Shown in pieces: positions 1-64,000 of a stretch of DNA of 64,000 bases. How positions within the stretch are numbered: position 1 is the first letter of the stretch; each line of letters starts with the position of its first letter. The translations under genes were made by a program, and so were the position numbers. The notes under the pieces were generated by a model that was given only the letters and a program-made list of their open reading frames with translations, ran no database searches and was not told the DNA's origin. The DNA comes from Salvelinus alpinus (Eukaryota; Chordata; Actinopteri; Salmoniformes; Salmonidae), in NCBI RefSeq assembly GCF_045679555.1, contig NC_092096.1, positions 22,723,211-22,787,210 on the forward strand, given 5' to 3'.

Positions 1-1075
1 ACACAGCCTGGAGGTGTGTTTTGGGTCATTGTCCTGTTGAAAAAGAAATGATCGTCCCACAAAGCGCAAACCAGATGGGATGGTGTATTGCTGCAGAATG
101 TTATGGTAGCAATGCTGGTTAAGTGTGCCTTGAATTCTAAATAAATCACTGATAGTGTCCGCAGCAGAGCACCATCACACCACCTACATGCTTCATAGTG
201 GGAACCACACGTGGAGATCATCCATTCTCCTGCTCTGCGTCTCACAAAGACACGGTGGTTGGAACCAAAAATCTCAAATTTGGACTTAAATTTTCCACCG
301 GTCTAATGTCCGTTGCTCGTGTTTCTTGGCCCAAGCAAGTCTTTTTTCTTATTGGTGTCCTGTTAGTAGTGGTTTCTTTGCAGCAATTTGACCATGAAGG
401 ACTGATTCTGACAAGGTCTCCTCTGAACAATTGATGTGTCTGTTACTTGAACTCTGTGAAGCAATTATTTGGGCTGCAATCGGAAGTGCAGTTAATTGCC
501 GATTTCTGAGGCTGGTAACTCTAATGAACTTATCCTCTGCAGTGGAAGTAACTCTGGGTCTTCCTGTGGCGGTCCTCATGAGAGCCAGTATCATAGCGCT
601 TGATGGTTTTTGCAACTGCACTTGAAGAAACTTTCAAAGTTCTTGAAATTTTCCAGATAGACTGACCTTCATGTCTTAAAGTAATGTTGGACTGTCATTT
701 CTCTTTGCTTATTTGAGCTGTTCTTGCCACAATATGGACTTGGTCTTTTACCAAATATGGCTATCTTCTGTACACCACCCCTACCTTGTCACAACACAAC
801 TGATTGGCTCAAATGCATTAAGAAGGAAAAAAATGCACAAATTAACTTTTATCAAGGCACAACTGTTAATTGAAATGCATTCCAGGGTGGTTACTTTTTT
901 AGAATCTGAAATATAAAATATATTTTGATGTGTTTAACACTTTTTTGGTTACTACATGATTTCATATATGTCCTAGTTTGGATGTATTCACTATTATTCT
1001 ACAATGTAGAAAATAGTAAAAATTAAGAAAAACCCTTGAATGAGTAGGTGTGGCCAAACTTTTGACTGGTACTGT
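1..1075 (-). mobile_element. Tc1-like DNA transposon, decayed, cut by window edge
   Basis: The transposase coding strand is minus. Residues read at 349-621 (-) include the helix-turn-helix piece GRPRVTSTAEDKFIRV, typical of the Tc1 DNA-binding domain. The right end at about 1037-1074 carries the salmonid Tc1 terminal repeat (AAACTTTTGACTGGTACTGT) and is followed by TA. The reading frame is broken by several stops and frameshifts. Sequence I would expect near 885-900 is missing, so the copy also has an internal deletion. No intact transposase can be made. The left end lies outside the window. Confidence in the family is high; the exact subfamily name is not certain. Confidence 0.88.
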
Positions 1076-1081
1076 ACATAT

Positions 1082-1200
1082 ACAGGTTTTGGAGAGGGGG
1101 CCTGTTCTTGTGGGGGGTTAAGTGCCTTGCTGAAGGGCACAATGGATAGGATTTGATACCAGCAACTGGTTGCTCCCCCTCACACACTTACACTGATTAA
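1082..1200. repeat. Short interspersed-repeat remnant
   Basis: This stretch (GTGCCTTGCTGAAGGGCACA and onward) resembles the middle of several teleost tRNA-derived SINE bodies, but it has no recognisable tRNA head or tail. It sits directly after the Tc1 end. The call rests on recalled resemblance only. Confidence 0.3.
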
Positions 1201-1274
1201 TGAGGCCCTCTGCTCTATTTCGGTAAAAAAAAATTGCCTCTGCAGCGCCTTTGACCTTGCGATTCATGAGTAGG

Positions 1275-1275
<1 letters not shown>

Positions 1276-1351
<76 letters not shown>
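1276..1351. repeat. (TG)n microsatellite, about 38 copies
   Basis: An uninterrupted TG dinucleotide run of about 76 bases. It produces false poly-His/Thr and Cys/Val open frames on the two strands. Likely length-polymorphic. Confidence 0.98.
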
Positions 1352-1352
<1 letters not shown>

Positions 1353-1399
1353 CTGGATTGGGGTTGCGGGTGGACTACACAATGTGCAGTTTGCACTGG

Positions 1400-2249
1400 G
1401 CTGTGGGGAAAGAGATCCTGCTGTCTGACGGTACGTAATGGAATACTCCTTGTGAGAACGGTGTTGTGCCGAAAATCTCCCCGACAGAATTCTAGTTCTT
1501 CATTGCTGCAACTTGTTTGCTAGTTGAGATTTCTGCTCTTCACTCCGTTGTCAGTTTAGCCTACATTTCACTGATCTTAGTAGCAGAAAGCATTTTTGTT
1601 TTGGCTATTTGGCTAAGCAGTTTTCGTTTTGGCTATTTGTTTCAAGTGTATGTGGCGGTTCTAGCTTGTATGGCGCCCTGGGCGAACCCCCTTCAGCGCC
1701 CTGAGTGCGGGCGCCCCGTGCCGCCTCTGGCAAGATGTCGCCTGTACCTAAATCCGCTACTGATATGTATTAGTCTATGAATAAATCTCTGACAAAAATC
1801 GTCATCTCTCCCATGTCTTATTCGACTAATATTTTTGAAAGTGTAAGGATAATAATTCAGCCATAGTTGTTCTGAAATGTTTATTGCTTGCCAACATTTT
1901 ACTCTCTCCTCTGTTTAATATAACACACATACATTCATTATTAATTTCGGTTGCCTATCCTGACGTGAAGTTTGTTCAAAAGAAAGTATTTTACTCTGAT
2001 GTGTACCATAGAAAGTATTTGACTCTAGCCACAAAATTAAGGAAATTAGAAGGGGGGTGGGTTCTGGCAGGGGGAGAGAGATATTTCACAGGGAGTGCCA
2101 TTACCACTTTTTTATTTTTTTAAAGCAAACACTTTATTTTCATATTAAAATCTCAGTCTATAGTGAAAATAATACCTTAGCTTTGTGGTAGCTTGTCCAT
2201 CAAACATTTTTACGTTGATAAATCTGTAAAGACTACTAACACAATTTTG
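1400..2249. other. Unannotated 5' flank of UBE2H
   Basis: No coding, RNA or repeat feature that I can support. The composition is ordinary AT-rich vertebrate intergenic DNA upstream of the UBE2H promoter region. Confidence 0.6.
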
Positions 2250-2497
2250 CCATTTATGTTGACGTTTTTGTCTCGTGTATATGACGCAATCGGCGGAGGG
2301 ATAGCAGAAGCTTCAGGACAGTGAGACCTAGGCAGCGAGAGAGAAGGGCTATACGTTGCTTCAGATAGAGTAGGGGACGTGGAAAGATTTCGTTATACGC
2401 ATTTGCGACGAAAGCAAATGTAAACTTTGGGATAATACAGCTAGACGTTTGAGCTGCCATCACTTTACGACTTGGTGGTCTACAGTGGAATATAAAA
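2250..2497 (+). promoter_or_regulatory. UBE2H: Putative UBE2H promoter and 5' UTR
   Basis: This stretch lies directly upstream of the UBE2H start codon. It is visibly richer in CpG (TGACGCAATCGGCGGAGGG near 2281-2299, CGAAAGC and CGTTATACGC runs) than the DNA on either side, as expected of a housekeeping-type CpG promoter. There is no clear TATA box. The transcription start cannot be placed from sequence alone. The boundary is an estimate. Confidence 0.45.
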
Positions 2498-2550
2498 ATG
2501 TCGTCTCCAAGTCCGGGTAAAAGGCGAATGGATACTGACGTGGTGAAACT
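2498..2550 (+). CDS. UBE2H: UBE2H coding exon 1
   Basis: Encodes residues 1-17 plus two bases of the Leu18 codon (CT). The donor immediately after is GTATCCTTTC at 2551-2560. This matches the U12-type 5' splice consensus rather than the usual GTRAGT. Confidence 0.96.
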
Positions 2551-5500
2551 GTATCCTTTCAGAACATAAACAACAGAAGAATTCAAGCTAGCTGCTAACG
2601 TTTTACACTAGTTAGCTAGCGATATTTTTTCGGTGGTTTTCCATCTTGCTACAGATGGCTAGTAATGACAGCTGCTTGAAATGCATAGTTTGTATAATAA
2701 ATTAATAGCATTGATTATTGCTCACGTTTAATGGCAATAACGTTAACTATGTCTATTTAAAAAAAAGTGTATTTCTAATGCTAGCTAGCTAACGTTACAG
2801 TAGATAACTTGGCTTAGGTAGCTAGCTAACGTTACCTTGATGAATTGCATGCCACAGTTAGCTATGATGCCTAGCTAACGTTAGCTAATTAACCAGACCA
2901 GGCACAGAGACCGATAGAATGTGTTGCCAAGTTTGTTGCTAATTACCTGCTTGTTAGCTTTAGCTATCTTGTTTTTAAACCATTTAAAATGTTGGAACAA
3001 GGAGTATAACGTTAATTAGTTTGTTTTTTCAAACCAGCCAGGTGTATAAACAAAGCTCAGTATTTTTGACGTGGTTACAGTAGCTAATAAGCCCATATCA
3101 AAAAATATTGTCCGGCTAGCTAGCTATCGTTACACAAACGGACATCCTGTTGTTTTGCTCGAGTTGACCTAGCTAACTATCTTAACTTACCTAGTGGAAA
3201 ATGCAATTTAAACTTAAAGATTTTTATATATTGTATGTATTATGAACCGAAATGACGAACATTGATTAAGACTCAAGCCTGCGGTCATGAAGGCTATTAG
3301 CTAAAGCACTTTTTATTCCATTTTCAGGTTGACTTATCACGTTTGTTTACATAACGCTACATGAAAACTGCTTTATTTCGACTATCACTGAGTCTCAAAG
3401 GCAAACTAAACGCGAGCCCTATCTGAGATTTGGTCCTTTTCGAAGTATAGCTAGCTATTTTGTTATTTTTTATTAAATTATGAATAACTTATCTATCACG
3501 AAAATACCAATCTTTTTATTTGATTAGCTGTTAAGTATGCTTTGCTAGGTAGGCAGAAATATTGGATTTGTATCTATCATAACATGGCTGCATTGCGGAA
3601 TAGAATAGTTTGCAGAAAAGGTTATTCTCATATTTCGATAACCACTAAAGAACCATTGGCTAGAGAACTACGGCTTAACCATCTAGGATTGTGGGGCTTC
3701 ATGGACTTGCGTTGTGCTGTCTAATTCTTTACTTTGCTTTCAACAACAACTCGAGAGTTCCCATTTTGTTATAGATCGCTTTCTGCCTTTATACATCTAC
3801 AAAGAAAAGAACAAAGGCAATTTACAAAACTGTTTTTTAAAGTTCATTTTCGTTGTATATGCCAAAGTGCAGTGCAAAGTTATTGAAAAATATTCTAGGC
3901 CTATTGAAGTTCCCTGCAAGATTCAGGAGGGGGGAGAACAAGTTTTGTTTTTGTCCCCAGTGTGCCCTGCAGTGGAAGGGAGTTTAATGATTGGGTAGGT
4001 CTGTTACTACCCGGAAACCAGTAGAGGGTGGGACTAGGAACAGCTGATTGAGTGACCTCAGTTCTTGTTCAAATATGGGGTAGGAGGAGGGGTTGGAGAA
4101 AACCACAAACAACACTAAGCCCTTCCTCCGCTGAGAGTCACAAAAACAAGTGCTGCAGGGAAAAAGTTGTTGAACAAAGGCAGTTTTTTTCTAGTAGGGT
4201 GAAAATGCTTCTTTGTCAATACTTGCTGCTGAACCTTTTGCAGCTCTAGTTAAGCTTTTAGCCTACTTGTGCTTTTTTATTTTGTCATTGGGTGTAGTTG
4301 CCGGAGTTAAATGTGGATAGTGGTCACTTCTAGCAACAGCATTTGTTTCAGCTAGTTTTCGCCTCTTGTCTGTAGCCTGCATGATAGCCATGACAGTGTA
4401 TTGTGAGCACGCACGAGTGTAGTGCTGTGAAGTGAACCCCAACTGTTCTCTGAAGATGTCACTGTGTCTGTGACGGGTCAGAGCAGGTTTACTCTTACTG
4501 GAAGCCACCTGCACAATCACATACAAGGACCTGTGTGTGGGGCATATGTTCAAGAAAAAAAGCTATTTGTGTGCATGCATGGCACGCTTGTGCGGACCTC
4601 CATCTACGCTTGAGTTGTCCTTGTTTGTGTATTAGCGGGGTTGGGGTCAGTGAAACTGCGCAGCTGTTTTGTGTGGAGTGTGTCCCTGCAGTAGGCAGCA
4701 CAGCACAGTCCTCTGTGCTCCAGATCACCACAGCCTCCCCCATGTAACCAAAACCCGAAACTAACACCAGCTTTGGAGAGGGACTTCTTATGGGGCTGAC
4801 TGACGCCGAGAACAAACCACACGCTTAATTTGCTGCGGCACAAGAGAGCTTAAAAATCTGGAGCAAGCTCAATAGGGACTTCATGTCAGAATGGCCTGGC
4901 CATGTAGCATAGGGTTTGAAACTCTTCCTAAGACAGAAAACAAAATGGGGATCTGCCTGTGACGTTGGCACCTACCTCCATAACATGGAATAGGTCAGGT
5001 CTGTCCTTCAGATTGAATGAAACAGTCCCAGTAGAGGTATGGAATGTCTTGTTACACTTCATGCTGCTGTAGGCGCACTCCCTCTTCTGTTTTTCTCTTC
5101 TGTCTCCCCATCTTCTGTTTCTCTCCTTTCCCTTTTTCCGTCTCCCTCTTGATCACTCACACCACATCAACGCTTGCTGTCTGAGTGGCAATGGATCTTG
5201 CATCACTAATCCCTGCAACATGAAATACCTATAATCTACTACATAAATCCACTTCTATCTACTGTTATATGGGACTGTTATAGCTAAGTTACACTGACTG
5301 CTTGAATATTTCCAGTTAATTGGTGACATACTGTACTGGTTGACTGGTATTTTTCTTTCTCAGCATCTCGTGTAGTGGGAATAAGCCTAACCCTGTGTCC
5401 TCACTCCTCTTTCACCTGCCTGGGCAGTACTTCACTGGATAGGCATCTTTTCAACAACATGTAGGCTTTGCATTGATCTGTGAAGGTGCACTTGTGTAGG

Positions 5501-8500
5501 AAGTGGTGCTCGTGAGGACCTGAGAGAGTCTCATTATTCTGTCATTTACCCTGGCTGTTGAACTGGAAGCCCCCAGGACTTCACAACCAACTGAGTACAA
5601 TGGGCTATTATCTATAGCACTGTCGCTATACGGAATGACTACAAACTATGGTTTAAAAGACTTGGAGAGAGTTGAACAAAGTTTCCTCTTGTTCTTAAAC
5701 ACATGGACAAAAATATGTGAGCCATTTTTATATTTGAAGGTAGACACTTAGTATTGAGAATAGGTGTAGCCTACACTTAGCTTAGTATTCCAAAGGTACA
5801 GTAGACTTAACCCTAAGCACTGAAAGGGTAGAGCTGCAGCTTTCAAGGTGCGGGACTCTAACCCGGAAGCTTACAAGAAATCCTGCTATGCCCTGCGACG
5901 AACCATCAAACAGGCAAAGTGTCAATATAGGGTTAAGATTGATTCATACTACACCGGCTCCGACGCTCGTCTTATGTGGCAGGGCTTGCAAACTATTACA
6001 GACTACAAAGGGAAGCACAGCCGCGTGCTGCCCAGTGACACGAGCCTACCAGGCGAGCTAAACTTCTTCTATGCTCGCTTCGAGGCAAGCTACACTGAGG
6101 CATGCATGATAGCATCAGCTGTTCCGGATGACTTTGTGATCACGCTCTCCGTAGCCGACATGAGTAAGACCTTTAAACAGGTCAACATACACAAGGCTGC
6201 GGGGCCAGACAGATTACCAGGACGTGTGCTCCGGGCATGTGCTGACCAACTGGCAGGTGTCTTCACTGACATTTTCAACATGTCCCTGATTGAGTCTGTA
6301 ATACCAACATATTTCAAGCAGACCACCATAGTCCCTGTGCCCAAGAACACAAAGGCAACCTGCCTAAATGACTACAGACCCGTAGCACTCACGTCCGTAG
6401 CCATGAAGTGCTTTGAAAGGTTGGTAATGGCTCACATCAACACCATTATCCCAGAAACCACTCCAATTTGCATACCGCCCAAACAGATCCACAGATGATG
6501 CAATCTCTATTGCACTCCACACTGCCCTTTCCCACCTGGACAAAAGGAACACTTATGTGAGAATGTTATTCATTGACTACAGCTCAGCGTTCAACACCAT
6601 AGTACCCTCAAAGCTCATTACTAAGCTAAGGATCCTGGGACTAAACACCTCCCTCTGCAACTGGATCCTGGACTTCCTGACGTGCCGCCCCCAGGTGATG
6701 AGGGTAGGTAGCAACACATCTGCCACGCTGATCCTCAACACTGGAGCTCCACAGGGGTGCGTGCTCAGTCCCCTCCTGTACTCCCTATTCACCCACAACT
6801 GCTTGGCCAGGCACGACTCCAACACCATCATTAAGTTTGCAGACGACACAACAGTGTTAGGCCTGATCACTGACAATGACGAGACAGCCTATAGGGAGGA
6901 GGTCAGAGACCTGGCCGGGTGGTGCCAGAATAACAACATATCCCTCAATGTAACCAAGACTAAGGAGATGATTGTGAACTACAGGAAAAGGAGGACCGAG
7001 CATGCCCCCATTCCCATCGACAGGGCTGTAGTGGAGCAGGTTGAGAGCTTCAAGTTCCTTGGTGTCCACATCAACATCAAACTAGAATGGTCCAAACACA
7101 CCAAGACAGTCGTGAAGAGGGCACGACAAAGCCTATTCCCCCTCAGGAAACTAAAAAGATTTGGCATGGGTACTGAGATCCTCAAAAAGTTCTACAGCTG
7201 CAACGTCGAGAGCATCCTGACTGGTTGCATCACTGCCTGGTACGGCAATTGCTTGGCCTCTGACCGCAAGGCACTACAGAGGGTAGTGCGTACGGCCCAG
7301 TACATCACTGGGGCTAAGAAGGCCCTAAAAATTGTCAAAGACCCCAGCCACTCCAGTCATAGACTGTTCTCTCTACTACCGCATGGCAAGCGGTACTGGA
7401 GTGCCAAGTCCAGGACAAAAAGGCTTCTCAACAGTTTTTACCCCCAAGTCATAAGACTCCTGAACAGGTAATCAAATGGCTACCCAGACTATTTGCATTG
7501 TGTGCCCCTCCCAACCCCTCTTTTTACACTGCTGCTACTCTGTTTATCATATATGCATAGTCACTTTAACTATACATTCATGTACATACTACCTCAATTG
7601 GGCCGACCAACCAGTGCTCCCGCACATTGGCTAACCGGGCTATCTGCATTGTGTCCCGCCACCCACCAACCCCTCTTTTACGCTACTGCTACTCTTCGTT
7701 CATCATATATGCATAGTCACTTTAACCATATCTACATGTACATACTACCTCAATCAGCCTGACTAACCGGTGTCTGTATGTAGCCTCGCTACTGTATATA
7801 GCCTCGCTACTGTATATAGCCTGTCTTTTTACTATTGTTTTATTTCTTTACTTACCTATTGTTCACCTAACACCTTTTTTGCACTATTGGTTAGAGCCTG
7901 TAAGTAAGCATTTCACTGTAAGGTCTACACCTGTTGTATTCGGCGCACGTGACAAATAAACTTTGATTTGATTTGAAGTTGTGCTCACAGTCGCAACAAG
8001 GGAAGATAACTTTTCTGAAGGTTCCCTTTAACATGTAGGGAACTTCTTCCTTACGTCGTTTTTTCTGATGTTGCCCATCTTGTGTTGTACTGAGTCAGTG
8101 ACACATTTTCCTTACTTGAGAGTTAATCAGGATATGGATATTTTATTTGTATTATTATGGATATTCATAACCAGACATTGTTGTGTAAGGTTAAACCTCT
8201 CTCAGGCTGGGCTGGATAGGGCCTGAATCCCCAACTGAAAGCCCATAATAAGTGATTGGATAGCGGTTCTCTGAAGCATGTCGGACAGCCAGTGAATCTT
8301 CAGGGAGGTTGTGCTATGGGAGCCTGGGGCTGTGTTTTCATGTGCTTCGCTGGGCTGAGTTATCCGTCATCATTCCTGGAGTCGCCTGCCTCAAGGTCCG
8401 TCACTCAACTCAGCATCTTTTTGTGCGTGGGGGAAGGGGTCCATTGGGTGAGGTGGTCTGTGTGCATGTGGTACATTGTGTCTTTGCTGAAGTGACCCCA

Positions 8501-11500
8501 GAAGTGAAGGGTTGGGCTGGCAGGAACGCTTCCCTTCTTGTTAGACAGTGTGTGGGTCCCATTCCACTGCACACACATCCCAAGCAATGAGTCAATCAGG
8601 CAGTCACTGAGTGGAATACCAATTCTGGGCTTTAGCTGTCCTGGGTTTGGCCCCGTTGTGCCCCCTCGTCTGACATCCGGCCCTCATCAGCACGCCTTTG
8701 TCTGCCCTTACAGGAACCGTGTGACCCCCGTCCCTCCCTCTGCTGCTGTGTCAGTCCATGTGATGCCACATTGAACAGGTCCTTCACTGCATGGCCCCTT
8801 TGTTACAGGCCTGCACTAACTAGATTGCTGGCACACTGTAGGGAAGGAGCCAGTGGTTTTGTGTGGTGACTGAGACAAGGAGAAAAGGCTCCTGTTGATT
8901 CAGTGGGGACAATGAGAAAGGCCTATTGGGTATAATAGTAAGTCATATTTACCCTGCTGTATTATTACATTTGTGATGCTGTTTTACACTTTCAAACATT
9001 AGACCCCCACAGCCTACCGTCTTGTTTTCGCATTGGTCGATATTTGTAACGGTCTTCGTTACGATTCGTAAATCTGTTTCAGGGTTCTATAGCAGGAGCC
9101 CAGACCTGAGTGACGGGTTGTGTTTTCCAGGGTCTTGGATCAGGGCATCTGTGACAGTGGGAGATTTGAGGCCCTCTGTAATCCCACAGCGCTAACTGTA
9201 AAGGCTTCCTGCACGCATGGCTGAGTCGTCTCAGAAGAACAGATGGACTCCAGTTCCTGTCTTTGTCTCCCAACATTTGCTGCTGTTGCTGCTGCTGTTG
9301 CTGCTGCGTGTACATGGCTTGTCCTGTCCAATGGTTTGAAACACTAGGTTACATGTTAATCATTCTCTGGAATAGCAATGTTACCTTATTACAGCGTGCT
9401 CCATAGCCCATCAGCTGGTTAAATAGAAGTGGAATGAGAGTGAAGTTAATCTGTACAGTAATCAGTCCTATCAACACTTCCCTGGACTGTATCTGGTGAT
9501 GGGGAGCTCTCTCTGTGGCTCTCCCTGGATCAGCTTACTAAAAGCAGCCCCTGTCGTGTGTGTTTTTGTGCAATGATTAATTTCTCTCCCTTTCCAGCTC
9601 CCCGACAAAGGCTGCTGCTAGCTACAGCCGTATCCACCCCACAACAAGCTGCCAAAGACGTCTTCTCTCTGTCCACATCTCCTTTATTCTTAGCTACAGT
9701 GAGCAGCACTCTTTAAGCAATCGCCTAGCGTTTTGTTTTTCTCAGCCCTCTCCATTCAAAGTAATGCAATCACAAGCCTGCCTGCATATGGATGGATGCC
9801 TGGTTTGGTTGTTTGATCGTACGTGGCGCAATGCTCTGTAAATAGATAGTTCATCTAGTGAGGGGGAGAGTGGCGTGGAGTGCTCACTCAGGGAGGGAGT
9901 CATTATTACTGCAGTGGGGGGGATTTCACACCAGAGAGGAGACAAAGAGAGAGAGCTAGGCCCTGGAAAGTGCCTGTAGTGTAGCTCACTGATCTAGCTA
10001 GCTCTCTCTGTTCCCAGACATGATCCTGTGCTGTGGTAAACATGTTGCGTTGTTGCAGAAGGTAGGTCCCTAAATGGCAGGTAATCCAAAGAAAGAAGAC
10101 TAGTAGATTGTTGCAGATAGAAATGACATGAGCTGACATGATTCCTTATTCTACATGTCAAAGTGGCATGTTTGTTCTACGTAACATATTTCTATCTGAA
10201 TGTTCCACAATGCTGTGCGTGCCCCAGGACTGTTCTGTTAGTCAGTGTTGTTTCTGGGTCACACAGGTTTAGCCTTTAGTGGTTTTGTAATGTAGCTCTG
10301 TCACAGACAGCCCCACCCCAAGGGGTAGATGTACCACCAGGGACAGGGAGGTACTATCAAGGCCTCTATCACCAGGCTGGGTGTGTCTCTCTAGGCCTGG
10401 CTGCTAGAGAGTGCCTGGGAAAGGCTGGATCAATTGGTCTAGCAGTCTCAAATCATATACGCTATATAATTTCATCCAATAAAATCTGATGTATCACGAT
10501 TCTATATCACGATTCAATACTGCAATTTAGTGATTAATGTTCCAAACACATTGCTTACCATAGTAGGCTATGTCTGCTGCAGAGGTTCAAGAGAGAACCA
10601 TGAGATATTTGATTACAAATATATGTATATTGCTGATAACATGTTGCCATTTGGGCCTCTGGAGCAAAAGTAGGGGGATCCACTTCTCCTTAATTACTCC
10701 ATGTTGTTTTTTAACCATATCCAGACGTGTGACCCGTCCAAAGTAGAGTCTGTGACCATGTACCATAGTAGAGTCGGTGACCAGTACACCTCCAACACTT
10801 ACCATAGTAGAGTCTGTGACCAGTACATCTCCAGCACGTACCATAGTAGAGTGTGACCAGTACATCTCCAGCACGTACCATAGTAGAGTCTGTGACCAGT
10901 ACATCTCCAGCACGTACCATAGTAGAGTCTGTGACCAGTACATCTCCAGCACGTACCATAGTAGAGTCGGAGACCAGTACATCTCCAGCACGTACCATAG
11001 TAGAGTCTGTGACCAGTACATCTCCAGCACGTACCATAGTAGAGTCTGTGACCAGTACATCTCCAGCACGTACCATAGTAGAGTCTGTGACCAGTACATC
11101 TCCAGCACGTAGCATAGTAGAGTCTGTGACCAGTACATCTCCAGCACGTACCATAGTAGAGTCGGTGACCAGTACATCTCCAGCACGTACCATAGTAGAG
11201 TCTGTGACCAGTACATCTCCAGCACGTACCATAGTAGAGTCTGTGACCAGTACATCTCCAGCACGTACCATAGTAGAGTCTGTGACCAGTACATCTCCAG
11301 CACGTACCATAGTAGAGTCTGTGACCAGTACATCTCCAGCACGTACCATAGTAGAGTCTGTGACCAGTACATCTCCAGCACGTACCATAGTAGAGTCTGT
11401 GACCAGTACATCTCCAGCACGTACCATAGTAGAGTCTGTGACCAGTACATCTCCAGCACGTACCATAGTAGAGTCTGTGACCAGTACATCTCCAGCACGT

Positions 11501-14500
11501 ACCATAGTAGAGTCTGTGACCAGTACATCTCCAGCACGTACCATAGTAGAGTCTGTGACCAGTACATCTCCAGCACGTACCATAGTAGAGTCTGTGACCA
11601 GTACATCTCCAGCACGTACCATAGTAGAGTCTGTGACCAGTACATCTCCAGCACGTACCATAGTAGAGTCTGTGACCAGTACATCTCCAGCACGTACCAT
11701 AGTAGAGTCTGTGACCAGTACATCTCCAGCACGTACCATAGTAGAGTCTGCGACCAGTACATCTCCAGCACGTAGCATGGCGTACATGCCTCAGTGGGGA
11801 AATGCAGTTGGTTATAGATGAGATTTAAATAGAATTGGAATGCCTGAAGCTAGATGACAAGTTAGTAAGATTGCTGTGTATTGTACAGTTAGTCTCAGGG
11901 TACAGAATTAAATAGACCATATTATGTTTCTCTGTCCCAGTGTCTTGAAGATGAGCTCTGTGATATCCACTTCTTTTGAGATGCAAGGACCAGTGGAAGT
12001 AGGGAAATCAGTCCCTTAAATGTTGTTGAGCTTAACTTGTTGACTTCTATAGGTCACTGGTGCTGGAGAAAGCTAAATGGGCCTATACGTTACTGTAGGT
12101 CGCCATATTCAATTCACATCAAAGCTAAGGAAGGAAGTTCACTGCCAGTCTTGGATGGAAACGTATACACTACCATTCAAAAGTTGGGTCACTTAGAAAT
12201 GTCCTTGTTTTTGAAAGAAAATCACTTTTTTTTGTCCATTTAAAATAACATCAAATTGATCAGAAATACAGTGTAGACAATGTTAATGTAAAAACGGAAG
12301 ATCTCGTACAGCGCTGTGTACTACTCCCTTCACAGAACAGCGCATCCCGCAGTCTCCTCTTCACTGTTGACGTTGAGACTGGTGTTTTGCGGGTACTATT
12401 TAATGAAGCTGCCAGTTGAGGACTTGTGAGGCGTCTGTTTCTCAAACTAGACACTAAATGTACTTGTCCTCTTTCTCAGTTGTGCACCGGGGCCACCCAC
12501 TCCTTTCTATTCTGGTTAGAGCCAGTTTGCGCTGCTCTGTGAAGGGAGTAGTACACAGCGTTGTACCAGATCTTCAGTGTCTTGGCAATTTCTCGCATGG
12601 AATAGCCTTAATTTCCCAGAACAAGAATAGACTGACGAGTTTCAGAAGAAAGTTTTTTGTTTCTGGCCATTTTGAGCCTGTAATCGAGCCCACAAATGCT
12701 GATGCTCCAGATACTCAACTAGTCTAAAGATGGCCAGTATTATTGCTTCTTTAATCAGAACAACAGTTTTCAGCTATGCTAACATAATTGCAGAAGGGTT
12801 TTCTGATGATCAATTAGCCTTTTAAAATGATAAACTTGGATTAGCTAACACAACGTGCCATTGGAACACAGGAGTGATGGTTGCTGATAATGGTCCTCTT
12901 TACGCCTGTGTAGATATTCCATAAAAAGTCAGCCGTTTCCAGCTACAATAGTCATTTACACCATTAACATTGTCTACACTGTATTTCTGATCAATTTGAT
13001 GTTATTTTAATGGACAAAACATTTGCTTTTCAAAAACAAGGACATTTCTAAGTGACCCCAAACTTTTGAACAGTAGTGTATATTTGGGATTTGTACAAGA
13101 AAAATCTAAGTGTGCCTGACCATCTGGTCATGTAAAACCCCCTGTACTGTAGAGAAATGCCGTCATACCCTGTCCTTCAGATGAATAGACATGTTTCTCC
13201 TCAGTCTTTCCCGTTTATTTGACTCCGGTGTTGGTTTTAGACTGTTTCCTTTTGGATTAGATTTTGCTGCTCCTTTTCAATACTGAATTGGGAGGAAATG
13301 GAGAACAACTAAGTGGCAACTTGGTTTATTCTAGGCCAAAAGCTATACGATCATCGAAGTTACAATTTAGGCTTGGGGTTACTGAATGGGTGGTGGGAAG
13401 CCCCAGGCTGCGTCCCAAATCTCACTCTATTCCCTACGTAGTGCACTACTTTTAAAACTAGCCCCATGGGATGCAGCTCTAGTCTAAGAGACTGGAGTTG
13501 TCCTGCACAACAGGGCTCCAGTTGAGAAGCCCCAGAGCAGTGTTGGAGGAGTGTTGGGACAGTGAGTAAAAGTCGACACAAAACCCTTCCCTGAGGCGAG
13601 GGCAGGAAAGGGAAGTGGGAACAGCTGGTGAAAGGCTGCAGCAGTCTCACTCCCTCCTACCGTGGCACCCCACCTGCATTCACTTATCACTGCAGACCAG
13701 GGAGTGGAGGAGGGAGGACGACAACACCTAGCACTTCAATGATATGGCCTTTTCACAACCTGATTTCCAAGTTTGTTACATTGACATTGCTTAGGCTAAT
13801 TGCTTTGCTGCTCTTAAAGCAAAAGCCTAATAGCCTGTCTCAGTAACTGGTCTTTAACTTTCACGTTTTTTGCGATTCATTCAAGACAGCCTGTCTTAAA
13901 AAATATATATATTTCACCATTATTTAACCAGGTAGGCTAGTTGAGAACAAGTTCTCATTTGTAACTGCGACCTGGCCAAGATAAAGCAAAGCAGTTCGAC
14001 ACATACAACAACACAGAGTTACACATGGAATAAACAAACTTAGTCAATAATACAGTAGAAAAGTCTATATACAGTGTGTGCGAAGGAGGTAGGATAAGGG
14101 AGGTAAGGCAATAAATAGGCCATGGTGGCGAAGTAATTACAATATAGCAATTAAACACTGGAATGGTAGATGTGCAGAAGATGAATGTGCAAGTAGAGAT
14201 AATGGGGTGCAAAGGAGCAAGATAGATAGATGAATACAGTATGGGGATGAGGTAGTTGGATGGGCTATGCACAGGTGCAGTGATCTGTGAGCTGCTCTGA
14301 CAACTGGTACTTAAAGCTAGTGAGGGAGATATGAGTCTCCAGCTTCAGTGATTTTTGCAGTTCATTCCAGTCATTGGCAGCAGAGAACTGGAAGGAAAGG
14401 TGGCCAAAGGAAGACTTGGCTTTGGGGATGAACAGTGAGATATACCTGCTGGAGCGCGTGCTACGGGTGGGTGCTGCTATGGTGACCAGTGAGCTGAGAT

Positions 14501-17500
14501 AAGGCGGGGCTTTACCTAGCAGAGACTTGTAGATAACCTGGAGCCAGTGGGTCTCTAAGTGTTGATGAAAGTAAAATGGCTGACTTGGTGGCTCCTCAGG
14601 AGTTTGGCTATGCTACCACCCTTGAAGCCTGTGAAGGCACAAGGCCTATATACTCCAGAGGCTGCTAGCTCTGTGAACCCAGCTCTGTCAGTGCAGGCTA
14701 ATGCTTGGCTAACTCTCCAGCTAACAGCTGCAGTCATGTCCGTGATTCAATAAGGAGTTAATGAGCAATAAGGGCGGATGAAGTGATAGATCAGGGCGGG
14801 GGGAGAGAGGAGCAGGTCACTGGAGTTTCCTGCTGGTGTACTATGGGGAGTTTTAGTTTGGCGGCGAGCAGATTTAATCACGCTCGGAACGGCCCTACTT
14901 TTCCTCGTCTTGCCGTGGCCTCGGTCGAGGACTGTTGCCATGCCATACTGGTAGTCTGTGTTGTGTTTTGTGTTCCTAGACTCAGTGTAGTGAGGTCACT
15001 CACAGTAATCCTGCTTGGCATTGGCACATGGCAACACTTTCTTTCTGTCTTTCTCTCTCTCTATAATGCCCTATGTCAGAGAGTGGACCTGTCATGTGAG
15101 AAAGGACAGCATTGTTGCTGGCTTATTTTTGTGTAGTTCAGCACTCTGTGTCCTAATATTGGCTCTTCTTTTTTGAACTTGCGTCTTTCTCTAGTTCTTT
15201 CTCTCTCCGTCTTCCTCCTCACCCTTAAGGACTTCTTTGTTTCCTGCCTTTCATCTGCAAGGCCTTTGATTGCACATTGGGGCCCAGAGAGAGAGGGGGT
15301 GTGTACGTGCCTGTGTTCAGAAGCACTATTCACCAGTGAACATTGGTGAAAGGTGCCGGTGCACATCTGAGAAGGGCATCTGAGTTCACCCTTTCAAATA
15401 GTCATTTGCTCTATCCTGCCTGGAGTGCAAGATGGGAAGGGTTTGCTGTTTTGGGTCTATTCTCTTGGTCCTTTAAGCCAGGCAAGCTCAATCAAGCACA
15501 AATAATGTAGGTAATCCATGTAGGCAGGTAATCAGGGGGTAATTAATGAGCTGACCATTGCATGGGTAGTTGGTAAATATTTGTCCTGCCGCACATGGCC
15601 GGTGTAAAGTGGTACAGTGTTCCAAATGGCACCCTATTCCCTACATAGTGCACTACTTTTTACCAGAGCTCTACTGGAGCCCTATTCCCTACATAGTGCA
15701 CTACCTTTCACCAGAGCCCTGCTGGAGCCCTGGCATTAATGGAGGGAGGAGTATGCTGCCTGCCAGCCCTTGGCCTCTGCTCTGCTCTCTCAGCACCTTT
15801 ATGGTTCATCATCATCCTCTTCTCACTCACACACTGTGACATCACTGTAGCCATCGGCCTTGCAGTGTGCTGTGATGTCATTTGGATTTGTTATGATCAC
15901 CAGATCTGCCGTGAGGCTAGGTCAGCATTCACCAGGATGATCTCGCTCTCTCTCTGTCTCTCTGTCTGTCTTTCTCTTTTCTTTTTTTTTTTCTTCTTTT
16001 TTTTTTTATAAATATCTTGGCTCTGCAAGAATTTGGAAGAGGGCCTGATACACTCCACAGCATGGGACAGCCATCTTTCTTTTGTCTGTTTATGTTGGTG
16101 GGAGTTCGATCAGGAGATGTTTTTGTCTGGTCTGCATTCCTCTTGAAGAGAGCTGACTTCACTTCACCTCAGTGTTCAGCCAATGTCGTGTCAGGTCTCT
16201 GAATAACTTTCCCATTACTTTGCTTTCTAAAGTGGGAAAATGTTTGAGTGGTTACACCACGTTACAGCACATAGCCATTTATGATAATTATCGTGTTTGT
16301 TTTCAGTCTTTTTGCTCCGGGGATATTTTTACTCCGGGTGAGTCAGAGAGGGACGATAGTATTGGTCAGAATGGCCTGAGGGGCTAGGCCCTTAGGCAAG
16401 ATGTGATGTCTAGACCAGACCAAACCAGTGTTGGTGAGTGTCCAAACAGAATACATTAAAAAACATGTCTGTTGTCTCACAGGGAAGCCGATTGATTGGG
16501 CCCCTGAGGTATTAGATTATGTGTGTGCGTAATGGGATATTGACCTAATGGCCCTCTGCAGATTATGATTAAATCTATGCAGATCCCAGGTGGGGGGATG
16601 GAGGGGTGCCTAGTGACGAGATGGGAGAAAACAGGAGGGATGAAAGGAAGGATAGGGTGAGTTAGCAACTGCTTCTCCTGTGTCACCATCATGACATATG
16701 TCAAACTGGAGTTAGTGGAAGTTCGTATGGAATTGTTAGTAAATTGCAGTAGGGCTTGAGAGGCAAGGTAAACCTGCTCATCTCCCTCTGTTTTAGTAGC
16801 TGTCAGGCTGTATAGCCAACTGTCTTCTGCTGCATCAGTCAGTGTAACAGTTGGAGTTTAGGCAGGTTAGTAGCCCAACACCCTCTTAACACCTGAGCTG
16901 CCCTCACATCACTGTGTGTGTGGAGTTGACAATGACATGGTTTTATTTTCTGGCCAGGAAGAATGAGTGAATAAACTGCTACACAGCTTCCTGGGCTGTC
17001 TCAATATAAAAAAAACAGTGGGATCTGACTGTAAAACTGTTACTAAATCATGACGGACGGTGAGACCCTTGAATCCATCGGCGGACGGGTTCGTTCACAG
17101 GCCACTGGGTATGGAGGCAGAGAGAGAGTGTGTGTTTCTTGCTGTGTGAATGTATTTTTAGTTTTTGTGTATGCAGGTTTCGTGTGTTTTGTGTTCATGT
17201 CGTGTGTGTTTTGTGTTCATGTCGTGTGTGTGTGACCAGACAAAGACAGTAGGTCCTCTGCCACGTGTGATTGGGCCAGGCAGGGCTGGTGTTGGCAGGC
17301 CGACTCTGCTCTGTAGGAGATGTAGCTCTATCACCTGTTTAGTGGCCGTGCTCAATATGCCCAGTGTCAGTTAGTCTGTGAGGCGTCTGCTGGTCACTAC
17401 TGCTGACTCAACCCCATTTAATAACCCTAACCCCCTTCTCCTCCTCACTACCCTTCAACACGTCCCTTTCCCATCCTCAAGGGGAACTTTTGTCTCCTAG

Positions 17501-20500
17501 TAAACACTAGTAATTCCCTACTGGTAGATTCCCCTGACATGAAGGCTGGATTAACATGGAGATAAAGACAAAGAGTAGGCCTGAGCTTTCTGATAAAACA
17601 ACCATATTGATCCCTTGTCTTGAATTGTGTTCAGACAGACTCCTATAGACAGGTACAGCACATGAAGGGTTTGTTTTGTCAATAGTGGCTACTCATAAGT
17701 GTGTACATTGTGTCCTCGTTAAAGGATAAGTACTAGGCTGACATGCTGATCAGACCGCACACGCGCCATCACTCGCATGTTGATTTTGTCCCCCCCACAC
17801 CAGACGCGATCAGGACACGCAGGTTGAAATATCAATACTCTGAATCAACGATATTCATTTGGGGACAGGTCGAAAAGCATTAAACATTTATGGTAAGTTA
17901 GCTAGCTAGCTTGCTGTTGTCCTGGGATATAAACATTGGGCTGTTATTTTACAGTTAAATTTGACAGTTAAAAGGGTCAACAGAGTCCGTTTCTAGTAAT
18001 CTCTCGTCCTTCAAGCGTCTTTGGACTTGATATGACGGTTGGCAACCACCTTTAATGTGCATTACCACTACCGACTGGAGTGTGAACTTCAGTTCGTCTT
18101 TCCATCACCCGGCCTCTCCACTGGTGCAGTGGTCTAAAGCACTGCATCACAGTGCTAGCTGTGCCATTAGAGATTCTGGGTTTGAGTCCAGGCACTGTTG
18201 CAGCCGGCCGCGACCGGGAGACCCATTGTGAGGCGCACAATTGGCACAGCGTCCGGTTTAGGGGAAGGTTTGGCCGGCAGGTATGTCCTTGTCCCATCGC
18301 GCACTAGCAACTCCTGTGGCGGGACGGGTGTAGTGCATGCTGACACGGTCGCCAGGTGTACGGTGTTTCCTCCTACACACTGGTGCGGCTGGCTTCCAGG
18401 TTAAGTGGGCATTGGGTCATGAAGCAGTGCGGCTTGGTTGTGTTTCGGAGGACGCACGGCTCTCGACCTTCAACTCTCCCGAGTCGTCCGTACGGGAGTT
18501 GCAGCGATGAGACAAGACTGTAACTACCAATTGGATACCACAACATTGGAGAGATAAAGGGATAAAATATATATTTTTATTCTTTCAATCACCAACGTGG
18601 GTATATGCTCCTAATAACCAATGAGATGGCACGTGGGTATATGCTCCTAAACAAAACAACGAGAGGCGGGACTTGCAGCGAGTCAAGCGTCACAAATGAA
18701 ACCAAGTTCTAATTTAGCGCCTGGCTACGCAGATGCGCATGAGCAGTGTGGCTGCAATGATTGAGTAACATGTATGTGAAGATGTATTTTGTGACGCAAG
18801 CGGTGTGGTCAGCGTGTTAGCTGTATTGCTGGCTGGCTACTGTTTCCTTTAACTTCATCAAATCAACTGATGTCTGTGTTGTATTAGACTGTCAAAGCCT
18901 TGTTTTGAAATTGTGTCATCCAAAATGGCTATCGGTTGCTACCCAACACACTACAGTACTTCCTTTCTGAGAGCAACACTTCTTGTGACATGTCGGGACT
19001 CACTCAATCTGCCCTTGCATGTTCCGCAGAGCTTAAAATAACCTTCAGTTTGATTTAACCCTTTGGGGGTGGGTCACTACTCCACTAATGGGATCCCAGC
19101 CTACTCTGTCAGGATCCACAGCCAGCTGCTGCTGTGAGTCAGAACATGATGGCTCTCTGTTTGAATCACTCTCTCTTTTTTTCTCCCTCTTCCTTTCTCT
19201 TTTGCTGCTTTTCTCTTCTCTAGCCCCCTTGCTCTCTTCTCTAGCTCTCTTCTCTAGCTCTCTTCTCTAGCTCTCTTCTCTAGCTCTCTTCTCTAGCCCC
19301 CTTGCTCTCTTCTCTAGCCCCCTTGCTCTCTTCTCTAGCCCCCTTGCTCTCTTCTCTAGCCCCCTTGCTCTCTTCTCTAGCTCTCTTCTCTAGCCCCCTT
19401 GCTCTCTTCTCTAGCCCCCTTGCTCTCTTCTCTAGCCCCCTTGCTCTCTTCTCTAGACCCCCCGCGCTCTCTTCTCTAGACCCCTTGCGCGCTCTCTTCT
19501 CTAGCCCGCCCCCGCTCTCGCTTCTCTAGCCCCCCCGCTCTCTTCTCTAGCCCCCTTGCGCGCTCTCTTCTCTAGCCCGCCCCCGCTCTCGCTTCTCTAG
19601 CCCCCCCGCTCTCTTCTCTAGCATTCTCCCCCCCTCAGCCAGCAGTGGGTAATCTCTCTGTGATGAATCTAGCTCAAATGTACTAGAGTGGGATGTAGAC
19701 TAAAATCTCTGGATGATGTGAGATGGGATAACATGACCCCATACTGTACTGAGTGGCAACGGGAGATGGGGGATAACATGACCCCATACTGTACTGAGTG
19801 GTAACGGGAGATGGGGGATAACATGACACTGTACTGAGTGGTAACGGGAGATGGGGGATAACATGACCCCGTACTGTACTGAGTGGTAACGGGAGATGGG
19901 GGATAACATGACCCCATACTGTACTGAGTGGTAACGGGAGATGGGGGATAACATGACCCCATACTGTACTGAGTGGTAACGGGAGATGGGGGATAACATG
20001 ACCCCATACTGTACTGAGTGGTAACGGGAGATGGGGGATAACATGACCCCATACTGTACTGAGTGGTAACGGGAGATGGGGGATAACATGACCCCGTACT
20101 GTACTGAGTGGTAACGGGAGATGGGGGATAACATGACCCCGTACTGTACTGAGTGGTAACGGGAGATGGGGGATAACATGACCCCGTACTGTACTGAGTG
20201 GTAACGGGAGATGGGGGATAACATGACCCCATACTGTACTGAGTGGTAACGGGAGATGGGGGATAACATGACACTGTACTGAGTGGTAACGGGAGATGGG
20301 GGATAACATGACACTGTACTGAGTGGTAACGGGAGATGGGGGATAACATGACCCCGTACTGTACTGAGTGGTAACGGGAGATGGGGGATAACATGACCCC
20401 GTACTGTACTGAGTGGTAACGGGAGATGGGGGATAACATGACCCCATACTGTACTGAGTGGTAACGGGAGATGGGGGATAACATGACCCCATACTGTACT

Positions 20501-23500
20501 GAGTGGTAACGGGAGATGGGGGATAACATGACCCCATACTGTACTGAGTGGTAACGGGAGATGGGGGATAACATGACCCCATACTGTACTGAGTGGTAAC
20601 GGGAGATGGGGGATAACATGACCCCATACTGTACTGAGTGGTAACGGGAGATGGGGGATAACATGACCCCATACTGTACTGAGTGGTAACGGGAGATGGG
20701 GGATAACATGACCCCATACTGTACTGAGTGGTAACGGGAGATGGGGGATAACATGACCCCATACTGTACTGAGTGGTAACGGGAGATGGGGGATAACATG
20801 ACCCCATACTGTACTGAGTGGTAACGGGAGATGGGGGATAACATGACCCCATACTGTACTGAGTGGTAACGGGAGATGGGGGATAACATGACCCCATACT
20901 GTACTGAGTGGTAACGGGAGATGGGGGATAACATGACCCCATACTGTACTGAGTGGTAACGGGAGATGGGGGATAACATGACCCCATACTGTACTGAGTG
21001 GTAACGGGAGATGGGAGATAACATGACCCCATACTGTACTGAGTGATAACGGGAGATGGGAGATAACATGACCCCATACTGTACTGAGTGATAACGGGAG
21101 ATGGGGGATAACATGACCCCATACTGTACTGAGTGGTAACGGGAGATGGGGGATAACATGACCCCATACTGTACTGAGTGGTAACGGGAGATGGGGGATA
21201 ACATGACCCCATACTGTACTGAGTGATAACGGGAGATGGGGGATAACATGACCCCATACTGTACTGAGTGATAACGGGAGATGGGGGATAACATGACCCC
21301 ATACTGTACTGAGTGGTAACGGGAGATGGGGGATAACATGACCCCATACTGTACTGAGTGGTAACGGGAGATGGGGGATAACATGACCCCATACTGTACT
21401 GAGTGGTAACGGGAGATGGGGGATAACATGACCCCATACTGTACTGAGTGGTAACGGGAGATGGGGGATAACATGACCCCATACTGTACTGAGTGGTAAC
21501 GGGAGATGGGGGATAACATGACCCCATACTGTACTGAGTGGTAACGGGAGATGGGAGATAACATGACCCCGTACTGTACTGAGTGGTAACGGGAGATGGG
21601 GGATAACATGACCCCGTACTGTACTGAGTGGTAACGGGAGATGGGGGATAACATGACCCCGTACTGTACTGAGTGGTAACGGGAGATGGGGGATAACATG
21701 ACCCCATACTGTACTGAGTGGTAACGGGAGATGGGGGATAACATGACCCCATACTGTACTGAGTGGTAACGGGAGATGGGGGATAACATGACCCCATACT
21801 GTACTGAGTGGTAACGGGAGATGGGGGATAACATGACCCCATACTGTACTGAGTGGTAACGGGAGATGGGGGATAACATGACCCCATACTGTACTGAGTG
21901 GTAACGGGAGATGGGGGATAACATGACCCCGTACTGTACTGAGTGGTAACGGGAGATGGGGGATAACATGACCCCATACTGTACTGAGTGGTAACGGGAG
22001 ATGGGGGATATCCTTTTCTTAACCAGTTGTGCTAAGGGGTAGGGGGCACCCTATTCCCTACATAGTACACTACTTTTGACCAAGTAGTGCACTATATATG
22101 GAATAGGGTGCCATTTGGGAAGAAATCCTCAGTGATTACTGTAATTAACTTGGTGTATCTGGAGTCGTGGGCATTAAATGGCCAGAAGAGGAGAGATCCA
22201 CCTGAAGACTGGCAGATTATCCAACGTCTCTTTGGAATAGAATTTAAATGGGTATGTCACACTCCAGATGAGGGAGTCAAACACATGAAAAACACAAGCC
22301 TAGTCCCAGATCTGTATGTGCCACTCTTGATTCAGCCGCCAGCTCTGACTATTGTAAAACATGTCATGTATGGCAGGACAACAATAGCACCAGGACTGTT
22401 GGCTAAAGATACAGATTATGGACCAGGCTAGAGATTGGCAAATCTCATAATCCCTTTAGATAACCGGTAAAAGACAACACCACACAAAGCAACAGAACAC
22501 CAGTTGTTGGAAGCATTTGATTCTCACTCTCTATTGAAACGTGTTGTAGATCTGCAGAGCTTGACTTATGGGGCAGCAGGAAGCCTAGTGGTTAGAGTGT
22601 TGGGCCAGTAAACGAAAGTTTGCTAGATCAAATCCCCAAGCTGACAAGGTAAAAATCTGTCGTTCTGTCCCTGAACAAGGCATTTAACCAACTGTTCCTA
22701 GGCTGTCATTGTCAATTAGAATTTGTTCTTAACTGACTTGCCTAGTTAAAGGTTAAAAAAATATGTGTGTGTGTGTATATGTGCTGTAAACTGCTCCTAG
22801 CCCCCAGATGAGAACAGTAGCAGTGTGGTAAAAGGCCAGGTTGACAACAGTAGCGGTGTGGTAAAAGGCCAGGTTGACAACAGTAGCGGCGTGGTAAAAG
22901 GCCAGGTTGACAACAGTAGCGGCGTGGTAAAAGGCCAGGTTGACAACAGTAGCGGCGTGGTAAAAGCAGCTCTCTCTGGGTCTTACTGTCTTCCTGTCTG
23001 TACTATATCATGTTGACTAGTGAGGGGGGGTGTGTGTTTTGAAAACTGTAGTCTGATTTGATGGCCCTGGTGGTTGGGCTCTCTTTCCTGGAGAATGGTG
23101 ACACTAGAGATAACAACAGAAATAAGAGGGCTATTAGATAATAGTGGTTTGAGTGGATGGATCAGCAGAGGTGTGTGGGTGGCATGTCGCGCACGTGTGG
23201 ATATGAAGGAAACGTAATAATCCAGCTAATTGTTGACGTTGATTTCATAGACGTACTGACAGAACAGAGGGTAGTCGAGGAAAGCCTCAGTGGATTTTGT
23301 TCCCTTTGATTGGTTATCATTACCTCTTACAAGCTATTCTCTTCTCATTGAGCGGGAGAGACGGAGAGAGGTCGGATAGACCAGTTAGCTGACAACGATG
23401 CACATGCTTAAATGGGGGGGAAGGCTGTGTTATGGTTTTGGATGGCCAAATAGCTAGCTACAATGACAAGCTACCATGTGGAGAATCGTAGGTGGCTCGT

Positions 23501-26500
23501 TTCAGCTAGTTCCATCTTGTTCTTGATACCATGTCTTGTATTGAGGTGTTTTGACTGTCACCTCTATGCTAATTTGGCAAAAATTCGCTAGCTAGCAAAC
23601 CAACTGTAACAAAGTGTTTGAGACAAGTGCTCATTTTGCAAATGTATTTGTTTTCAATAAACAATGGAGACTAAATATTTGTATTTTATTTAACCTTTAT
23701 TTAACTAGGTAAGTCAGTTAAGAACAAATTCTTATTTACAATGACGGCCTACCGGAGAATAGTGGGTTAACTGCCTTGTTCAGGGGCAGATTTTTACCTT
23801 GTCAGCTCAGGAATTCGATCCAGCAACCTTTCGGTTACTGGCCCAACGCTCCAACCACTAGGCTACCTGCCTCCCCAAATATAAACATAGTTTACATGTT
23901 GTCAACAATCTAAGCCAACCCGTCAGTTTTGGTCCATAGTTGCGCACGTGTCGGTTTTGTTGCTAAACGACCAACCCGTTTATAGTGTTCTCTCCTCCAC
24001 TCCATTGTGAGGAAGCTTGTGGTGACATTCCACAGAGAAAGCGTTTCCTCATCAGCAGGCGCATTATCATATTAATGAGGTCAAACATTTCTGTGACCCA
24101 AAACAAAGAGAAATGAGAGATTTGTATTATTTATTTAGCTGCAGCCACCTCCGCTAGCGTTTCAGGTTGTTTTGTAATTCAAATCCAGTGTGTCCAATAT
24201 CCATTATCCTTAACCTCCTTCAACACAGCATCGAGAGCAAGCACGAAGTCACGATCCTCAGCGGACTCAATGAATTTGTAGTGAAGTTTTATGGACAACA
24301 AGGAAGTAAGTGTCTTTTATGTTATGGAAATGTTTCTGTCCTATTTACCTATCAACTGCCTTCTGTTCAAGATGCCATTTTGAAGTCCCGCCCCTAATCA
24401 AATAACTAAAGACATTCTCCATTGTTAAAGTGATCTCCTAGTTCATTACAAAATTAATCCCGGACTAAACCACTGAGGTCTGAAAGCATCTGACAAACAT
24501 TGACTTTGAAATGAAGAACCACTAATTATCACAGGTTTCAAGTATTTGTTCATATGTCATGAATCACTATCATGTCTGAAGTTTACTCATGAGAGAACCA
24601 CAACAGAGAGTCAGTTATGAAGGTCCTGTTGGACTGAAGCCCTCAGGTCAGCTACCACAGGAATGTCTCCTGCTCTGAATGCTGAGTGAAGTTCCAGGGC
24701 AGGGTGTAAAAGGGATTGGAACGTGGCCTGTACAGAAGGTGTAGGTGGAGGTACTTCTCACCATGTTTTTCACATCTGTAGTACCAAACCCTCCCCTGAT
24801 TGCACAGCAATAAAGAGAGGAAGTTTGTGTGTGGCTATGATGCAGACAACAGCATTCTGGGAAATTACTCTTTGGAGTGTGTACACTAGTGTCTGTTTTC
24901 TGTGTGTGTGTGTGTATATGCATGTGCTGTCCCGTTCCAGTTCGGCACGACCCTCTGGTTCTGCACCAGGTATTCTGGTGGATCAGGACCCACACAAGCC
25001 CTCTCCATTGGGACCCAGTCATGGGATGTCTTTATATTATGGAGATTGATCTGGAAGTAAAGAGCTCTTCGCTGCCTATGGCTAAAGTACATTACTGTGT
25101 AGAATCAAAGGAAAATCAATGCCTGCTCATTTTACCTCCACGGTGCCTGTTGATGTTAGTGGTGTGGAGTAGACTGTTCCTGACTGTTGATGTCAGTGGT
25201 GTGGAGTAGACTGTTCCTGACTGTTGATGTCAGTGGTGTGGAGTAGACTGTTCCTGACTGTTGATGTCAGTGGTGTGGAGTAGACTGTTCCTGACTGTTG
25301 ATGTCAGTGGTGTGGAGTAGACTGTTCCTGACTGTTGATGTCAGTGGTGTGGAGAAGACTGTTCCTGACTGTTGATGTCAGTGGTGTGGAGAAGACTGTT
25401 CCTGACTGTTGATGTCAGTGGTGTGGAGTAGACTGTTCCTGACTGTTGATGTCAGTGGTGTGGAGTAGACTGTTCCTGACTGTTGATGTCAGTGGTGTGG
25501 AGTAGACTGTTCCTGACTGTTGATGGTAGTGGTGTGGAGTAGACTGTTCCTGACTGATGTCAGTGGTGTGGAGAAGACTGTTCCTGACTGTTGATGTCAG
25601 TGGTGTGGAGTAGACTGTTCCTGACTGTTGATGTCAGTGGTGTGGAGTAGACTGTTCCTGACTGTTGATGGCAGTGGTGTGGAGTAGACTGTTCCTGACT
25701 GTTGATGTCAGTGGTGTGGAGAAGACTGTTGGTGTTAGTGATATAGAGTAGACTGTTCCTGACTGATGTCAGTGGTGTGGAGAAGACTGTTCCTGACTGT
25801 TGATGTCAGTGGTGTGGAGAAGACTGTTGGTGTTAGTGATATAGAGTAGACTGTTCCTGACTGTTGATGTCAGTGGTGTGGAGTAGACTGTTCCTGACTG
25901 TTGATGTCAGTGGTGTGGAGTAGACTGTTCCTGACTGTTGATGTCAGTGGTGTGGAGAAGACTGTTCCTGACTGTTGATGTCAGTGGTATAGAGTAGACT
26001 GTTCCTCTGACCGTTGTGAAGGGCTACAGCCTTGCAGTGTCAAGTCCATAGGGTTTCTATGGTTAACTGCTGTAATCCCTGTACTCATATTAAGTATCTC
26101 CCTCAATGTCAGTAGTATATAAGCCTACCAGACCTGGGTTGAAGTACTATTTCAGATCTCAATTACTTTCACATGCATTCAAAGTATTCATATCTTACAT
26201 TTGAAAAGACAAGTTGTTGAATATTTTAATGTATTTGGAAATACACTTGGAAAGTAGTTGATATACTCAAACACACTCCCATGTATTTGAAAATGCTGTC
26301 AACTGTTTGTTTTTTTTGTTTTTTTTACAAATAACCATTCAAATACTCAAGTACTTGTTTTGGGCTGTGCATTTGAAAATACTCATAGTTTTTTTATTTT
26401 TAAATACCAGATACTGTGAACCCAGGACTGAATCCTACATGATGTCTATGTACATGTGTGGGAAAAAGGCACCGCACATTGCATTCTATGTTCCTAATGT

Positions 26501-29500
26501 GTTTTTTTGGTGACAATGTTGGTCACCAATCAACCACATGGCAGCATAGGTCTATATTGCGACCTGCAGAGTCTCATAGGTCTATATTGCGACCTGCAGA
26601 GTCTCATAGGTCTATATTGCGACCTGCAGAGTCTCATAGGTCTATATTGCGACCTGCAGATTCTCATAGGTCTATATTGTGACCTGCAGAGTCTCATAGG
26701 TCTATATTGTGACCTGCAGAGTCTCATAGGTCTATATTGTGACCTGCAGACTCTCATAGGTCTATATTGTGACCTGCAGACTCTCATAGGTCTATATTGT
26801 GACCTGCAGACTCTCATAGGTCTAGATTGTGACCTGCAGACTCTCATAGGTCTAGATTGTGACCTGCAGACTCTCATAGGTCTAGATTGTGACCTGCAGA
26901 CTCTCATAGGTCTAGATTGTGACCTGCAGACTCTCATAGGTCTAGATTGTGACCTGCAGACTCTCATAGGTCTAGATTGTGACCTGCAGACTCTCATAGG
27001 TCTAGATTGTGACCTGCAGACTCTCATAGGTCTAGATTGTGACCTGCAGACTCTCATAGGTCTAGATTGTGACCTGCAGACTCTCATAGGTCTAGATTGT
27101 GACCTGCAGACTCTCATAGGTCTAGATTGTGACCTGCAGACTCTCATAGGTCTAGATTGTGACCTGCAGACTCTCATAGGTCTAGATTGTGACCTGCAGA
27201 CTCTCATAGGTCTAGATTGTGACCTGCAGACTCTCATAGGTCTAGATTGCGACCTGCAGACTCTCATAGGTCTAGATTGCGACCTGCAGACTCTCATAGG
27301 TCTAGATTGCGACCTGCAGACTCTCATAGGTCTAGATTGCGACCTGCAGACTCTCATAGGTCTAGATTGCGACCTGCAGACTCTCATAGGTCTAGATTGC
27401 GACCTGCAGACTCTCATAGGTCTAGATTGCGACCTGCAGACTCTCATAGGTCTAGATTGCGACCTGCAGACTCTCATAGGTCTAGATTGCGACCTGCAGA
27501 CTCTCATAGGTCTAGATTGCGACCTGCAGACTCTCATAGGTCTAGATTGCGACCTGCAGACTCTCATAGGTCTAGATTGCGACCTGCAGACTCTCATAGG
27601 TCTAGATTGCGACCTGCAGACTCTCATAGGTCTAGATTGCGACCTGCAGACTCTCATAGGTCTAGATTGTGACCTGCAGACTCTCATAGGTCTAGATTGT
27701 GACCTGCAGACTCTCATAGGTCTAGATTGTGACCTGCAGACTCTCATAGGTCTAGATTGCGACCTGCAGACTCTCATAGGTCTAGATTGCGACCTGCAGA
27801 CTCTCATAGGTCTAGATTGCGACCTGCAGACTCTCATAGGTCTAGATTGCGACCTGCAGACTCTCATAGGTCTAGATTGTGACCTGCAGACTCTCATAGG
27901 TCTAGATTGCGACCTGCAGACTCTCATAGGTCTAGATTGCGACCTGCAGACTCTCATAGGTCTAGATTGCGACCTGCAGAGTCTCTAATTCTACCATTTA
28001 CCGTTTTGATGTCCAGCGGCTGCTCAAAGACAGTGGATGTGCATATGTGATCTTTTCTTGTAGCATGTCTGTTATCTCCCTTCTCTCTCTGTCTCCTCCC
28101 ATCCAGCAGCGTACGAGGGGGGCGTATGGAAGGTGCGCGTAGATCTACCGGACAAATACCCTTTCAAATCCCCATCAATAGGTAGGGGGACGGCATACAG
28201 CCGGTGGGGTTCATTTCTCAGTTGACACACACAAAAAATATATAGATATGTATTGTTATTGTCACAAACACGGGATGGGTGCAGTCTTACAGGGTCAGCC
28301 ATTGTAGGACGGCCCCCTCTTACTAGAAGTGACCCGTAACATCTGTAGGTGACTTGCGTATTGTTTTTCTCTTTCGTTTGCAGGATTCATGAATAAAATC
28401 TTCCATCCCAACATCGATGAAGCGTAAGTTGATCACGACTTCTGATTTGAAAGGAACACTGAAATAGTAGAGGGTGCCCTCTCATGAGACTCATCACCTT
28501 AACCTTGTGTTGCTGGAGGCAATGGCAGCAGGGAGCTTTTCTAACCACATCTATCTTAAACCACCAGCCCTGACCTTAACCCTGGCCCTGACCTTTTGAC
28601 CCTAACCAGTAAATAAGAACGAACATCTAGTGATGACCCCACCTGCATACCCATCTCTAAGGTCTTGTAGCGTAATCTAATTCCATTGAATTTCCATTCA
28701 AGGACATCAATGGTTGGTTTGGCTTGTCTCCCAGATCAAATGGTGAGAGGGGTCATTGGAGGATCTAAAGCACAGAACAACAGTCTGATCCTCTACGTTA
28801 ACTGACCATAATAATCTGACGTGAATACAAAACATCAAAACACTCATGATGAAAGCACTGCCTCGAGCATTTCAGTGGGTCATATTTAAGGAATGTATTC
28901 CCCTCTGCCACCAACCTCACTTTGGGGTGCTCCTCGTGTTGTGTAGAGAGGAAGTGTCTAAGAGAGCCTCCTCCTTAACCCCCTCTCTTCTCTCATCTCC
29001 AGGTCAGGAACAGTGTGTTTAGATGTCATCAACCAGACGTGGACAGCCCTTTACGGTGAGTGGGGTGACTCAGAGCTTGGATGTTTTGGAGGTGTGTGTG
29101 TGTATTTGTGTTTTTGTCTATGCGTATGTGAGACACGGGCACATGAGCCACGGCTCCCCTGTCCAGTGTAAAAGAAAACAAAAACATGAGAAACAAGTGT
29201 AAAAAGTGGTGCGTGTGGCTTCATGTAGGAGCGCAGGGCGGTCAGTTCTCCTGTAATCCTCTTACTGGTGCTAGAAGGCTAACAAGGTAATACCCTGAGC
29301 CAGCAAAGTCAGAAAACAGACAGCCTAGCTGCTTCTCCTGACACTAATAATGAACAACTCTTCAGCTGAGAGAACAAAACCGCACTGGTTGTCTGTTTGT
29401 CTCCCCCCCTTCATATCGCAATTAATTCCTCAGTAATAATGACCAGTCTCTCGGTCTGCAGGTTTTTTTCACTCCATGTTTGTACTTGATTGATGAATTA

Positions 29501-32500
29501 AGGTCACTAATTAGTGAGGAACTCCCCTCACCTGGTTGTCTAGGTCTTAACTGAAAAGAGAAACCAAAACCAGCAGACACTGGGGCCCTCCATGGAATGA
29601 AGTTGACCCCCCCCACCTGCCCAACAAGGTTAACCTGTCTCGCCCCCCCGTTCCGCTAGCGGAACTCCTCCCACATTCCACTGAAAAGCCAGAGCGCGAA
29701 ATTCAAAAAAAAAATATTTTTTAAATTTAACTTTCACACATTAACAAGTCCAATACAGCTAATGAAAGATACACATCTTGTGAATCCAGCCAACATGTCC
29801 GATTTTTAAAATGTTTTACAGGGAAAACACAATATATATTTATGTTAGCTCACCAACAAATAGAAAAAAGCACAGACATTTTTCACAGCACAGGTAGCAT
29901 GCACAAAATCAACCAAACTAACCTAGAACAAACCAAAGAAACCAAGAAACAACTTAATCAGATGACAGTCTTATAACATATTATACATTAAATCTATGTT
30001 TTGTTCGAAAAATGTGCATATTTCAGGTATAAATCATAGTTTACATTGCGGCTACAATCAGAAATTGCACCGAAAGCAGCCAGAATAATTACAGACACCA
30101 ACGTGACATACCGAAATACTCATCATAAAACATTTCTGAAAAATACATGGTGTATAGCAAATGAAAGACAAAGATCTTGTGAATACAGCCAATATTTCCG
30201 ATTTTTTTAAGTGTTTTACAGCGAAAACACAATATAGCATTATATTTGCTTACTACAATAGCCTACCACACTACCGCATTCATTCATCAAGGCACGTTAG
30301 CGATAGCAATAGGCACGTTAGCGTTAGCGAATAAACCAGCAAAAGATATTAAATTTCACTAACCTTCATAAACTTTCCTCAGATGACAGTCCTATAACAT
30401 CAGGTTATACATACTTATGTTTTGTTCGAAAATGTGCATATTTAGAGCTGAAATCCGTGGTTATACAACGTAGCATAACGTAGCATAACGTGCTAACGTA
30501 GCATCTTTTTCCCAGAATGTGCGGATATTTCTATTAGACTCTCACCTATTCTGACCAAATAGCTATTCATAAACATTACAAAAAAATACATGTTGTATAG
30601 GAAACGATAGATCCATTAGTTCTTAATGCAATCGCAGTGTTAGAATTCTAAAAATATCTTCATTACGACATAAGACTTAGTTATGGTAAGGGAATAACCA
30701 AAACCTGAGCGCAAAGCTACTAGTACACAGTTCGACAGATATATGAAATAGCATCACAAAATGGTTCCTACCTTTGCTGATCTTCTATCAGAATGTTGTA
30801 CAATGGGTCCTTTGTCCAGAACGTCGTTGTTTTGGATTCAGAACGTCCTCTTTCCCTCTTGAATTAGCAAGCACACTGGCCATGCAGCGCTAAGCTCTCC
30901 AACGTCAACAAAGTCAAACAACGTAACACGCCGAACGTCCCGAATAAAGTTCAATAATCTAATGAAACTATATTGAAAAAACATACTTTAGGATGATATT
31001 GTAACATGTATCAAATAAAATCAAAGCCGGAGATCATATTGGCCCATAACGACAGGTTTCCAGTAGGCAATAACAGGTCCAACACGCGCCTTGCAGAAAA
31101 CAGAAAATGGGGGACACGTTGTTCCAAGAGGGCTCATTCAACGTCAGACAGAGATAATCAACTCCTTTTTCCTCTCACTTCCTCTTGACATCCAGGGGAA
31201 TCCAGGGGAAGGTGTATGACGTGTACGTATAGTCATACGTATCATGCCCATTTAAAGGCAGCCACTTGAACACAGCATCGATTTCAGACTTTCCACTTCC
31301 TGGTCACAAAGTGTGCTGCCAAATGAGTTGTGTTTTACCCACAGACAAAATTCAAACGGTTTTAGAAACTAGAGAGTGTTTTCTATCCAATAGTAATAAT
31401 AATATGCATATTGTACGAGCAAGAATTGAGTACGAGGCAGTTTAATTTGGGAACGATTTTCCCCAAGTGAAAACAGCACCCCCTATCCTCAACAGGTTTT
31501 AAGACAGCAGCACACTGGTGTAAATGACCTTTTATTTTATTTTCATTTTATTTTTTTATTTCACCTTTATTTAACCAGGTAGCATAGTTGAGAACAAGTT
31601 CTCATTTACAACTGCGACCTGTCCAAGATAAAGCATAGCAGTGTGAACAGACAACAACAACAGTTACACATGGAGTAAACAATAACAAGTCAATAACAAG
31701 TCCACAACAGATGTTTCATTAGCATTCACTATTTACTTTCACTGAGTTTTCACATTAACCCATACGGGACACCAAACATTCAGAAACTGAAGGTTTTTAG
31801 AGACTAATCAATATGGAACGGAATGGATTTCTTATCAGAAGATTTCTGAATTATTGAAGTTCTGAAGCCTCCTGGTTCATTCCACGCAGGGTTCGTTCTG
31901 TGTGTTTTGGACTGCGGCTTTGTTGTTCGAGATGAGTCACTCAAGTTGAGTAGCTGATATGTTTGATTTGGCTATTGTGGGCTTTGTGTGGACTTCCAGC
32001 AGTGTAATGGACTTTGAGAGCTCTAACAAATTAGATTTCCAGAACTGTAGTGGAGGGCTTGGGACAAAAACAAGCCAATCAGTGAAGCATTGTCTACTCT
32101 AGGCCTGGGTCCTGATTGTGGGTAGGGAACAAACACTTGATTTGATGTCTAAAACACTGGGTTACAGTCAGTCTACAGTTTTACCCGGTAATGTATTTTC
32201 TCGTCATATTTGTACTTGACCAATAGTGACACCCAGTCAATGTATATAAACCCTGGATTGCTGATGCTGTGTATTGACCGTTGAGAGGTTTTGAAGCCAC
32301 CGATCGACCATATTGGCATTCCCCAGTAGGAGCAGTCCTCCACAAGAATGAGTGGAATTCTACAGTATTTCAATTAAATGTTTCAAGGACAAGATGACAT
32401 GTATTTAAGTATTTTGTTGTTGTCGTGGGGACAATAATATTAATGATCTAAAAAAAAAAAATATTACTTTAAGGGAAAAAATATATTTTTTATTATGTTT

Positions 32501-33692
32501 AGCTCACATAATATAATTAAAAGTCTGTAATAGAGTAAACGTGGTAAAAACAAATGTAGACATTAATACATGCATTTCTATAGCTTCCAATGGTGGTGGA
32601 GTTCCAAGATCGAGGTGTGGTGGCTTCAAAACAGCACCCCCTAGAGGTCATCTAGTGTGTATATATAAATCATTGCACCCAGTAGACATCTGCAGCATTG
32701 CCTATTTTTTGTTGAGTGCTAATTTTCTTGCAGAGACAAAGCAAGGCCTGCAACCGTATGTCTAGTGGAAGGTCCTTCCTCCGGCAGAATTTTTATTTTA
32801 TTTTTACATAGAGGGCCTTTTACATAGAGGCCCAATCCTAAAATGATTGGATAGGTGCAAGCAAGGGTTCTATTACATAACTATCACCTATCCAGTTATG
32901 TCAGAAAGGATGTTTTTTTTAATTGGAAGAGTCAATATTTTATCAAAGTCATATGTATGTTCATTGTGCCCTGTTTTATCGATAACATTATGTTCTCTGT
33001 CTCTCTCTGCCTCTCTCGTCCACTTCCACAGATCTCACCAATATCTTTGAGTCGTTCCTGCCTCAGCTGCTGGCATACCCCAACCCCATCGACCCGCTGA
33101 ACGGAGACGCGGCCGCCATGTACCTCCACCGACCAGAGGAGTACAAACAGAAAATCAAAGGTACGCTTCTCTCCCTACGCCTTGCTTTCTCAGTGTTGTC
33201 TGTCTCAAGGGAATTCAGAAGTGCAGATGTTCATTTCAAACGTTGCGTAATGGGTCCATGTAGAATCAGGAGGCTCACTAATGAAATTAATACTGTTGGT
33301 CAATAATATACTTTGACATACAGCAGCTACATTTTCTTTTTTTTGTATTACTATTTGATCATGTGAAGTAGATACCCCTGCCTTAAGCCATAGTCTACCC
33401 TTTGTTCAGATTTGATATAGCTAAGTGTGTCTGATATAGTAAGTGTGTGTCTGTCACTCCTGGCTGTTGCTTTGTTCACTGTTTTAAAGCGCCTGTCTGC
33501 TCCCTGGCTCGGAGCTCTTAGCCAACGAGGTTGAGTCTTACTGACCCTGCTGCCTTGCTCTCCACAGAGTACATCCAGAAATATGCAACAGAGGAGGCTC
33601 TCAAGGAGCAGGAGGAGGGCCAGGGCGATTCCTCATCGGAAAGCTCCATGTCGGATTTCTCTGAAGACGAAGCCCAGGATATGGAGTTGTAG
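2498..33692 (+). CDS. UBE2H: UBE2H, ubiquitin-conjugating enzyme E2 H (7 coding exons)
   Basis: E2 enzyme: it accepts ubiquitin from E1 on a cysteine thioester and passes it to substrates, chiefly with the CTLH/GID E3 ligase (yeast orthologue Ubc8). Joined coding exons are 2498-2550, 24229-24305, 28107-28181, 28384-28423, 29003-29055, 33032-33160 and 33568-33692. They total 552 nt, or 183 codons plus stop, the same length as the human protein. The UBC fold covers roughly residues 1-150: N-terminus [21 protein letters not shown] motif at 76-78, active-site Cys87 (codon 29016-29018) in [12 protein letters not shown]. An acidic Ser/Glu-rich tail (about 151-183) ends in DMEL. All codons crossing introns join in frame. 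By memory, differences from human are few (a Ser in ILSGL, Gln and Ala in FYGQQGTAYEGG, Gln in the tail). Start: A at -3, and ATG precedes the conserved N-terminus. Intron 1 looks U12-type. Confidence 0.97.
2580..3180. repeat. Cluster of GCTAGC / GCTAACGTTA motifs
   Basis: Near-palindromic words (GCTAGCTAACGTTA and variants) recur near 2585-2620, 2781-2797, 2819-2835, 2872-2886, 3006-3012, 3116-3130 and 3169-3176. They are dispersed rather than tandem. Self-complementary TAGCTA and AACGTT cores could arise from simple-sequence drift or an old MITE. They lie at the start of intron 1. Confidence 0.5.
3181..5845. other. Intronic DNA without recognisable feature
   Basis: AT-rich intron 1 sequence. 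Short open frames here have no family features. No RNA gene or repeat that I can name. Confidence 0.6.
5846..7978 (+). mobile_element. L2/CR1-like LINE (RSg-1-type), 5'-truncated and frameshifted
   Basis: A non-LTR retrotransposon on the + strand inside UBE2H intron 1. Residues encoded at 5848-6460 include [20 protein letters not shown] and [20 protein letters not shown], the first blocks of the reverse transcriptase domain. The frame then changes near 6460-6470, and 6557-7471 reads on with [35 protein letters not shown] and the catalytic FADDT block. The break looks like a single-base deletion. The 3' region (about 7480-7970) contains an internal direct duplication (7490-7605 and 7648-7770), which I recall as normal for this family. 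The tail ends TTTGATTTGATTTGA. The endonuclease domain is missing (5' truncation). Target-site duplications are not evident. Confidence 0.88.
7979..10740. other. Intronic DNA, mostly unique
   Basis: No gene or full repeat is recognised in this part of UBE2H intron 1. A short interrupted CTG run (about 9279-9306) is the only simple repeat worth noting. Local open frames lack family features. Confidence 0.55.
9277..9308. repeat. Short interrupted (CTG)n run
   Basis: About ten TGC/CTG triplets with TTG interruptions. It gives a poly-Gln open frame on the minus strand that has no other coding support. Confidence 0.8.
10745..11775. repeat. Minisatellite, 39-bp unit, about 26 copies
   Basis: Head-to-tail copies of a 39-bp unit containing ACCATAGTAGAGTCTGTGAC and TACATCTCCAGCACG. 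The first two or three copies are diverged or shortened (10745-10870) and the rest are nearly identical, suggesting recent homogenisation. The unit is a multiple of three, so three long repetitive open frames (320-390 aa) appear on both strands. None is a gene. It lies in UBE2H intron 1. Confidence 0.97.
12165..13081 (-). mobile_element. Tc1-like transposon, both ends present, rearranged inside
   Basis: The terminal inverted repeats are clear: left CACTACCATTCAAAAGTTGG at about 12168, and right end AACTTTTGAACAGTAGTGTA at about 13061-13080, flanked by TA. The transposase strand is minus. The stretch 12260-12454 (-) reads [20 protein letters not shown], a Tc1 DNA-binding segment, and the reverse of 12530-12680 holds the start of the transposase. 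The catalytic part is deleted. About 48 bases at 12296-12344 are an inverted copy of 12530-12578, so the element also carries an internal inverted duplication. Not functional. Confidence 0.87.
13410..13470. repeat. Half of a palindromic salmonid MITE-like repeat
   Basis: Contains the repeat words TATTCCCTACGTAGTGCACT and GCGTCCCAAAT, seen again at 15618, 22045 and 59725. Only one arm is present here. Confidence 0.6.
13900..14563 (-). mobile_element. 3' end of a LINE, minus orientation
   Basis: The block from ATTTAACCAGGTAGGCTAG through the end near 14563 matches the 3' end of the LINE at 62524-64000, over both its terminal non-coding part and the last codons of its ORF. It is strongly 5'-truncated. 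The minus-strand open frame at 13955-14272 is part of the non-coding tail. Confidence 0.8.
15618..15730. repeat. Tandem pair of MITE-like repeat arms
   Basis: Two near-identical copies about 57 bp apart of a segment with CCCTATTCCCTACATAGTGC and ACCAGAGC. This is the same family as at 13410, 22045 and 59725. It looks like a local duplication of one arm of the palindromic element. Confidence 0.65.
15940..16010. repeat. Pyrimidine-rich and poly-T low-complexity run
   Basis: CTCTCT and TCTGTC runs pass into nearly pure T. No gene content. Confidence 0.9.
18110..18560 (+). mobile_element. tRNA-derived SINE with long body
   Basis: The head has polymerase III promoter-like boxes: A-box region TGGTGCAGTGGTCTAAAGCA (about 18122) and B-box region GGGTTTGAGTCC (about 18178). 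The body follows, with GGAGACCCATTGTGAGGCGC and CAATTGGCACAGCGTCC, and the tail has CCAATTGGATACCACAACAT (about 18529) and GGGATAAAAT. I recognise this architecture from salmonid genomes but am not sure of the family name. Confidence 0.72.
19180..19625. repeat. Pyrimidine-rich minisatellite (TCTCTTCTCTAGC-based)
   Basis: Alternating 13-bp (TCTCTTCTCTAGC) and about 21-bp (adding CCCCTTG) units, ending in CG-richer variants containing GACCCC and CGCCCCCG. The strand asymmetry is strong. It lies just before the 45-bp array. Confidence 0.92.
19716..22008. repeat. Minisatellite, 45-bp unit, about 51 copies
   Basis: This is the largest array in the window, 2.3 kb. The 45-bp unit contains GGGAGATGGGGGATAACATG followed by ACCCCATACTGTACTGAGTG. 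Three units are 36 bp because CCCCATACT is missing (near 19822, 20270 and 20310). Point variants (A/G before TACTGT, GATAAC for GGTAAC, GAGATA for GGGATA) run in blocks. Open frames of up to 766 aa on the minus strand are artefacts of a unit divisible by three. It lies in UBE2H intron 1. Confidence 0.97.
22042..22125. repeat. Palindromic MITE-like repeat
   Basis: Left arm GGGGCACCCTATTCCCTACA and right arm GGAATAGGGTGCCATTTGGG are inverted copies around a short centre (TTTGACCAAGTAGTGCACTA), giving a near-perfect hairpin. Same family as 15618 and 59725. Confidence 0.78.
22295..22437. repeat. Short palindromic repeat (AGCCTAGTCCCAGAT type)
   Basis: Inverted ends AGCCTAGTCCCAGATCTG and TATGGACCAGGCTAG enclose about 110 bp. 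The same end type occurs at 55217-55322. MITE-like, non-coding. Confidence 0.55.
22570..22762 (+). mobile_element. HpaI-type tRNA-derived SINE
   Basis: The head has GCCTAGTGGTTAGAGTGTTG (A box) and a degenerate B box (TAGATCAAATCC). Then come the body TCTGTCCCTGAACAAGGCAT, the tail TTCTTAACTGACTTGCCTAG and TTAAAGGTT. This matches the salmonid HpaI family as I know it. It sits on the + strand in UBE2H intron 1. Confidence 0.9.
22808..22972. repeat. Minisatellite, 33-bp unit, 5 copies
   Basis: The unit contains AACAGTAGCGGTGTGGTAAA followed by AGGCCAGGTTGAC. It shows a T/C variant (GGTGTGG to GGCGTGG). It yields a short repetitive open frame only. Confidence 0.93.
23682..23876 (-). mobile_element. 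HpaI-type SINE, minus orientation
   Basis: A reverse copy: starts TTTATTTAACTAGGTAAGTC (tail end), passes GGTTAACTGCCTTGTTCAGG, and ends with TTCGATCCAGCAACC (B box) and CCAACCACTAGGCTACCTGC (A box). It is near full length and lies about 350 bp before UBE2H exon 2. Confidence 0.9.
24229..24305 (+). CDS. UBE2H: UBE2H coding exon 2
   Basis: Completes Leu18 and encodes residues 19-43 ([20 protein letters not shown]) plus one base of Thr44. The acceptor is CAACACAG with the U12-like branch point TCCTTAAC 15 nt upstream. The donor is GTAAGT, a normal U2 type. Confidence 0.97.
25147..26008. repeat. Minisatellite, 37-bp unit, about 23 copies
   Basis: The unit contains GTTCCTGACTGTTGATGTCA and GTGGTGTGGAGTAGACT. 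Variants include GAGAAGACT, shortened units lacking GTTG, and a distinct inserted type (GGTGTTAGTGATATAGAGT) seen twice near 25731 and 25828. It is in UBE2H intron 2. Confidence 0.95.
26128..26432. repeat. MITE-like element with CCAGACCTGGGTT ends
   Basis: The inverted termini ACCAGACCTGGGTTGAAGTA and GTGAACCCAGGACTG enclose an AT-rich body rich in AAATACTC and TATTTGAAAA words. Non-coding, in UBE2H intron 2. Confidence 0.65.
26545..27985. repeat. Minisatellite, 30-bp unit, 48 copies
   Basis: Exactly periodic 30-bp unit (TCTCATAGGTCTAGATTGTG, then ACCTGCAGAC). Copy by copy, the two main variable sites run in ordered blocks: 9 units with TATATT (first 4 GC, next 5 GT), then TAGATT with 14 GT, 14 GC, 3 GT, 4 GC, 1 GT and 3 GC. 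Long open frames (493 aa and 475 aa) are artefacts. The array ends 122 bp before UBE2H exon 3. Confidence 0.98.
28107..28181 (+). CDS. UBE2H: UBE2H coding exon 3
   Basis: Completes Thr44 and encodes [20 protein letters not shown] and SPSI, plus one base of Gly69. The acceptor is CCATCCAG followed at once by CAG, a tandem NAGNAG site. Using the second AG would remove one residue (Ala45) without a frameshift. Donor GTAGGG. Confidence 0.96.
28384..28423 (+). CDS. UBE2H: UBE2H coding exon 4
   Basis: Encodes Gly69 end through [12 protein letters not shown] plus two bases of Ala82. It includes the HPN motif (76-78) that shapes the active site. Acceptor TTTGCAG, donor GTAAGT. Confidence 0.97.
29003..29055 (+). 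CDS. UBE2H: UBE2H coding exon 5 (catalytic cysteine)
   Basis: Encodes [17 protein letters not shown]. Cys87 (codon 29016-29018) is the ubiquitin thioester site. Acceptor CATCTCCAG, donor GTGAGT. Confidence 0.97.
29638..31502. repeat. Unclassified salmonid interspersed repeat, about 1.85 kb, with internal duplication
   Basis: Starts CCTGTCTCGCCCCCCCGTTC and ends CTCAACAGGTTTT. I recall this as dispersed in salmonid genomes but cannot name the family. No reading frame of note. Two internal copies of about 300 bp (29758-30055 and 30159-30460) share CACAATATA, TCTTGTGAAT, TATGTTTTGTTCGAAAA and other words, so the body is a diverged tandem duplication with about a 400-bp period. It lies in UBE2H intron 5. 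Confidence 0.6.
31548..31720 (-). mobile_element. LINE 3'-end fragment, minus orientation
   Basis: Shares TTGAGAACAAGTTCTCATTT, ACAACTGCGACCTG and CAAGATAAAGCA with the LINE tails at 13900 and 62524. Strongly 5'-truncated. Sits in UBE2H intron 5. Confidence 0.8.
32150..32780. repeat. Probable decayed interspersed repeat in intron 5
   Basis: Two segments read like inverted halves (GAGGTTTTGAAGCCACC near 32283 and GTGGCTTCAAAACAGCAC near 32618) around an AT-rich centre with an A-run at about 32450. This suggests a large MITE or transposon remnant with inverted arms. No coding signal. Confidence 0.45.
33032..33160 (+). CDS. UBE2H: UBE2H coding exon 6
   Basis: Encodes Asp100 end through residues 101-142 ([20 protein letters not shown], then [20 protein letters not shown] and IK), the C-terminal helices of the UBC fold. 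Acceptor CTTCCACAG, donor GTACGC. Confidence 0.97.
33568..33692 (+). CDS. UBE2H: UBE2H coding exon 7 and stop
   Basis: Encodes residues 143-183 and TAG. The acidic tail contains [20 protein letters not shown] and ends EDEAQDMEL. Such acidic tails are typical of UBE2H/Ubc8. Acceptor CTCCACAG. Confidence 0.97.
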
Positions 33693-33782
33693 TGATGGGA
33701 GACAACTCCCCTTTAAAACCACAGACTGTATGATTTCCTAACCATGAGAAAGCAGACATCATATTCATATAAATTGATTTTT

Positions 33783-33815
33783 TTATTATTATTATAATTA
33801 TTATTATTATTATTG
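33783..33815. repeat. (ATT)n microsatellite
   Basis: About ten ATT triplets with one interruption, within the UBE2H 3' UTR. Confidence 0.9.
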
Positions 33816-36412
33816 CTAAAACAAGGATTTTTGTGGATATCAAGCCTCGGCGTATATCACACACCACCCGCTTTGTGTTTTTGCCATGTCCCAGTCGCTT
33901 TCTCCTCCTTCAATCCCTGTAAAGGTGCGTTGGACTTAGCGGTAGCAGTCCCCACATTCCACCGGTAGTTGGAATGTCCCCTTTGACCCGGTGACCTTCG
34001 GCCTTACCCTCACTGCACCATCGACCGGACAAAATGGAGACTAGCTCTATGGGCTGGGCTGAGTGGGAGGTGGGCACCGGGGGATTTCCCTTCTCTTTAT
34101 CTCATGAATGTGTTGAAGAAGAGGAACTAGAGAGTTATGTCATATTCATGGTCATGGCAATTATGGTCCAGGTCTTCAGCCGAATTCGTACCTGTCTGGA
34201 TCTGATTTTTGTTTGAATGGTAAAGTTGGATTTGAATTGGATACATCACCCTGCCGGCGTTGGCTGTCGACTTGTCCTGCTAGACAGGTGATTGGGTATT
34301 TTAAAGTAACATGAAAGAGGGGAATTGCAGCTTCAATATCTATTTTCTTTCACCAATGTTGTTTTCCTAGTGTTCATTTGTCATTTGTGCTTTTCATTTG
34401 GCTGGGGTTAGGAGCTGCCTATGGTGTGTGTGTGTGCAGCACCTAGCTTGTACAGTGATACTTCACCTTTCTCATTAGAGCCTTATGAACCCAGCCAGCG
34501 CGTCAATCAAAGCGCTTACATCTCTCTGAGCCTGTCCGAGCTGGTGTGGCTGTCAGACTACCTGTACCCCTTTAGAAAAGTACATCACTTCCTGGAACGC
34601 CATAGGTATTATGTATCCACTGAAGTTTTAGGGGTGAATAATGCCCAGAATGAGGGATTGAACGCTGATGTGTTGAAAAGTGAGGTAGAAGTGGCCGACC
34701 TTACCTCACCGGCCACAGCACAGACGCCCAACAAATTCTCCTCCGCTCTGTTTTTGTAAAAAAGTTAAAGGAGCGTAGAAAAAATCGCAAGAAGCATTTT
34801 TGTAACAAAAAAGAAAAGCACAAGGTTTTATTTCCTACAAACTCCTCCCTCCTAGATGATTTGGACCTTGTTGATTTGTTTATTTTGGTGGCAAAGACAG
34901 GATTTTTTTTTGGGGGGGGGACATCATTCTGTACAGTTTGGGCATGATCCAGAAGTGACGTTGTGTTGGTCTGTATTGCGCTAGGCTAGTGTAGGGCTCA
35001 ACTAAAGTAGTACTGCTTGTGTGGCTACTGTCTGAAGTATTGAGTTGCGTTGTGTACAAGGCTTAGTGATTTACCTGGGTTACCCTTCACTCTTAAATGG
35101 GGGGAAATGCAGGGGGGATATCTGCAGGTCTTTTTTTTGCTAACATTGTTGAAATGACCAACTTAGCCTATTGCTCGCGCTAAACTATGATATGTGTTTT
35201 TGACTTGATGTAGCGATAGTTAGTTTACTGGGCGGTGTCTTCAACTAAAGACATATATGGGTATATTACAGAGTTAGCTTGTTTCAGGCAATTGTCTGAT
35301 AAGTAAAACAACAATAGCTGATTTTAAGTTTGAAGGTAATGTCCATTGTAGGGTTTACATCAGATATTCCATGGATCTATACCGGCTGGTCCCCTTCAGA
35401 GATGTACAGATCAACGTGAGAGTGATTTCAGACAATGGCAATGAATTGACTGGTGGAGAAACTAGACTGAATGTATGATAGTCTGTGCAAAACAAAAGCA
35501 TTGGGCCCGATGAAAGTATCAGACACTGCGCAGTGTGATCAAGGCCACATTGGGATAGAGCTTGGATGGGAGACCACGGTTTTCTTTGTTTTTAATTTCA
35601 GTGTTCCCTAAAAGTTTGACTGTTCAAGGCTCCTGGATTAAGATGGTCAAATATGGATTGGGTTCCAATCCATTGCCTGGTATAAGACAGGAAAGTGGGT
35701 TTGGGGTTCCCATGTTTCCTCACAGGCCAAATGGAGCCTGCAAAAACAGAATGATGTCACAAGGATACGCAGCAGAGTACCTTGCAATTGGCTTCTGTCG
35801 TTTCCTGAGCTGCCTATATTTATTCACTCTATATTGAAACCTTCGCTTTTCTTTCTCGTTTTTAATCAAATCATTTACGGGCACCGCTGTTAAAACAAAG
35901 GTGTATGTACTTAGGCTTCAGCCAAATTGTGTCATGCTGAAGAGAATTAGAACTTTAATTTTCTTTCTTTTTTAAGTATTCAGTTTGGATTTAATGTTTT
36001 TTTTCTTTTTCTTTTTCACATTTATGCAGTATTGTACTAAAGTGAAAAAGAAATCCCATCAGAATAAGTGGAGAAAGGCGATGGAGGACATTTTGTGTTT
36101 TGGACACTTGCATAGAGGAGCAAATGTGATATTTCGGTATTTTTAAAGAGAGTGCTCTTGTGTTGTCCTTGTTATAACTATGGTTTTGGTTTTCAAGCAG
36201 AAGTGTCGATGTTCCCACAAACGGGGCGATCCAAAGACGACATGTACTCAGCTGTGGTCTGTTGCCATGGTAAATATTTTGTTTTCTTTCACTCCTTTTT
36301 ATTCCCCCCAAACTAATTCAATGATGAGAGGACTATTTATAACCTTTGTTTTTCTGTTTGTTTTTAATTCCCAAGTCGAAGACTCAATGACTCCTACAAT
36401 CCAAAAATCTCC

Positions 36413-36418
36413 AATAAA
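36413..36418 (+). terminator. Candidate UBE2H poly(A) signal
   Basis: A canonical AATAAA with a downstream TG/T-rich element within 30 bases. Other AATAAA words occur downstream (about 37586 and 37612), beyond repeat DNA, and could be alternatives. Confidence 0.5.
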
Positions 36419-36527
36419 CGTGTGCTTCTATTGCAACTTTGATTCGAAATTATTTTTGAAAAGATTGTGAAAGTTTTACTACTTGATTAGATTTTTAGCC
36501 CCTCGCTCTCTTAAATACATTAGACCA

Positions 36528-36714
36528 TAGGTGTACCAATGTGAGATCTAATTTCCCCCAACACACTATCAACACTGACCCAATGTGAGATCTAATTTCC
36601 CCCAACACACTATCAACACTGACCCAATGTGAGATCTAATTTCCCCCAACACACTATCAACACTGACCCAATGTGAGATCTAATTTCCCCCAACACACTA
36701 TCAACACTGACCCA
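36528..36714. repeat. Minisatellite, 44-bp unit, about 4 copies
   Basis: The unit contains ACCCAATGTGAGATCTAATT followed by TCCCCCAACACACTATCAAC. Nearly identical copies just past the UBE2H poly(A) signal. Confidence 0.95.
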
Positions 36715-37377
36715 AGTCAACCTGTTCCGAGTAATATCGAGGTGGGAGGGGGCCAAACAAATTACTGTAGTAAGGTTAGTGTTACTAAGATATAGTGGTA
36801 GCCCACACACACACCCCCAATCTCACACACACACAACCACACTTTGTGCATAGTGAAGTCAGTACTGAGGGACTCAGCTGGTGGCTTCTGTCCAGACTAT
36901 TACATTAGAGGGGAAAGTAGAGGCCTGGCTTCCATCTGCACCATCGGCGCCCCCCACCTAGTCCTGTTTCGTGGCGTCACCCCTGACCCCTGTGTTGACT
37001 GTACTGTACCTCTCCCATGCACTTGTCTTGCATGCATCTGGTGTGGAGGGGCTCGATTCATCATGTGCACCTCGCGTTCTGTCTTTGTGCTTCTCCAGAG
37101 TGGAACGCACCACACCCAGACAGTCCTACTGCTTTCACTACAGGGGACATTGGGCACACGGCATGGAAAAATGCTTAACAAAAAACATTATAGGAACTGT
37201 ATTTGGTACCTGTCTACTACTTGAAAGTCAAGGGTGTTTTCATTTTTTTAAATCTGTCCTTGGTCTTACGTGAATTTCAGTCCTCTTCCTCCCTCATCCC
37301 CTCTCTCTTCTACATTTTCTCCTCTCCGTTTACTCTGCATTGTGAAGTGGGCATGCTTGTCACAAGACAGACGCTCT

Positions 37378-37547
37378 CTATCAGAGGAGGCTGCTGGGAG
37401 GAGCTTAAGGAGGATGGGCTCATTGTAATGGATTCAATGGAACAGTATCAAACATATGGAAACCACAACTCCGTTCCATTTACAACATTCCAGCCATTAC
37501 AATGAGCCCATCCTCCTATATCTCCTCACGGCAGCCTCCACTGCTCT
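37378..37547. repeat. Palindromic MITE-like repeat
   Basis: Inverted arms: GAGGAGGCTGCTGGGAGGAG with GATGGGCTCATTGTAATGG on the left, and CCATTACAATGAGCCCATCC with GGCAGCCTCC on the right. Typical of a small salmonid MITE. Confidence 0.75.
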
Positions 37548-37749
37548 CTATCTACAGGATTATAACCTCATAAATAGTTGTGTATAAATAAACTGTAAGT
37601 TCTTTTTTTAAATAAAACATTAACTGTGTATAAACTGTCTGTGTTTCAGTTTGGGGATTTTCCTCATCTAGCTCAGTATTTATAACACTCTGTTCCCAGA
37701 GTAGATGTTTTTGTGTATAGTAGTAGTTTTTCCCCCTCATAGTGTAGTG

Positions 37750-38910
37750 AACTGTGTATATGTATGCACATTAACCCTATCTACAACAGTTGGTTTCAGC
37801 CTAAAGTTAAATTTAGAATTATTAGTCCCTTTATGAACGGTTATTGAGTTGATCTGCCTTGACTCAAAGTAGAGTTTTTAGATAACTGTAATGAACCAGA
37901 GTTAGAGCCCTGCCTTACATCTTTAATGGTTGTCATACTGTTTATTACCGATAGATGGCAGCCTCTCACTACAGTCCACACTTCCACAACGTACCTGTGT
38001 CAAACTCTCCAATGTGGACCACTGTTCCAACTTCCACATGAACAGCCAGGGTGCAGCGAATCCTGAGATTCAGGCTAGTATGCCAGGCCTAGGTGGCTGA
38101 AACCTGTTAATGACTGCAACCAAAAATCTTTGCATTTCACAAGTTGATAGTTGAATAAATGAGCAGAAAGCTTGAGCTTCTCATTATTGAATATGTACCA
38201 GTTTGGCGTGTGGATAACCAGACAGCTATTGGTGGACCTTCGAAGATGGATAGGAAAGAACTGGATCAGTGAAGCAACATGGCAGAAACTCTCATGAGGG
38301 CTAGGGAGTTTCAGCCTTTTAATGCTTACAGAAACCAGATCCTTTCAGAACGATCACGCAACCATCGTAGAGTGTCTCTGCTAGGGGCTAACAAAGAGTT
38401 CATGCTGGGCATGGGAGTTGGGTGAACCTTGATATACCAGTACTGAGCTGTACTGTGGTGAACTGGTTACACGGCCACCATTGTGAAAATAACTATCTGA
38501 GCCACCACACTATGGTTGGGGTAGGCACATTACTGTGAAGGGATGGGTAGTTTGTAGCTGCCATGATGCCACTTGATCCCCAAAGATCCTGCAGTTCCAC
38601 ATTAGCCCAGATGATGGCGCTGCTATACTCATTTGCTTTCCTTATCACTGCTGTACCTAAACTCTACGTTATAAGGCATTATTCATCTCCTCCACCCAAA
38701 AATATGAACTCACATAGAAATCTGTAATCTATCTCTGTCTACTTTCATGTGAACACTGGAATCCTGAGGAGCAGAATTAAAATGTGTCCTTCTCACTGTT
38801 TAGTTTTTTTAGGGAGGATGGAGCCCCTAGAACTCACAGGGATCTGAAGGTAGATCTCCCTATCTTTCTCTCTGTGCCTCCCTCACTTCCTCCTTCACTC
38901 CGTCCCTCTC
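37750..38910. other. Intergenic DNA without recognised feature
   Basis: Between the MITE at 37378 and the LINE end at 38915 I see no gene, RNA or named repeat. The longest open frames are short and lack family features. Confidence 0.5.
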
Positions 38911-38914
38911 TCTC

Positions 38915-39117
38915 AATTCAATTTAAATTCTATTTAAGGGCTTTATTGGCATGGGAAATGTATGTTTACATTGCCAAAGCAAGTAAAACAGATAAACAAA
39001 CATGAAATAAACAATAACAAATGAACAGTAAACATTACACTTACAAAGGTTCATATGTCTATATACAGTGTTGTAATGATGTGCAAGTAGTTAAAGTACA
39101 AAAGGGAAAACAGGGAA
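38915..39117 (-). mobile_element. 3' end of a LINE, reverse orientation
   Basis: GGGCTTTATTGGCATGGGAA and TTACATTGCCAAAGCAAGT are words I know from the 3' ends of a common fish LINE. The A/T-rich terminus lies on the left. No coding part is left. Confidence 0.55.
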
Positions 39118-39124
39118 AACAAAA

Positions 39125-39600
39125 CTCTCTGTTTTACTCCCTCACTCTCTCTACCTCTCTCGCTACCTCCCTGTTTCACTCACTCTCTACCTCCCTGTTT
39201 CACTCACTCTCTACCTCCGTTTCACTCTCTCTACCTTGCTGTTTCACTCCCTCTCTCTACCTCTCTCGCTACCTCCCTTTTTCACTCACTCTCTCTACCT
39301 CTCTCGCTACCTCCCTGTTTCACTCACTCTCTTACCTCCCTGTTTCACTCACTCTCTACCTCGCTGTTTCACTCACTCTCTACCTCCCTGTTTCACTCAC
39401 TCTCTACCTCGCTGTTTCACACTCTCTACCTCGCTGTTTCACTCTCTCTACCTTGCTGTTTCACTCCCTCTCTCTACCTCTCTCGCTACCTCCCTATTTC
39501 ACTCACTCTCTACCTCGCTGTTTCACTCTCTCTACCTTGCTGTTTCACTCACTGACTCTCTACCTCAGTTTCACTCCCTCACTCTCTCTCACCCTATTTT
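39125..39600. repeat. Pyrimidine-rich minisatellite (CTACCTCCCTGTTTCACTC)
   Basis: Irregular 19-25 bp units built on TCTCTACCTCGCTGTTTCAC with CTCTCT spacers. It gives Ser/Leu/Thr-rich false open frames. Confidence 0.93.
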
Positions 39601-39671
39601 TCTCTATTCTCTATTGTTGCCTCCCTCTCTAAACCTCTAATTCCCTCACCATTGTTCTCCCTCTGTGAACA

Positions 39672-39992
39672 TGCCCCCTGTCGTAGCCCACAAGCCCCAG
39701 CCTGTCGTAGCCCACAGGCCCCAGCCTGTCGTAGCCCACAGGCCCCAGCCTGTCGTAGCCCACAGGCCCCAGCCTGTCGTAGCCCACAGGCCCCAGCCTG
39801 TCGTAGCCCACAGGCCCCAGCCTGTCGTAGCCCACAGGCCCCAGCCTGTCGTAGCCCACAGGCCCGACAGGCCCCAGCCTGTCGTAGCCCACAGGCCCCA
39901 GCCTGTCGTAGCCCACAGGCCCCAGCCTGTCGTAGCCCACAGGCCCCAGCCTGTCGTAGCCCACCGGCCCCAGCCTGTCGTAGCCCACAGGC
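39672..39992. repeat. Minisatellite, 24-bp unit, about 13 copies
   Basis: The unit contains CCTGTCGTAGCCCACAGGCC followed by CCAG. One unit has an 8-9 bp insertion (CCCGACAGG, near 39863). The unit has inverted symmetry (CCTGTNNNNNNNCACAGG), so each copy can fold into a small hairpin. Confidence 0.95.
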
Positions 39993-40007
39993 CACCGTGT
40001 CTGTCCT

Positions 40008-40165
40008 AGCTCACAAGCCCCAGCCTATCCAGGGCTCTCCCCTAAAGGGACAAGCCCCAGCCTGTCCAGGGCTCTCCCCTACAGGGACAAGCCCCAGCCT
40101 GTCCAAGGCTCTCCCCTACAGGGACAAGCCCCAGCCTGTCCAGGGCTCTCCCCTAAAGGGACACG
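40008..40165. repeat. Minisatellite, 39-bp unit, 4 copies
   Basis: The unit contains GACAAGCCCCAGCCTGTCCA followed by GGGCTCTCCCCTA. It shares the CCCCAGCCTGTC core with the 24-bp array next to it, so the two arrays probably arose from one seed. Confidence 0.93.
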
Positions 40166-40929
40166 GACACTGGGAGTAATGTCAGTGATGGACATGTGTT
40201 ACTGCCAATAGGCCCCAACACAGACATGAGTTATACAGGACCACCACTGTTATACTGTCGACTTCAGTTGTCGGTTGATTTAATTGTTGCAAACGGGAGC
40301 CATGAACCTAATATTCTTGAGGGGGAACTTTTTAAACGGACAAATGAGCATGATTTGCCTCTGGTCGTCGCTCAAAGTCACAAGCACTTTGGTCTTCAGA
40401 GGTGGGATTTGAAACACGCAGTACCGGGCCACAGCCTACACAGAGAGGAAGAACACCAGCCTCCACACCACTCCCCCCCCACCCTCCTGCCTTCTCCCTG
40501 TAGCCGTGGAGGATGGGCGGAGGAAGAGGCTTCTTTCCACAGGCCTGACCTCCAAGAGTCCAGAAACCCGAGCTCCTCAATGAAATATTTAGAGCTGCTG
40601 CTTTATCCGCAGTGCGTTGGTCAAAAGGGCTGCGCCACCCGGGCCTGGCTGCATGACGTAATGCACAACCTCATACTGACCTTCTGATAGGACGAGGCAG
40701 AGCCCGATTGGTCAGGTGACCCGTGGGCTGTGCCTCTGGCGCTATTATAAACCATCCCAATTCCCCCAGGCTCCACAGCGGACTGCTATTGGTTCGACTA
40801 CTGTAGGCTAGTTGGTGAATGATGTCCTCATGACCTGTGGACCCATTAGCTGAATACTGAGAGTAAAGATACTCACTGGCAAGGACTGCAGGACAGCGGC
40901 CGTCCTTTGTCAATACTGTGTTTTACCCA

Positions 40930-41432
40930 AGAGTTACTGACAGTCATCAGTGTGTATGTTTTGAGCTACTGACAGTCATCAGTGTGTATGTTTTGAGTTA
41001 CTGACAGTCATCAGTGTGTATGTTTTGAGCTACTGACAGTCATCAGTGTGTATGTTTTGAGCTACTGACAGTCATCAGTGTGTATGTTTTGAGCTACTGA
41101 CAGTCATCAGTGTGTATGTTTTGAGCTACTGACAGTCATCAGTGTGTATGTTTTGAGCTACTGACAGTCATCAGTGTGTATGTTTTGAGCTACTGACAGT
41201 CATCAGTGTGTATGTTTTGAGTTACTGACAGTCATCAGTGTGTATGTTTTGAGCTACTGACAGTCATCAGTGTGTATGTTTTGAGCTACTGACAGTCATC
41301 AGTGTGTATGTTTTGAGCTACTGACAGTCATCAGTGTGTATGTTTTGAGCTACTGACAGTCATCAGTGTGTATGTTTTGAGCTACTGACAGTCATCAGTG
41401 TGTATGTTTTGAGCTACTGACAGTCATCAGTG
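40930..41432. repeat. Minisatellite, 32-bp unit, about 16 copies
   Basis: The unit contains GAGCTACTGACAGTCATCAG followed by TGTGTATGTTTT. Nearly invariant, with only GAGTTACTG variants. The period is not a multiple of three, so no long open frame appears. Confidence 0.97.
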
Positions 41433-41974
41433 ACTGCTGCCATCTCTAACAGGTCTCTCTTGTGAAATATATTTGATGTCAGTGAGACTAAACTGTATAT
41501 TTAAATGTTAAATTAAATAAAAACTCTGTAACCATGGTATAATGTTGTTACAGAATGTCATTACCTAACACACTGTGTCAATCTAAAAACATCCAAACTG
41601 AATGAAACCTGCAGAAACATTTTGAGATTGGGAGAAATCTAATTCTGTAAACAACGTGCACAATGCACACATCTCCTGCTGCACTGCTTAGGGGTGGGGC
41701 TCTCTGTGAGCTTAATGCAGGATGCTGGTACAAGGGTGTGGAGTCAGAATCCTGCTGTCCCAGAATGCCGCAGTGGGATTGAGGTATGGTCACCGCCCAA
41801 ATGCTCTCTCCTCTCTGTTTATAACGGAGTAGGATGAAGTTGCCCATAGAGGCTGATTTTGGGTCAGTTTAGCATGTCCCCCACTGATGGTTAAAGGCCC
41901 AGTGCAGTCAAACGGGTGATTTTCCAGTGTTTTATGTATTTCCACACTGAGGTTGGAATAATACTGTGAAATTG

Positions 41975-42030
41975 TGAAAATGATGATAATGATGATAATG
42001 ATGATAATGCTGATAATGATGATAATGCCA
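41975..42030. repeat. (GATGATAAT)n short tandem repeat
   Basis: Alternating GATGATAATG words with one CTG interruption. Confidence 0.88.
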
Positions 42031-42262
42031 TTTTAGTGTTGGAGCTGTTTGAAAAGACTACTTGAACTTTCAGCCAGTTTTGGGGGGATGGAATTTTGGC
42101 CTTCAATGGTGACATCACCATGCGGTTAAATTAGTTAATAGACCAATAAGAAAGAGAGTTCCAAACATCTGCCAATAACAGCTACATTTTGATTTTCCCC
42201 TCCCCACTCAGACCACTTCCAGACAGTCCTAGCAAAGTTCTTGCTTGAGAAATTGCTATTTC

Positions 42263-42353
42263 AGTTAACCCACTGTTCCTAGGCCATCATTGAAAATAAG
42301 AATTTGTTCATTACTGACTTGCCTAGTTAAATAAAGGTCAAATAAAAAAAATA
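42263..42353 (+). mobile_element. HpaI-type SINE 3' fragment
   Basis: GTTCCTAGGCCATCATTG, CTGACTTGCCTAGTTAAATA and AAGGTCAAATAAAAAA match the 3' half of HpaI SINEs. The tRNA head is missing. Confidence 0.82.
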
Positions 42354-42359
42354 TTTACT

Positions 42360-44190
42360 AAGAAGCTATTTTTGTTCCTTTTTGACGATTTTAATTGAAA
42401 ACAACAGTTCAGTTCACGCTACTCCATCTATGTCCATTTCCATTTAATATAATTGAAATGGTATTCACCCAAACAGCATTTCACACCAGACCTGGCTTCA
42501 AATACATGTATGTTTACGTATAACCTCCTCCCCAGGCTATTGAGGCTAGAAACGAGTTAACTCTAAGCCTACTAGTGATGAAGGTACAACTACAAGACGG
42601 CTTTCCCCTCTCATCTGAGCCTGGCAGTCAGGAGACTGGGTGCCGGTCCCAGGTGGATGAAATGACATCCCCATGGGTGAATGTAACACCATGCAACATG
42701 GCAGGGTTTCTCTGGCTGGGGCTGGGTGGCAGGCAGGCAGCAGACTCTCTCAGGTTTCCAGCTCAGTTTCAGGGGCACAGTGGGGGCCTACTGAACATTG
42801 ATCCTAGGTCTTTATTAATGGATGACCTACTGATTAAAAAGGCCTCCCAGTCCACATATACAGGTATATACACACACACACACAACTTACAACCTCAAGC
42901 TATATATATATATTTTTAACTAAAGACTACTTGGATGGAAAATTGAAATAATATCTAAAACACTATTGGTGTTGATGAAGTCCTCATGCTTTGATGTCGA
43001 GTTTTCCTTCAAGTGTGCTGTATGTTATTCAAATGATCAGAGACTCTCAAGAGGGAGCGTTTATGGATAACAGTGCCGCTGATGCCCAATGGTAGTGCAA
43101 TATTCTGCAACAATATTGCATCATCACCATCATTTTCGATTCAGGCAAAAAATACAAAACATTATACCCACTAGTATGGTCAGAAGGAAGTGGTACTCTG
43201 TAAGCAAGCAGCGTGACGTTCTTTACATTGGAAAATATATCTATATATATATGTTGCTAATATATATATAAATATTGCCTATATATATTCTAAATGTATA
43301 TTGACAATGATTCCCCCGTAGTTGTATATGGAGACTCCATTATTCTAATCTGATATTATTTCAATGATTGCATCGTGTGAGAAATGGACCCTAAAGAGTA
43401 GCCTATCATATTAAATATGGGCTATCATTTTAAATGAATATTTAAATTGTATATAATGTAATGAATTTGGTATAGCCTATTTCATTGTATTTATTAACAA
43501 TTGCATGTAGCCATAGCCTGCACCAAATATCCAGCCTTCTAAACATATCAATATATTATAGACTATCTAACCTAAAACCAATGTATGGACATCTTTGCCT
43601 ACTGGTTGATATTTTTAGGGTAAATGGTGTTGTGTGGTGTCCTTTCCATCCCAGAAAGATTAATGCGTCGTAATCCGCTACACAAGGGTGGATTAGCAGC
43701 ACCAGATTTGCGTTCGAAATCAGACAGAAATATCTAGCAAATGAATTTTTTGGAACAAACATATTTGATCCAAAAAGCATATTCTTACATTTATTAAGAA
43801 TATATAATTCAGGTCGAGGATGTATACGTTTTCATTTAAGAAAAGTATTCAAACATTCTGGCCATTTATTTATGCACACATTCTGGCATTGCATCATATC
43901 ATCATGAAACAAAATATGCACTGTGATATAAAGAAAATATGTATCCTACCCCTAACAAATTCATTGGATTTTCCAAATGATTATGTGTCATACTGCGCAT
44001 GATATTATGCCTTTAGTCTATAGGCTATATACATTTTGTATGATAGGCTCGGGAAAATGCAATGAATAGTGTGATCAGATAAAACAAATTAAATGATAGC
44101 GAATCAGAATGTAGAGGAACAACATAATAAATCAGACTATTTATTTTTATCATCTAGGATAGTGATATTTCTATCAATGTGCAATTTCAC
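42360..44190. other. AT-rich intergenic DNA with TA-rich tracts
   Basis: Contains CACACA (about 42870), TATATA tracts (42900-42915 and 43230-43290) and a possible L1-like remnant (about 43600-43740). No gene recognised. Confidence 0.5.
43600..43740 (+). mobile_element. Possible remnant of an L1/Tx1-like LINE ORF2
   Basis: One frame reads RLMRRNPLHKGGLAAPDLRS and another just upstream reads VVWCPFHPRK. The GGLAAPDLR word resembles the conserved block late in L1-type reverse transcriptase ORFs. Short and broken; recalled resemblance only. Confidence 0.3.
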
Positions 44191-44194
44191 GTAC

Positions 44195-45104
44195 ACTACG
44201 TGACTAAAAGCTTTCCACTAGATGTAGGAATATTGCTGCGGGGACATGCTTCCATTCAGCCACAAGAGCATTAGCAAGGTTGGGCACTGATGTTGGGCGA
44301 TAAAACCTGGCCTTCAGTCAGCGTTCCAATTCATCTCAAACAATTTCTGGGGTTGGGGTTGAGGTCAGGGCTCTGTGCAGGCCAGTCAAGTTCTTCCACA
44401 CCGATCTCGACAAACTATTTCTGTATGGACCTTGCTTTGGGCCTTCCCCAAACTGTTGCCACAAAATTGGAAGCACAGAATCATATAGAATGTCACATTA
44501 TGCTGTCACATTAAGATTTCCCTTCACTGGAACTAAGTGGCCTAGCCCGAACCATGAAAAACAGCCCCAGACCATTATTCATCCTCCACCAAACTTTACA
44601 GTTGGCACCATGCATTCGGACAGGTAGCGTTCTCCTGGCATCGCCAAACACAGATTTGTCTATCACACTTCCAGATGGTGAAGCATGATTCATCACTCCA
44701 GAGAACACGTTTCCACTGCTCCAGAGTCCAATGGTGACGACCTTTACACCACTCCAGTTGATGCTTGGCATTGCGCACGGTGATCTTAGGCTTGTGTGTG
44801 GCTGCTCGGCCATGGAAACCCATTTCATGAAGCTCCCGATGAACAATTGTGCTGATGTTGCTTCCAGAGGCAGTTTGGAACTCGGTAGTGAGTGTTGCAA
44901 CCGAGGACAGACTAGTTTTACACGCTACACGCTTCAGCACACCGAGGTCCTGTTCTGTGAACTTGTGTGGCCTACCACTTTGTGGCTGAGCCAATGTTGC
45001 TCCTAGACTTTCCACTTCACAATAACAACACTTACAGTTGACCGGGGCAGCTCTAGCAGGGCAGAAACTTGACTAACTGACTTGTTGGAAAAGTGGCATC
45101 CTAG
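44195..45104 (-). mobile_element. Tc1-like transposon, decayed (second family)
   Basis: The coding strand is minus. Residues at 44596-45015 (-) contain FTEQDLGVLKRVACKTSLSS in the DNA-binding part and WTLEQWKRVLWSDESCFTIW in the DDE catalytic part, the WSDES block being the second catalytic Asp region. The last part, 44290-44590, is recognisable but in other frames. The left end near 44195 (TACACTACGTGACTAAAAG) resembles the family terminus. The right end is missing where a SINE head begins at about 45105. Not functional. Confidence 0.82.
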
Positions 45105-45165
45105 GCTTATAGGCAGCAGGTAGCCTTGTGGTTACAGCGTTGGGCCAGTGGAATAGACTTTGAAT
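45105..45165 (+). mobile_element. tRNA-like head of an HpaI-type SINE
   Basis: GGCAGCAGGTAGCCTTGTGG and TTACAGCGTTGGGCCAGT match the A-box region of the SINE family seen at 22570. Only the head is present, at the broken end of the Tc1 element. Confidence 0.7.
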
Positions 45166-45169
45166 TGAA

Positions 45170-46025
45170 GTCTGTGCCCAGTGGGTTGCCTTTGACTTTG
45201 CCAAAAGTCCTATAAGCCTACTATTCTACAGGATAAAGTTATTTATTTGATTATTCTTATTACTGAAGGTCTACCAAGGAGAATATGTGATCGAAAAAGT
45301 ATGCATATTTCACATCACTTGTCCCTAAAGGTGAATGGGAGATGAACAAAGTGCAGACTGTAACACCAATTTGCTCGAGGAATTAACTTCAGATCTCGAA
45401 TGATCATCAAAAAACGGATGTCCATCATTAACAAGTGTACATGTTGAGGGCCCGCATTATTTATTCAGTTGGCCGCTATCGCATAGCCTAAACCCTGAAA
45501 AAGGAGACGCCATGCCACACGAGCGGCGGTACATCCGATACCTTTCCTGGCAGGTGGAAGAGTATGCTGAACCCAAAACGTAATCTGGAATGGCATGGCA
45601 CAGTGGGGCAGAGCGAAATTAGAATTTTAAATATTTATTGGGCTACTCTTTCTTCTATACTGTGCCTCGTGCACAGATGATTCGCAGCTCGAATTTCCAC
45701 TTTTCCAGGTGGAAACCAAGTATGCGACTTGGAGAGGTTTAGGCCGCGCTCAGGTTCACCGCTGACTACTACGACAATGTGTTACCAAGGATAGATTTCA
45801 CTGTCGCTATTATTTTTGAAAGGGAGGTAACCAGATCGGACATATAGGGCTACTGAAGCCGTTTGGATTACTCCAAAATATTAGGTCATTTTTTCCCACT
45901 GCGATATCTGTCCAATTATCAACAGCAGGTAAATGGACTCTGGTTAGCTCTCAGAGAGGAGTATGGGTAGAATTCACCTGCATATATTAGACATCCAAAG
46001 CTCAAGAATGCCAAACCTAGTTTAG
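45170..46025. other. Intergenic DNA without recognised feature
   Basis: No gene, RNA or named repeat that I can support. Confidence 0.5.
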
Positions 46026-46029
46026 CTTA

Positions 46030-46105
46030 GTAGAGCGACCTTGGCCTAGTGGTGAGGCGCTCAGCTGCGTAAAACCGCACGGCCTGGCTATCGGTTCAAG
46101 GGTTT
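46030..46105 (+). other. tRNA-like segment (pseudogene or SINE head)
   Basis: Has an A-box-like TTGGCCTAGTGGTGAGG (about 46041) and a B-box-like TCGGTTCAAGGG about 38 bases later, with proper A-to-B spacing for a tRNA-derived sequence. A full cloverleaf is not convincing and no 3' tail is seen. It could be an isolated SINE head or a decayed tRNA. Confidence 0.4.
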
Positions 46106-46109
46106 GTGC

Positions 46110-47560
46110 GTTATGGACGATGCGTTATGGACGAATCGAGTGACGTCCTCGCCGGAGAGTTGACTGTCAACTGCTTGGACTCTCTGCACGTCATGGTCCT
46201 CACTCTTCAGGTTGTATAAGATCATGATTGTGCTGAAATAGTAGTATAGCAGAAAGGGGATGTCGTCGGCGGACAATTGGCAACATTTCATTCACTTTAG
46301 TCTTACATGCATCCAACAAGCGCATGATGATTTATTTGGCAATTATCTCAACTGTTTGGTAAATTACAATACACATATTGGTAGACTGAAATTGTGTAAG
46401 CCTATTGTCAGCCTTAACATGATGGGTAATAGGGACAGACGTATACCGCATTGTGGCAGCTTGTTCATATGAAATGCTGCTTTTTAGTTCTTCTTGATAA
46501 TTATTGGCCATCTGGACGCGGTCATTTGATCCTCCTACATCAATTTAACCCAAGAACTGCAAGCTCAACAGTATTCCAGCCGACTAAACCTAATCCTTGA
46601 GTGGGGGCTGGGAAGATGCAGCCATTTTCTCTGTATCACAGGCCTATGGCTTAATATCAGAAAATGCAGCATAGCTAGACCTATTCTACAATTAGAAAAA
46701 TCATATGATTAAATTAAAAAGTATAATATGCAATGCCTGATGTTGTGGGAAACTAAAAAGTAGTGCACTAACTATTTATATTAATTTAGTTTATGTATTG
46801 TACCATATGTAGAGATTGTCGGTAAAACAAATAAAAAAGGCTGCGTGAAATGCGCAATGGCAATTGGATAGGCTTTGCCTGCCCTACATCCATAAATAGC
46901 TAATTGTAATCATCAGAGGTAATATCAAATAGCCCTTTCTAAATGTTTTTTAATTTTTAAAAATACAATTCAGTACAGGGCAAGTCCGTCGATCCGTTAT
47001 ACTCCCTCCCTCCCCCTTTCCCTTTCCTTTCCACCCTAGACAGAGCCTCTTTTGTCTGCTGGGCACCGCAGGTAAACACCTGTCTAACTTTATCCAGACA
47101 GACACAATCAGAACTGTCTTGCGTACATGTCCGTTGCAAAAAAGTACTTACTATTATGTTTAGATGTTATATAACATGTATCATGTTGTATCATTGTCCC
47201 CCATAAAACAATGGTAAAATGACCCACAGCAGGATTTTGCGGAACGAATTTCGGATAACTTCTATTGAATTTGTAATATGTGTATGTGAGGTCAAAAGAC
47301 TTGCTAGAAATAGCAATTAAAAGGCAATAAAATATTATTCCTAATGGTTAAAACGTAGGTCTCTCTCCGATGTAGTCCCAAAACCATCAGAGCACCATAG
47401 ATACAGAATCACAGAGAGCCTCTTGTTAAATCAAGCAATAGGCTAAAGAGGGGCTGGACCAAATGATTCTCCATTAAATAATTTAATCCAGGGAGCAACC
47501 AATCCTCATCTGCTCAGGCTGCAATAGTCCTCCAGCCAAAATCGAAGCACTTTTAATGTT
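46110..47560. other. Unique AT-rich intergenic DNA
   Basis: No coding signal and no recognised repeat over 1.4 kb. In a repeat-rich window this repeat-poor stretch upstream of the miRNA cluster could hold regulatory DNA. Confidence 0.45.
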
Positions 47561-47569
47561 GCCTTGCCT

Positions 47570-47700
47570 CCCGCGAGCTCCACCTTAAAAGAAAAAAAAG
47601 CACTTGAGCCAGTGACATCGCAGAATACGAGAGACAGAGGCGGGTTTGGATTATTCCTTTGGTACGATAGTAAGATGCTTACAAACTAATTTTCTTTCCT
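47570..47700 (+). promoter_or_regulatory. Candidate promoter of the mir-183/96/182 primary transcript
   Basis: Has a TATA-like CTTAAAAGA (about 47584), a GC-box-like AGAGGCGGG (47636-47644) and raised CpG in the following 250 bases, in a repeat-poor stretch 5.4 kb upstream of mir-183 on the same strand. Inference from composition and position. Confidence 0.35.
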
Positions 47701-47859
47701 AGCAAATCCTTGCTCTCACAGCCCAAACAAGGAGCAACGGCTTGTGGGCAGAAGTAGAGCCTTTGCAGCATGCGGCAGGATAGAAGGCAGTAAACGAGGC
47801 AACAGGAGACTAGCGCACCTGGAGTCGACAAAACGCCGCGGATTGAGCCTCTCTCGCAG
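47701..47859 (+). ncRNA. Candidate exon 1 of the pri-miRNA (non-coding)
   Basis: GC- and CpG-richer than its flanks (AAAACGCCGCGGATTGAG) and ends at a good donor, CTCGCAG/GTAAAAG. The 5' end is arbitrary. No open frame. Confidence 0.35.
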
Positions 47860-49021
47860 GTAAAAGAAAGGTTGGGACAGAGAGGCGAATCGTATGGGGG
47901 GAACGGGGTTGGAATTGACATTTGATACTCAGGAAGTTAACGACGCCGCTTGGATTTCTTTGTTTCATTGTAATTCTACAGTTTTGCTGAGGTCTAGGGA
48001 GCTTCGAACGACGTTTTATTTTGTCGAAATGGGGCGAGCAAATAGCTTTCTGTTTTAAAAAGCGTTGGCTAGTCAAATGTTGATTTGAATATGTTTTGCT
48101 CAAAGTGGTGAGCTCTGAAAAAAAGTAAAGGGGACCTCAATTAAGTGTTTATTTTTCCCCCAGCTTTTAGAATAAGTCTAGTCTTAGGTTAGGTACATTT
48201 TTTATTCGATTTGCTAATGCACATTTCGTCGCGCATCGAGAACAGGTAGGCTGATTCTTTTTTGAGAATAGTTTTATATAGGCTAATAATTCGATTTGGT
48301 AGACCATCGGTCCTCAAAAACTTTTTTAATGACTGTATTTTCCTTTAAAAAATCTCTTTATTTTGTTGGAGAGACATTTCTTCTGGCAACATTACATTTC
48401 TGTAATCCGTTAGCCTATTCCAAGATAAAGCAATTCGGACACGCTTCAGCAAACTAGAACAATTATTAGCCTATAAATTAGGCTAGACTAGAAAATACAT
48501 TCAGTAAAATATATAGCCTAACATTTAATATTATTATTTTGTTACAATAAAACATTTCGAACAATATTTTACTGGAAGTTTGTAGCCTAGCTATTACATC
48601 GTAATGAGAAATATCGTTCTTAAAAAATGTTTTACGGAAATTATTTGCATCATGCCACAGGCTAGGGGTGAAATTAGAGCAGGTGTAGGCTAATTAGTGT
48701 ATTTTGAGCCATTACACCTGTTTATACAGTAGTTTACACGTTATGAATAGGATATGGACCGTAACTGCTACAACTAGTTTCATATGTCTGTATTTCATTT
48801 AGTCTAACTGTAGTGTAGAATATTTCTGGAATTGTATTTCGGCTACAATCATTTGTAAATGGAAAAATGTAACGAAATCCCCCATATAGCCTAGGCTACA
48901 ATATGATGATCTTAAAATTAAATTATTTACAATTTCGTTTGTTTTATTTATGTGCCATATCATGCTGCACATTTATATATATATATATTATTAATTCAGA
49001 TTTTATTTCCCATTTTTCCAG

Positions 49022-49260
49022 TCTTGTTTTTTGTCAACTAATTCGTCAACCCTATCGTGACCTCAGAGAGAGACCATAGCAACATCGCGTCAAATCTCTC
49101 CTAAAATAACCGAAGTTGGAGGACTTGCAGACTCCGTAATCAGACAAATGCGATTAGACGAAAAGGCTTTGCAACTGTCATTGGGGTTAAATGAACGATG
49201 GGTGTCCAGAATATACCATGGTAGAGACGGGCACGCAATACACAGCACCTTTAGTTGGCA
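49022..49260 (+). ncRNA. Candidate exon 2 of the pri-miRNA, or a coding exon
   Basis: Preceded by a strong pyrimidine tract and AG (TTTCCCATTTTTCCAG ending 49021; alternative AG ending 49066). It ends in an excellent donor GGCA/GTGAGT at 49261. An ATG at 49191 directly after an in-frame TAA opens 23 codons (MNDGCPEYTMVETGTQYTAP, then LVG) into the donor. I do not recognise this peptide. It could be an unknown protein N-terminus or chance. Confidence 0.35.
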
Positions 49261-50084
49261 GTGAGTACTGAGTAGGCTAAGGATTGTTTTGTTTCTGTAC
49301 TCAAAATAGCTTAATTCATAGATAGGCCTAGGCTACATAATACATGTGGATCAGTTTACTAATTTAATTGTTATTTGTTTAAAAATGTCTATGTTTAAAC
49401 ATGTCTCAAATCAATGAAAACTCAATCTCTAACCAAAATGTCATTTATTTTCTGTTTCAAAATTTGAACTCATCTTATTGAAATGATTGAAATCTCATCT
49501 TCATTCACATAAAACACTTTGTGAATGACTTGTTTACCATACTATATTTCATTTCAAACCTGTCTGTTTTTTCATAGAATCTTCTGAATTTCAAACGGCT
49601 ACCGACTACCGACTACCGTATGTAAATCTCAGGTTCTTTAAATTAGAACGAATGGCCAATGATACACAGAAATTAGGCTCTTTAATCAGCTGAAAAAACT
49701 GAAGACAGGTCAATCTGACTGGATGCAGTGCTTTTTCAACTTGGGCTTTTTAGTGCTATTGATTTCTCCAGGAAATGGCAACAGGAGTCCTGCTCTGGGA
49801 GCCATTTGGGTGTCTGAGAAATCACTTAGAACATGGGTTGAGAGCTGGAATCAATGTGGGCTCTCCTCCACTGCAGGGCCCAGGGTGAGGGAGCTAATGG
49901 CTGAGTGTGGGGCCCATCGGGGTGGAGCAGAGCAGAGTTTAGGATGGAACATCACACTCACAGACAGATGGTAGGGAAATATTAAGCTGTAAATGAGAAA
50001 TAGACAGGCTAGATGACTCGTAAGGGAGAACTTGGTTTATGTCCTATGGAGGAATATAGGTTTGTTTGATGGGGGTTATTTTAT

Positions 50085-50192
50085 GCGTGGGTTCTACTTG
50101 GAACCAAATATGGTTCTAACTGGAACCAAAAAGGGTTCTCCTATGGGGACAACTGAAGAACCCGTTTGGAACTGTTTTTTCTAAGAGTGTAT
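50085..50192. repeat. GGTTCTACTTGGAACC-type short repeat
   Basis: Repeated words GGAACCAAA and GGGTTCT in direct and inverted order, typical of a small palindromic salmonid repeat. Confidence 0.6.
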
Positions 50193-50636
50193 AGCCTTTG
50201 GATTGGATAGAGGACACTGCAGTTATGATGTCAAACTGCTGCACTTTCCCTGCAACGCCTAGTGCAAAGGCAGGCTGGCGGCCATTTTCTGTTTCGAACA
50301 GGGACTGTGTTGCATAGCCCAGAAACCCATGGGTGACCGTGAGACCCATTGACTGGCTGTCAACACACACAGACCGTTGTCTCTGTTGTAGACAGAGGGC
50401 ACTGCAGCGTCCTGAGCTTGGCGGCACACTCATCATAAAGGACTATGCTCATTGCCTCATAAAGGAATCTATGCATGATAACATTATGCTGGAGGTTTTC
50501 TCTTTATAAATAGATTACCGCTGCAATATGTATGTTGTTTGTCTGTGCTTTATAGTCAAGGGAAATGTGTAAAGTGTGCTGGTATCATAGAACAGTAGGC
50601 TATTTAGAAATAAGGGCCTCTTTGGCACAATGGAAA

Positions 50637-50856
50637 GGGAAAGGGGGATACCTAGTCAGTTGTACAACTGAATGCATTCAACTGAAATGTGTCTTCTGCA
50701 TTTAACCCAACCCTTCTGAATCAGAGAGGTGCGGGGGGCTGCCTTAATCCACATCCACGTCTTCAGCGCCCGGGGAACAATGGGTTAACTGCCTTGTTCA
50801 GGGGCAGAACGACAGATTTTTACCTTGTCAGGTCGGGGATTCGATCCAGCAACGCA
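50637..50856 (-). mobile_element. tRNA-derived SINE, minus orientation, head truncated
   Basis: Contains GGGGGATACCTAGTCAGTTG, TCAGAGAGGTGCGGGGGGCT, the CCCGGG-containing segment (AGCGCCCGGGGAACAATGGG) and then TTTTTACCTTGTCAG and GGGGATTCGATCCAGCAAC (B box). The A-box end is missing. The body differs from plain HpaI copies at 22570 and 23682 by the extra segment containing the CCCGGG site. Confidence 0.78.
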
Positions 50857-51307
50857 GGATGTTAGGGAGTCAGGGACAACGTCTGTTTTCCGGATCTTTC
50901 CATTGCAGCCATGTGTCTCTAGTGTAAAAGCTGGTGCAACAACAACCTTGATGAAAACAGTTGCAATTTGGCAGGGCACAATAGCTCCCGTGGATGTCAT
51001 CCACAATATTGTTCTATTTTGAATTTTGGTTTAATCTGTGAAGATTAAATGATGGAAATATTTTAGCTGCTGGGCAGAACAGTCAGTTCCTAAAAGAGGC
51101 CTGTAAGCCTCTATGGATGGTACATTTGCCTTCTCTCTGGCCTGCCTGTGCAAAGACCCTAATGTGTCAATGTATCAATGGGTAATCAATCTGCCAGGCC
51201 AGTATAGCCAATTAAGATGTCAATTGGAGGGTGTCATACCGGACGATATCAGCATTTCTCTGACAGAAGAGAGTAGGGGAACAGAGGTAGATGTAAAGAG
51301 ATCACCT

Positions 51308-51450
51308 AGCAACCAAGGGTCCTCAGGACCACTGCTGTCACAACCAGGGTCGTGTTGATTAGGGTCCTCAGGACCACTGCTGTCACAACCAGGGTCGTGT
51401 TCATTAGGGTCCTCAGGACCACTGCTGTCACAACCAGGGTCGTGTTCATT
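51308..51450. repeat. Minisatellite, 45-bp unit, 3 copies, grown from a MITE end
   Basis: The unit contains AGGGTCCTCAGGACCACTGC, TGTCACAACC and AGGGTCGTGTTCATT. The last part of the unit is the terminal sequence of the MITE that follows at 51433. GGTCCTCAGGACC within the unit is itself palindromic. Confidence 0.9.
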
Positions 51451-51527
51451 AGGGCACGTGGTGCCAGGTAGTCCCTCCCTTTTCCAGTACATTTTCTTCC
51501 ATTTTGTGCTTAATGAGCATGACCCAC
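51433..51527. repeat. MITE with GGGTCGTGTTCATTAGGG terminus
   Basis: The left end GGGTCGTGTTCATTAGGGCA and right end GTGCTTAATGAGCATGACCC are inverted copies. The internal TAGTCCCTCCCTTTTCCAGT is known to me from salmonid repeats. Confidence 0.72.
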
Positions 51528-51851
51528 CCTTAAACTTGAGGAAAAAAGGCTTATGGGTAAATGTTGGATGCTTCTAAGACGGGCTCTTTCTCAATGAGTC
51601 TCCATGCAGATGGTAATCGTCTAGATTCAGGTGGAAGACTTCAGGTTACTTCAGGGTTTGGTGCTACTGCCATGCTATTTGGATAACCGAATGTTGGGCC
51701 ATTGACACCCTTTGGAAGGTTAGAATGGTGGTTAGTGTGAGAGGATGACTGGCATATTCTGTGTCCTTATTAATAGTTTTATGTTGTGCCATCTTTTTCA
51801 CTTGCGGTGTTATTAGGTGAAGATGGTGTAATAAGTCGTTCTGAAGGTCGT

Positions 51852-52118
51852 TCCCACTGGGCACAGATGTCATCAGTTCAATGTCTAGTTTTGATTTACA
51901 TTTGGTTGAGATGTCAACTAACGTGAATTCAACGTGAAATCAACATAAACATTTACCATGTCATTGGATTTAGGTTAAAAGATGGGTTAAAAAAATACCA
52001 AATTCCCTTACTTTGAAGACCAATCAGTTTTCCATGTTGATTCAACTTCATCACATTACTTTTTGTGGTTGACATGGAAACAATGTTGATTCAGCCAGGT
52101 TTTTGCCCAGTGGGTTTT
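51852..52118. repeat. MITE with CCCACTGGGCA inverted ends
   Basis: Left TTCCCACTGGGCACAGATGT, right TTTTTGCCCAGTGGG. Inner arms carry GTTGATTCAA and related inverted words. A common fish non-autonomous DNA element. Confidence 0.78.
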
Positions 52119-52119
52119 G

Positions 52120-53090
52120 TGTTTCTGTATCCTGTGGTTGTATAATGATGCCTTGTTATATCAATGTGTTATAACAGCGTAATATTTTTTTTTTTTTTTT
52201 AATGCTAAGGATATTAAGACCCCAAAACAAATCCCAGACATCTAATAAAGATGGGTGAATACTGATGTTGAACAGCCTTTTACAACATTTACAAGATGAC
52301 TAGCTTTGGCCAAGGACCATCTGGCATCTTTACCAAAGGGCTGGGGTAATCTCGTAGTCCTCTTCATACATTGTGTAAAAGTACTGCATATCTTCCAGCT
52401 AAATTGAAAATATTCAAACTAAAGATGCCGGTTTTGTAACAAATGATTGGCACAAGAAATGCCCTGTTTTCAAACTTACAACTCAAGTGAATGAAGTGTG
52501 CAGTAACATCTCGGAAACAGTGAGATTTATGTTATGAATGGATTACACATTATTACACATGTACCTCTTCACTGGCCTAAATGTAGTGACTGTGTGATCA
52601 CTCGCTCTATTGCTCACACACAATTGCCAGAATTGCCAATATTACACAGCCTTTCCCAGAAATCCAAAGATGGCAGCTCAGGGCGATTAGCGGGGAGGTA
52701 TTAGTCGTGGCGGTCTACTATCCCAGGAAGTGGACTTACGGTCAGTCTCACATCTCCAAGGCATGCTGACCATCCATTTATTTCCTCGAACGCCATTCCA
52801 TCCACTGCAGCAGGGCTTCTTTGGCTAAGCTGCGTCACTCCATTCAGGTGGGAAAAACATTGAGTTTTGGATGCCACCTTTCTCTCACTCTGTTTACATC
52901 TCTCTTTCTACAGTCTCCTCTCACCTGTCTCCCTCCCTCCTCACATTTTCTCTCTGTCTCTCTTCAGTGTTCTTCTTCTTCCCTCGCTCTCTCTCCTGTG
53001 GTCTCTCGTTTCCTGCAGAGTTTGGCTTTACAGGGCTGACTGACTGGCTGACTGGCTGGCTGGTTCTCTTATATGTGTTGGGGTGATGAT
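52120..53090. other. Intergenic DNA upstream of mir-183
   Basis: A poly-T run (about 52185-52200) and CT-rich runs (52870-52990). The rest is unique with no coding signal. The last part presumably belongs to the miRNA primary transcript. Confidence 0.45.
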
Positions 53091-53094
53091 GACT

Positions 53095-53176
53095 CCTGTT
53101 CTGTGTATGGCACTGGTAGAATTCACTGTGAAAGCACACTATCAGTGAATTACCATAGGGCCATAAACAGAGCAGA
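53095..53176 (+). ncRNA. mir183: mir-183 precursor
   Basis: The 5p arm at 53106-53127 begins TATGGCACTGGTAG and matches the conserved vertebrate miR-183-5p along its length, as recalled. The 3p arm at 53145-53166 begins GTGAATTACC and continues with AGGGCCATAA. The arms pair around a 17-base loop, and the flanks CTGTTCTGT and ACAGAGCAG extend the stem. The seed is ATGGCAC. It is the first member of the polycistronic sensory-organ cluster on the same strand as UBE2H, as in human. Confidence 0.97.
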
Positions 53177-53409
53177 GAAAGAACCACTGGATGACGCCCG
53201 TCCATTCCTAGAGCTAACTAAACTCTCCCTTGTCTTCTTCTGCTTGGGGTGAATGTGATGTCTCTGTTTCGGGTGGTATGAGTACTGCTATGGATCTTTG
53301 ATTGGGTACCTTTGGGCCTTTGGGATCTTTGTGGGTCAATCGAGCTTTGGTGCGTCCCTCACGACAACCGCATCGACTTGCATTGGGACGTCTCCGCCTC
53401 TGCTTTTCT

Positions 53410-53494
53410 TCTTCGCCCATTTTGGCACTAGCACATTTTTGCTTCTGTATATATGCTTTGAGCAATCATGTGTAGTGCCAATATAGGACAAGAT
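53410..53494 (+). ncRNA. mir96: mir-96 precursor
   Basis: The 5p arm at 53421-53443 begins TTTGGCACTAGCACAT and matches conserved miR-96-5p. The 3p arm at 53463-53484 reads AATCATGTGTAGTGCCAATA from its second base and is complementary to the 5p arm. The seed TTGGCAC governs hair-cell targets. In human and mouse, seed mutations cause progressive hearing loss (established knowledge). The seed is intact here. It lies 0.3 kb after mir-183. Confidence 0.97.
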
Positions 53495-54020
53495 AGATTG
53501 ACGTCGTTTTTTGGGGGGAATTCAACATTCACTGTGTACTAATACTACCTTGTCTTGTCTCCTGCATTGACCGTTGTAGGACTTTGACTTGATTGATCTG
53601 TCTTCTCCCTGCTCTCCTGTCCTGTGTAGGTCATTTTCTATTCTCAGTACAATGGAATCTGAGCCTCATTATCTGAATGGATCAACAGAAAATTCAATAG
53701 ACCAATGGACCACTTTTAAAATATATTCTGCTGACTGCAAGTGTGTGGGAGTCTCGCATGCCATCCCCTCTGAAACCATTCCTTTTAGCATTGACAATGA
53801 TGAAGATGAAAGTCATGGGTTTTTATTGCCTAAACTCAAAAATGTGTATTAAATATAATAGCAGATAGGAGCAGATTGATTCATTGCCTGTACCTTCTTC
53901 CCCCTGTAATAGCCGTGGTTTTAGAGACAATGCTAGACGCAACCTTAAACCATCCATGTCCCATCCATCGGAGGTACTGGTTCGCTTTTCGGACGGACAG
54001 GCCTGGATCGGCCAGGCAGC

Positions 54021-54110
54021 TCTCTGGCGGTGTTTGGCAATGGTAGAACTCACACTGGTGAGGTAGCTGGATCCGGTGGTTCTAGACTTGCCAACTACTG
54101 CTCCAGAGCT
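54021..54110 (+). ncRNA. mir182: mir-182 precursor
   Basis: The 5p arm at 54033-54056 begins TTTGGCAATGGTAGAACT and matches conserved miR-182-5p. The 3p arm at 54077-54097 begins TGGTTCTAGACTTGCC. The stem is extended by CTCTGGCGG and GCTCCAGAG. It is the third cluster member, 0.55 kb after mir-96, more compact than in human, where it lies several kb away. A 37-bp minisatellite begins about 200 bp downstream. Confidence 0.97.
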
Positions 54111-54311
54111 TCAGCTCAGCCCATCGAGACCAGTGAAGACATCAAGGCACTCTCTATGGTGTAACTCTTCAATGTTCCTATAACGTATCTCAACATTCTC
54201 CAAATGAAGACACCTTCTGGATGGCTAGGATAGGGATAGCTTCCTCCCTGAGTGAGTGGCTGTTGGTGGTGAAGGGTGGGGTGAGTCTTCTGTATTCCTC
54301 CCCTCCACACC

Positions 54312-54952
54312 CCAGTCTCACAGCTCCATTGAACCAACCTTACAGGAAAGTCTCAGAGCTCCATTGAACCAACCCTACAGACAACAGTCTCAGAGCTCCA
54401 TTGAACCAACCCTACAGGCAAGTCTCAGAGCTCCATTGAACCAACCCTACAGGTAACAGTCTCAGAGCTCCATTGAACCAACCCTACAGACAACAGTCTC
54501 AGAGCTCCATTGAACCAACCATACAGACAACAGTCTCAGAGCTCCATTGAACCAACCATACAGACAACAGTCTCAGAGCTCCATTGAACCAACCAGACAG
54601 GCAACAGTCTCAGAGCTCCATTGAACCAACCAGACAGGCAACAGTCTCAGAGCTCCATTGAACCAACCATACAGACAACAGTCTCAGAGCTACATTGAAC
54701 CAACCTCACAGACAACAGTCTCAGAGCTCCATTGAACCAACCATACAGACAACAGTCTCAGAGCTCCATTGAACCAACCAGACAGACGACAGTCTCAGAG
54801 CTCCATTGAACCAACCATACAGACAACAGTCTCAGAGCTCCATTGAACCAACCAGACAGACGACAGTCTCAGAGCTCCATTGAACCAACCATACAGACAA
54901 CAGTCTCAGAGCTCCATTGAACCAACCATACAGACAACAGTCTCAGAGGAAA
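54312..54952. repeat. Minisatellite, 37-bp unit, about 17 copies
   Basis: The unit contains CAGTCTCAGAGCTCCATTGA followed by ACCAACCATACAGACAA. Variants include CCTACAGAC, CAGACAGGC, a shortened early unit, and one CTACATTGA. It starts about 200 bp after the mir-182 hairpin and may be transcribed with it. Confidence 0.96.
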
Positions 54953-55216
54953 AGAGGGTTTGTGTTCCAACTACAGGAATATCAGTCAGGAAATGTGACA
55001 AGATCTGGTCTCTCCTCCGTTGGACATGACTGTGTATGTAATGCACCCAGACTTTTCTTGAGTAGTTATGCTAGTAAAAAATAGCTTTTGAATAGAGAAT
55101 GTTATTTGTCATGCCTGCTGGTATTTCACTGTGAAGTCTGTGTATTTGTATATTGCTGTGTGTTTAGAATGAGTAAGTACTGTCTTCTTGCTGTTGCACT
55201 CAACCTTGCTTTACTA

Positions 55217-55322
55217 GCCTGGTTCCATATCAGCTTGTGCTGTTTTGCCAACCCCAATGGCCCTTGTCATGCCAAACAACCATAAGACGGCAAGACAGCA
55301 CAAACAGATCTAGTGCCAGGCT
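55217..55322. repeat. Palindromic repeat with TAGCCTGGT / GCCAGGCTA ends
   Basis: Inverted termini TAGCCTGGTTCCATATCAGC and CAGATCTAGTGCCAGGCTA, with TGTGCTGTTTTGCCAACC and GGCAAGACAGCACAAAC as inner arms. Related to 22295-22437. Confidence 0.75.
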
Positions 55323-55329
55323 ATAGCTC

Positions 55330-55875
55330 CATCAGAGTTGAATAGAATGCGAGTCCAGTTCCCAAGTCTGTATAATGAGCCCCCTGTCTGTTCTGCCCAT
55401 GGCCAGCCAACAGGGGGCCATGCCTGCCTCTCTGGAGTCCCAGACAGAATTAGCAAACTGTGTGGTGTCGTCTTACCCTACTCTTTCAATGCACCTCTTT
55501 TTCCCTCCCGTCCCAACCTGCTTGAGAAAAGAGTGAGAGAGTAGGAGTCTGTATTTTCAGAGAGAGAATGACTTTGGTTGTTAGAGAAGCCCGTAGCCAG
55601 AAAGCTAGTGCAGTGCTCTGCTCAGTAGATCAGGGTATCTGCTAGTGTAGGTGACAGGGGGATTGGGGGGGGGGTTTAAAACCCTTCATCTGCTTTTGCA
55701 TAAATCCTTGCTATACACTTCAGCGTCGGCTTATATGATTTGTATGGTCACTCATTCAGCCGGGGGCTGTGTCTGTTCTGTGAGCACGCTGTCATTTGAC
55801 CTGCACCGCGGTGGTTTTAGCTTTTGTGTTGGAAAGCCATTCAAATTTAAAAAGAAGGGAAGTGGTAAGATTGTG
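55330..55875. other. Intergenic DNA without recognised feature
   Basis: No gene or repeat that I can name, apart from a short G run near 55665. Confidence 0.5.
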
Positions 55876-55879
55876 GTCG

Positions 55880-56845
55880 AGAGACAGCCAGTAAGCCTCG
55901 ATAGACAGCCAGTAAGCCTCGATAGACAGCCAGTAAGCCTCGATAGACAGCCAGTATGCCTTGATAGACAGCCAGTATGCTTCAATACAGCCAGTAAGCC
56001 TCGATAGACAGCCAGTATGCCTTGATAGACAGCCAGTATGCCTTGATAGACAGCCAGTATGCTTCAATACAGCCAGTAAGCCTCGATAGACAGCCAGTAA
56101 GCCTCGATAGACAGCCAGTAAGCCTCAATAGACAGCCAGTAAGCCTCGATAGACAGCCAGTAAGCCTCGATAGATAGCCAGTAAGCCTCGATAGACAGCC
56201 AGTAAGCCTCGATAGACAGCCAGTAAGCCTCGATAGACAGCCAGTAAGCCTCGATAGATAGCCAGTAAGCCTCGATAGACAGCCAGTAAGCCTCGATAGA
56301 CAGCCAGTAAGCCTCGATAGACAGCCAGTATGCCTCGATAGACAGCCAGTATTCCTCGATAGACAGCCAGTATGCTTCAATACAGCCAGTATGCCTCGAT
56401 AGACAGCCAGTAAGCCTCGATAGACAGCCATTATGCCCTTAATAGACAGCCAGTAAGCCTCGATAGACAGCCAGTATGCTTCAATACAGCCAGTATGCTT
56501 CAATACAGCCAGTATGCCTCGATAGACAGCCAGTATGCCTCGATAGACAGCCAGTATGCCCTTAATAGACAGCCAGTACGCCTCGATAGACAGCCAGTAC
56601 GCCTCGATAGACAGCCAGTACGCCTCGATAGACAGCCAGTAAGCCTCGATAGACAGCCAGTACGCCTCGATAGACAGCCAGTAAGCCTCGATAGACAGCC
56701 AGTAAGCCTCGATAGACAGCCAGTAAGCCTCGATAGACAGCCAGTAAGCCTCGATAGACAGCCAGTACGCCTCGATAGACAGCCAGTAAGCCTCGATAGA
56801 CAGCCAGTAAGCCTCGATAGACAGCCAGTACGCCTCGATAGACAA
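55880..56845. repeat. Minisatellite, 21-bp unit, about 45 copies
   Basis: The unit is GACAGCCAGTAAGCCTCGAT plus A. Variants alternate AAGCC, ATGCC and ACGCC, and shortened units contain GCTTCAATACAGCC. Seven codons per unit give false minus-strand frames rich in Ala-Tyr-Trp-Leu-Ser. The shortened units switch the frame, so two patterns alternate. Confidence 0.97.
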
Positions 56846-56899
56846 ATCTCTGGTGAGTGGTGTAACCTGTTTTCTGCTTGACAAACAGATTCAGATTCA

Positions 56900-57225
56900 C
56901 TTGACTCTATTTTAGTCTCATATTGCCGAACTTAACATGCATGGGCGACATGTTCATTATTAAGGAAAATGCATTTTTATCTCTTGATAATGTGATGATT
57001 ATGTGATTATGCACCTGTTGACATTCTAGCTTTTACATTTTTCCTCCATAGAAAATCACAGTCTCTCTCATGCAAATAATAAACTTATTCAAAAGACTAG
57101 CCCATTGTCTCAGACTCCTGTAACGATCTTCTCTGCTGTAGTATAGTGCATTGTGGGAAAGCCATCGGCAATGCAGGGGCCTTCTCCAGATGGGCTGCAC
57201 CTCTCAGGTTACACCACATTTTTCA
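56900..57225. other. Intergenic DNA without recognised feature
   Basis: Nothing recognised between the 21-bp array and the CT run. Confidence 0.5.
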
Positions 57226-57227
57226 GC

Positions 57228-57309
57228 CCCCTTTCTCCCTCTCGCTCTCTCTCTCTCTCTTTCTCTCTTTCTCTCTCTCTGTATCTCTTTCTCTCTCTCA
57301 CTCTCTCTG

Positions 57310-57342
<33 letters not shown>

Positions 57343-57405
57343 GTGTCTCTCTCTGTGTCTCTCTCGCTCTGTTGCTCTCTTTCTCTGTCTCTCTCTCTCC
57401 CTCAG
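57228..57405. repeat. (CT)n-rich low-complexity tract
   Basis: A nearly pure pyrimidine run on the + strand, CTCTCT with TTTCTC, TGTCTC and GTCTCT interruptions. Strong strand asymmetry. Confidence 0.95.
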
Positions 57406-57409
57406 AGGC

Positions 57410-57940
57410 GTGATGAGTGGTGCTCAGGGTTAGATTGGGAGAGTTGGGCTGAGGGCAGAGACAGCCGTGCCTGTACTCCTCTAATGCACCCAGGGGCATT
57501 AGTGAAATGAGATTAGGACCCATCGTTCTTACGCCAGTGTCTGGGCCGGAGGGAGGGTAACAGAGGTGGTGTGAGTTAGTAGTGTTGCTGGGGAAGGTGT
57601 GGAGGCCATTATTGGGGCGTGAAGGGAGACTAGAGGATGCAGCATCAGCACATGCTGATTGGCTGTCAATATCTTTGGGTGATCTTAAGGAGAGGCTAGA
57701 GAAGAGATGAAATGTGTTACACGTTGGTGCAATTAATTCAACCCAATTAAAAGTTTATACAGCTGTACGTTAAGCAAAATATGCCTTTCCATTGAAATAT
57801 TTAGTCTAATCTATGATGAAACAGGTAGAGCATATGCTAACTATCATAGTTATAACCCACTATGTGACAGAGTAGAGCACTTAGCATACTGATAGTAAAT
57901 GTTGCTATAATTCAAAATGATCCCCTGGTTCATCCAACAC
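57410..57940. other. Intergenic DNA without recognised feature
   Basis: No coding or repeat signal that I can support. Confidence 0.5.
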
Positions 57941-58009
57941 ATTGTGTGTGTGTAGAAGTGTGGATAGTGGAGTCTTGTTCAGCCCCTCCCCTTCTCCCCC
58001 TATCAACCA

Positions 58010-58957
58010 ATCAGCCCTTCCCCTTCTCCCCCCATCTCCACCCACTCTCCCCCATCTTCTATCAGCCCTACCCCCTCTCCCCCATCTCCTATCAGCCCCA
58101 CCCCCTCTCCCCATCTCCTATCAGCCTCACCCCCTCTCCCCCATCTCCTATCAGCCCCACCCCCTCTCCCCCATCTCCTATCAGCCCCATCCCCTCTCCC
58201 CATCTCATATCAGCCCCACCCCCTCTCTCCCATCTCCTATCAGCCCCACCCCCTCTCCCCCATCTCCTATCAGCCCCACCCCATCTCCTATCAGCCTCAC
58301 CCCCATCCCCTATCAGCCCCACCCCCTCTCCCACATCTTCTATCAGCCTCACCCCCTCTCCCCATCTCCTATCAGCCCCACCCCCTCTCCCCCATCCCCT
58401 ATCAGCCCCACCCCCTCTACCACATCTTCTATCAGCCTCACCCCCTCTCCCCCATCTCCTATCAGCCCCACCCCCTCTCCCCCATCTCCTATCAGCCCCA
58501 CCCCCTCTCTCCCATCTCCTATCAGCCCCACCCCCTCTCCCCCATCTCCTATCAGCCCCACCCCATCTCCTATCAGCCTCACCCCCATCCCCTATCAGCC
58601 CCACCCCCTCTCCCACATCTTCTATCAGCCTCACCCCCTCTCCCCATCTCCTATCAGCCCCACCCCCTCTCCCCCATCCCCTATCAGCCCCACCCCCTCT
58701 ACCACATCTTCTATCAGCCTCACCCCCTCTCCCCCATCCCCTATCAGCCCCACCCCCTCTCCCACATCTTATATCTGCCTCACCCCCTCTCCCCATCTCC
58801 TATCAGCCCCACCCCTCTCCCCATCTCCTATCAGCCCCACCCCATCTCCTATCAGCCCCACCCCCTCTCCTATCAGCCCCACCCCCTCTCCCCCATCTCC
58901 TATCAGCCGACCCCTTCTTCCCCCTCCCCTATCAGCCCCACCCCCTCATCTCCTAAG
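58010..58957. repeat. Pyrimidine-rich minisatellite, about 30-bp unit, with higher-order copy
   Basis: The unit contains CCACCCCCTCTCCCCCATCT followed by CCTATCAGCC. Lengths vary (18-30 bp) by loss of CTCTCCC. A block starting near 58240 recurs 282 bp later (from about 58522) with the same order of short and long units, showing a segmental duplication inside the array. The Pro/Ser-rich (+) and Gly/Arg-rich (-) open frames are artefacts. Confidence 0.95.
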
Positions 58958-59294
58958 GCTGGTGCTGGGACGAGGGGAGGGAGTGGAGATTATCCCCTGT
59001 GCTGCAGTATTAAGAAACGATTAGTGGAGATTAAAGGCCTGCCCCAGAGTCTGCACGACTCCAGGCAACAAGAATGGAGCTGGCTCAGCCAGAGAGAATC
59101 AATATCAATACGCCTCCTACTACTACTACTGTGTGTGTAGGTACTGTGTAGGTACTGTGTACAACTGAGTACCAGCACACACAGCCAATGATGTCATATG
59201 TAATAAAATGATATGCTATTGATATTACAAGGCTTGACTGCAGTGTATTGTCCTGAGTGGTATTCCCTTGGACAGAGTAGCTTAGTGCTGAAAC

Positions 59295-59450
59295 ATAACT
59301 GGGTCGTGTTCAGTTGTCACAAAAAGGCAAAAAAACGGTCAGAAACAGAGTAAAACAGGGAGGTACTATCTGAATCCAATAAGAAATGCAAGTTTTTGCT
59401 TTCCGTTGCAAATCACTTTATTACGGTGTGTCCTTATGAAAAAGACCTTG
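59295..59450. repeat. Diverged MITE-like repeat (GGGTCGTGTTCAGT end)
   Basis: CTGGGTCGTGTTCAGTTGTC and GTCAGAAACAGAGTAAAACA resemble the MITE family at 51433. The right end is not clear. Confidence 0.5.
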
Positions 59451-59724
59451 GTTTCCGGGGGCATGTAGAGCAGTCAGGATTGGTGGACAGGTGATTTGTC
59501 ACCACAGATGCCCCCTGCTCTTCAGCCTTTACAGGTCAGGTCACACACCTCACCGCATCACCGAGCCCCCCGACAGGCATCCGCATGGATCCATCTGCTG
59601 CCACCATTAGCTGATTACATCACCAGTACCCACCTCACTGATTAACCGGCTTACCACAGAACCTTTCATCAGTGAGCCTGCCTTCATCAGACACTGGAGA
59701 TGAAACAGTTAACATGAAGTCTGC

Positions 59725-59812
59725 GTCCTAAATGTCTCCCTATTATAGTGCATCACTTTTGACCAGGGCACATCCACTATAGGGAATAAGGTGCTGTTTG
59801 GGACGCAGGGTG
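59725..59812. repeat. Palindromic MITE-like repeat, diverged
   Basis: CCCTATTATAGTGCATCACT on the left and ACTATAGGGAATAAGGTGCT with TTTGGGACGCAG on the right; same family as 22042. Confidence 0.68.
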
Positions 59813-59814
59813 CT

Positions 59815-60940
59815 GAGAGGTGTTAGGTGTATGTCAGGGCGCGTACACGGCTGCTCATGTTGAGTTACTATGTGCACTTAGTGGTTACTTCCTGCTACTT
59901 TGTTAATTCCTATTTTGTAGTGGATACTTCATTCTATAAATCCCAAGAATATGTTTGGATGGACAAAACAACAAACAGGCATGGTAAGAATCAATCTCGA
60001 CGCGCAGAACCAAATCTGGTGTCTGCCACTGGCCGGCTACTCCATTAGAGTCCATTAATTTATGTAGCAGTATGTCATGAGAGACGAGGTAAGAACGAAT
60101 GTGGCTTTAAATTCCCTGTATAGGTGGATATTTTCGAGAGAGAGGGCAAGGCCTGTTTCCCAGAAAGCATTCTGAGGCTTTTTTAATCTGGTGCTACAGG
60201 GTGATGCACACGTGTCACGCTCCTACCACCCCAGTGGCCAGCTGCCCTCCAACCCACAACATCCCCCTCCCACATTAACACACACACCATTTAGACATCC
60301 TCTCAAAATGGTCTCCTTAAAATGTCTCATAAACAAGCGCTTCAATACAGAGAAGGCAGCAAAGCAGGAAACAGGACATGGTGTATCTTTCCATCCATGA
60401 GGTTGTAACCTGCTTCCTCTGCTGTAATCTGGGAGGCAGAATGGGATGTGCGTTGACGCCTGACGGATTAGGGCCCGAACCAACGTCTCTCTCTCCCACT
60501 CCGCAACAGAAGGACCCAGCTAGCAAATCCCAGGCTTTAACCACGGGGAGGGCTGCACAGTGCAATACAGCTTATGATGTAACCAGGACCCTGACCGTCC
60601 GTCACGACAGGCTCTGAGTGTGTGTGGCGGGTAGGGGGATGACAGTGGAGTGTATAGAGGTCATGGAGTTTTCATGGCAGGGTAACTACATCGATAAACC
60701 ATGTAGAAAAAGAGGGGCATGGACCAACAAGTCCCACAACAACCAATATAGTGTATGATGTGAAGAATAATAGTAGGGTTTTGGAAAGGAAGTATTTCAC
60801 CTTCAGAGTTCAATGATGACACTGGCTAGTGTGACCGATGAACAGTAGTCACTTTATTGGGCGATCACATGGACTGCATGCTTGGTGTAATTCAGTCACC
60901 TCATGTATTTCCTAAATCATTAATTCTACGGAGAGGATTC
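59815..60940. other. Intergenic DNA 3' of NRF1
   Basis: No gene or repeat that I recognise. Open frames on both strands are short and lack family features. Part may belong to a longer NRF1 3' UTR. Confidence 0.45.
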
Positions 60941-60956
60941 TCTGTAATGAGCTGAA

Positions 60957-62274
60957 TTTATTCATACCGTCATATCAAACCAGACAAATGCACACGTATT
61001 CTGTACAAATACAAAAGTCATTGAATGCTCTGTAGTATACAGTACAGTCCCCCTCAATTTATAAAATTATTTAGAATACGTTCCTACCACTGACATCAAA
61101 AGGAGCGTCATTGTTTAAAATAAAAAAAACACTCAAAAAAGGGACAGCTACTCATGCATTAGAGACACCAATTGTGATATTCTCTGGAGTCAAAATGGCT
61201 GCCTAGCCAGGTCGTCAAATATCCAGCACAAAAAAATACCTTACTAATAAATCCTGAGTCTTCACAAATCCCAGTATGTGTGTGGAGTGGACTACAGTAC
61301 AATAAACCACACAACAACAGGTAACATATTTCAGAAGTAATGTTTCATTGGAATCATTCTAGGCAGTGAAGTGTCTTACAGTGGACAGTTGATAATTGGG
61401 ATGCTTCGTAGACATCCAGGGTACAAGAGGTACATTGACTAATATAGCAGGGGGTGGAATTAGTGGAAAGGTTCCAGGGTTTCAGCACAACCTGATTGCA
61501 TATGAAGTCCATGACAACAGAGCAGAGAGTGATTGTGATTTGGTAACCGCATTCTATAACAAACATGGAATAACACTCACACACATCGTACCAAAACATC
61601 ATTAATGGGACTGTGATATAGGTTCAGAATGAAAGGTGAATTGGTTTTTGGCTTTTTGGTTATTCTTTAAGTAAATGTTAAGGTGTGCAGAAATAAATAC
61701 TAAATACTCTCTAACCCATGTCACACAATGCTCAACATCAAAGCTAAAAATGGACATTCAAACAAAAAACATCTCCTACTATATACACACACATAGTAAA
61801 CAATGCATTGATAAATCCGTCACTTTTTATTCCCCTGCAGATGTACATAAAAAAGATATTTTTTTACATTGTACAGAGCGCAGCATGTGGAAACCATAGA
61901 GAATGATAGAGGCCTCTACTGGCCAAAAGGCTGTATTAGCATGGGCAGCGCCATTTAGGGCTTCCACCATTTTAATGTAGTCAACTGGTGGGGGACTTCC
62001 AACTTCATTGGCTGATCCTCCACTGACGGAGTAATGTCAAACCAGGTTATCAGGAGGGATCAGTCAATCGTGAAGAGGAAAATGGACTAATTCAAAATGG
62101 AGATGGCCTCAATGGCACTGCCCATGCTGTCAGACGCTATAATGGCACAGATACAAAGATGAGCCCTCTATCTATCTCTATGGTGAAAACGGACTATCCC
62201 TCCCTCAGCTCCCGGCGGCGGCCATTTTGGGACTTTGTTCCAGTGGAACACACCTGCCAAGGGAGGATTCAGTG
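60957..62274 (-). other. NRF1: Putative NRF1 3' UTR
   Basis: Sequence downstream of the NRF1 stop codon on the minus strand: repeat-poor, AT-rich and without coding signal. Candidate minus-strand AATAAA signals (TTTATT on +) occur at 60957-60962, near 60853 and near 61821. The end point is therefore uncertain. Confidence 0.45.
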
Positions 62275-62435
62275 TCACTGCTCCAGAGTCACTACCTCTA
62301 CTGCCTGGCCGTCCAGTGTGACCGTGTTGTCGATGCGTGTGGCCACGGGCGCCATGGCCACTTGTACGGGCCGGTTCCCCTGGGCTAGGCTGGTAACCAC
62401 CGTCTGGTACATGCTGACTGGGATCTGCACCAGGC
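62275..62435 (-). CDS. NRF1: NRF1, nuclear respiratory factor 1, last coding exon
   Basis: NRF1 is a homodimeric bZIP-like transcription factor that activates nuclear genes for respiratory chain, mitochondrial replication and import factors. This exon holds the last 52 residues: LVQIPVSMYQTVVTSLAQGN, RPVQVAMAPVATRIDNTVTL, then DGQAVEVVTLEQ and TGA (62275-62277). It belongs to the C-terminal transactivation domain. The minus-strand acceptor CTCTCTCCAG precedes GCCTGGTGCAG, with the first two bases completing a Gly codon. As I recall the human tail, it is nearly the same, with Gly instead of Arg after AQGN and a slightly longer segment before the VT-DGQAVEVV block. All upstream exons are outside the window. 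The gene is convergent to UBE2H, as in human. Confidence 0.94.
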
Positions 62436-62523
62436 CTGGAGAGAGACAGACGGGGGGATACAGGCTTAGACACGTTTAAATAGTATAAAGTAGCACTTCT
62501 GTTCTCCATCAACCTAAATGTCT

Positions 62524-64000
62524 TTTTATTCCATTTATTAACCAGGTAGGCCAGTTGAGAACAAGTTCTCATTTACAACTGCGACCTGGCCAAGATAAAG
62601 CAAAGCAGTGCGACAAAAACAACAACACAGAGTTACACATGGAATAAACAAAAGTACAGTCATTAACACTATAGAAAAGCCTATATACAGTGTGTGCAAA
62701 TGTAGTAAGATTAGGGAGGATGTGCAGAATATGAATGTGCAAGTGGAGATACTGGGGTGAAAAGGACCAAAAAATAAATAACAATATGGGAATGAGGTAG
62801 TTGGGTGGGCTATTTACAGGTGCAGTGATCGGTAAGCTGCTCTGACAGCTGATGCTTAAAGTTAGTGAGGGAGATCAAAAACTCCAGCGTTAGCGATTTT
62901 TGCAATTCGTTCCAGTCATTGGCTGCAGAGAACTGGAAGGAAAGGCGGCCAAAGTAGGAGTTGGCCTTGGGGATGACCAGTGAAATATACCTGTTGGAGC
63001 GCGTGCTACAGGTGGGTGCTGCTATGGTGACCAGTGAGCTGAGATAAGGCGGGGCTTTACCTAGCAAAGACTTATAGATGACCTTGAGCCAGTGGGTTTG
63101 GTGACGAATATGAAGCGAGGGCCAGCCAATGAGAGCATACAGGTCACAGTGGTGGGTAGTATGTGGGGCTTTGGTGACAAAACGGATGGCACTGTGATAG
63201 ACTGCATCCAGTTTGCTGAGTAGAGTGTTGGAGGCCATTTTGTAAATGACATCGCCGAAGTCAAGGATCGGTAGGATAGTCAGTTTTACGAGGGTATGTT
63301 TGGCAGCATGAGTGAAGGATGCTTTGTTGCGAAATAGGAAGCCGATTCTAGATTTAATTTTGGATTGGAGATGCTTAATATGAGTCTGGAAGGAAAGTTT
63401 AGAGTCTAACAGGACGCCTAGGTATTTGTAGTTGTCCATGTATTCTAAGTCAGAACCGTCCAGAGTAGTGATGCTAGACGGGCAGGCGGGTGCGGGCAGC
63501 GATCGGTTGAAGAGCATGCATTTAGTTTTACTTGCATTTAAGAGCAGTTGGAGGCCATGGAAGGAGTGTTGTATGGCATTGAAGCTCGTCTGGAGGTTTG
63601 TTAACACAGTGTCCAAAGAAGGGCCAGAAGTATACAGAATGGTGTCGTCTGCGTAGAGGTGGATCAGAGAATCACCAGCAGGAAGAGCGACATCATTGAT
63701 GTATACAGAGAAAAGAGTCGGCTCGAGACCTGAACCCTGTGGCACCCCCATAGAGACTGCCAGAGACCCGGACAACAGGCCCTCCGATTTAGCACACTGA
63801 ACTCTGAGTAGTAGTTGGTGAACCAGGCGAGGTAGGCATTTGACAAACCAAGGCTGTTGAGTCTGCCGATAAGAATGTGGTGATTGACAGAGTCGAAAGC
63901 CTTGGCCAGGTCGATTAAGACGGCTGCACAGTATTGTCTTTTATCGATGGCGGTTATTATATTGTTTAGGACCTTGAGCGTGGCTGAGGTGCACCCATGA
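62524..64000 (-). mobile_element. Non-LTR retrotransposon (LINE), minus strand, broken, in NRF1 intron
   Basis: Residues at 62810-63775 (-) include MGVPQGSGLEPTLFSVYIND and HLYADDTILY, the reverse transcriptase catalytic block, and a long C-terminal region ending near the tail. Upstream of about 63810 the reading continues in another frame with DLAKAFDSVNHHILIGRLNS, so a frameshift near 63800-63815 breaks the ORF. The 3' end (62524-62800) holds the AACCAGGTAGGCCAGTTGAG tail shared with 13900 and 31548. The jockey/L2/Rex1 superfamily is likely; the exact clade is not certain. The element runs past the window end and is in the sense orientation of NRF1. Confidence 0.87.

Follow-up and report, generated by a model that had tools for sequence, protein, structure and literature searches.

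The window, by which we mean the whole 64,000-base stretch of DNA analysed here (C11:22723211-22787210), carries three microRNA precursor hairpins. Scanned on both strands with Rfam at gathering thresholds, it returned exactly three matches, all full length and all on the plus strand. Both arms were found in each hairpin, and the six arm sequences occur once each in the window, also on the plus strand.

53099-53172 (+): mir-183 precursor hairpin, Rfam RF00663, 97.6 bits (cut-off 53), E 2e-22; 5p arm 53106-53127, 3p arm 53145-53166
53413-53490 (+): mir-96 precursor hairpin, Rfam RF00669, 95.9 bits (cut-off 65), E 1.4e-20; 5p arm 53421-53443, 3p arm 53463-53484
54026-54102 (+): mir-182 precursor hairpin, Rfam RF00702, 102 bits (cut-off 71), E 1e-23; 5p arm from 54033 to about 54054-54056, 3p arm 54077-54097

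The interval 53099-54102 is almost certainly a complete miR-183/96/182 cluster, and by its position the orthologue of the mammalian one; our near-certainty attaches to its identity. The members lie in the order 183-96-182 on one strand and well inside 10 kb, with spacers of 240 bp (mir-183/mir-96) and 535 bp (mir-96/mir-182) and a full span of 1004 bp. Their 5p seeds (positions 2-8; ATGGCAC in mir-183, TTGGCAC in mir-96 and TTGGCAA in mir-182) are those of the Rfam consensus lines. Such 7-base seeds are uninformative alone, since the two strands of the window together contain each of them 9 to 14 times. The 5p arms are presumably identical to the human ones.

These results bear out the core of the original prediction, which had placed hairpins matching mir-183, mir-96 and mir-182 in canonical order on the plus strand, with both arms present in each and all three seeds intact. 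The limits it gave, 53095 and 54110, do enclose the cluster, and exceed the Rfam matches by 4 and 8 bases.

Folding and processing features of the hairpins

Segments of 102-104 nt were folded and each was compared with 200 dinucleotide shuffles. All three form hairpins, as anticipated, with folding energies of -37.5 (mir-183), -34.1 (mir-96) and -43.6 kcal/mol (mir-182) and z scores of -5.62, -4.98 and -2.74 respectively. No shuffle folded as well as mir-183 or mir-96 (0/200 each) and 2/200 matched mir-182, the fold of which is only moderately better than its shuffles. Two spacer segments folded as a control gave z scores of 0.44 and -0.63. Across 6392 plus-strand positions, 10, 82 and 12 equal or beat mir-183, mir-96 and mir-182 in 80-nt folding energy. 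Energy by itself would therefore not single the hairpins out; the family models do.

In the predicted folds, 18/22 of the 5p bases of mir-183, 19/23 of those of mir-96 and 15/22 of those of mir-182 pair with the 3p side. Duplex overhangs, estimated from these folds and the assumed arm ends, come to 1/1, 2/2 and 2/0 nt in the same order, and are thus not a clean 2/2 in every hairpin. The basal UG and the downstream CNNC are optional helper motifs for Drosha. A UG at -14/-13 is absent from all three hairpins; CNNC occurs at +18 in both mir-183 and mir-96 and, nearest, at +15 and +20 (among other positions) in mir-182, close to where it would be expected, though it may turn up there by chance. 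The helper motifs are thus a mixed picture.

Several weaker signals were set aside. Minus-strand matches to mir-96 (45.4 bits against a gathering threshold of 65) and mir-183 (44.1 against 53) are sub-threshold, and so is a minus-strand mir-263 match over mir-96 (19.9 against 51.3 bits). Signals of this kind are expected opposite a good hairpin, and we claim no antisense microRNA. A weak mir-605 match at 55212-55323 (25.1 against 98 bits) is read as chance. The open frame at 53580-53849, between mir-96 and mir-182, is without a Pfam match and is not put forward as a gene.

Neighbouring genes and repeats in the window

Neighbours were placed by tblastn, using human UBE2H and NRF1 protein queries.

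2498..33689 (+): UBE2H coding exons, upstream neighbour; seven pieces covering residues 1-183 except 45
2498-2551, 24230-24307, 28112-28183 and one within 28359-28424 (+): UBE2H pieces 1-4
29004-29054, 33031-33159 and 33567-33689 (+): UBE2H pieces 5-7
62278-62436 (-): NRF1 last coding exon, convergent downstream neighbour; 88.9% over 54 positions, E 2.5e-21

The last codon of UBE2H lies 19.4 kb upstream of mir-183, and that of NRF1 8.2 kb past mir-182. A PDB search with the UBE2H exon at 33031-33159 hit Ubiquitin-conjugating enzyme E2 H chains (E 1e-24), and Pfam UQ_con was seen in two of the three UBE2H pieces scanned, once over the curated cut-off and once 0.1 bit under it. For the exon at 62278-62436 the name NRF1 comes from the human query; a Pfam scan of this exon gave no match, and the two PDB matches to it were both weak and unrelated (E 0.062 and 0.11). 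The next 20 kb of contig C11 (L014, L015) carry another five NRF1 pieces, collinear and likewise on the minus strand.

Human 7q32 runs from UBE2H through a cluster in the same direction to a convergent NRF1. On the exon matches, the arrangement in the window reproduces that layout, and the synteny originally proposed is upheld, with UBE2H on the plus strand upstream and the last exon of NRF1 on the minus strand downstream. The likeness to human MIR183/MIR96/MIR182 at 7q32.2 thus extends to order, strand and both neighbours.

Repeats are abundant around these genes, with tandem arrays totalling 10,898 of the 64,000 bases. A 37-bp minisatellite of 17.3 copies (54313-54948) starts about 210 bp downstream of mir-182. 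Long minisatellites with units of 21-45 bp occupy 10760-11774, 19725-22010, 25147-26006, 26545-27985, 40935-41432, 55877-56844 and 58038-58947, the last of which can alternatively be read with a unit of 89 or 282 bp. Open frames for reverse transcriptase (Pfam RVT_1) at 6428-7468 (+) and 62813-63940 (-) are taken as LINE-type elements; less than 0.4 kb separates the second from the last exon of NRF1. At 44599-45072 (-) lies part of a transposase frame of Tc1/mariner type (Pfam HTH_Tnp_Tc3_2). One short repeat, which we assume to be salmonid, has four matches with three or fewer mismatches, against 0.01 expected. It fits a salmonid source without proving one, as do the genome size of 2.37 Gb and the second layer of duplication described below.

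Three copies of the cluster and their history

A DNA query of 1,201 bases from the window cluster was searched against the 2.37-Gb assembly (928 contigs), which may be incomplete; the search scores nothing beyond its first-look candidates. Three such candidates gave seven matches in all, which fall at three places and include the window itself. A parallel search with UBE2H exon DNA gave three matches from six candidates, again in the C11 window and on C15 and C9.

C9:28034576-28035917 (-): second cluster, from the DNA search; Rfam finds all three hairpins in the same order
C15:41120452-41121531 (+): third cluster, from the DNA search; Rfam finds all three hairpins in the same order
C9:28531184-28531312 (+; L022): UBE2H paralogue, from the exon DNA search
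C15:40714583-40714711 (-; L021): UBE2H paralogue, from the exon DNA search
L009 6030-6605 (+) and L013 9028-9861 (-): pieces of an adenosylhomocysteinase-like gene on the C9/C15 contigs

The search for an ohnologous copy, suggested along with the original prediction, therefore produced two other complete clusters, which would form a recent pair and leave the window copy as the odd one out. The window locus is complete and intact, but it is one of three.

Identities were counted on a three-way alignment. In the mir-183 hairpin they are 72/74 (window/C9), 73/74 (window/C15) and 73/74 (C9/C15); in mir-96, 73/78, 72/78 and 78/79; in mir-182, 68/77, 67/77 and 72/77, giving a range of 87-99% across the three copies. 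The spacers of the window share only 44-48% of aligned columns with those of the other two (98/215, 97/222, 256/530 and 133/286), whereas the spacers of C9 and C15 are 86-88% alike (194/221 and 481/557). Conserved hairpins amid such diverged spacers, seen in the alignment, point to selection on the hairpins. The flanks repeat the contrast. Between C9 and C15, numerous blocks of flank align (58 rows, of which 45 are listed). The last 14 kb of the window shares with C9 only the hairpins and one 80-bp stretch (at two places on C9). With C15 it has in common only the hairpins, a comparable stretch and, at 62.5-64 kb, the reverse-transcriptase element.

UBE2H agrees with this, its exon DNA being identical at 123/129 positions between C9 and C15 and at 113/129 between the window and either of them. 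On C9 and C15 UBE2H sits upstream of the cluster, 0.4-0.5 Mb off, in a direction opposite to the window arrangement. No NRF1 match better than E 0.037 was found in 50 kb of each contig around the C9 and C15 clusters. On their mir-182 side, where the window has NRF1, the adenosylhomocysteinase-like gene converges on the cluster instead. Its C9 pieces, the ones searched, match PDB chains of Adenosylhomocysteinase 3 and of Putative adenosylhomocysteinase 2 with little to choose between them, and the C15 copy is tied to the C9 gene by frame-to-frame similarity. These matches, which do not separate the two, suggest AHCYL1 or AHCYL2. We read the neighbour as AHCYL2, since in human that gene is close to NRF1.

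All three clusters are compact, and this alters how tightness is to be understood. The original prediction had called the window cluster much tighter than the human one, which is correct as a measurement: its span is 1004 bp, and its mir-96/mir-182 gap of 535 bp compares with 4.2 kb (human) and 3.6 kb (mouse) in the review PMC4551935. It is not remarkable, however. The same paper, where it treats spacing, describes mostly shorter distances in lower organisms than in human, sea urchin excepted, so the tightness of the window is the expected non-mammalian state. By Rfam coordinates, the corresponding two gaps are 225 and 853 bp in C9 and 228 and 578 bp in C15.

Judged by divergence and neighbours, C9 and C15 would be a pair from the salmonid duplication and the window copy an older paralogue, an account of which we are less sure than of the cluster's identity. 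The pairing follows from the spacers, 86-88% alike between C9 and C15 while the window resembles them in the hairpins only, and from the matching pattern in UBE2H. A large-block duplication, probably the teleost one, would have separated the window lineage from the C9/C15 lineage, and the later salmonid duplication would then have given rise to C9 and C15. We infer these dates from the data of this one genome. The 1,201-base search found no fourth cluster. It did pick up copies that had diverged to 88-93%, and a recent partner of the window copy should therefore have shown. Neither the cluster search nor that with UBE2H turned up this salmonid partner, which may have been lost, may be unassembled, or may have been missed by the first look.

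A comparison confined to this genome does not fix the date of the older split, and zebrafish is listed with one cluster in Table 3 of PMC3728263. The window lineage could on these grounds have parted from C9/C15 through a segmental duplication that fell after the teleost event and before the salmonid one. We think this rather unlikely, as the duplication took in UBE2H, found on the same contigs as the cluster, and so spanned a large block, and the spacer divergence of the window far exceeds that of the C9/C15 pair. Less probable still is that the window copy looks intact but is silent, the fish drawing every mature miRNA from C9 and C15. As there are two further complete clusters whose 5p arms are the same, such a loss might be tolerable. 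Yet the window hairpins outscore theirs in Rfam (97.6, 95.9 and 102 bits for mir-183, mir-96 and mir-182, against 95.1-96.4, 84.9-86.5 and 85.1-88.8), and they were kept while the spacers diverged past easy alignment, which suggests selection since the older duplication. As for the notion that a stretch so rich in tandem repeats has thrown up these hairpins by chance or as repeat-derived inverted repeats, it is refuted by full-length matches to three different Rfam families in canonical order, with no hairpin inside any listed tandem array, and its probability is vanishingly small.

Predicted mature microRNAs and the possible fate of the copies

From what is known of the family, one primary transcript from the plus strand would span the three hairpins; its cutting by Drosha and Dicer would be followed by Argonaute loading and target repression in sensory cells. 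We infer the transcription, processing, tissue and targets of the window cluster on this basis. Cluster loss harms vertebrate photoreceptors and hair cells, according to PMC6635406 and PMC6303392. In Atlantic salmon, miR-182-5p, miR-183-5p and miR-96-5p have been sequenced and are given as brain-enriched in PMC6356880.

With the arm ends assumed here, the three copies agree at every base in five of the six mature arms. The sole mature difference lies at position 20 of miR-182-3p, which ends CUA in the window and CAA in C9 and C15, and this base could, on the sequences, tell mature reads of the window locus apart. Since the 5p arms are identical, 5p small-RNA reads are not assignable to one locus. 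Asking whether another locus accounts for all reads therefore requires reads of miR-182-3p, of the loops or of the primary transcript.

As an intact fish example of a long-known cluster, the window locus is ordinary and already known in kind. The zebrafish cluster on chromosome 4 likewise has three members in one polycistron (PMC2427041 Table 3; PMC12563060 gives the chromosome only), and is listed as one copy (PMC3728263 Table 3), in contrast with the three found here. The same table places the same three genes together in Atlantic salmon (ssa-mir-183-3/96-1/182), on four draft contigs against the one zebrafish copy; some salmon draft duplicates may, per that paper, be assembly errors. All but six salmon microRNA clusters belong to groups of paralogous copies (PMC6356880, section 18).

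Added here are the arrangement of three copies in this assembly and the single-base reporter in miR-182-3p. Two impressions are also corrected: tightness is normal outside mammals, and 5p reads cannot be divided among the three loci. We speculate, while leaning slightly against the full scenario, that three clusters rather than four were kept after two genome duplications, the NRF1-linked copy losing its partner together with UBE2H and the other branch keeping both of its copies. The window copy may then have taken over part of the expression domain for itself, which a single base of miR-182-3p would make readable. The copies represent a tidy case of the fate of a sensory microRNA locus after repeated genome duplication.
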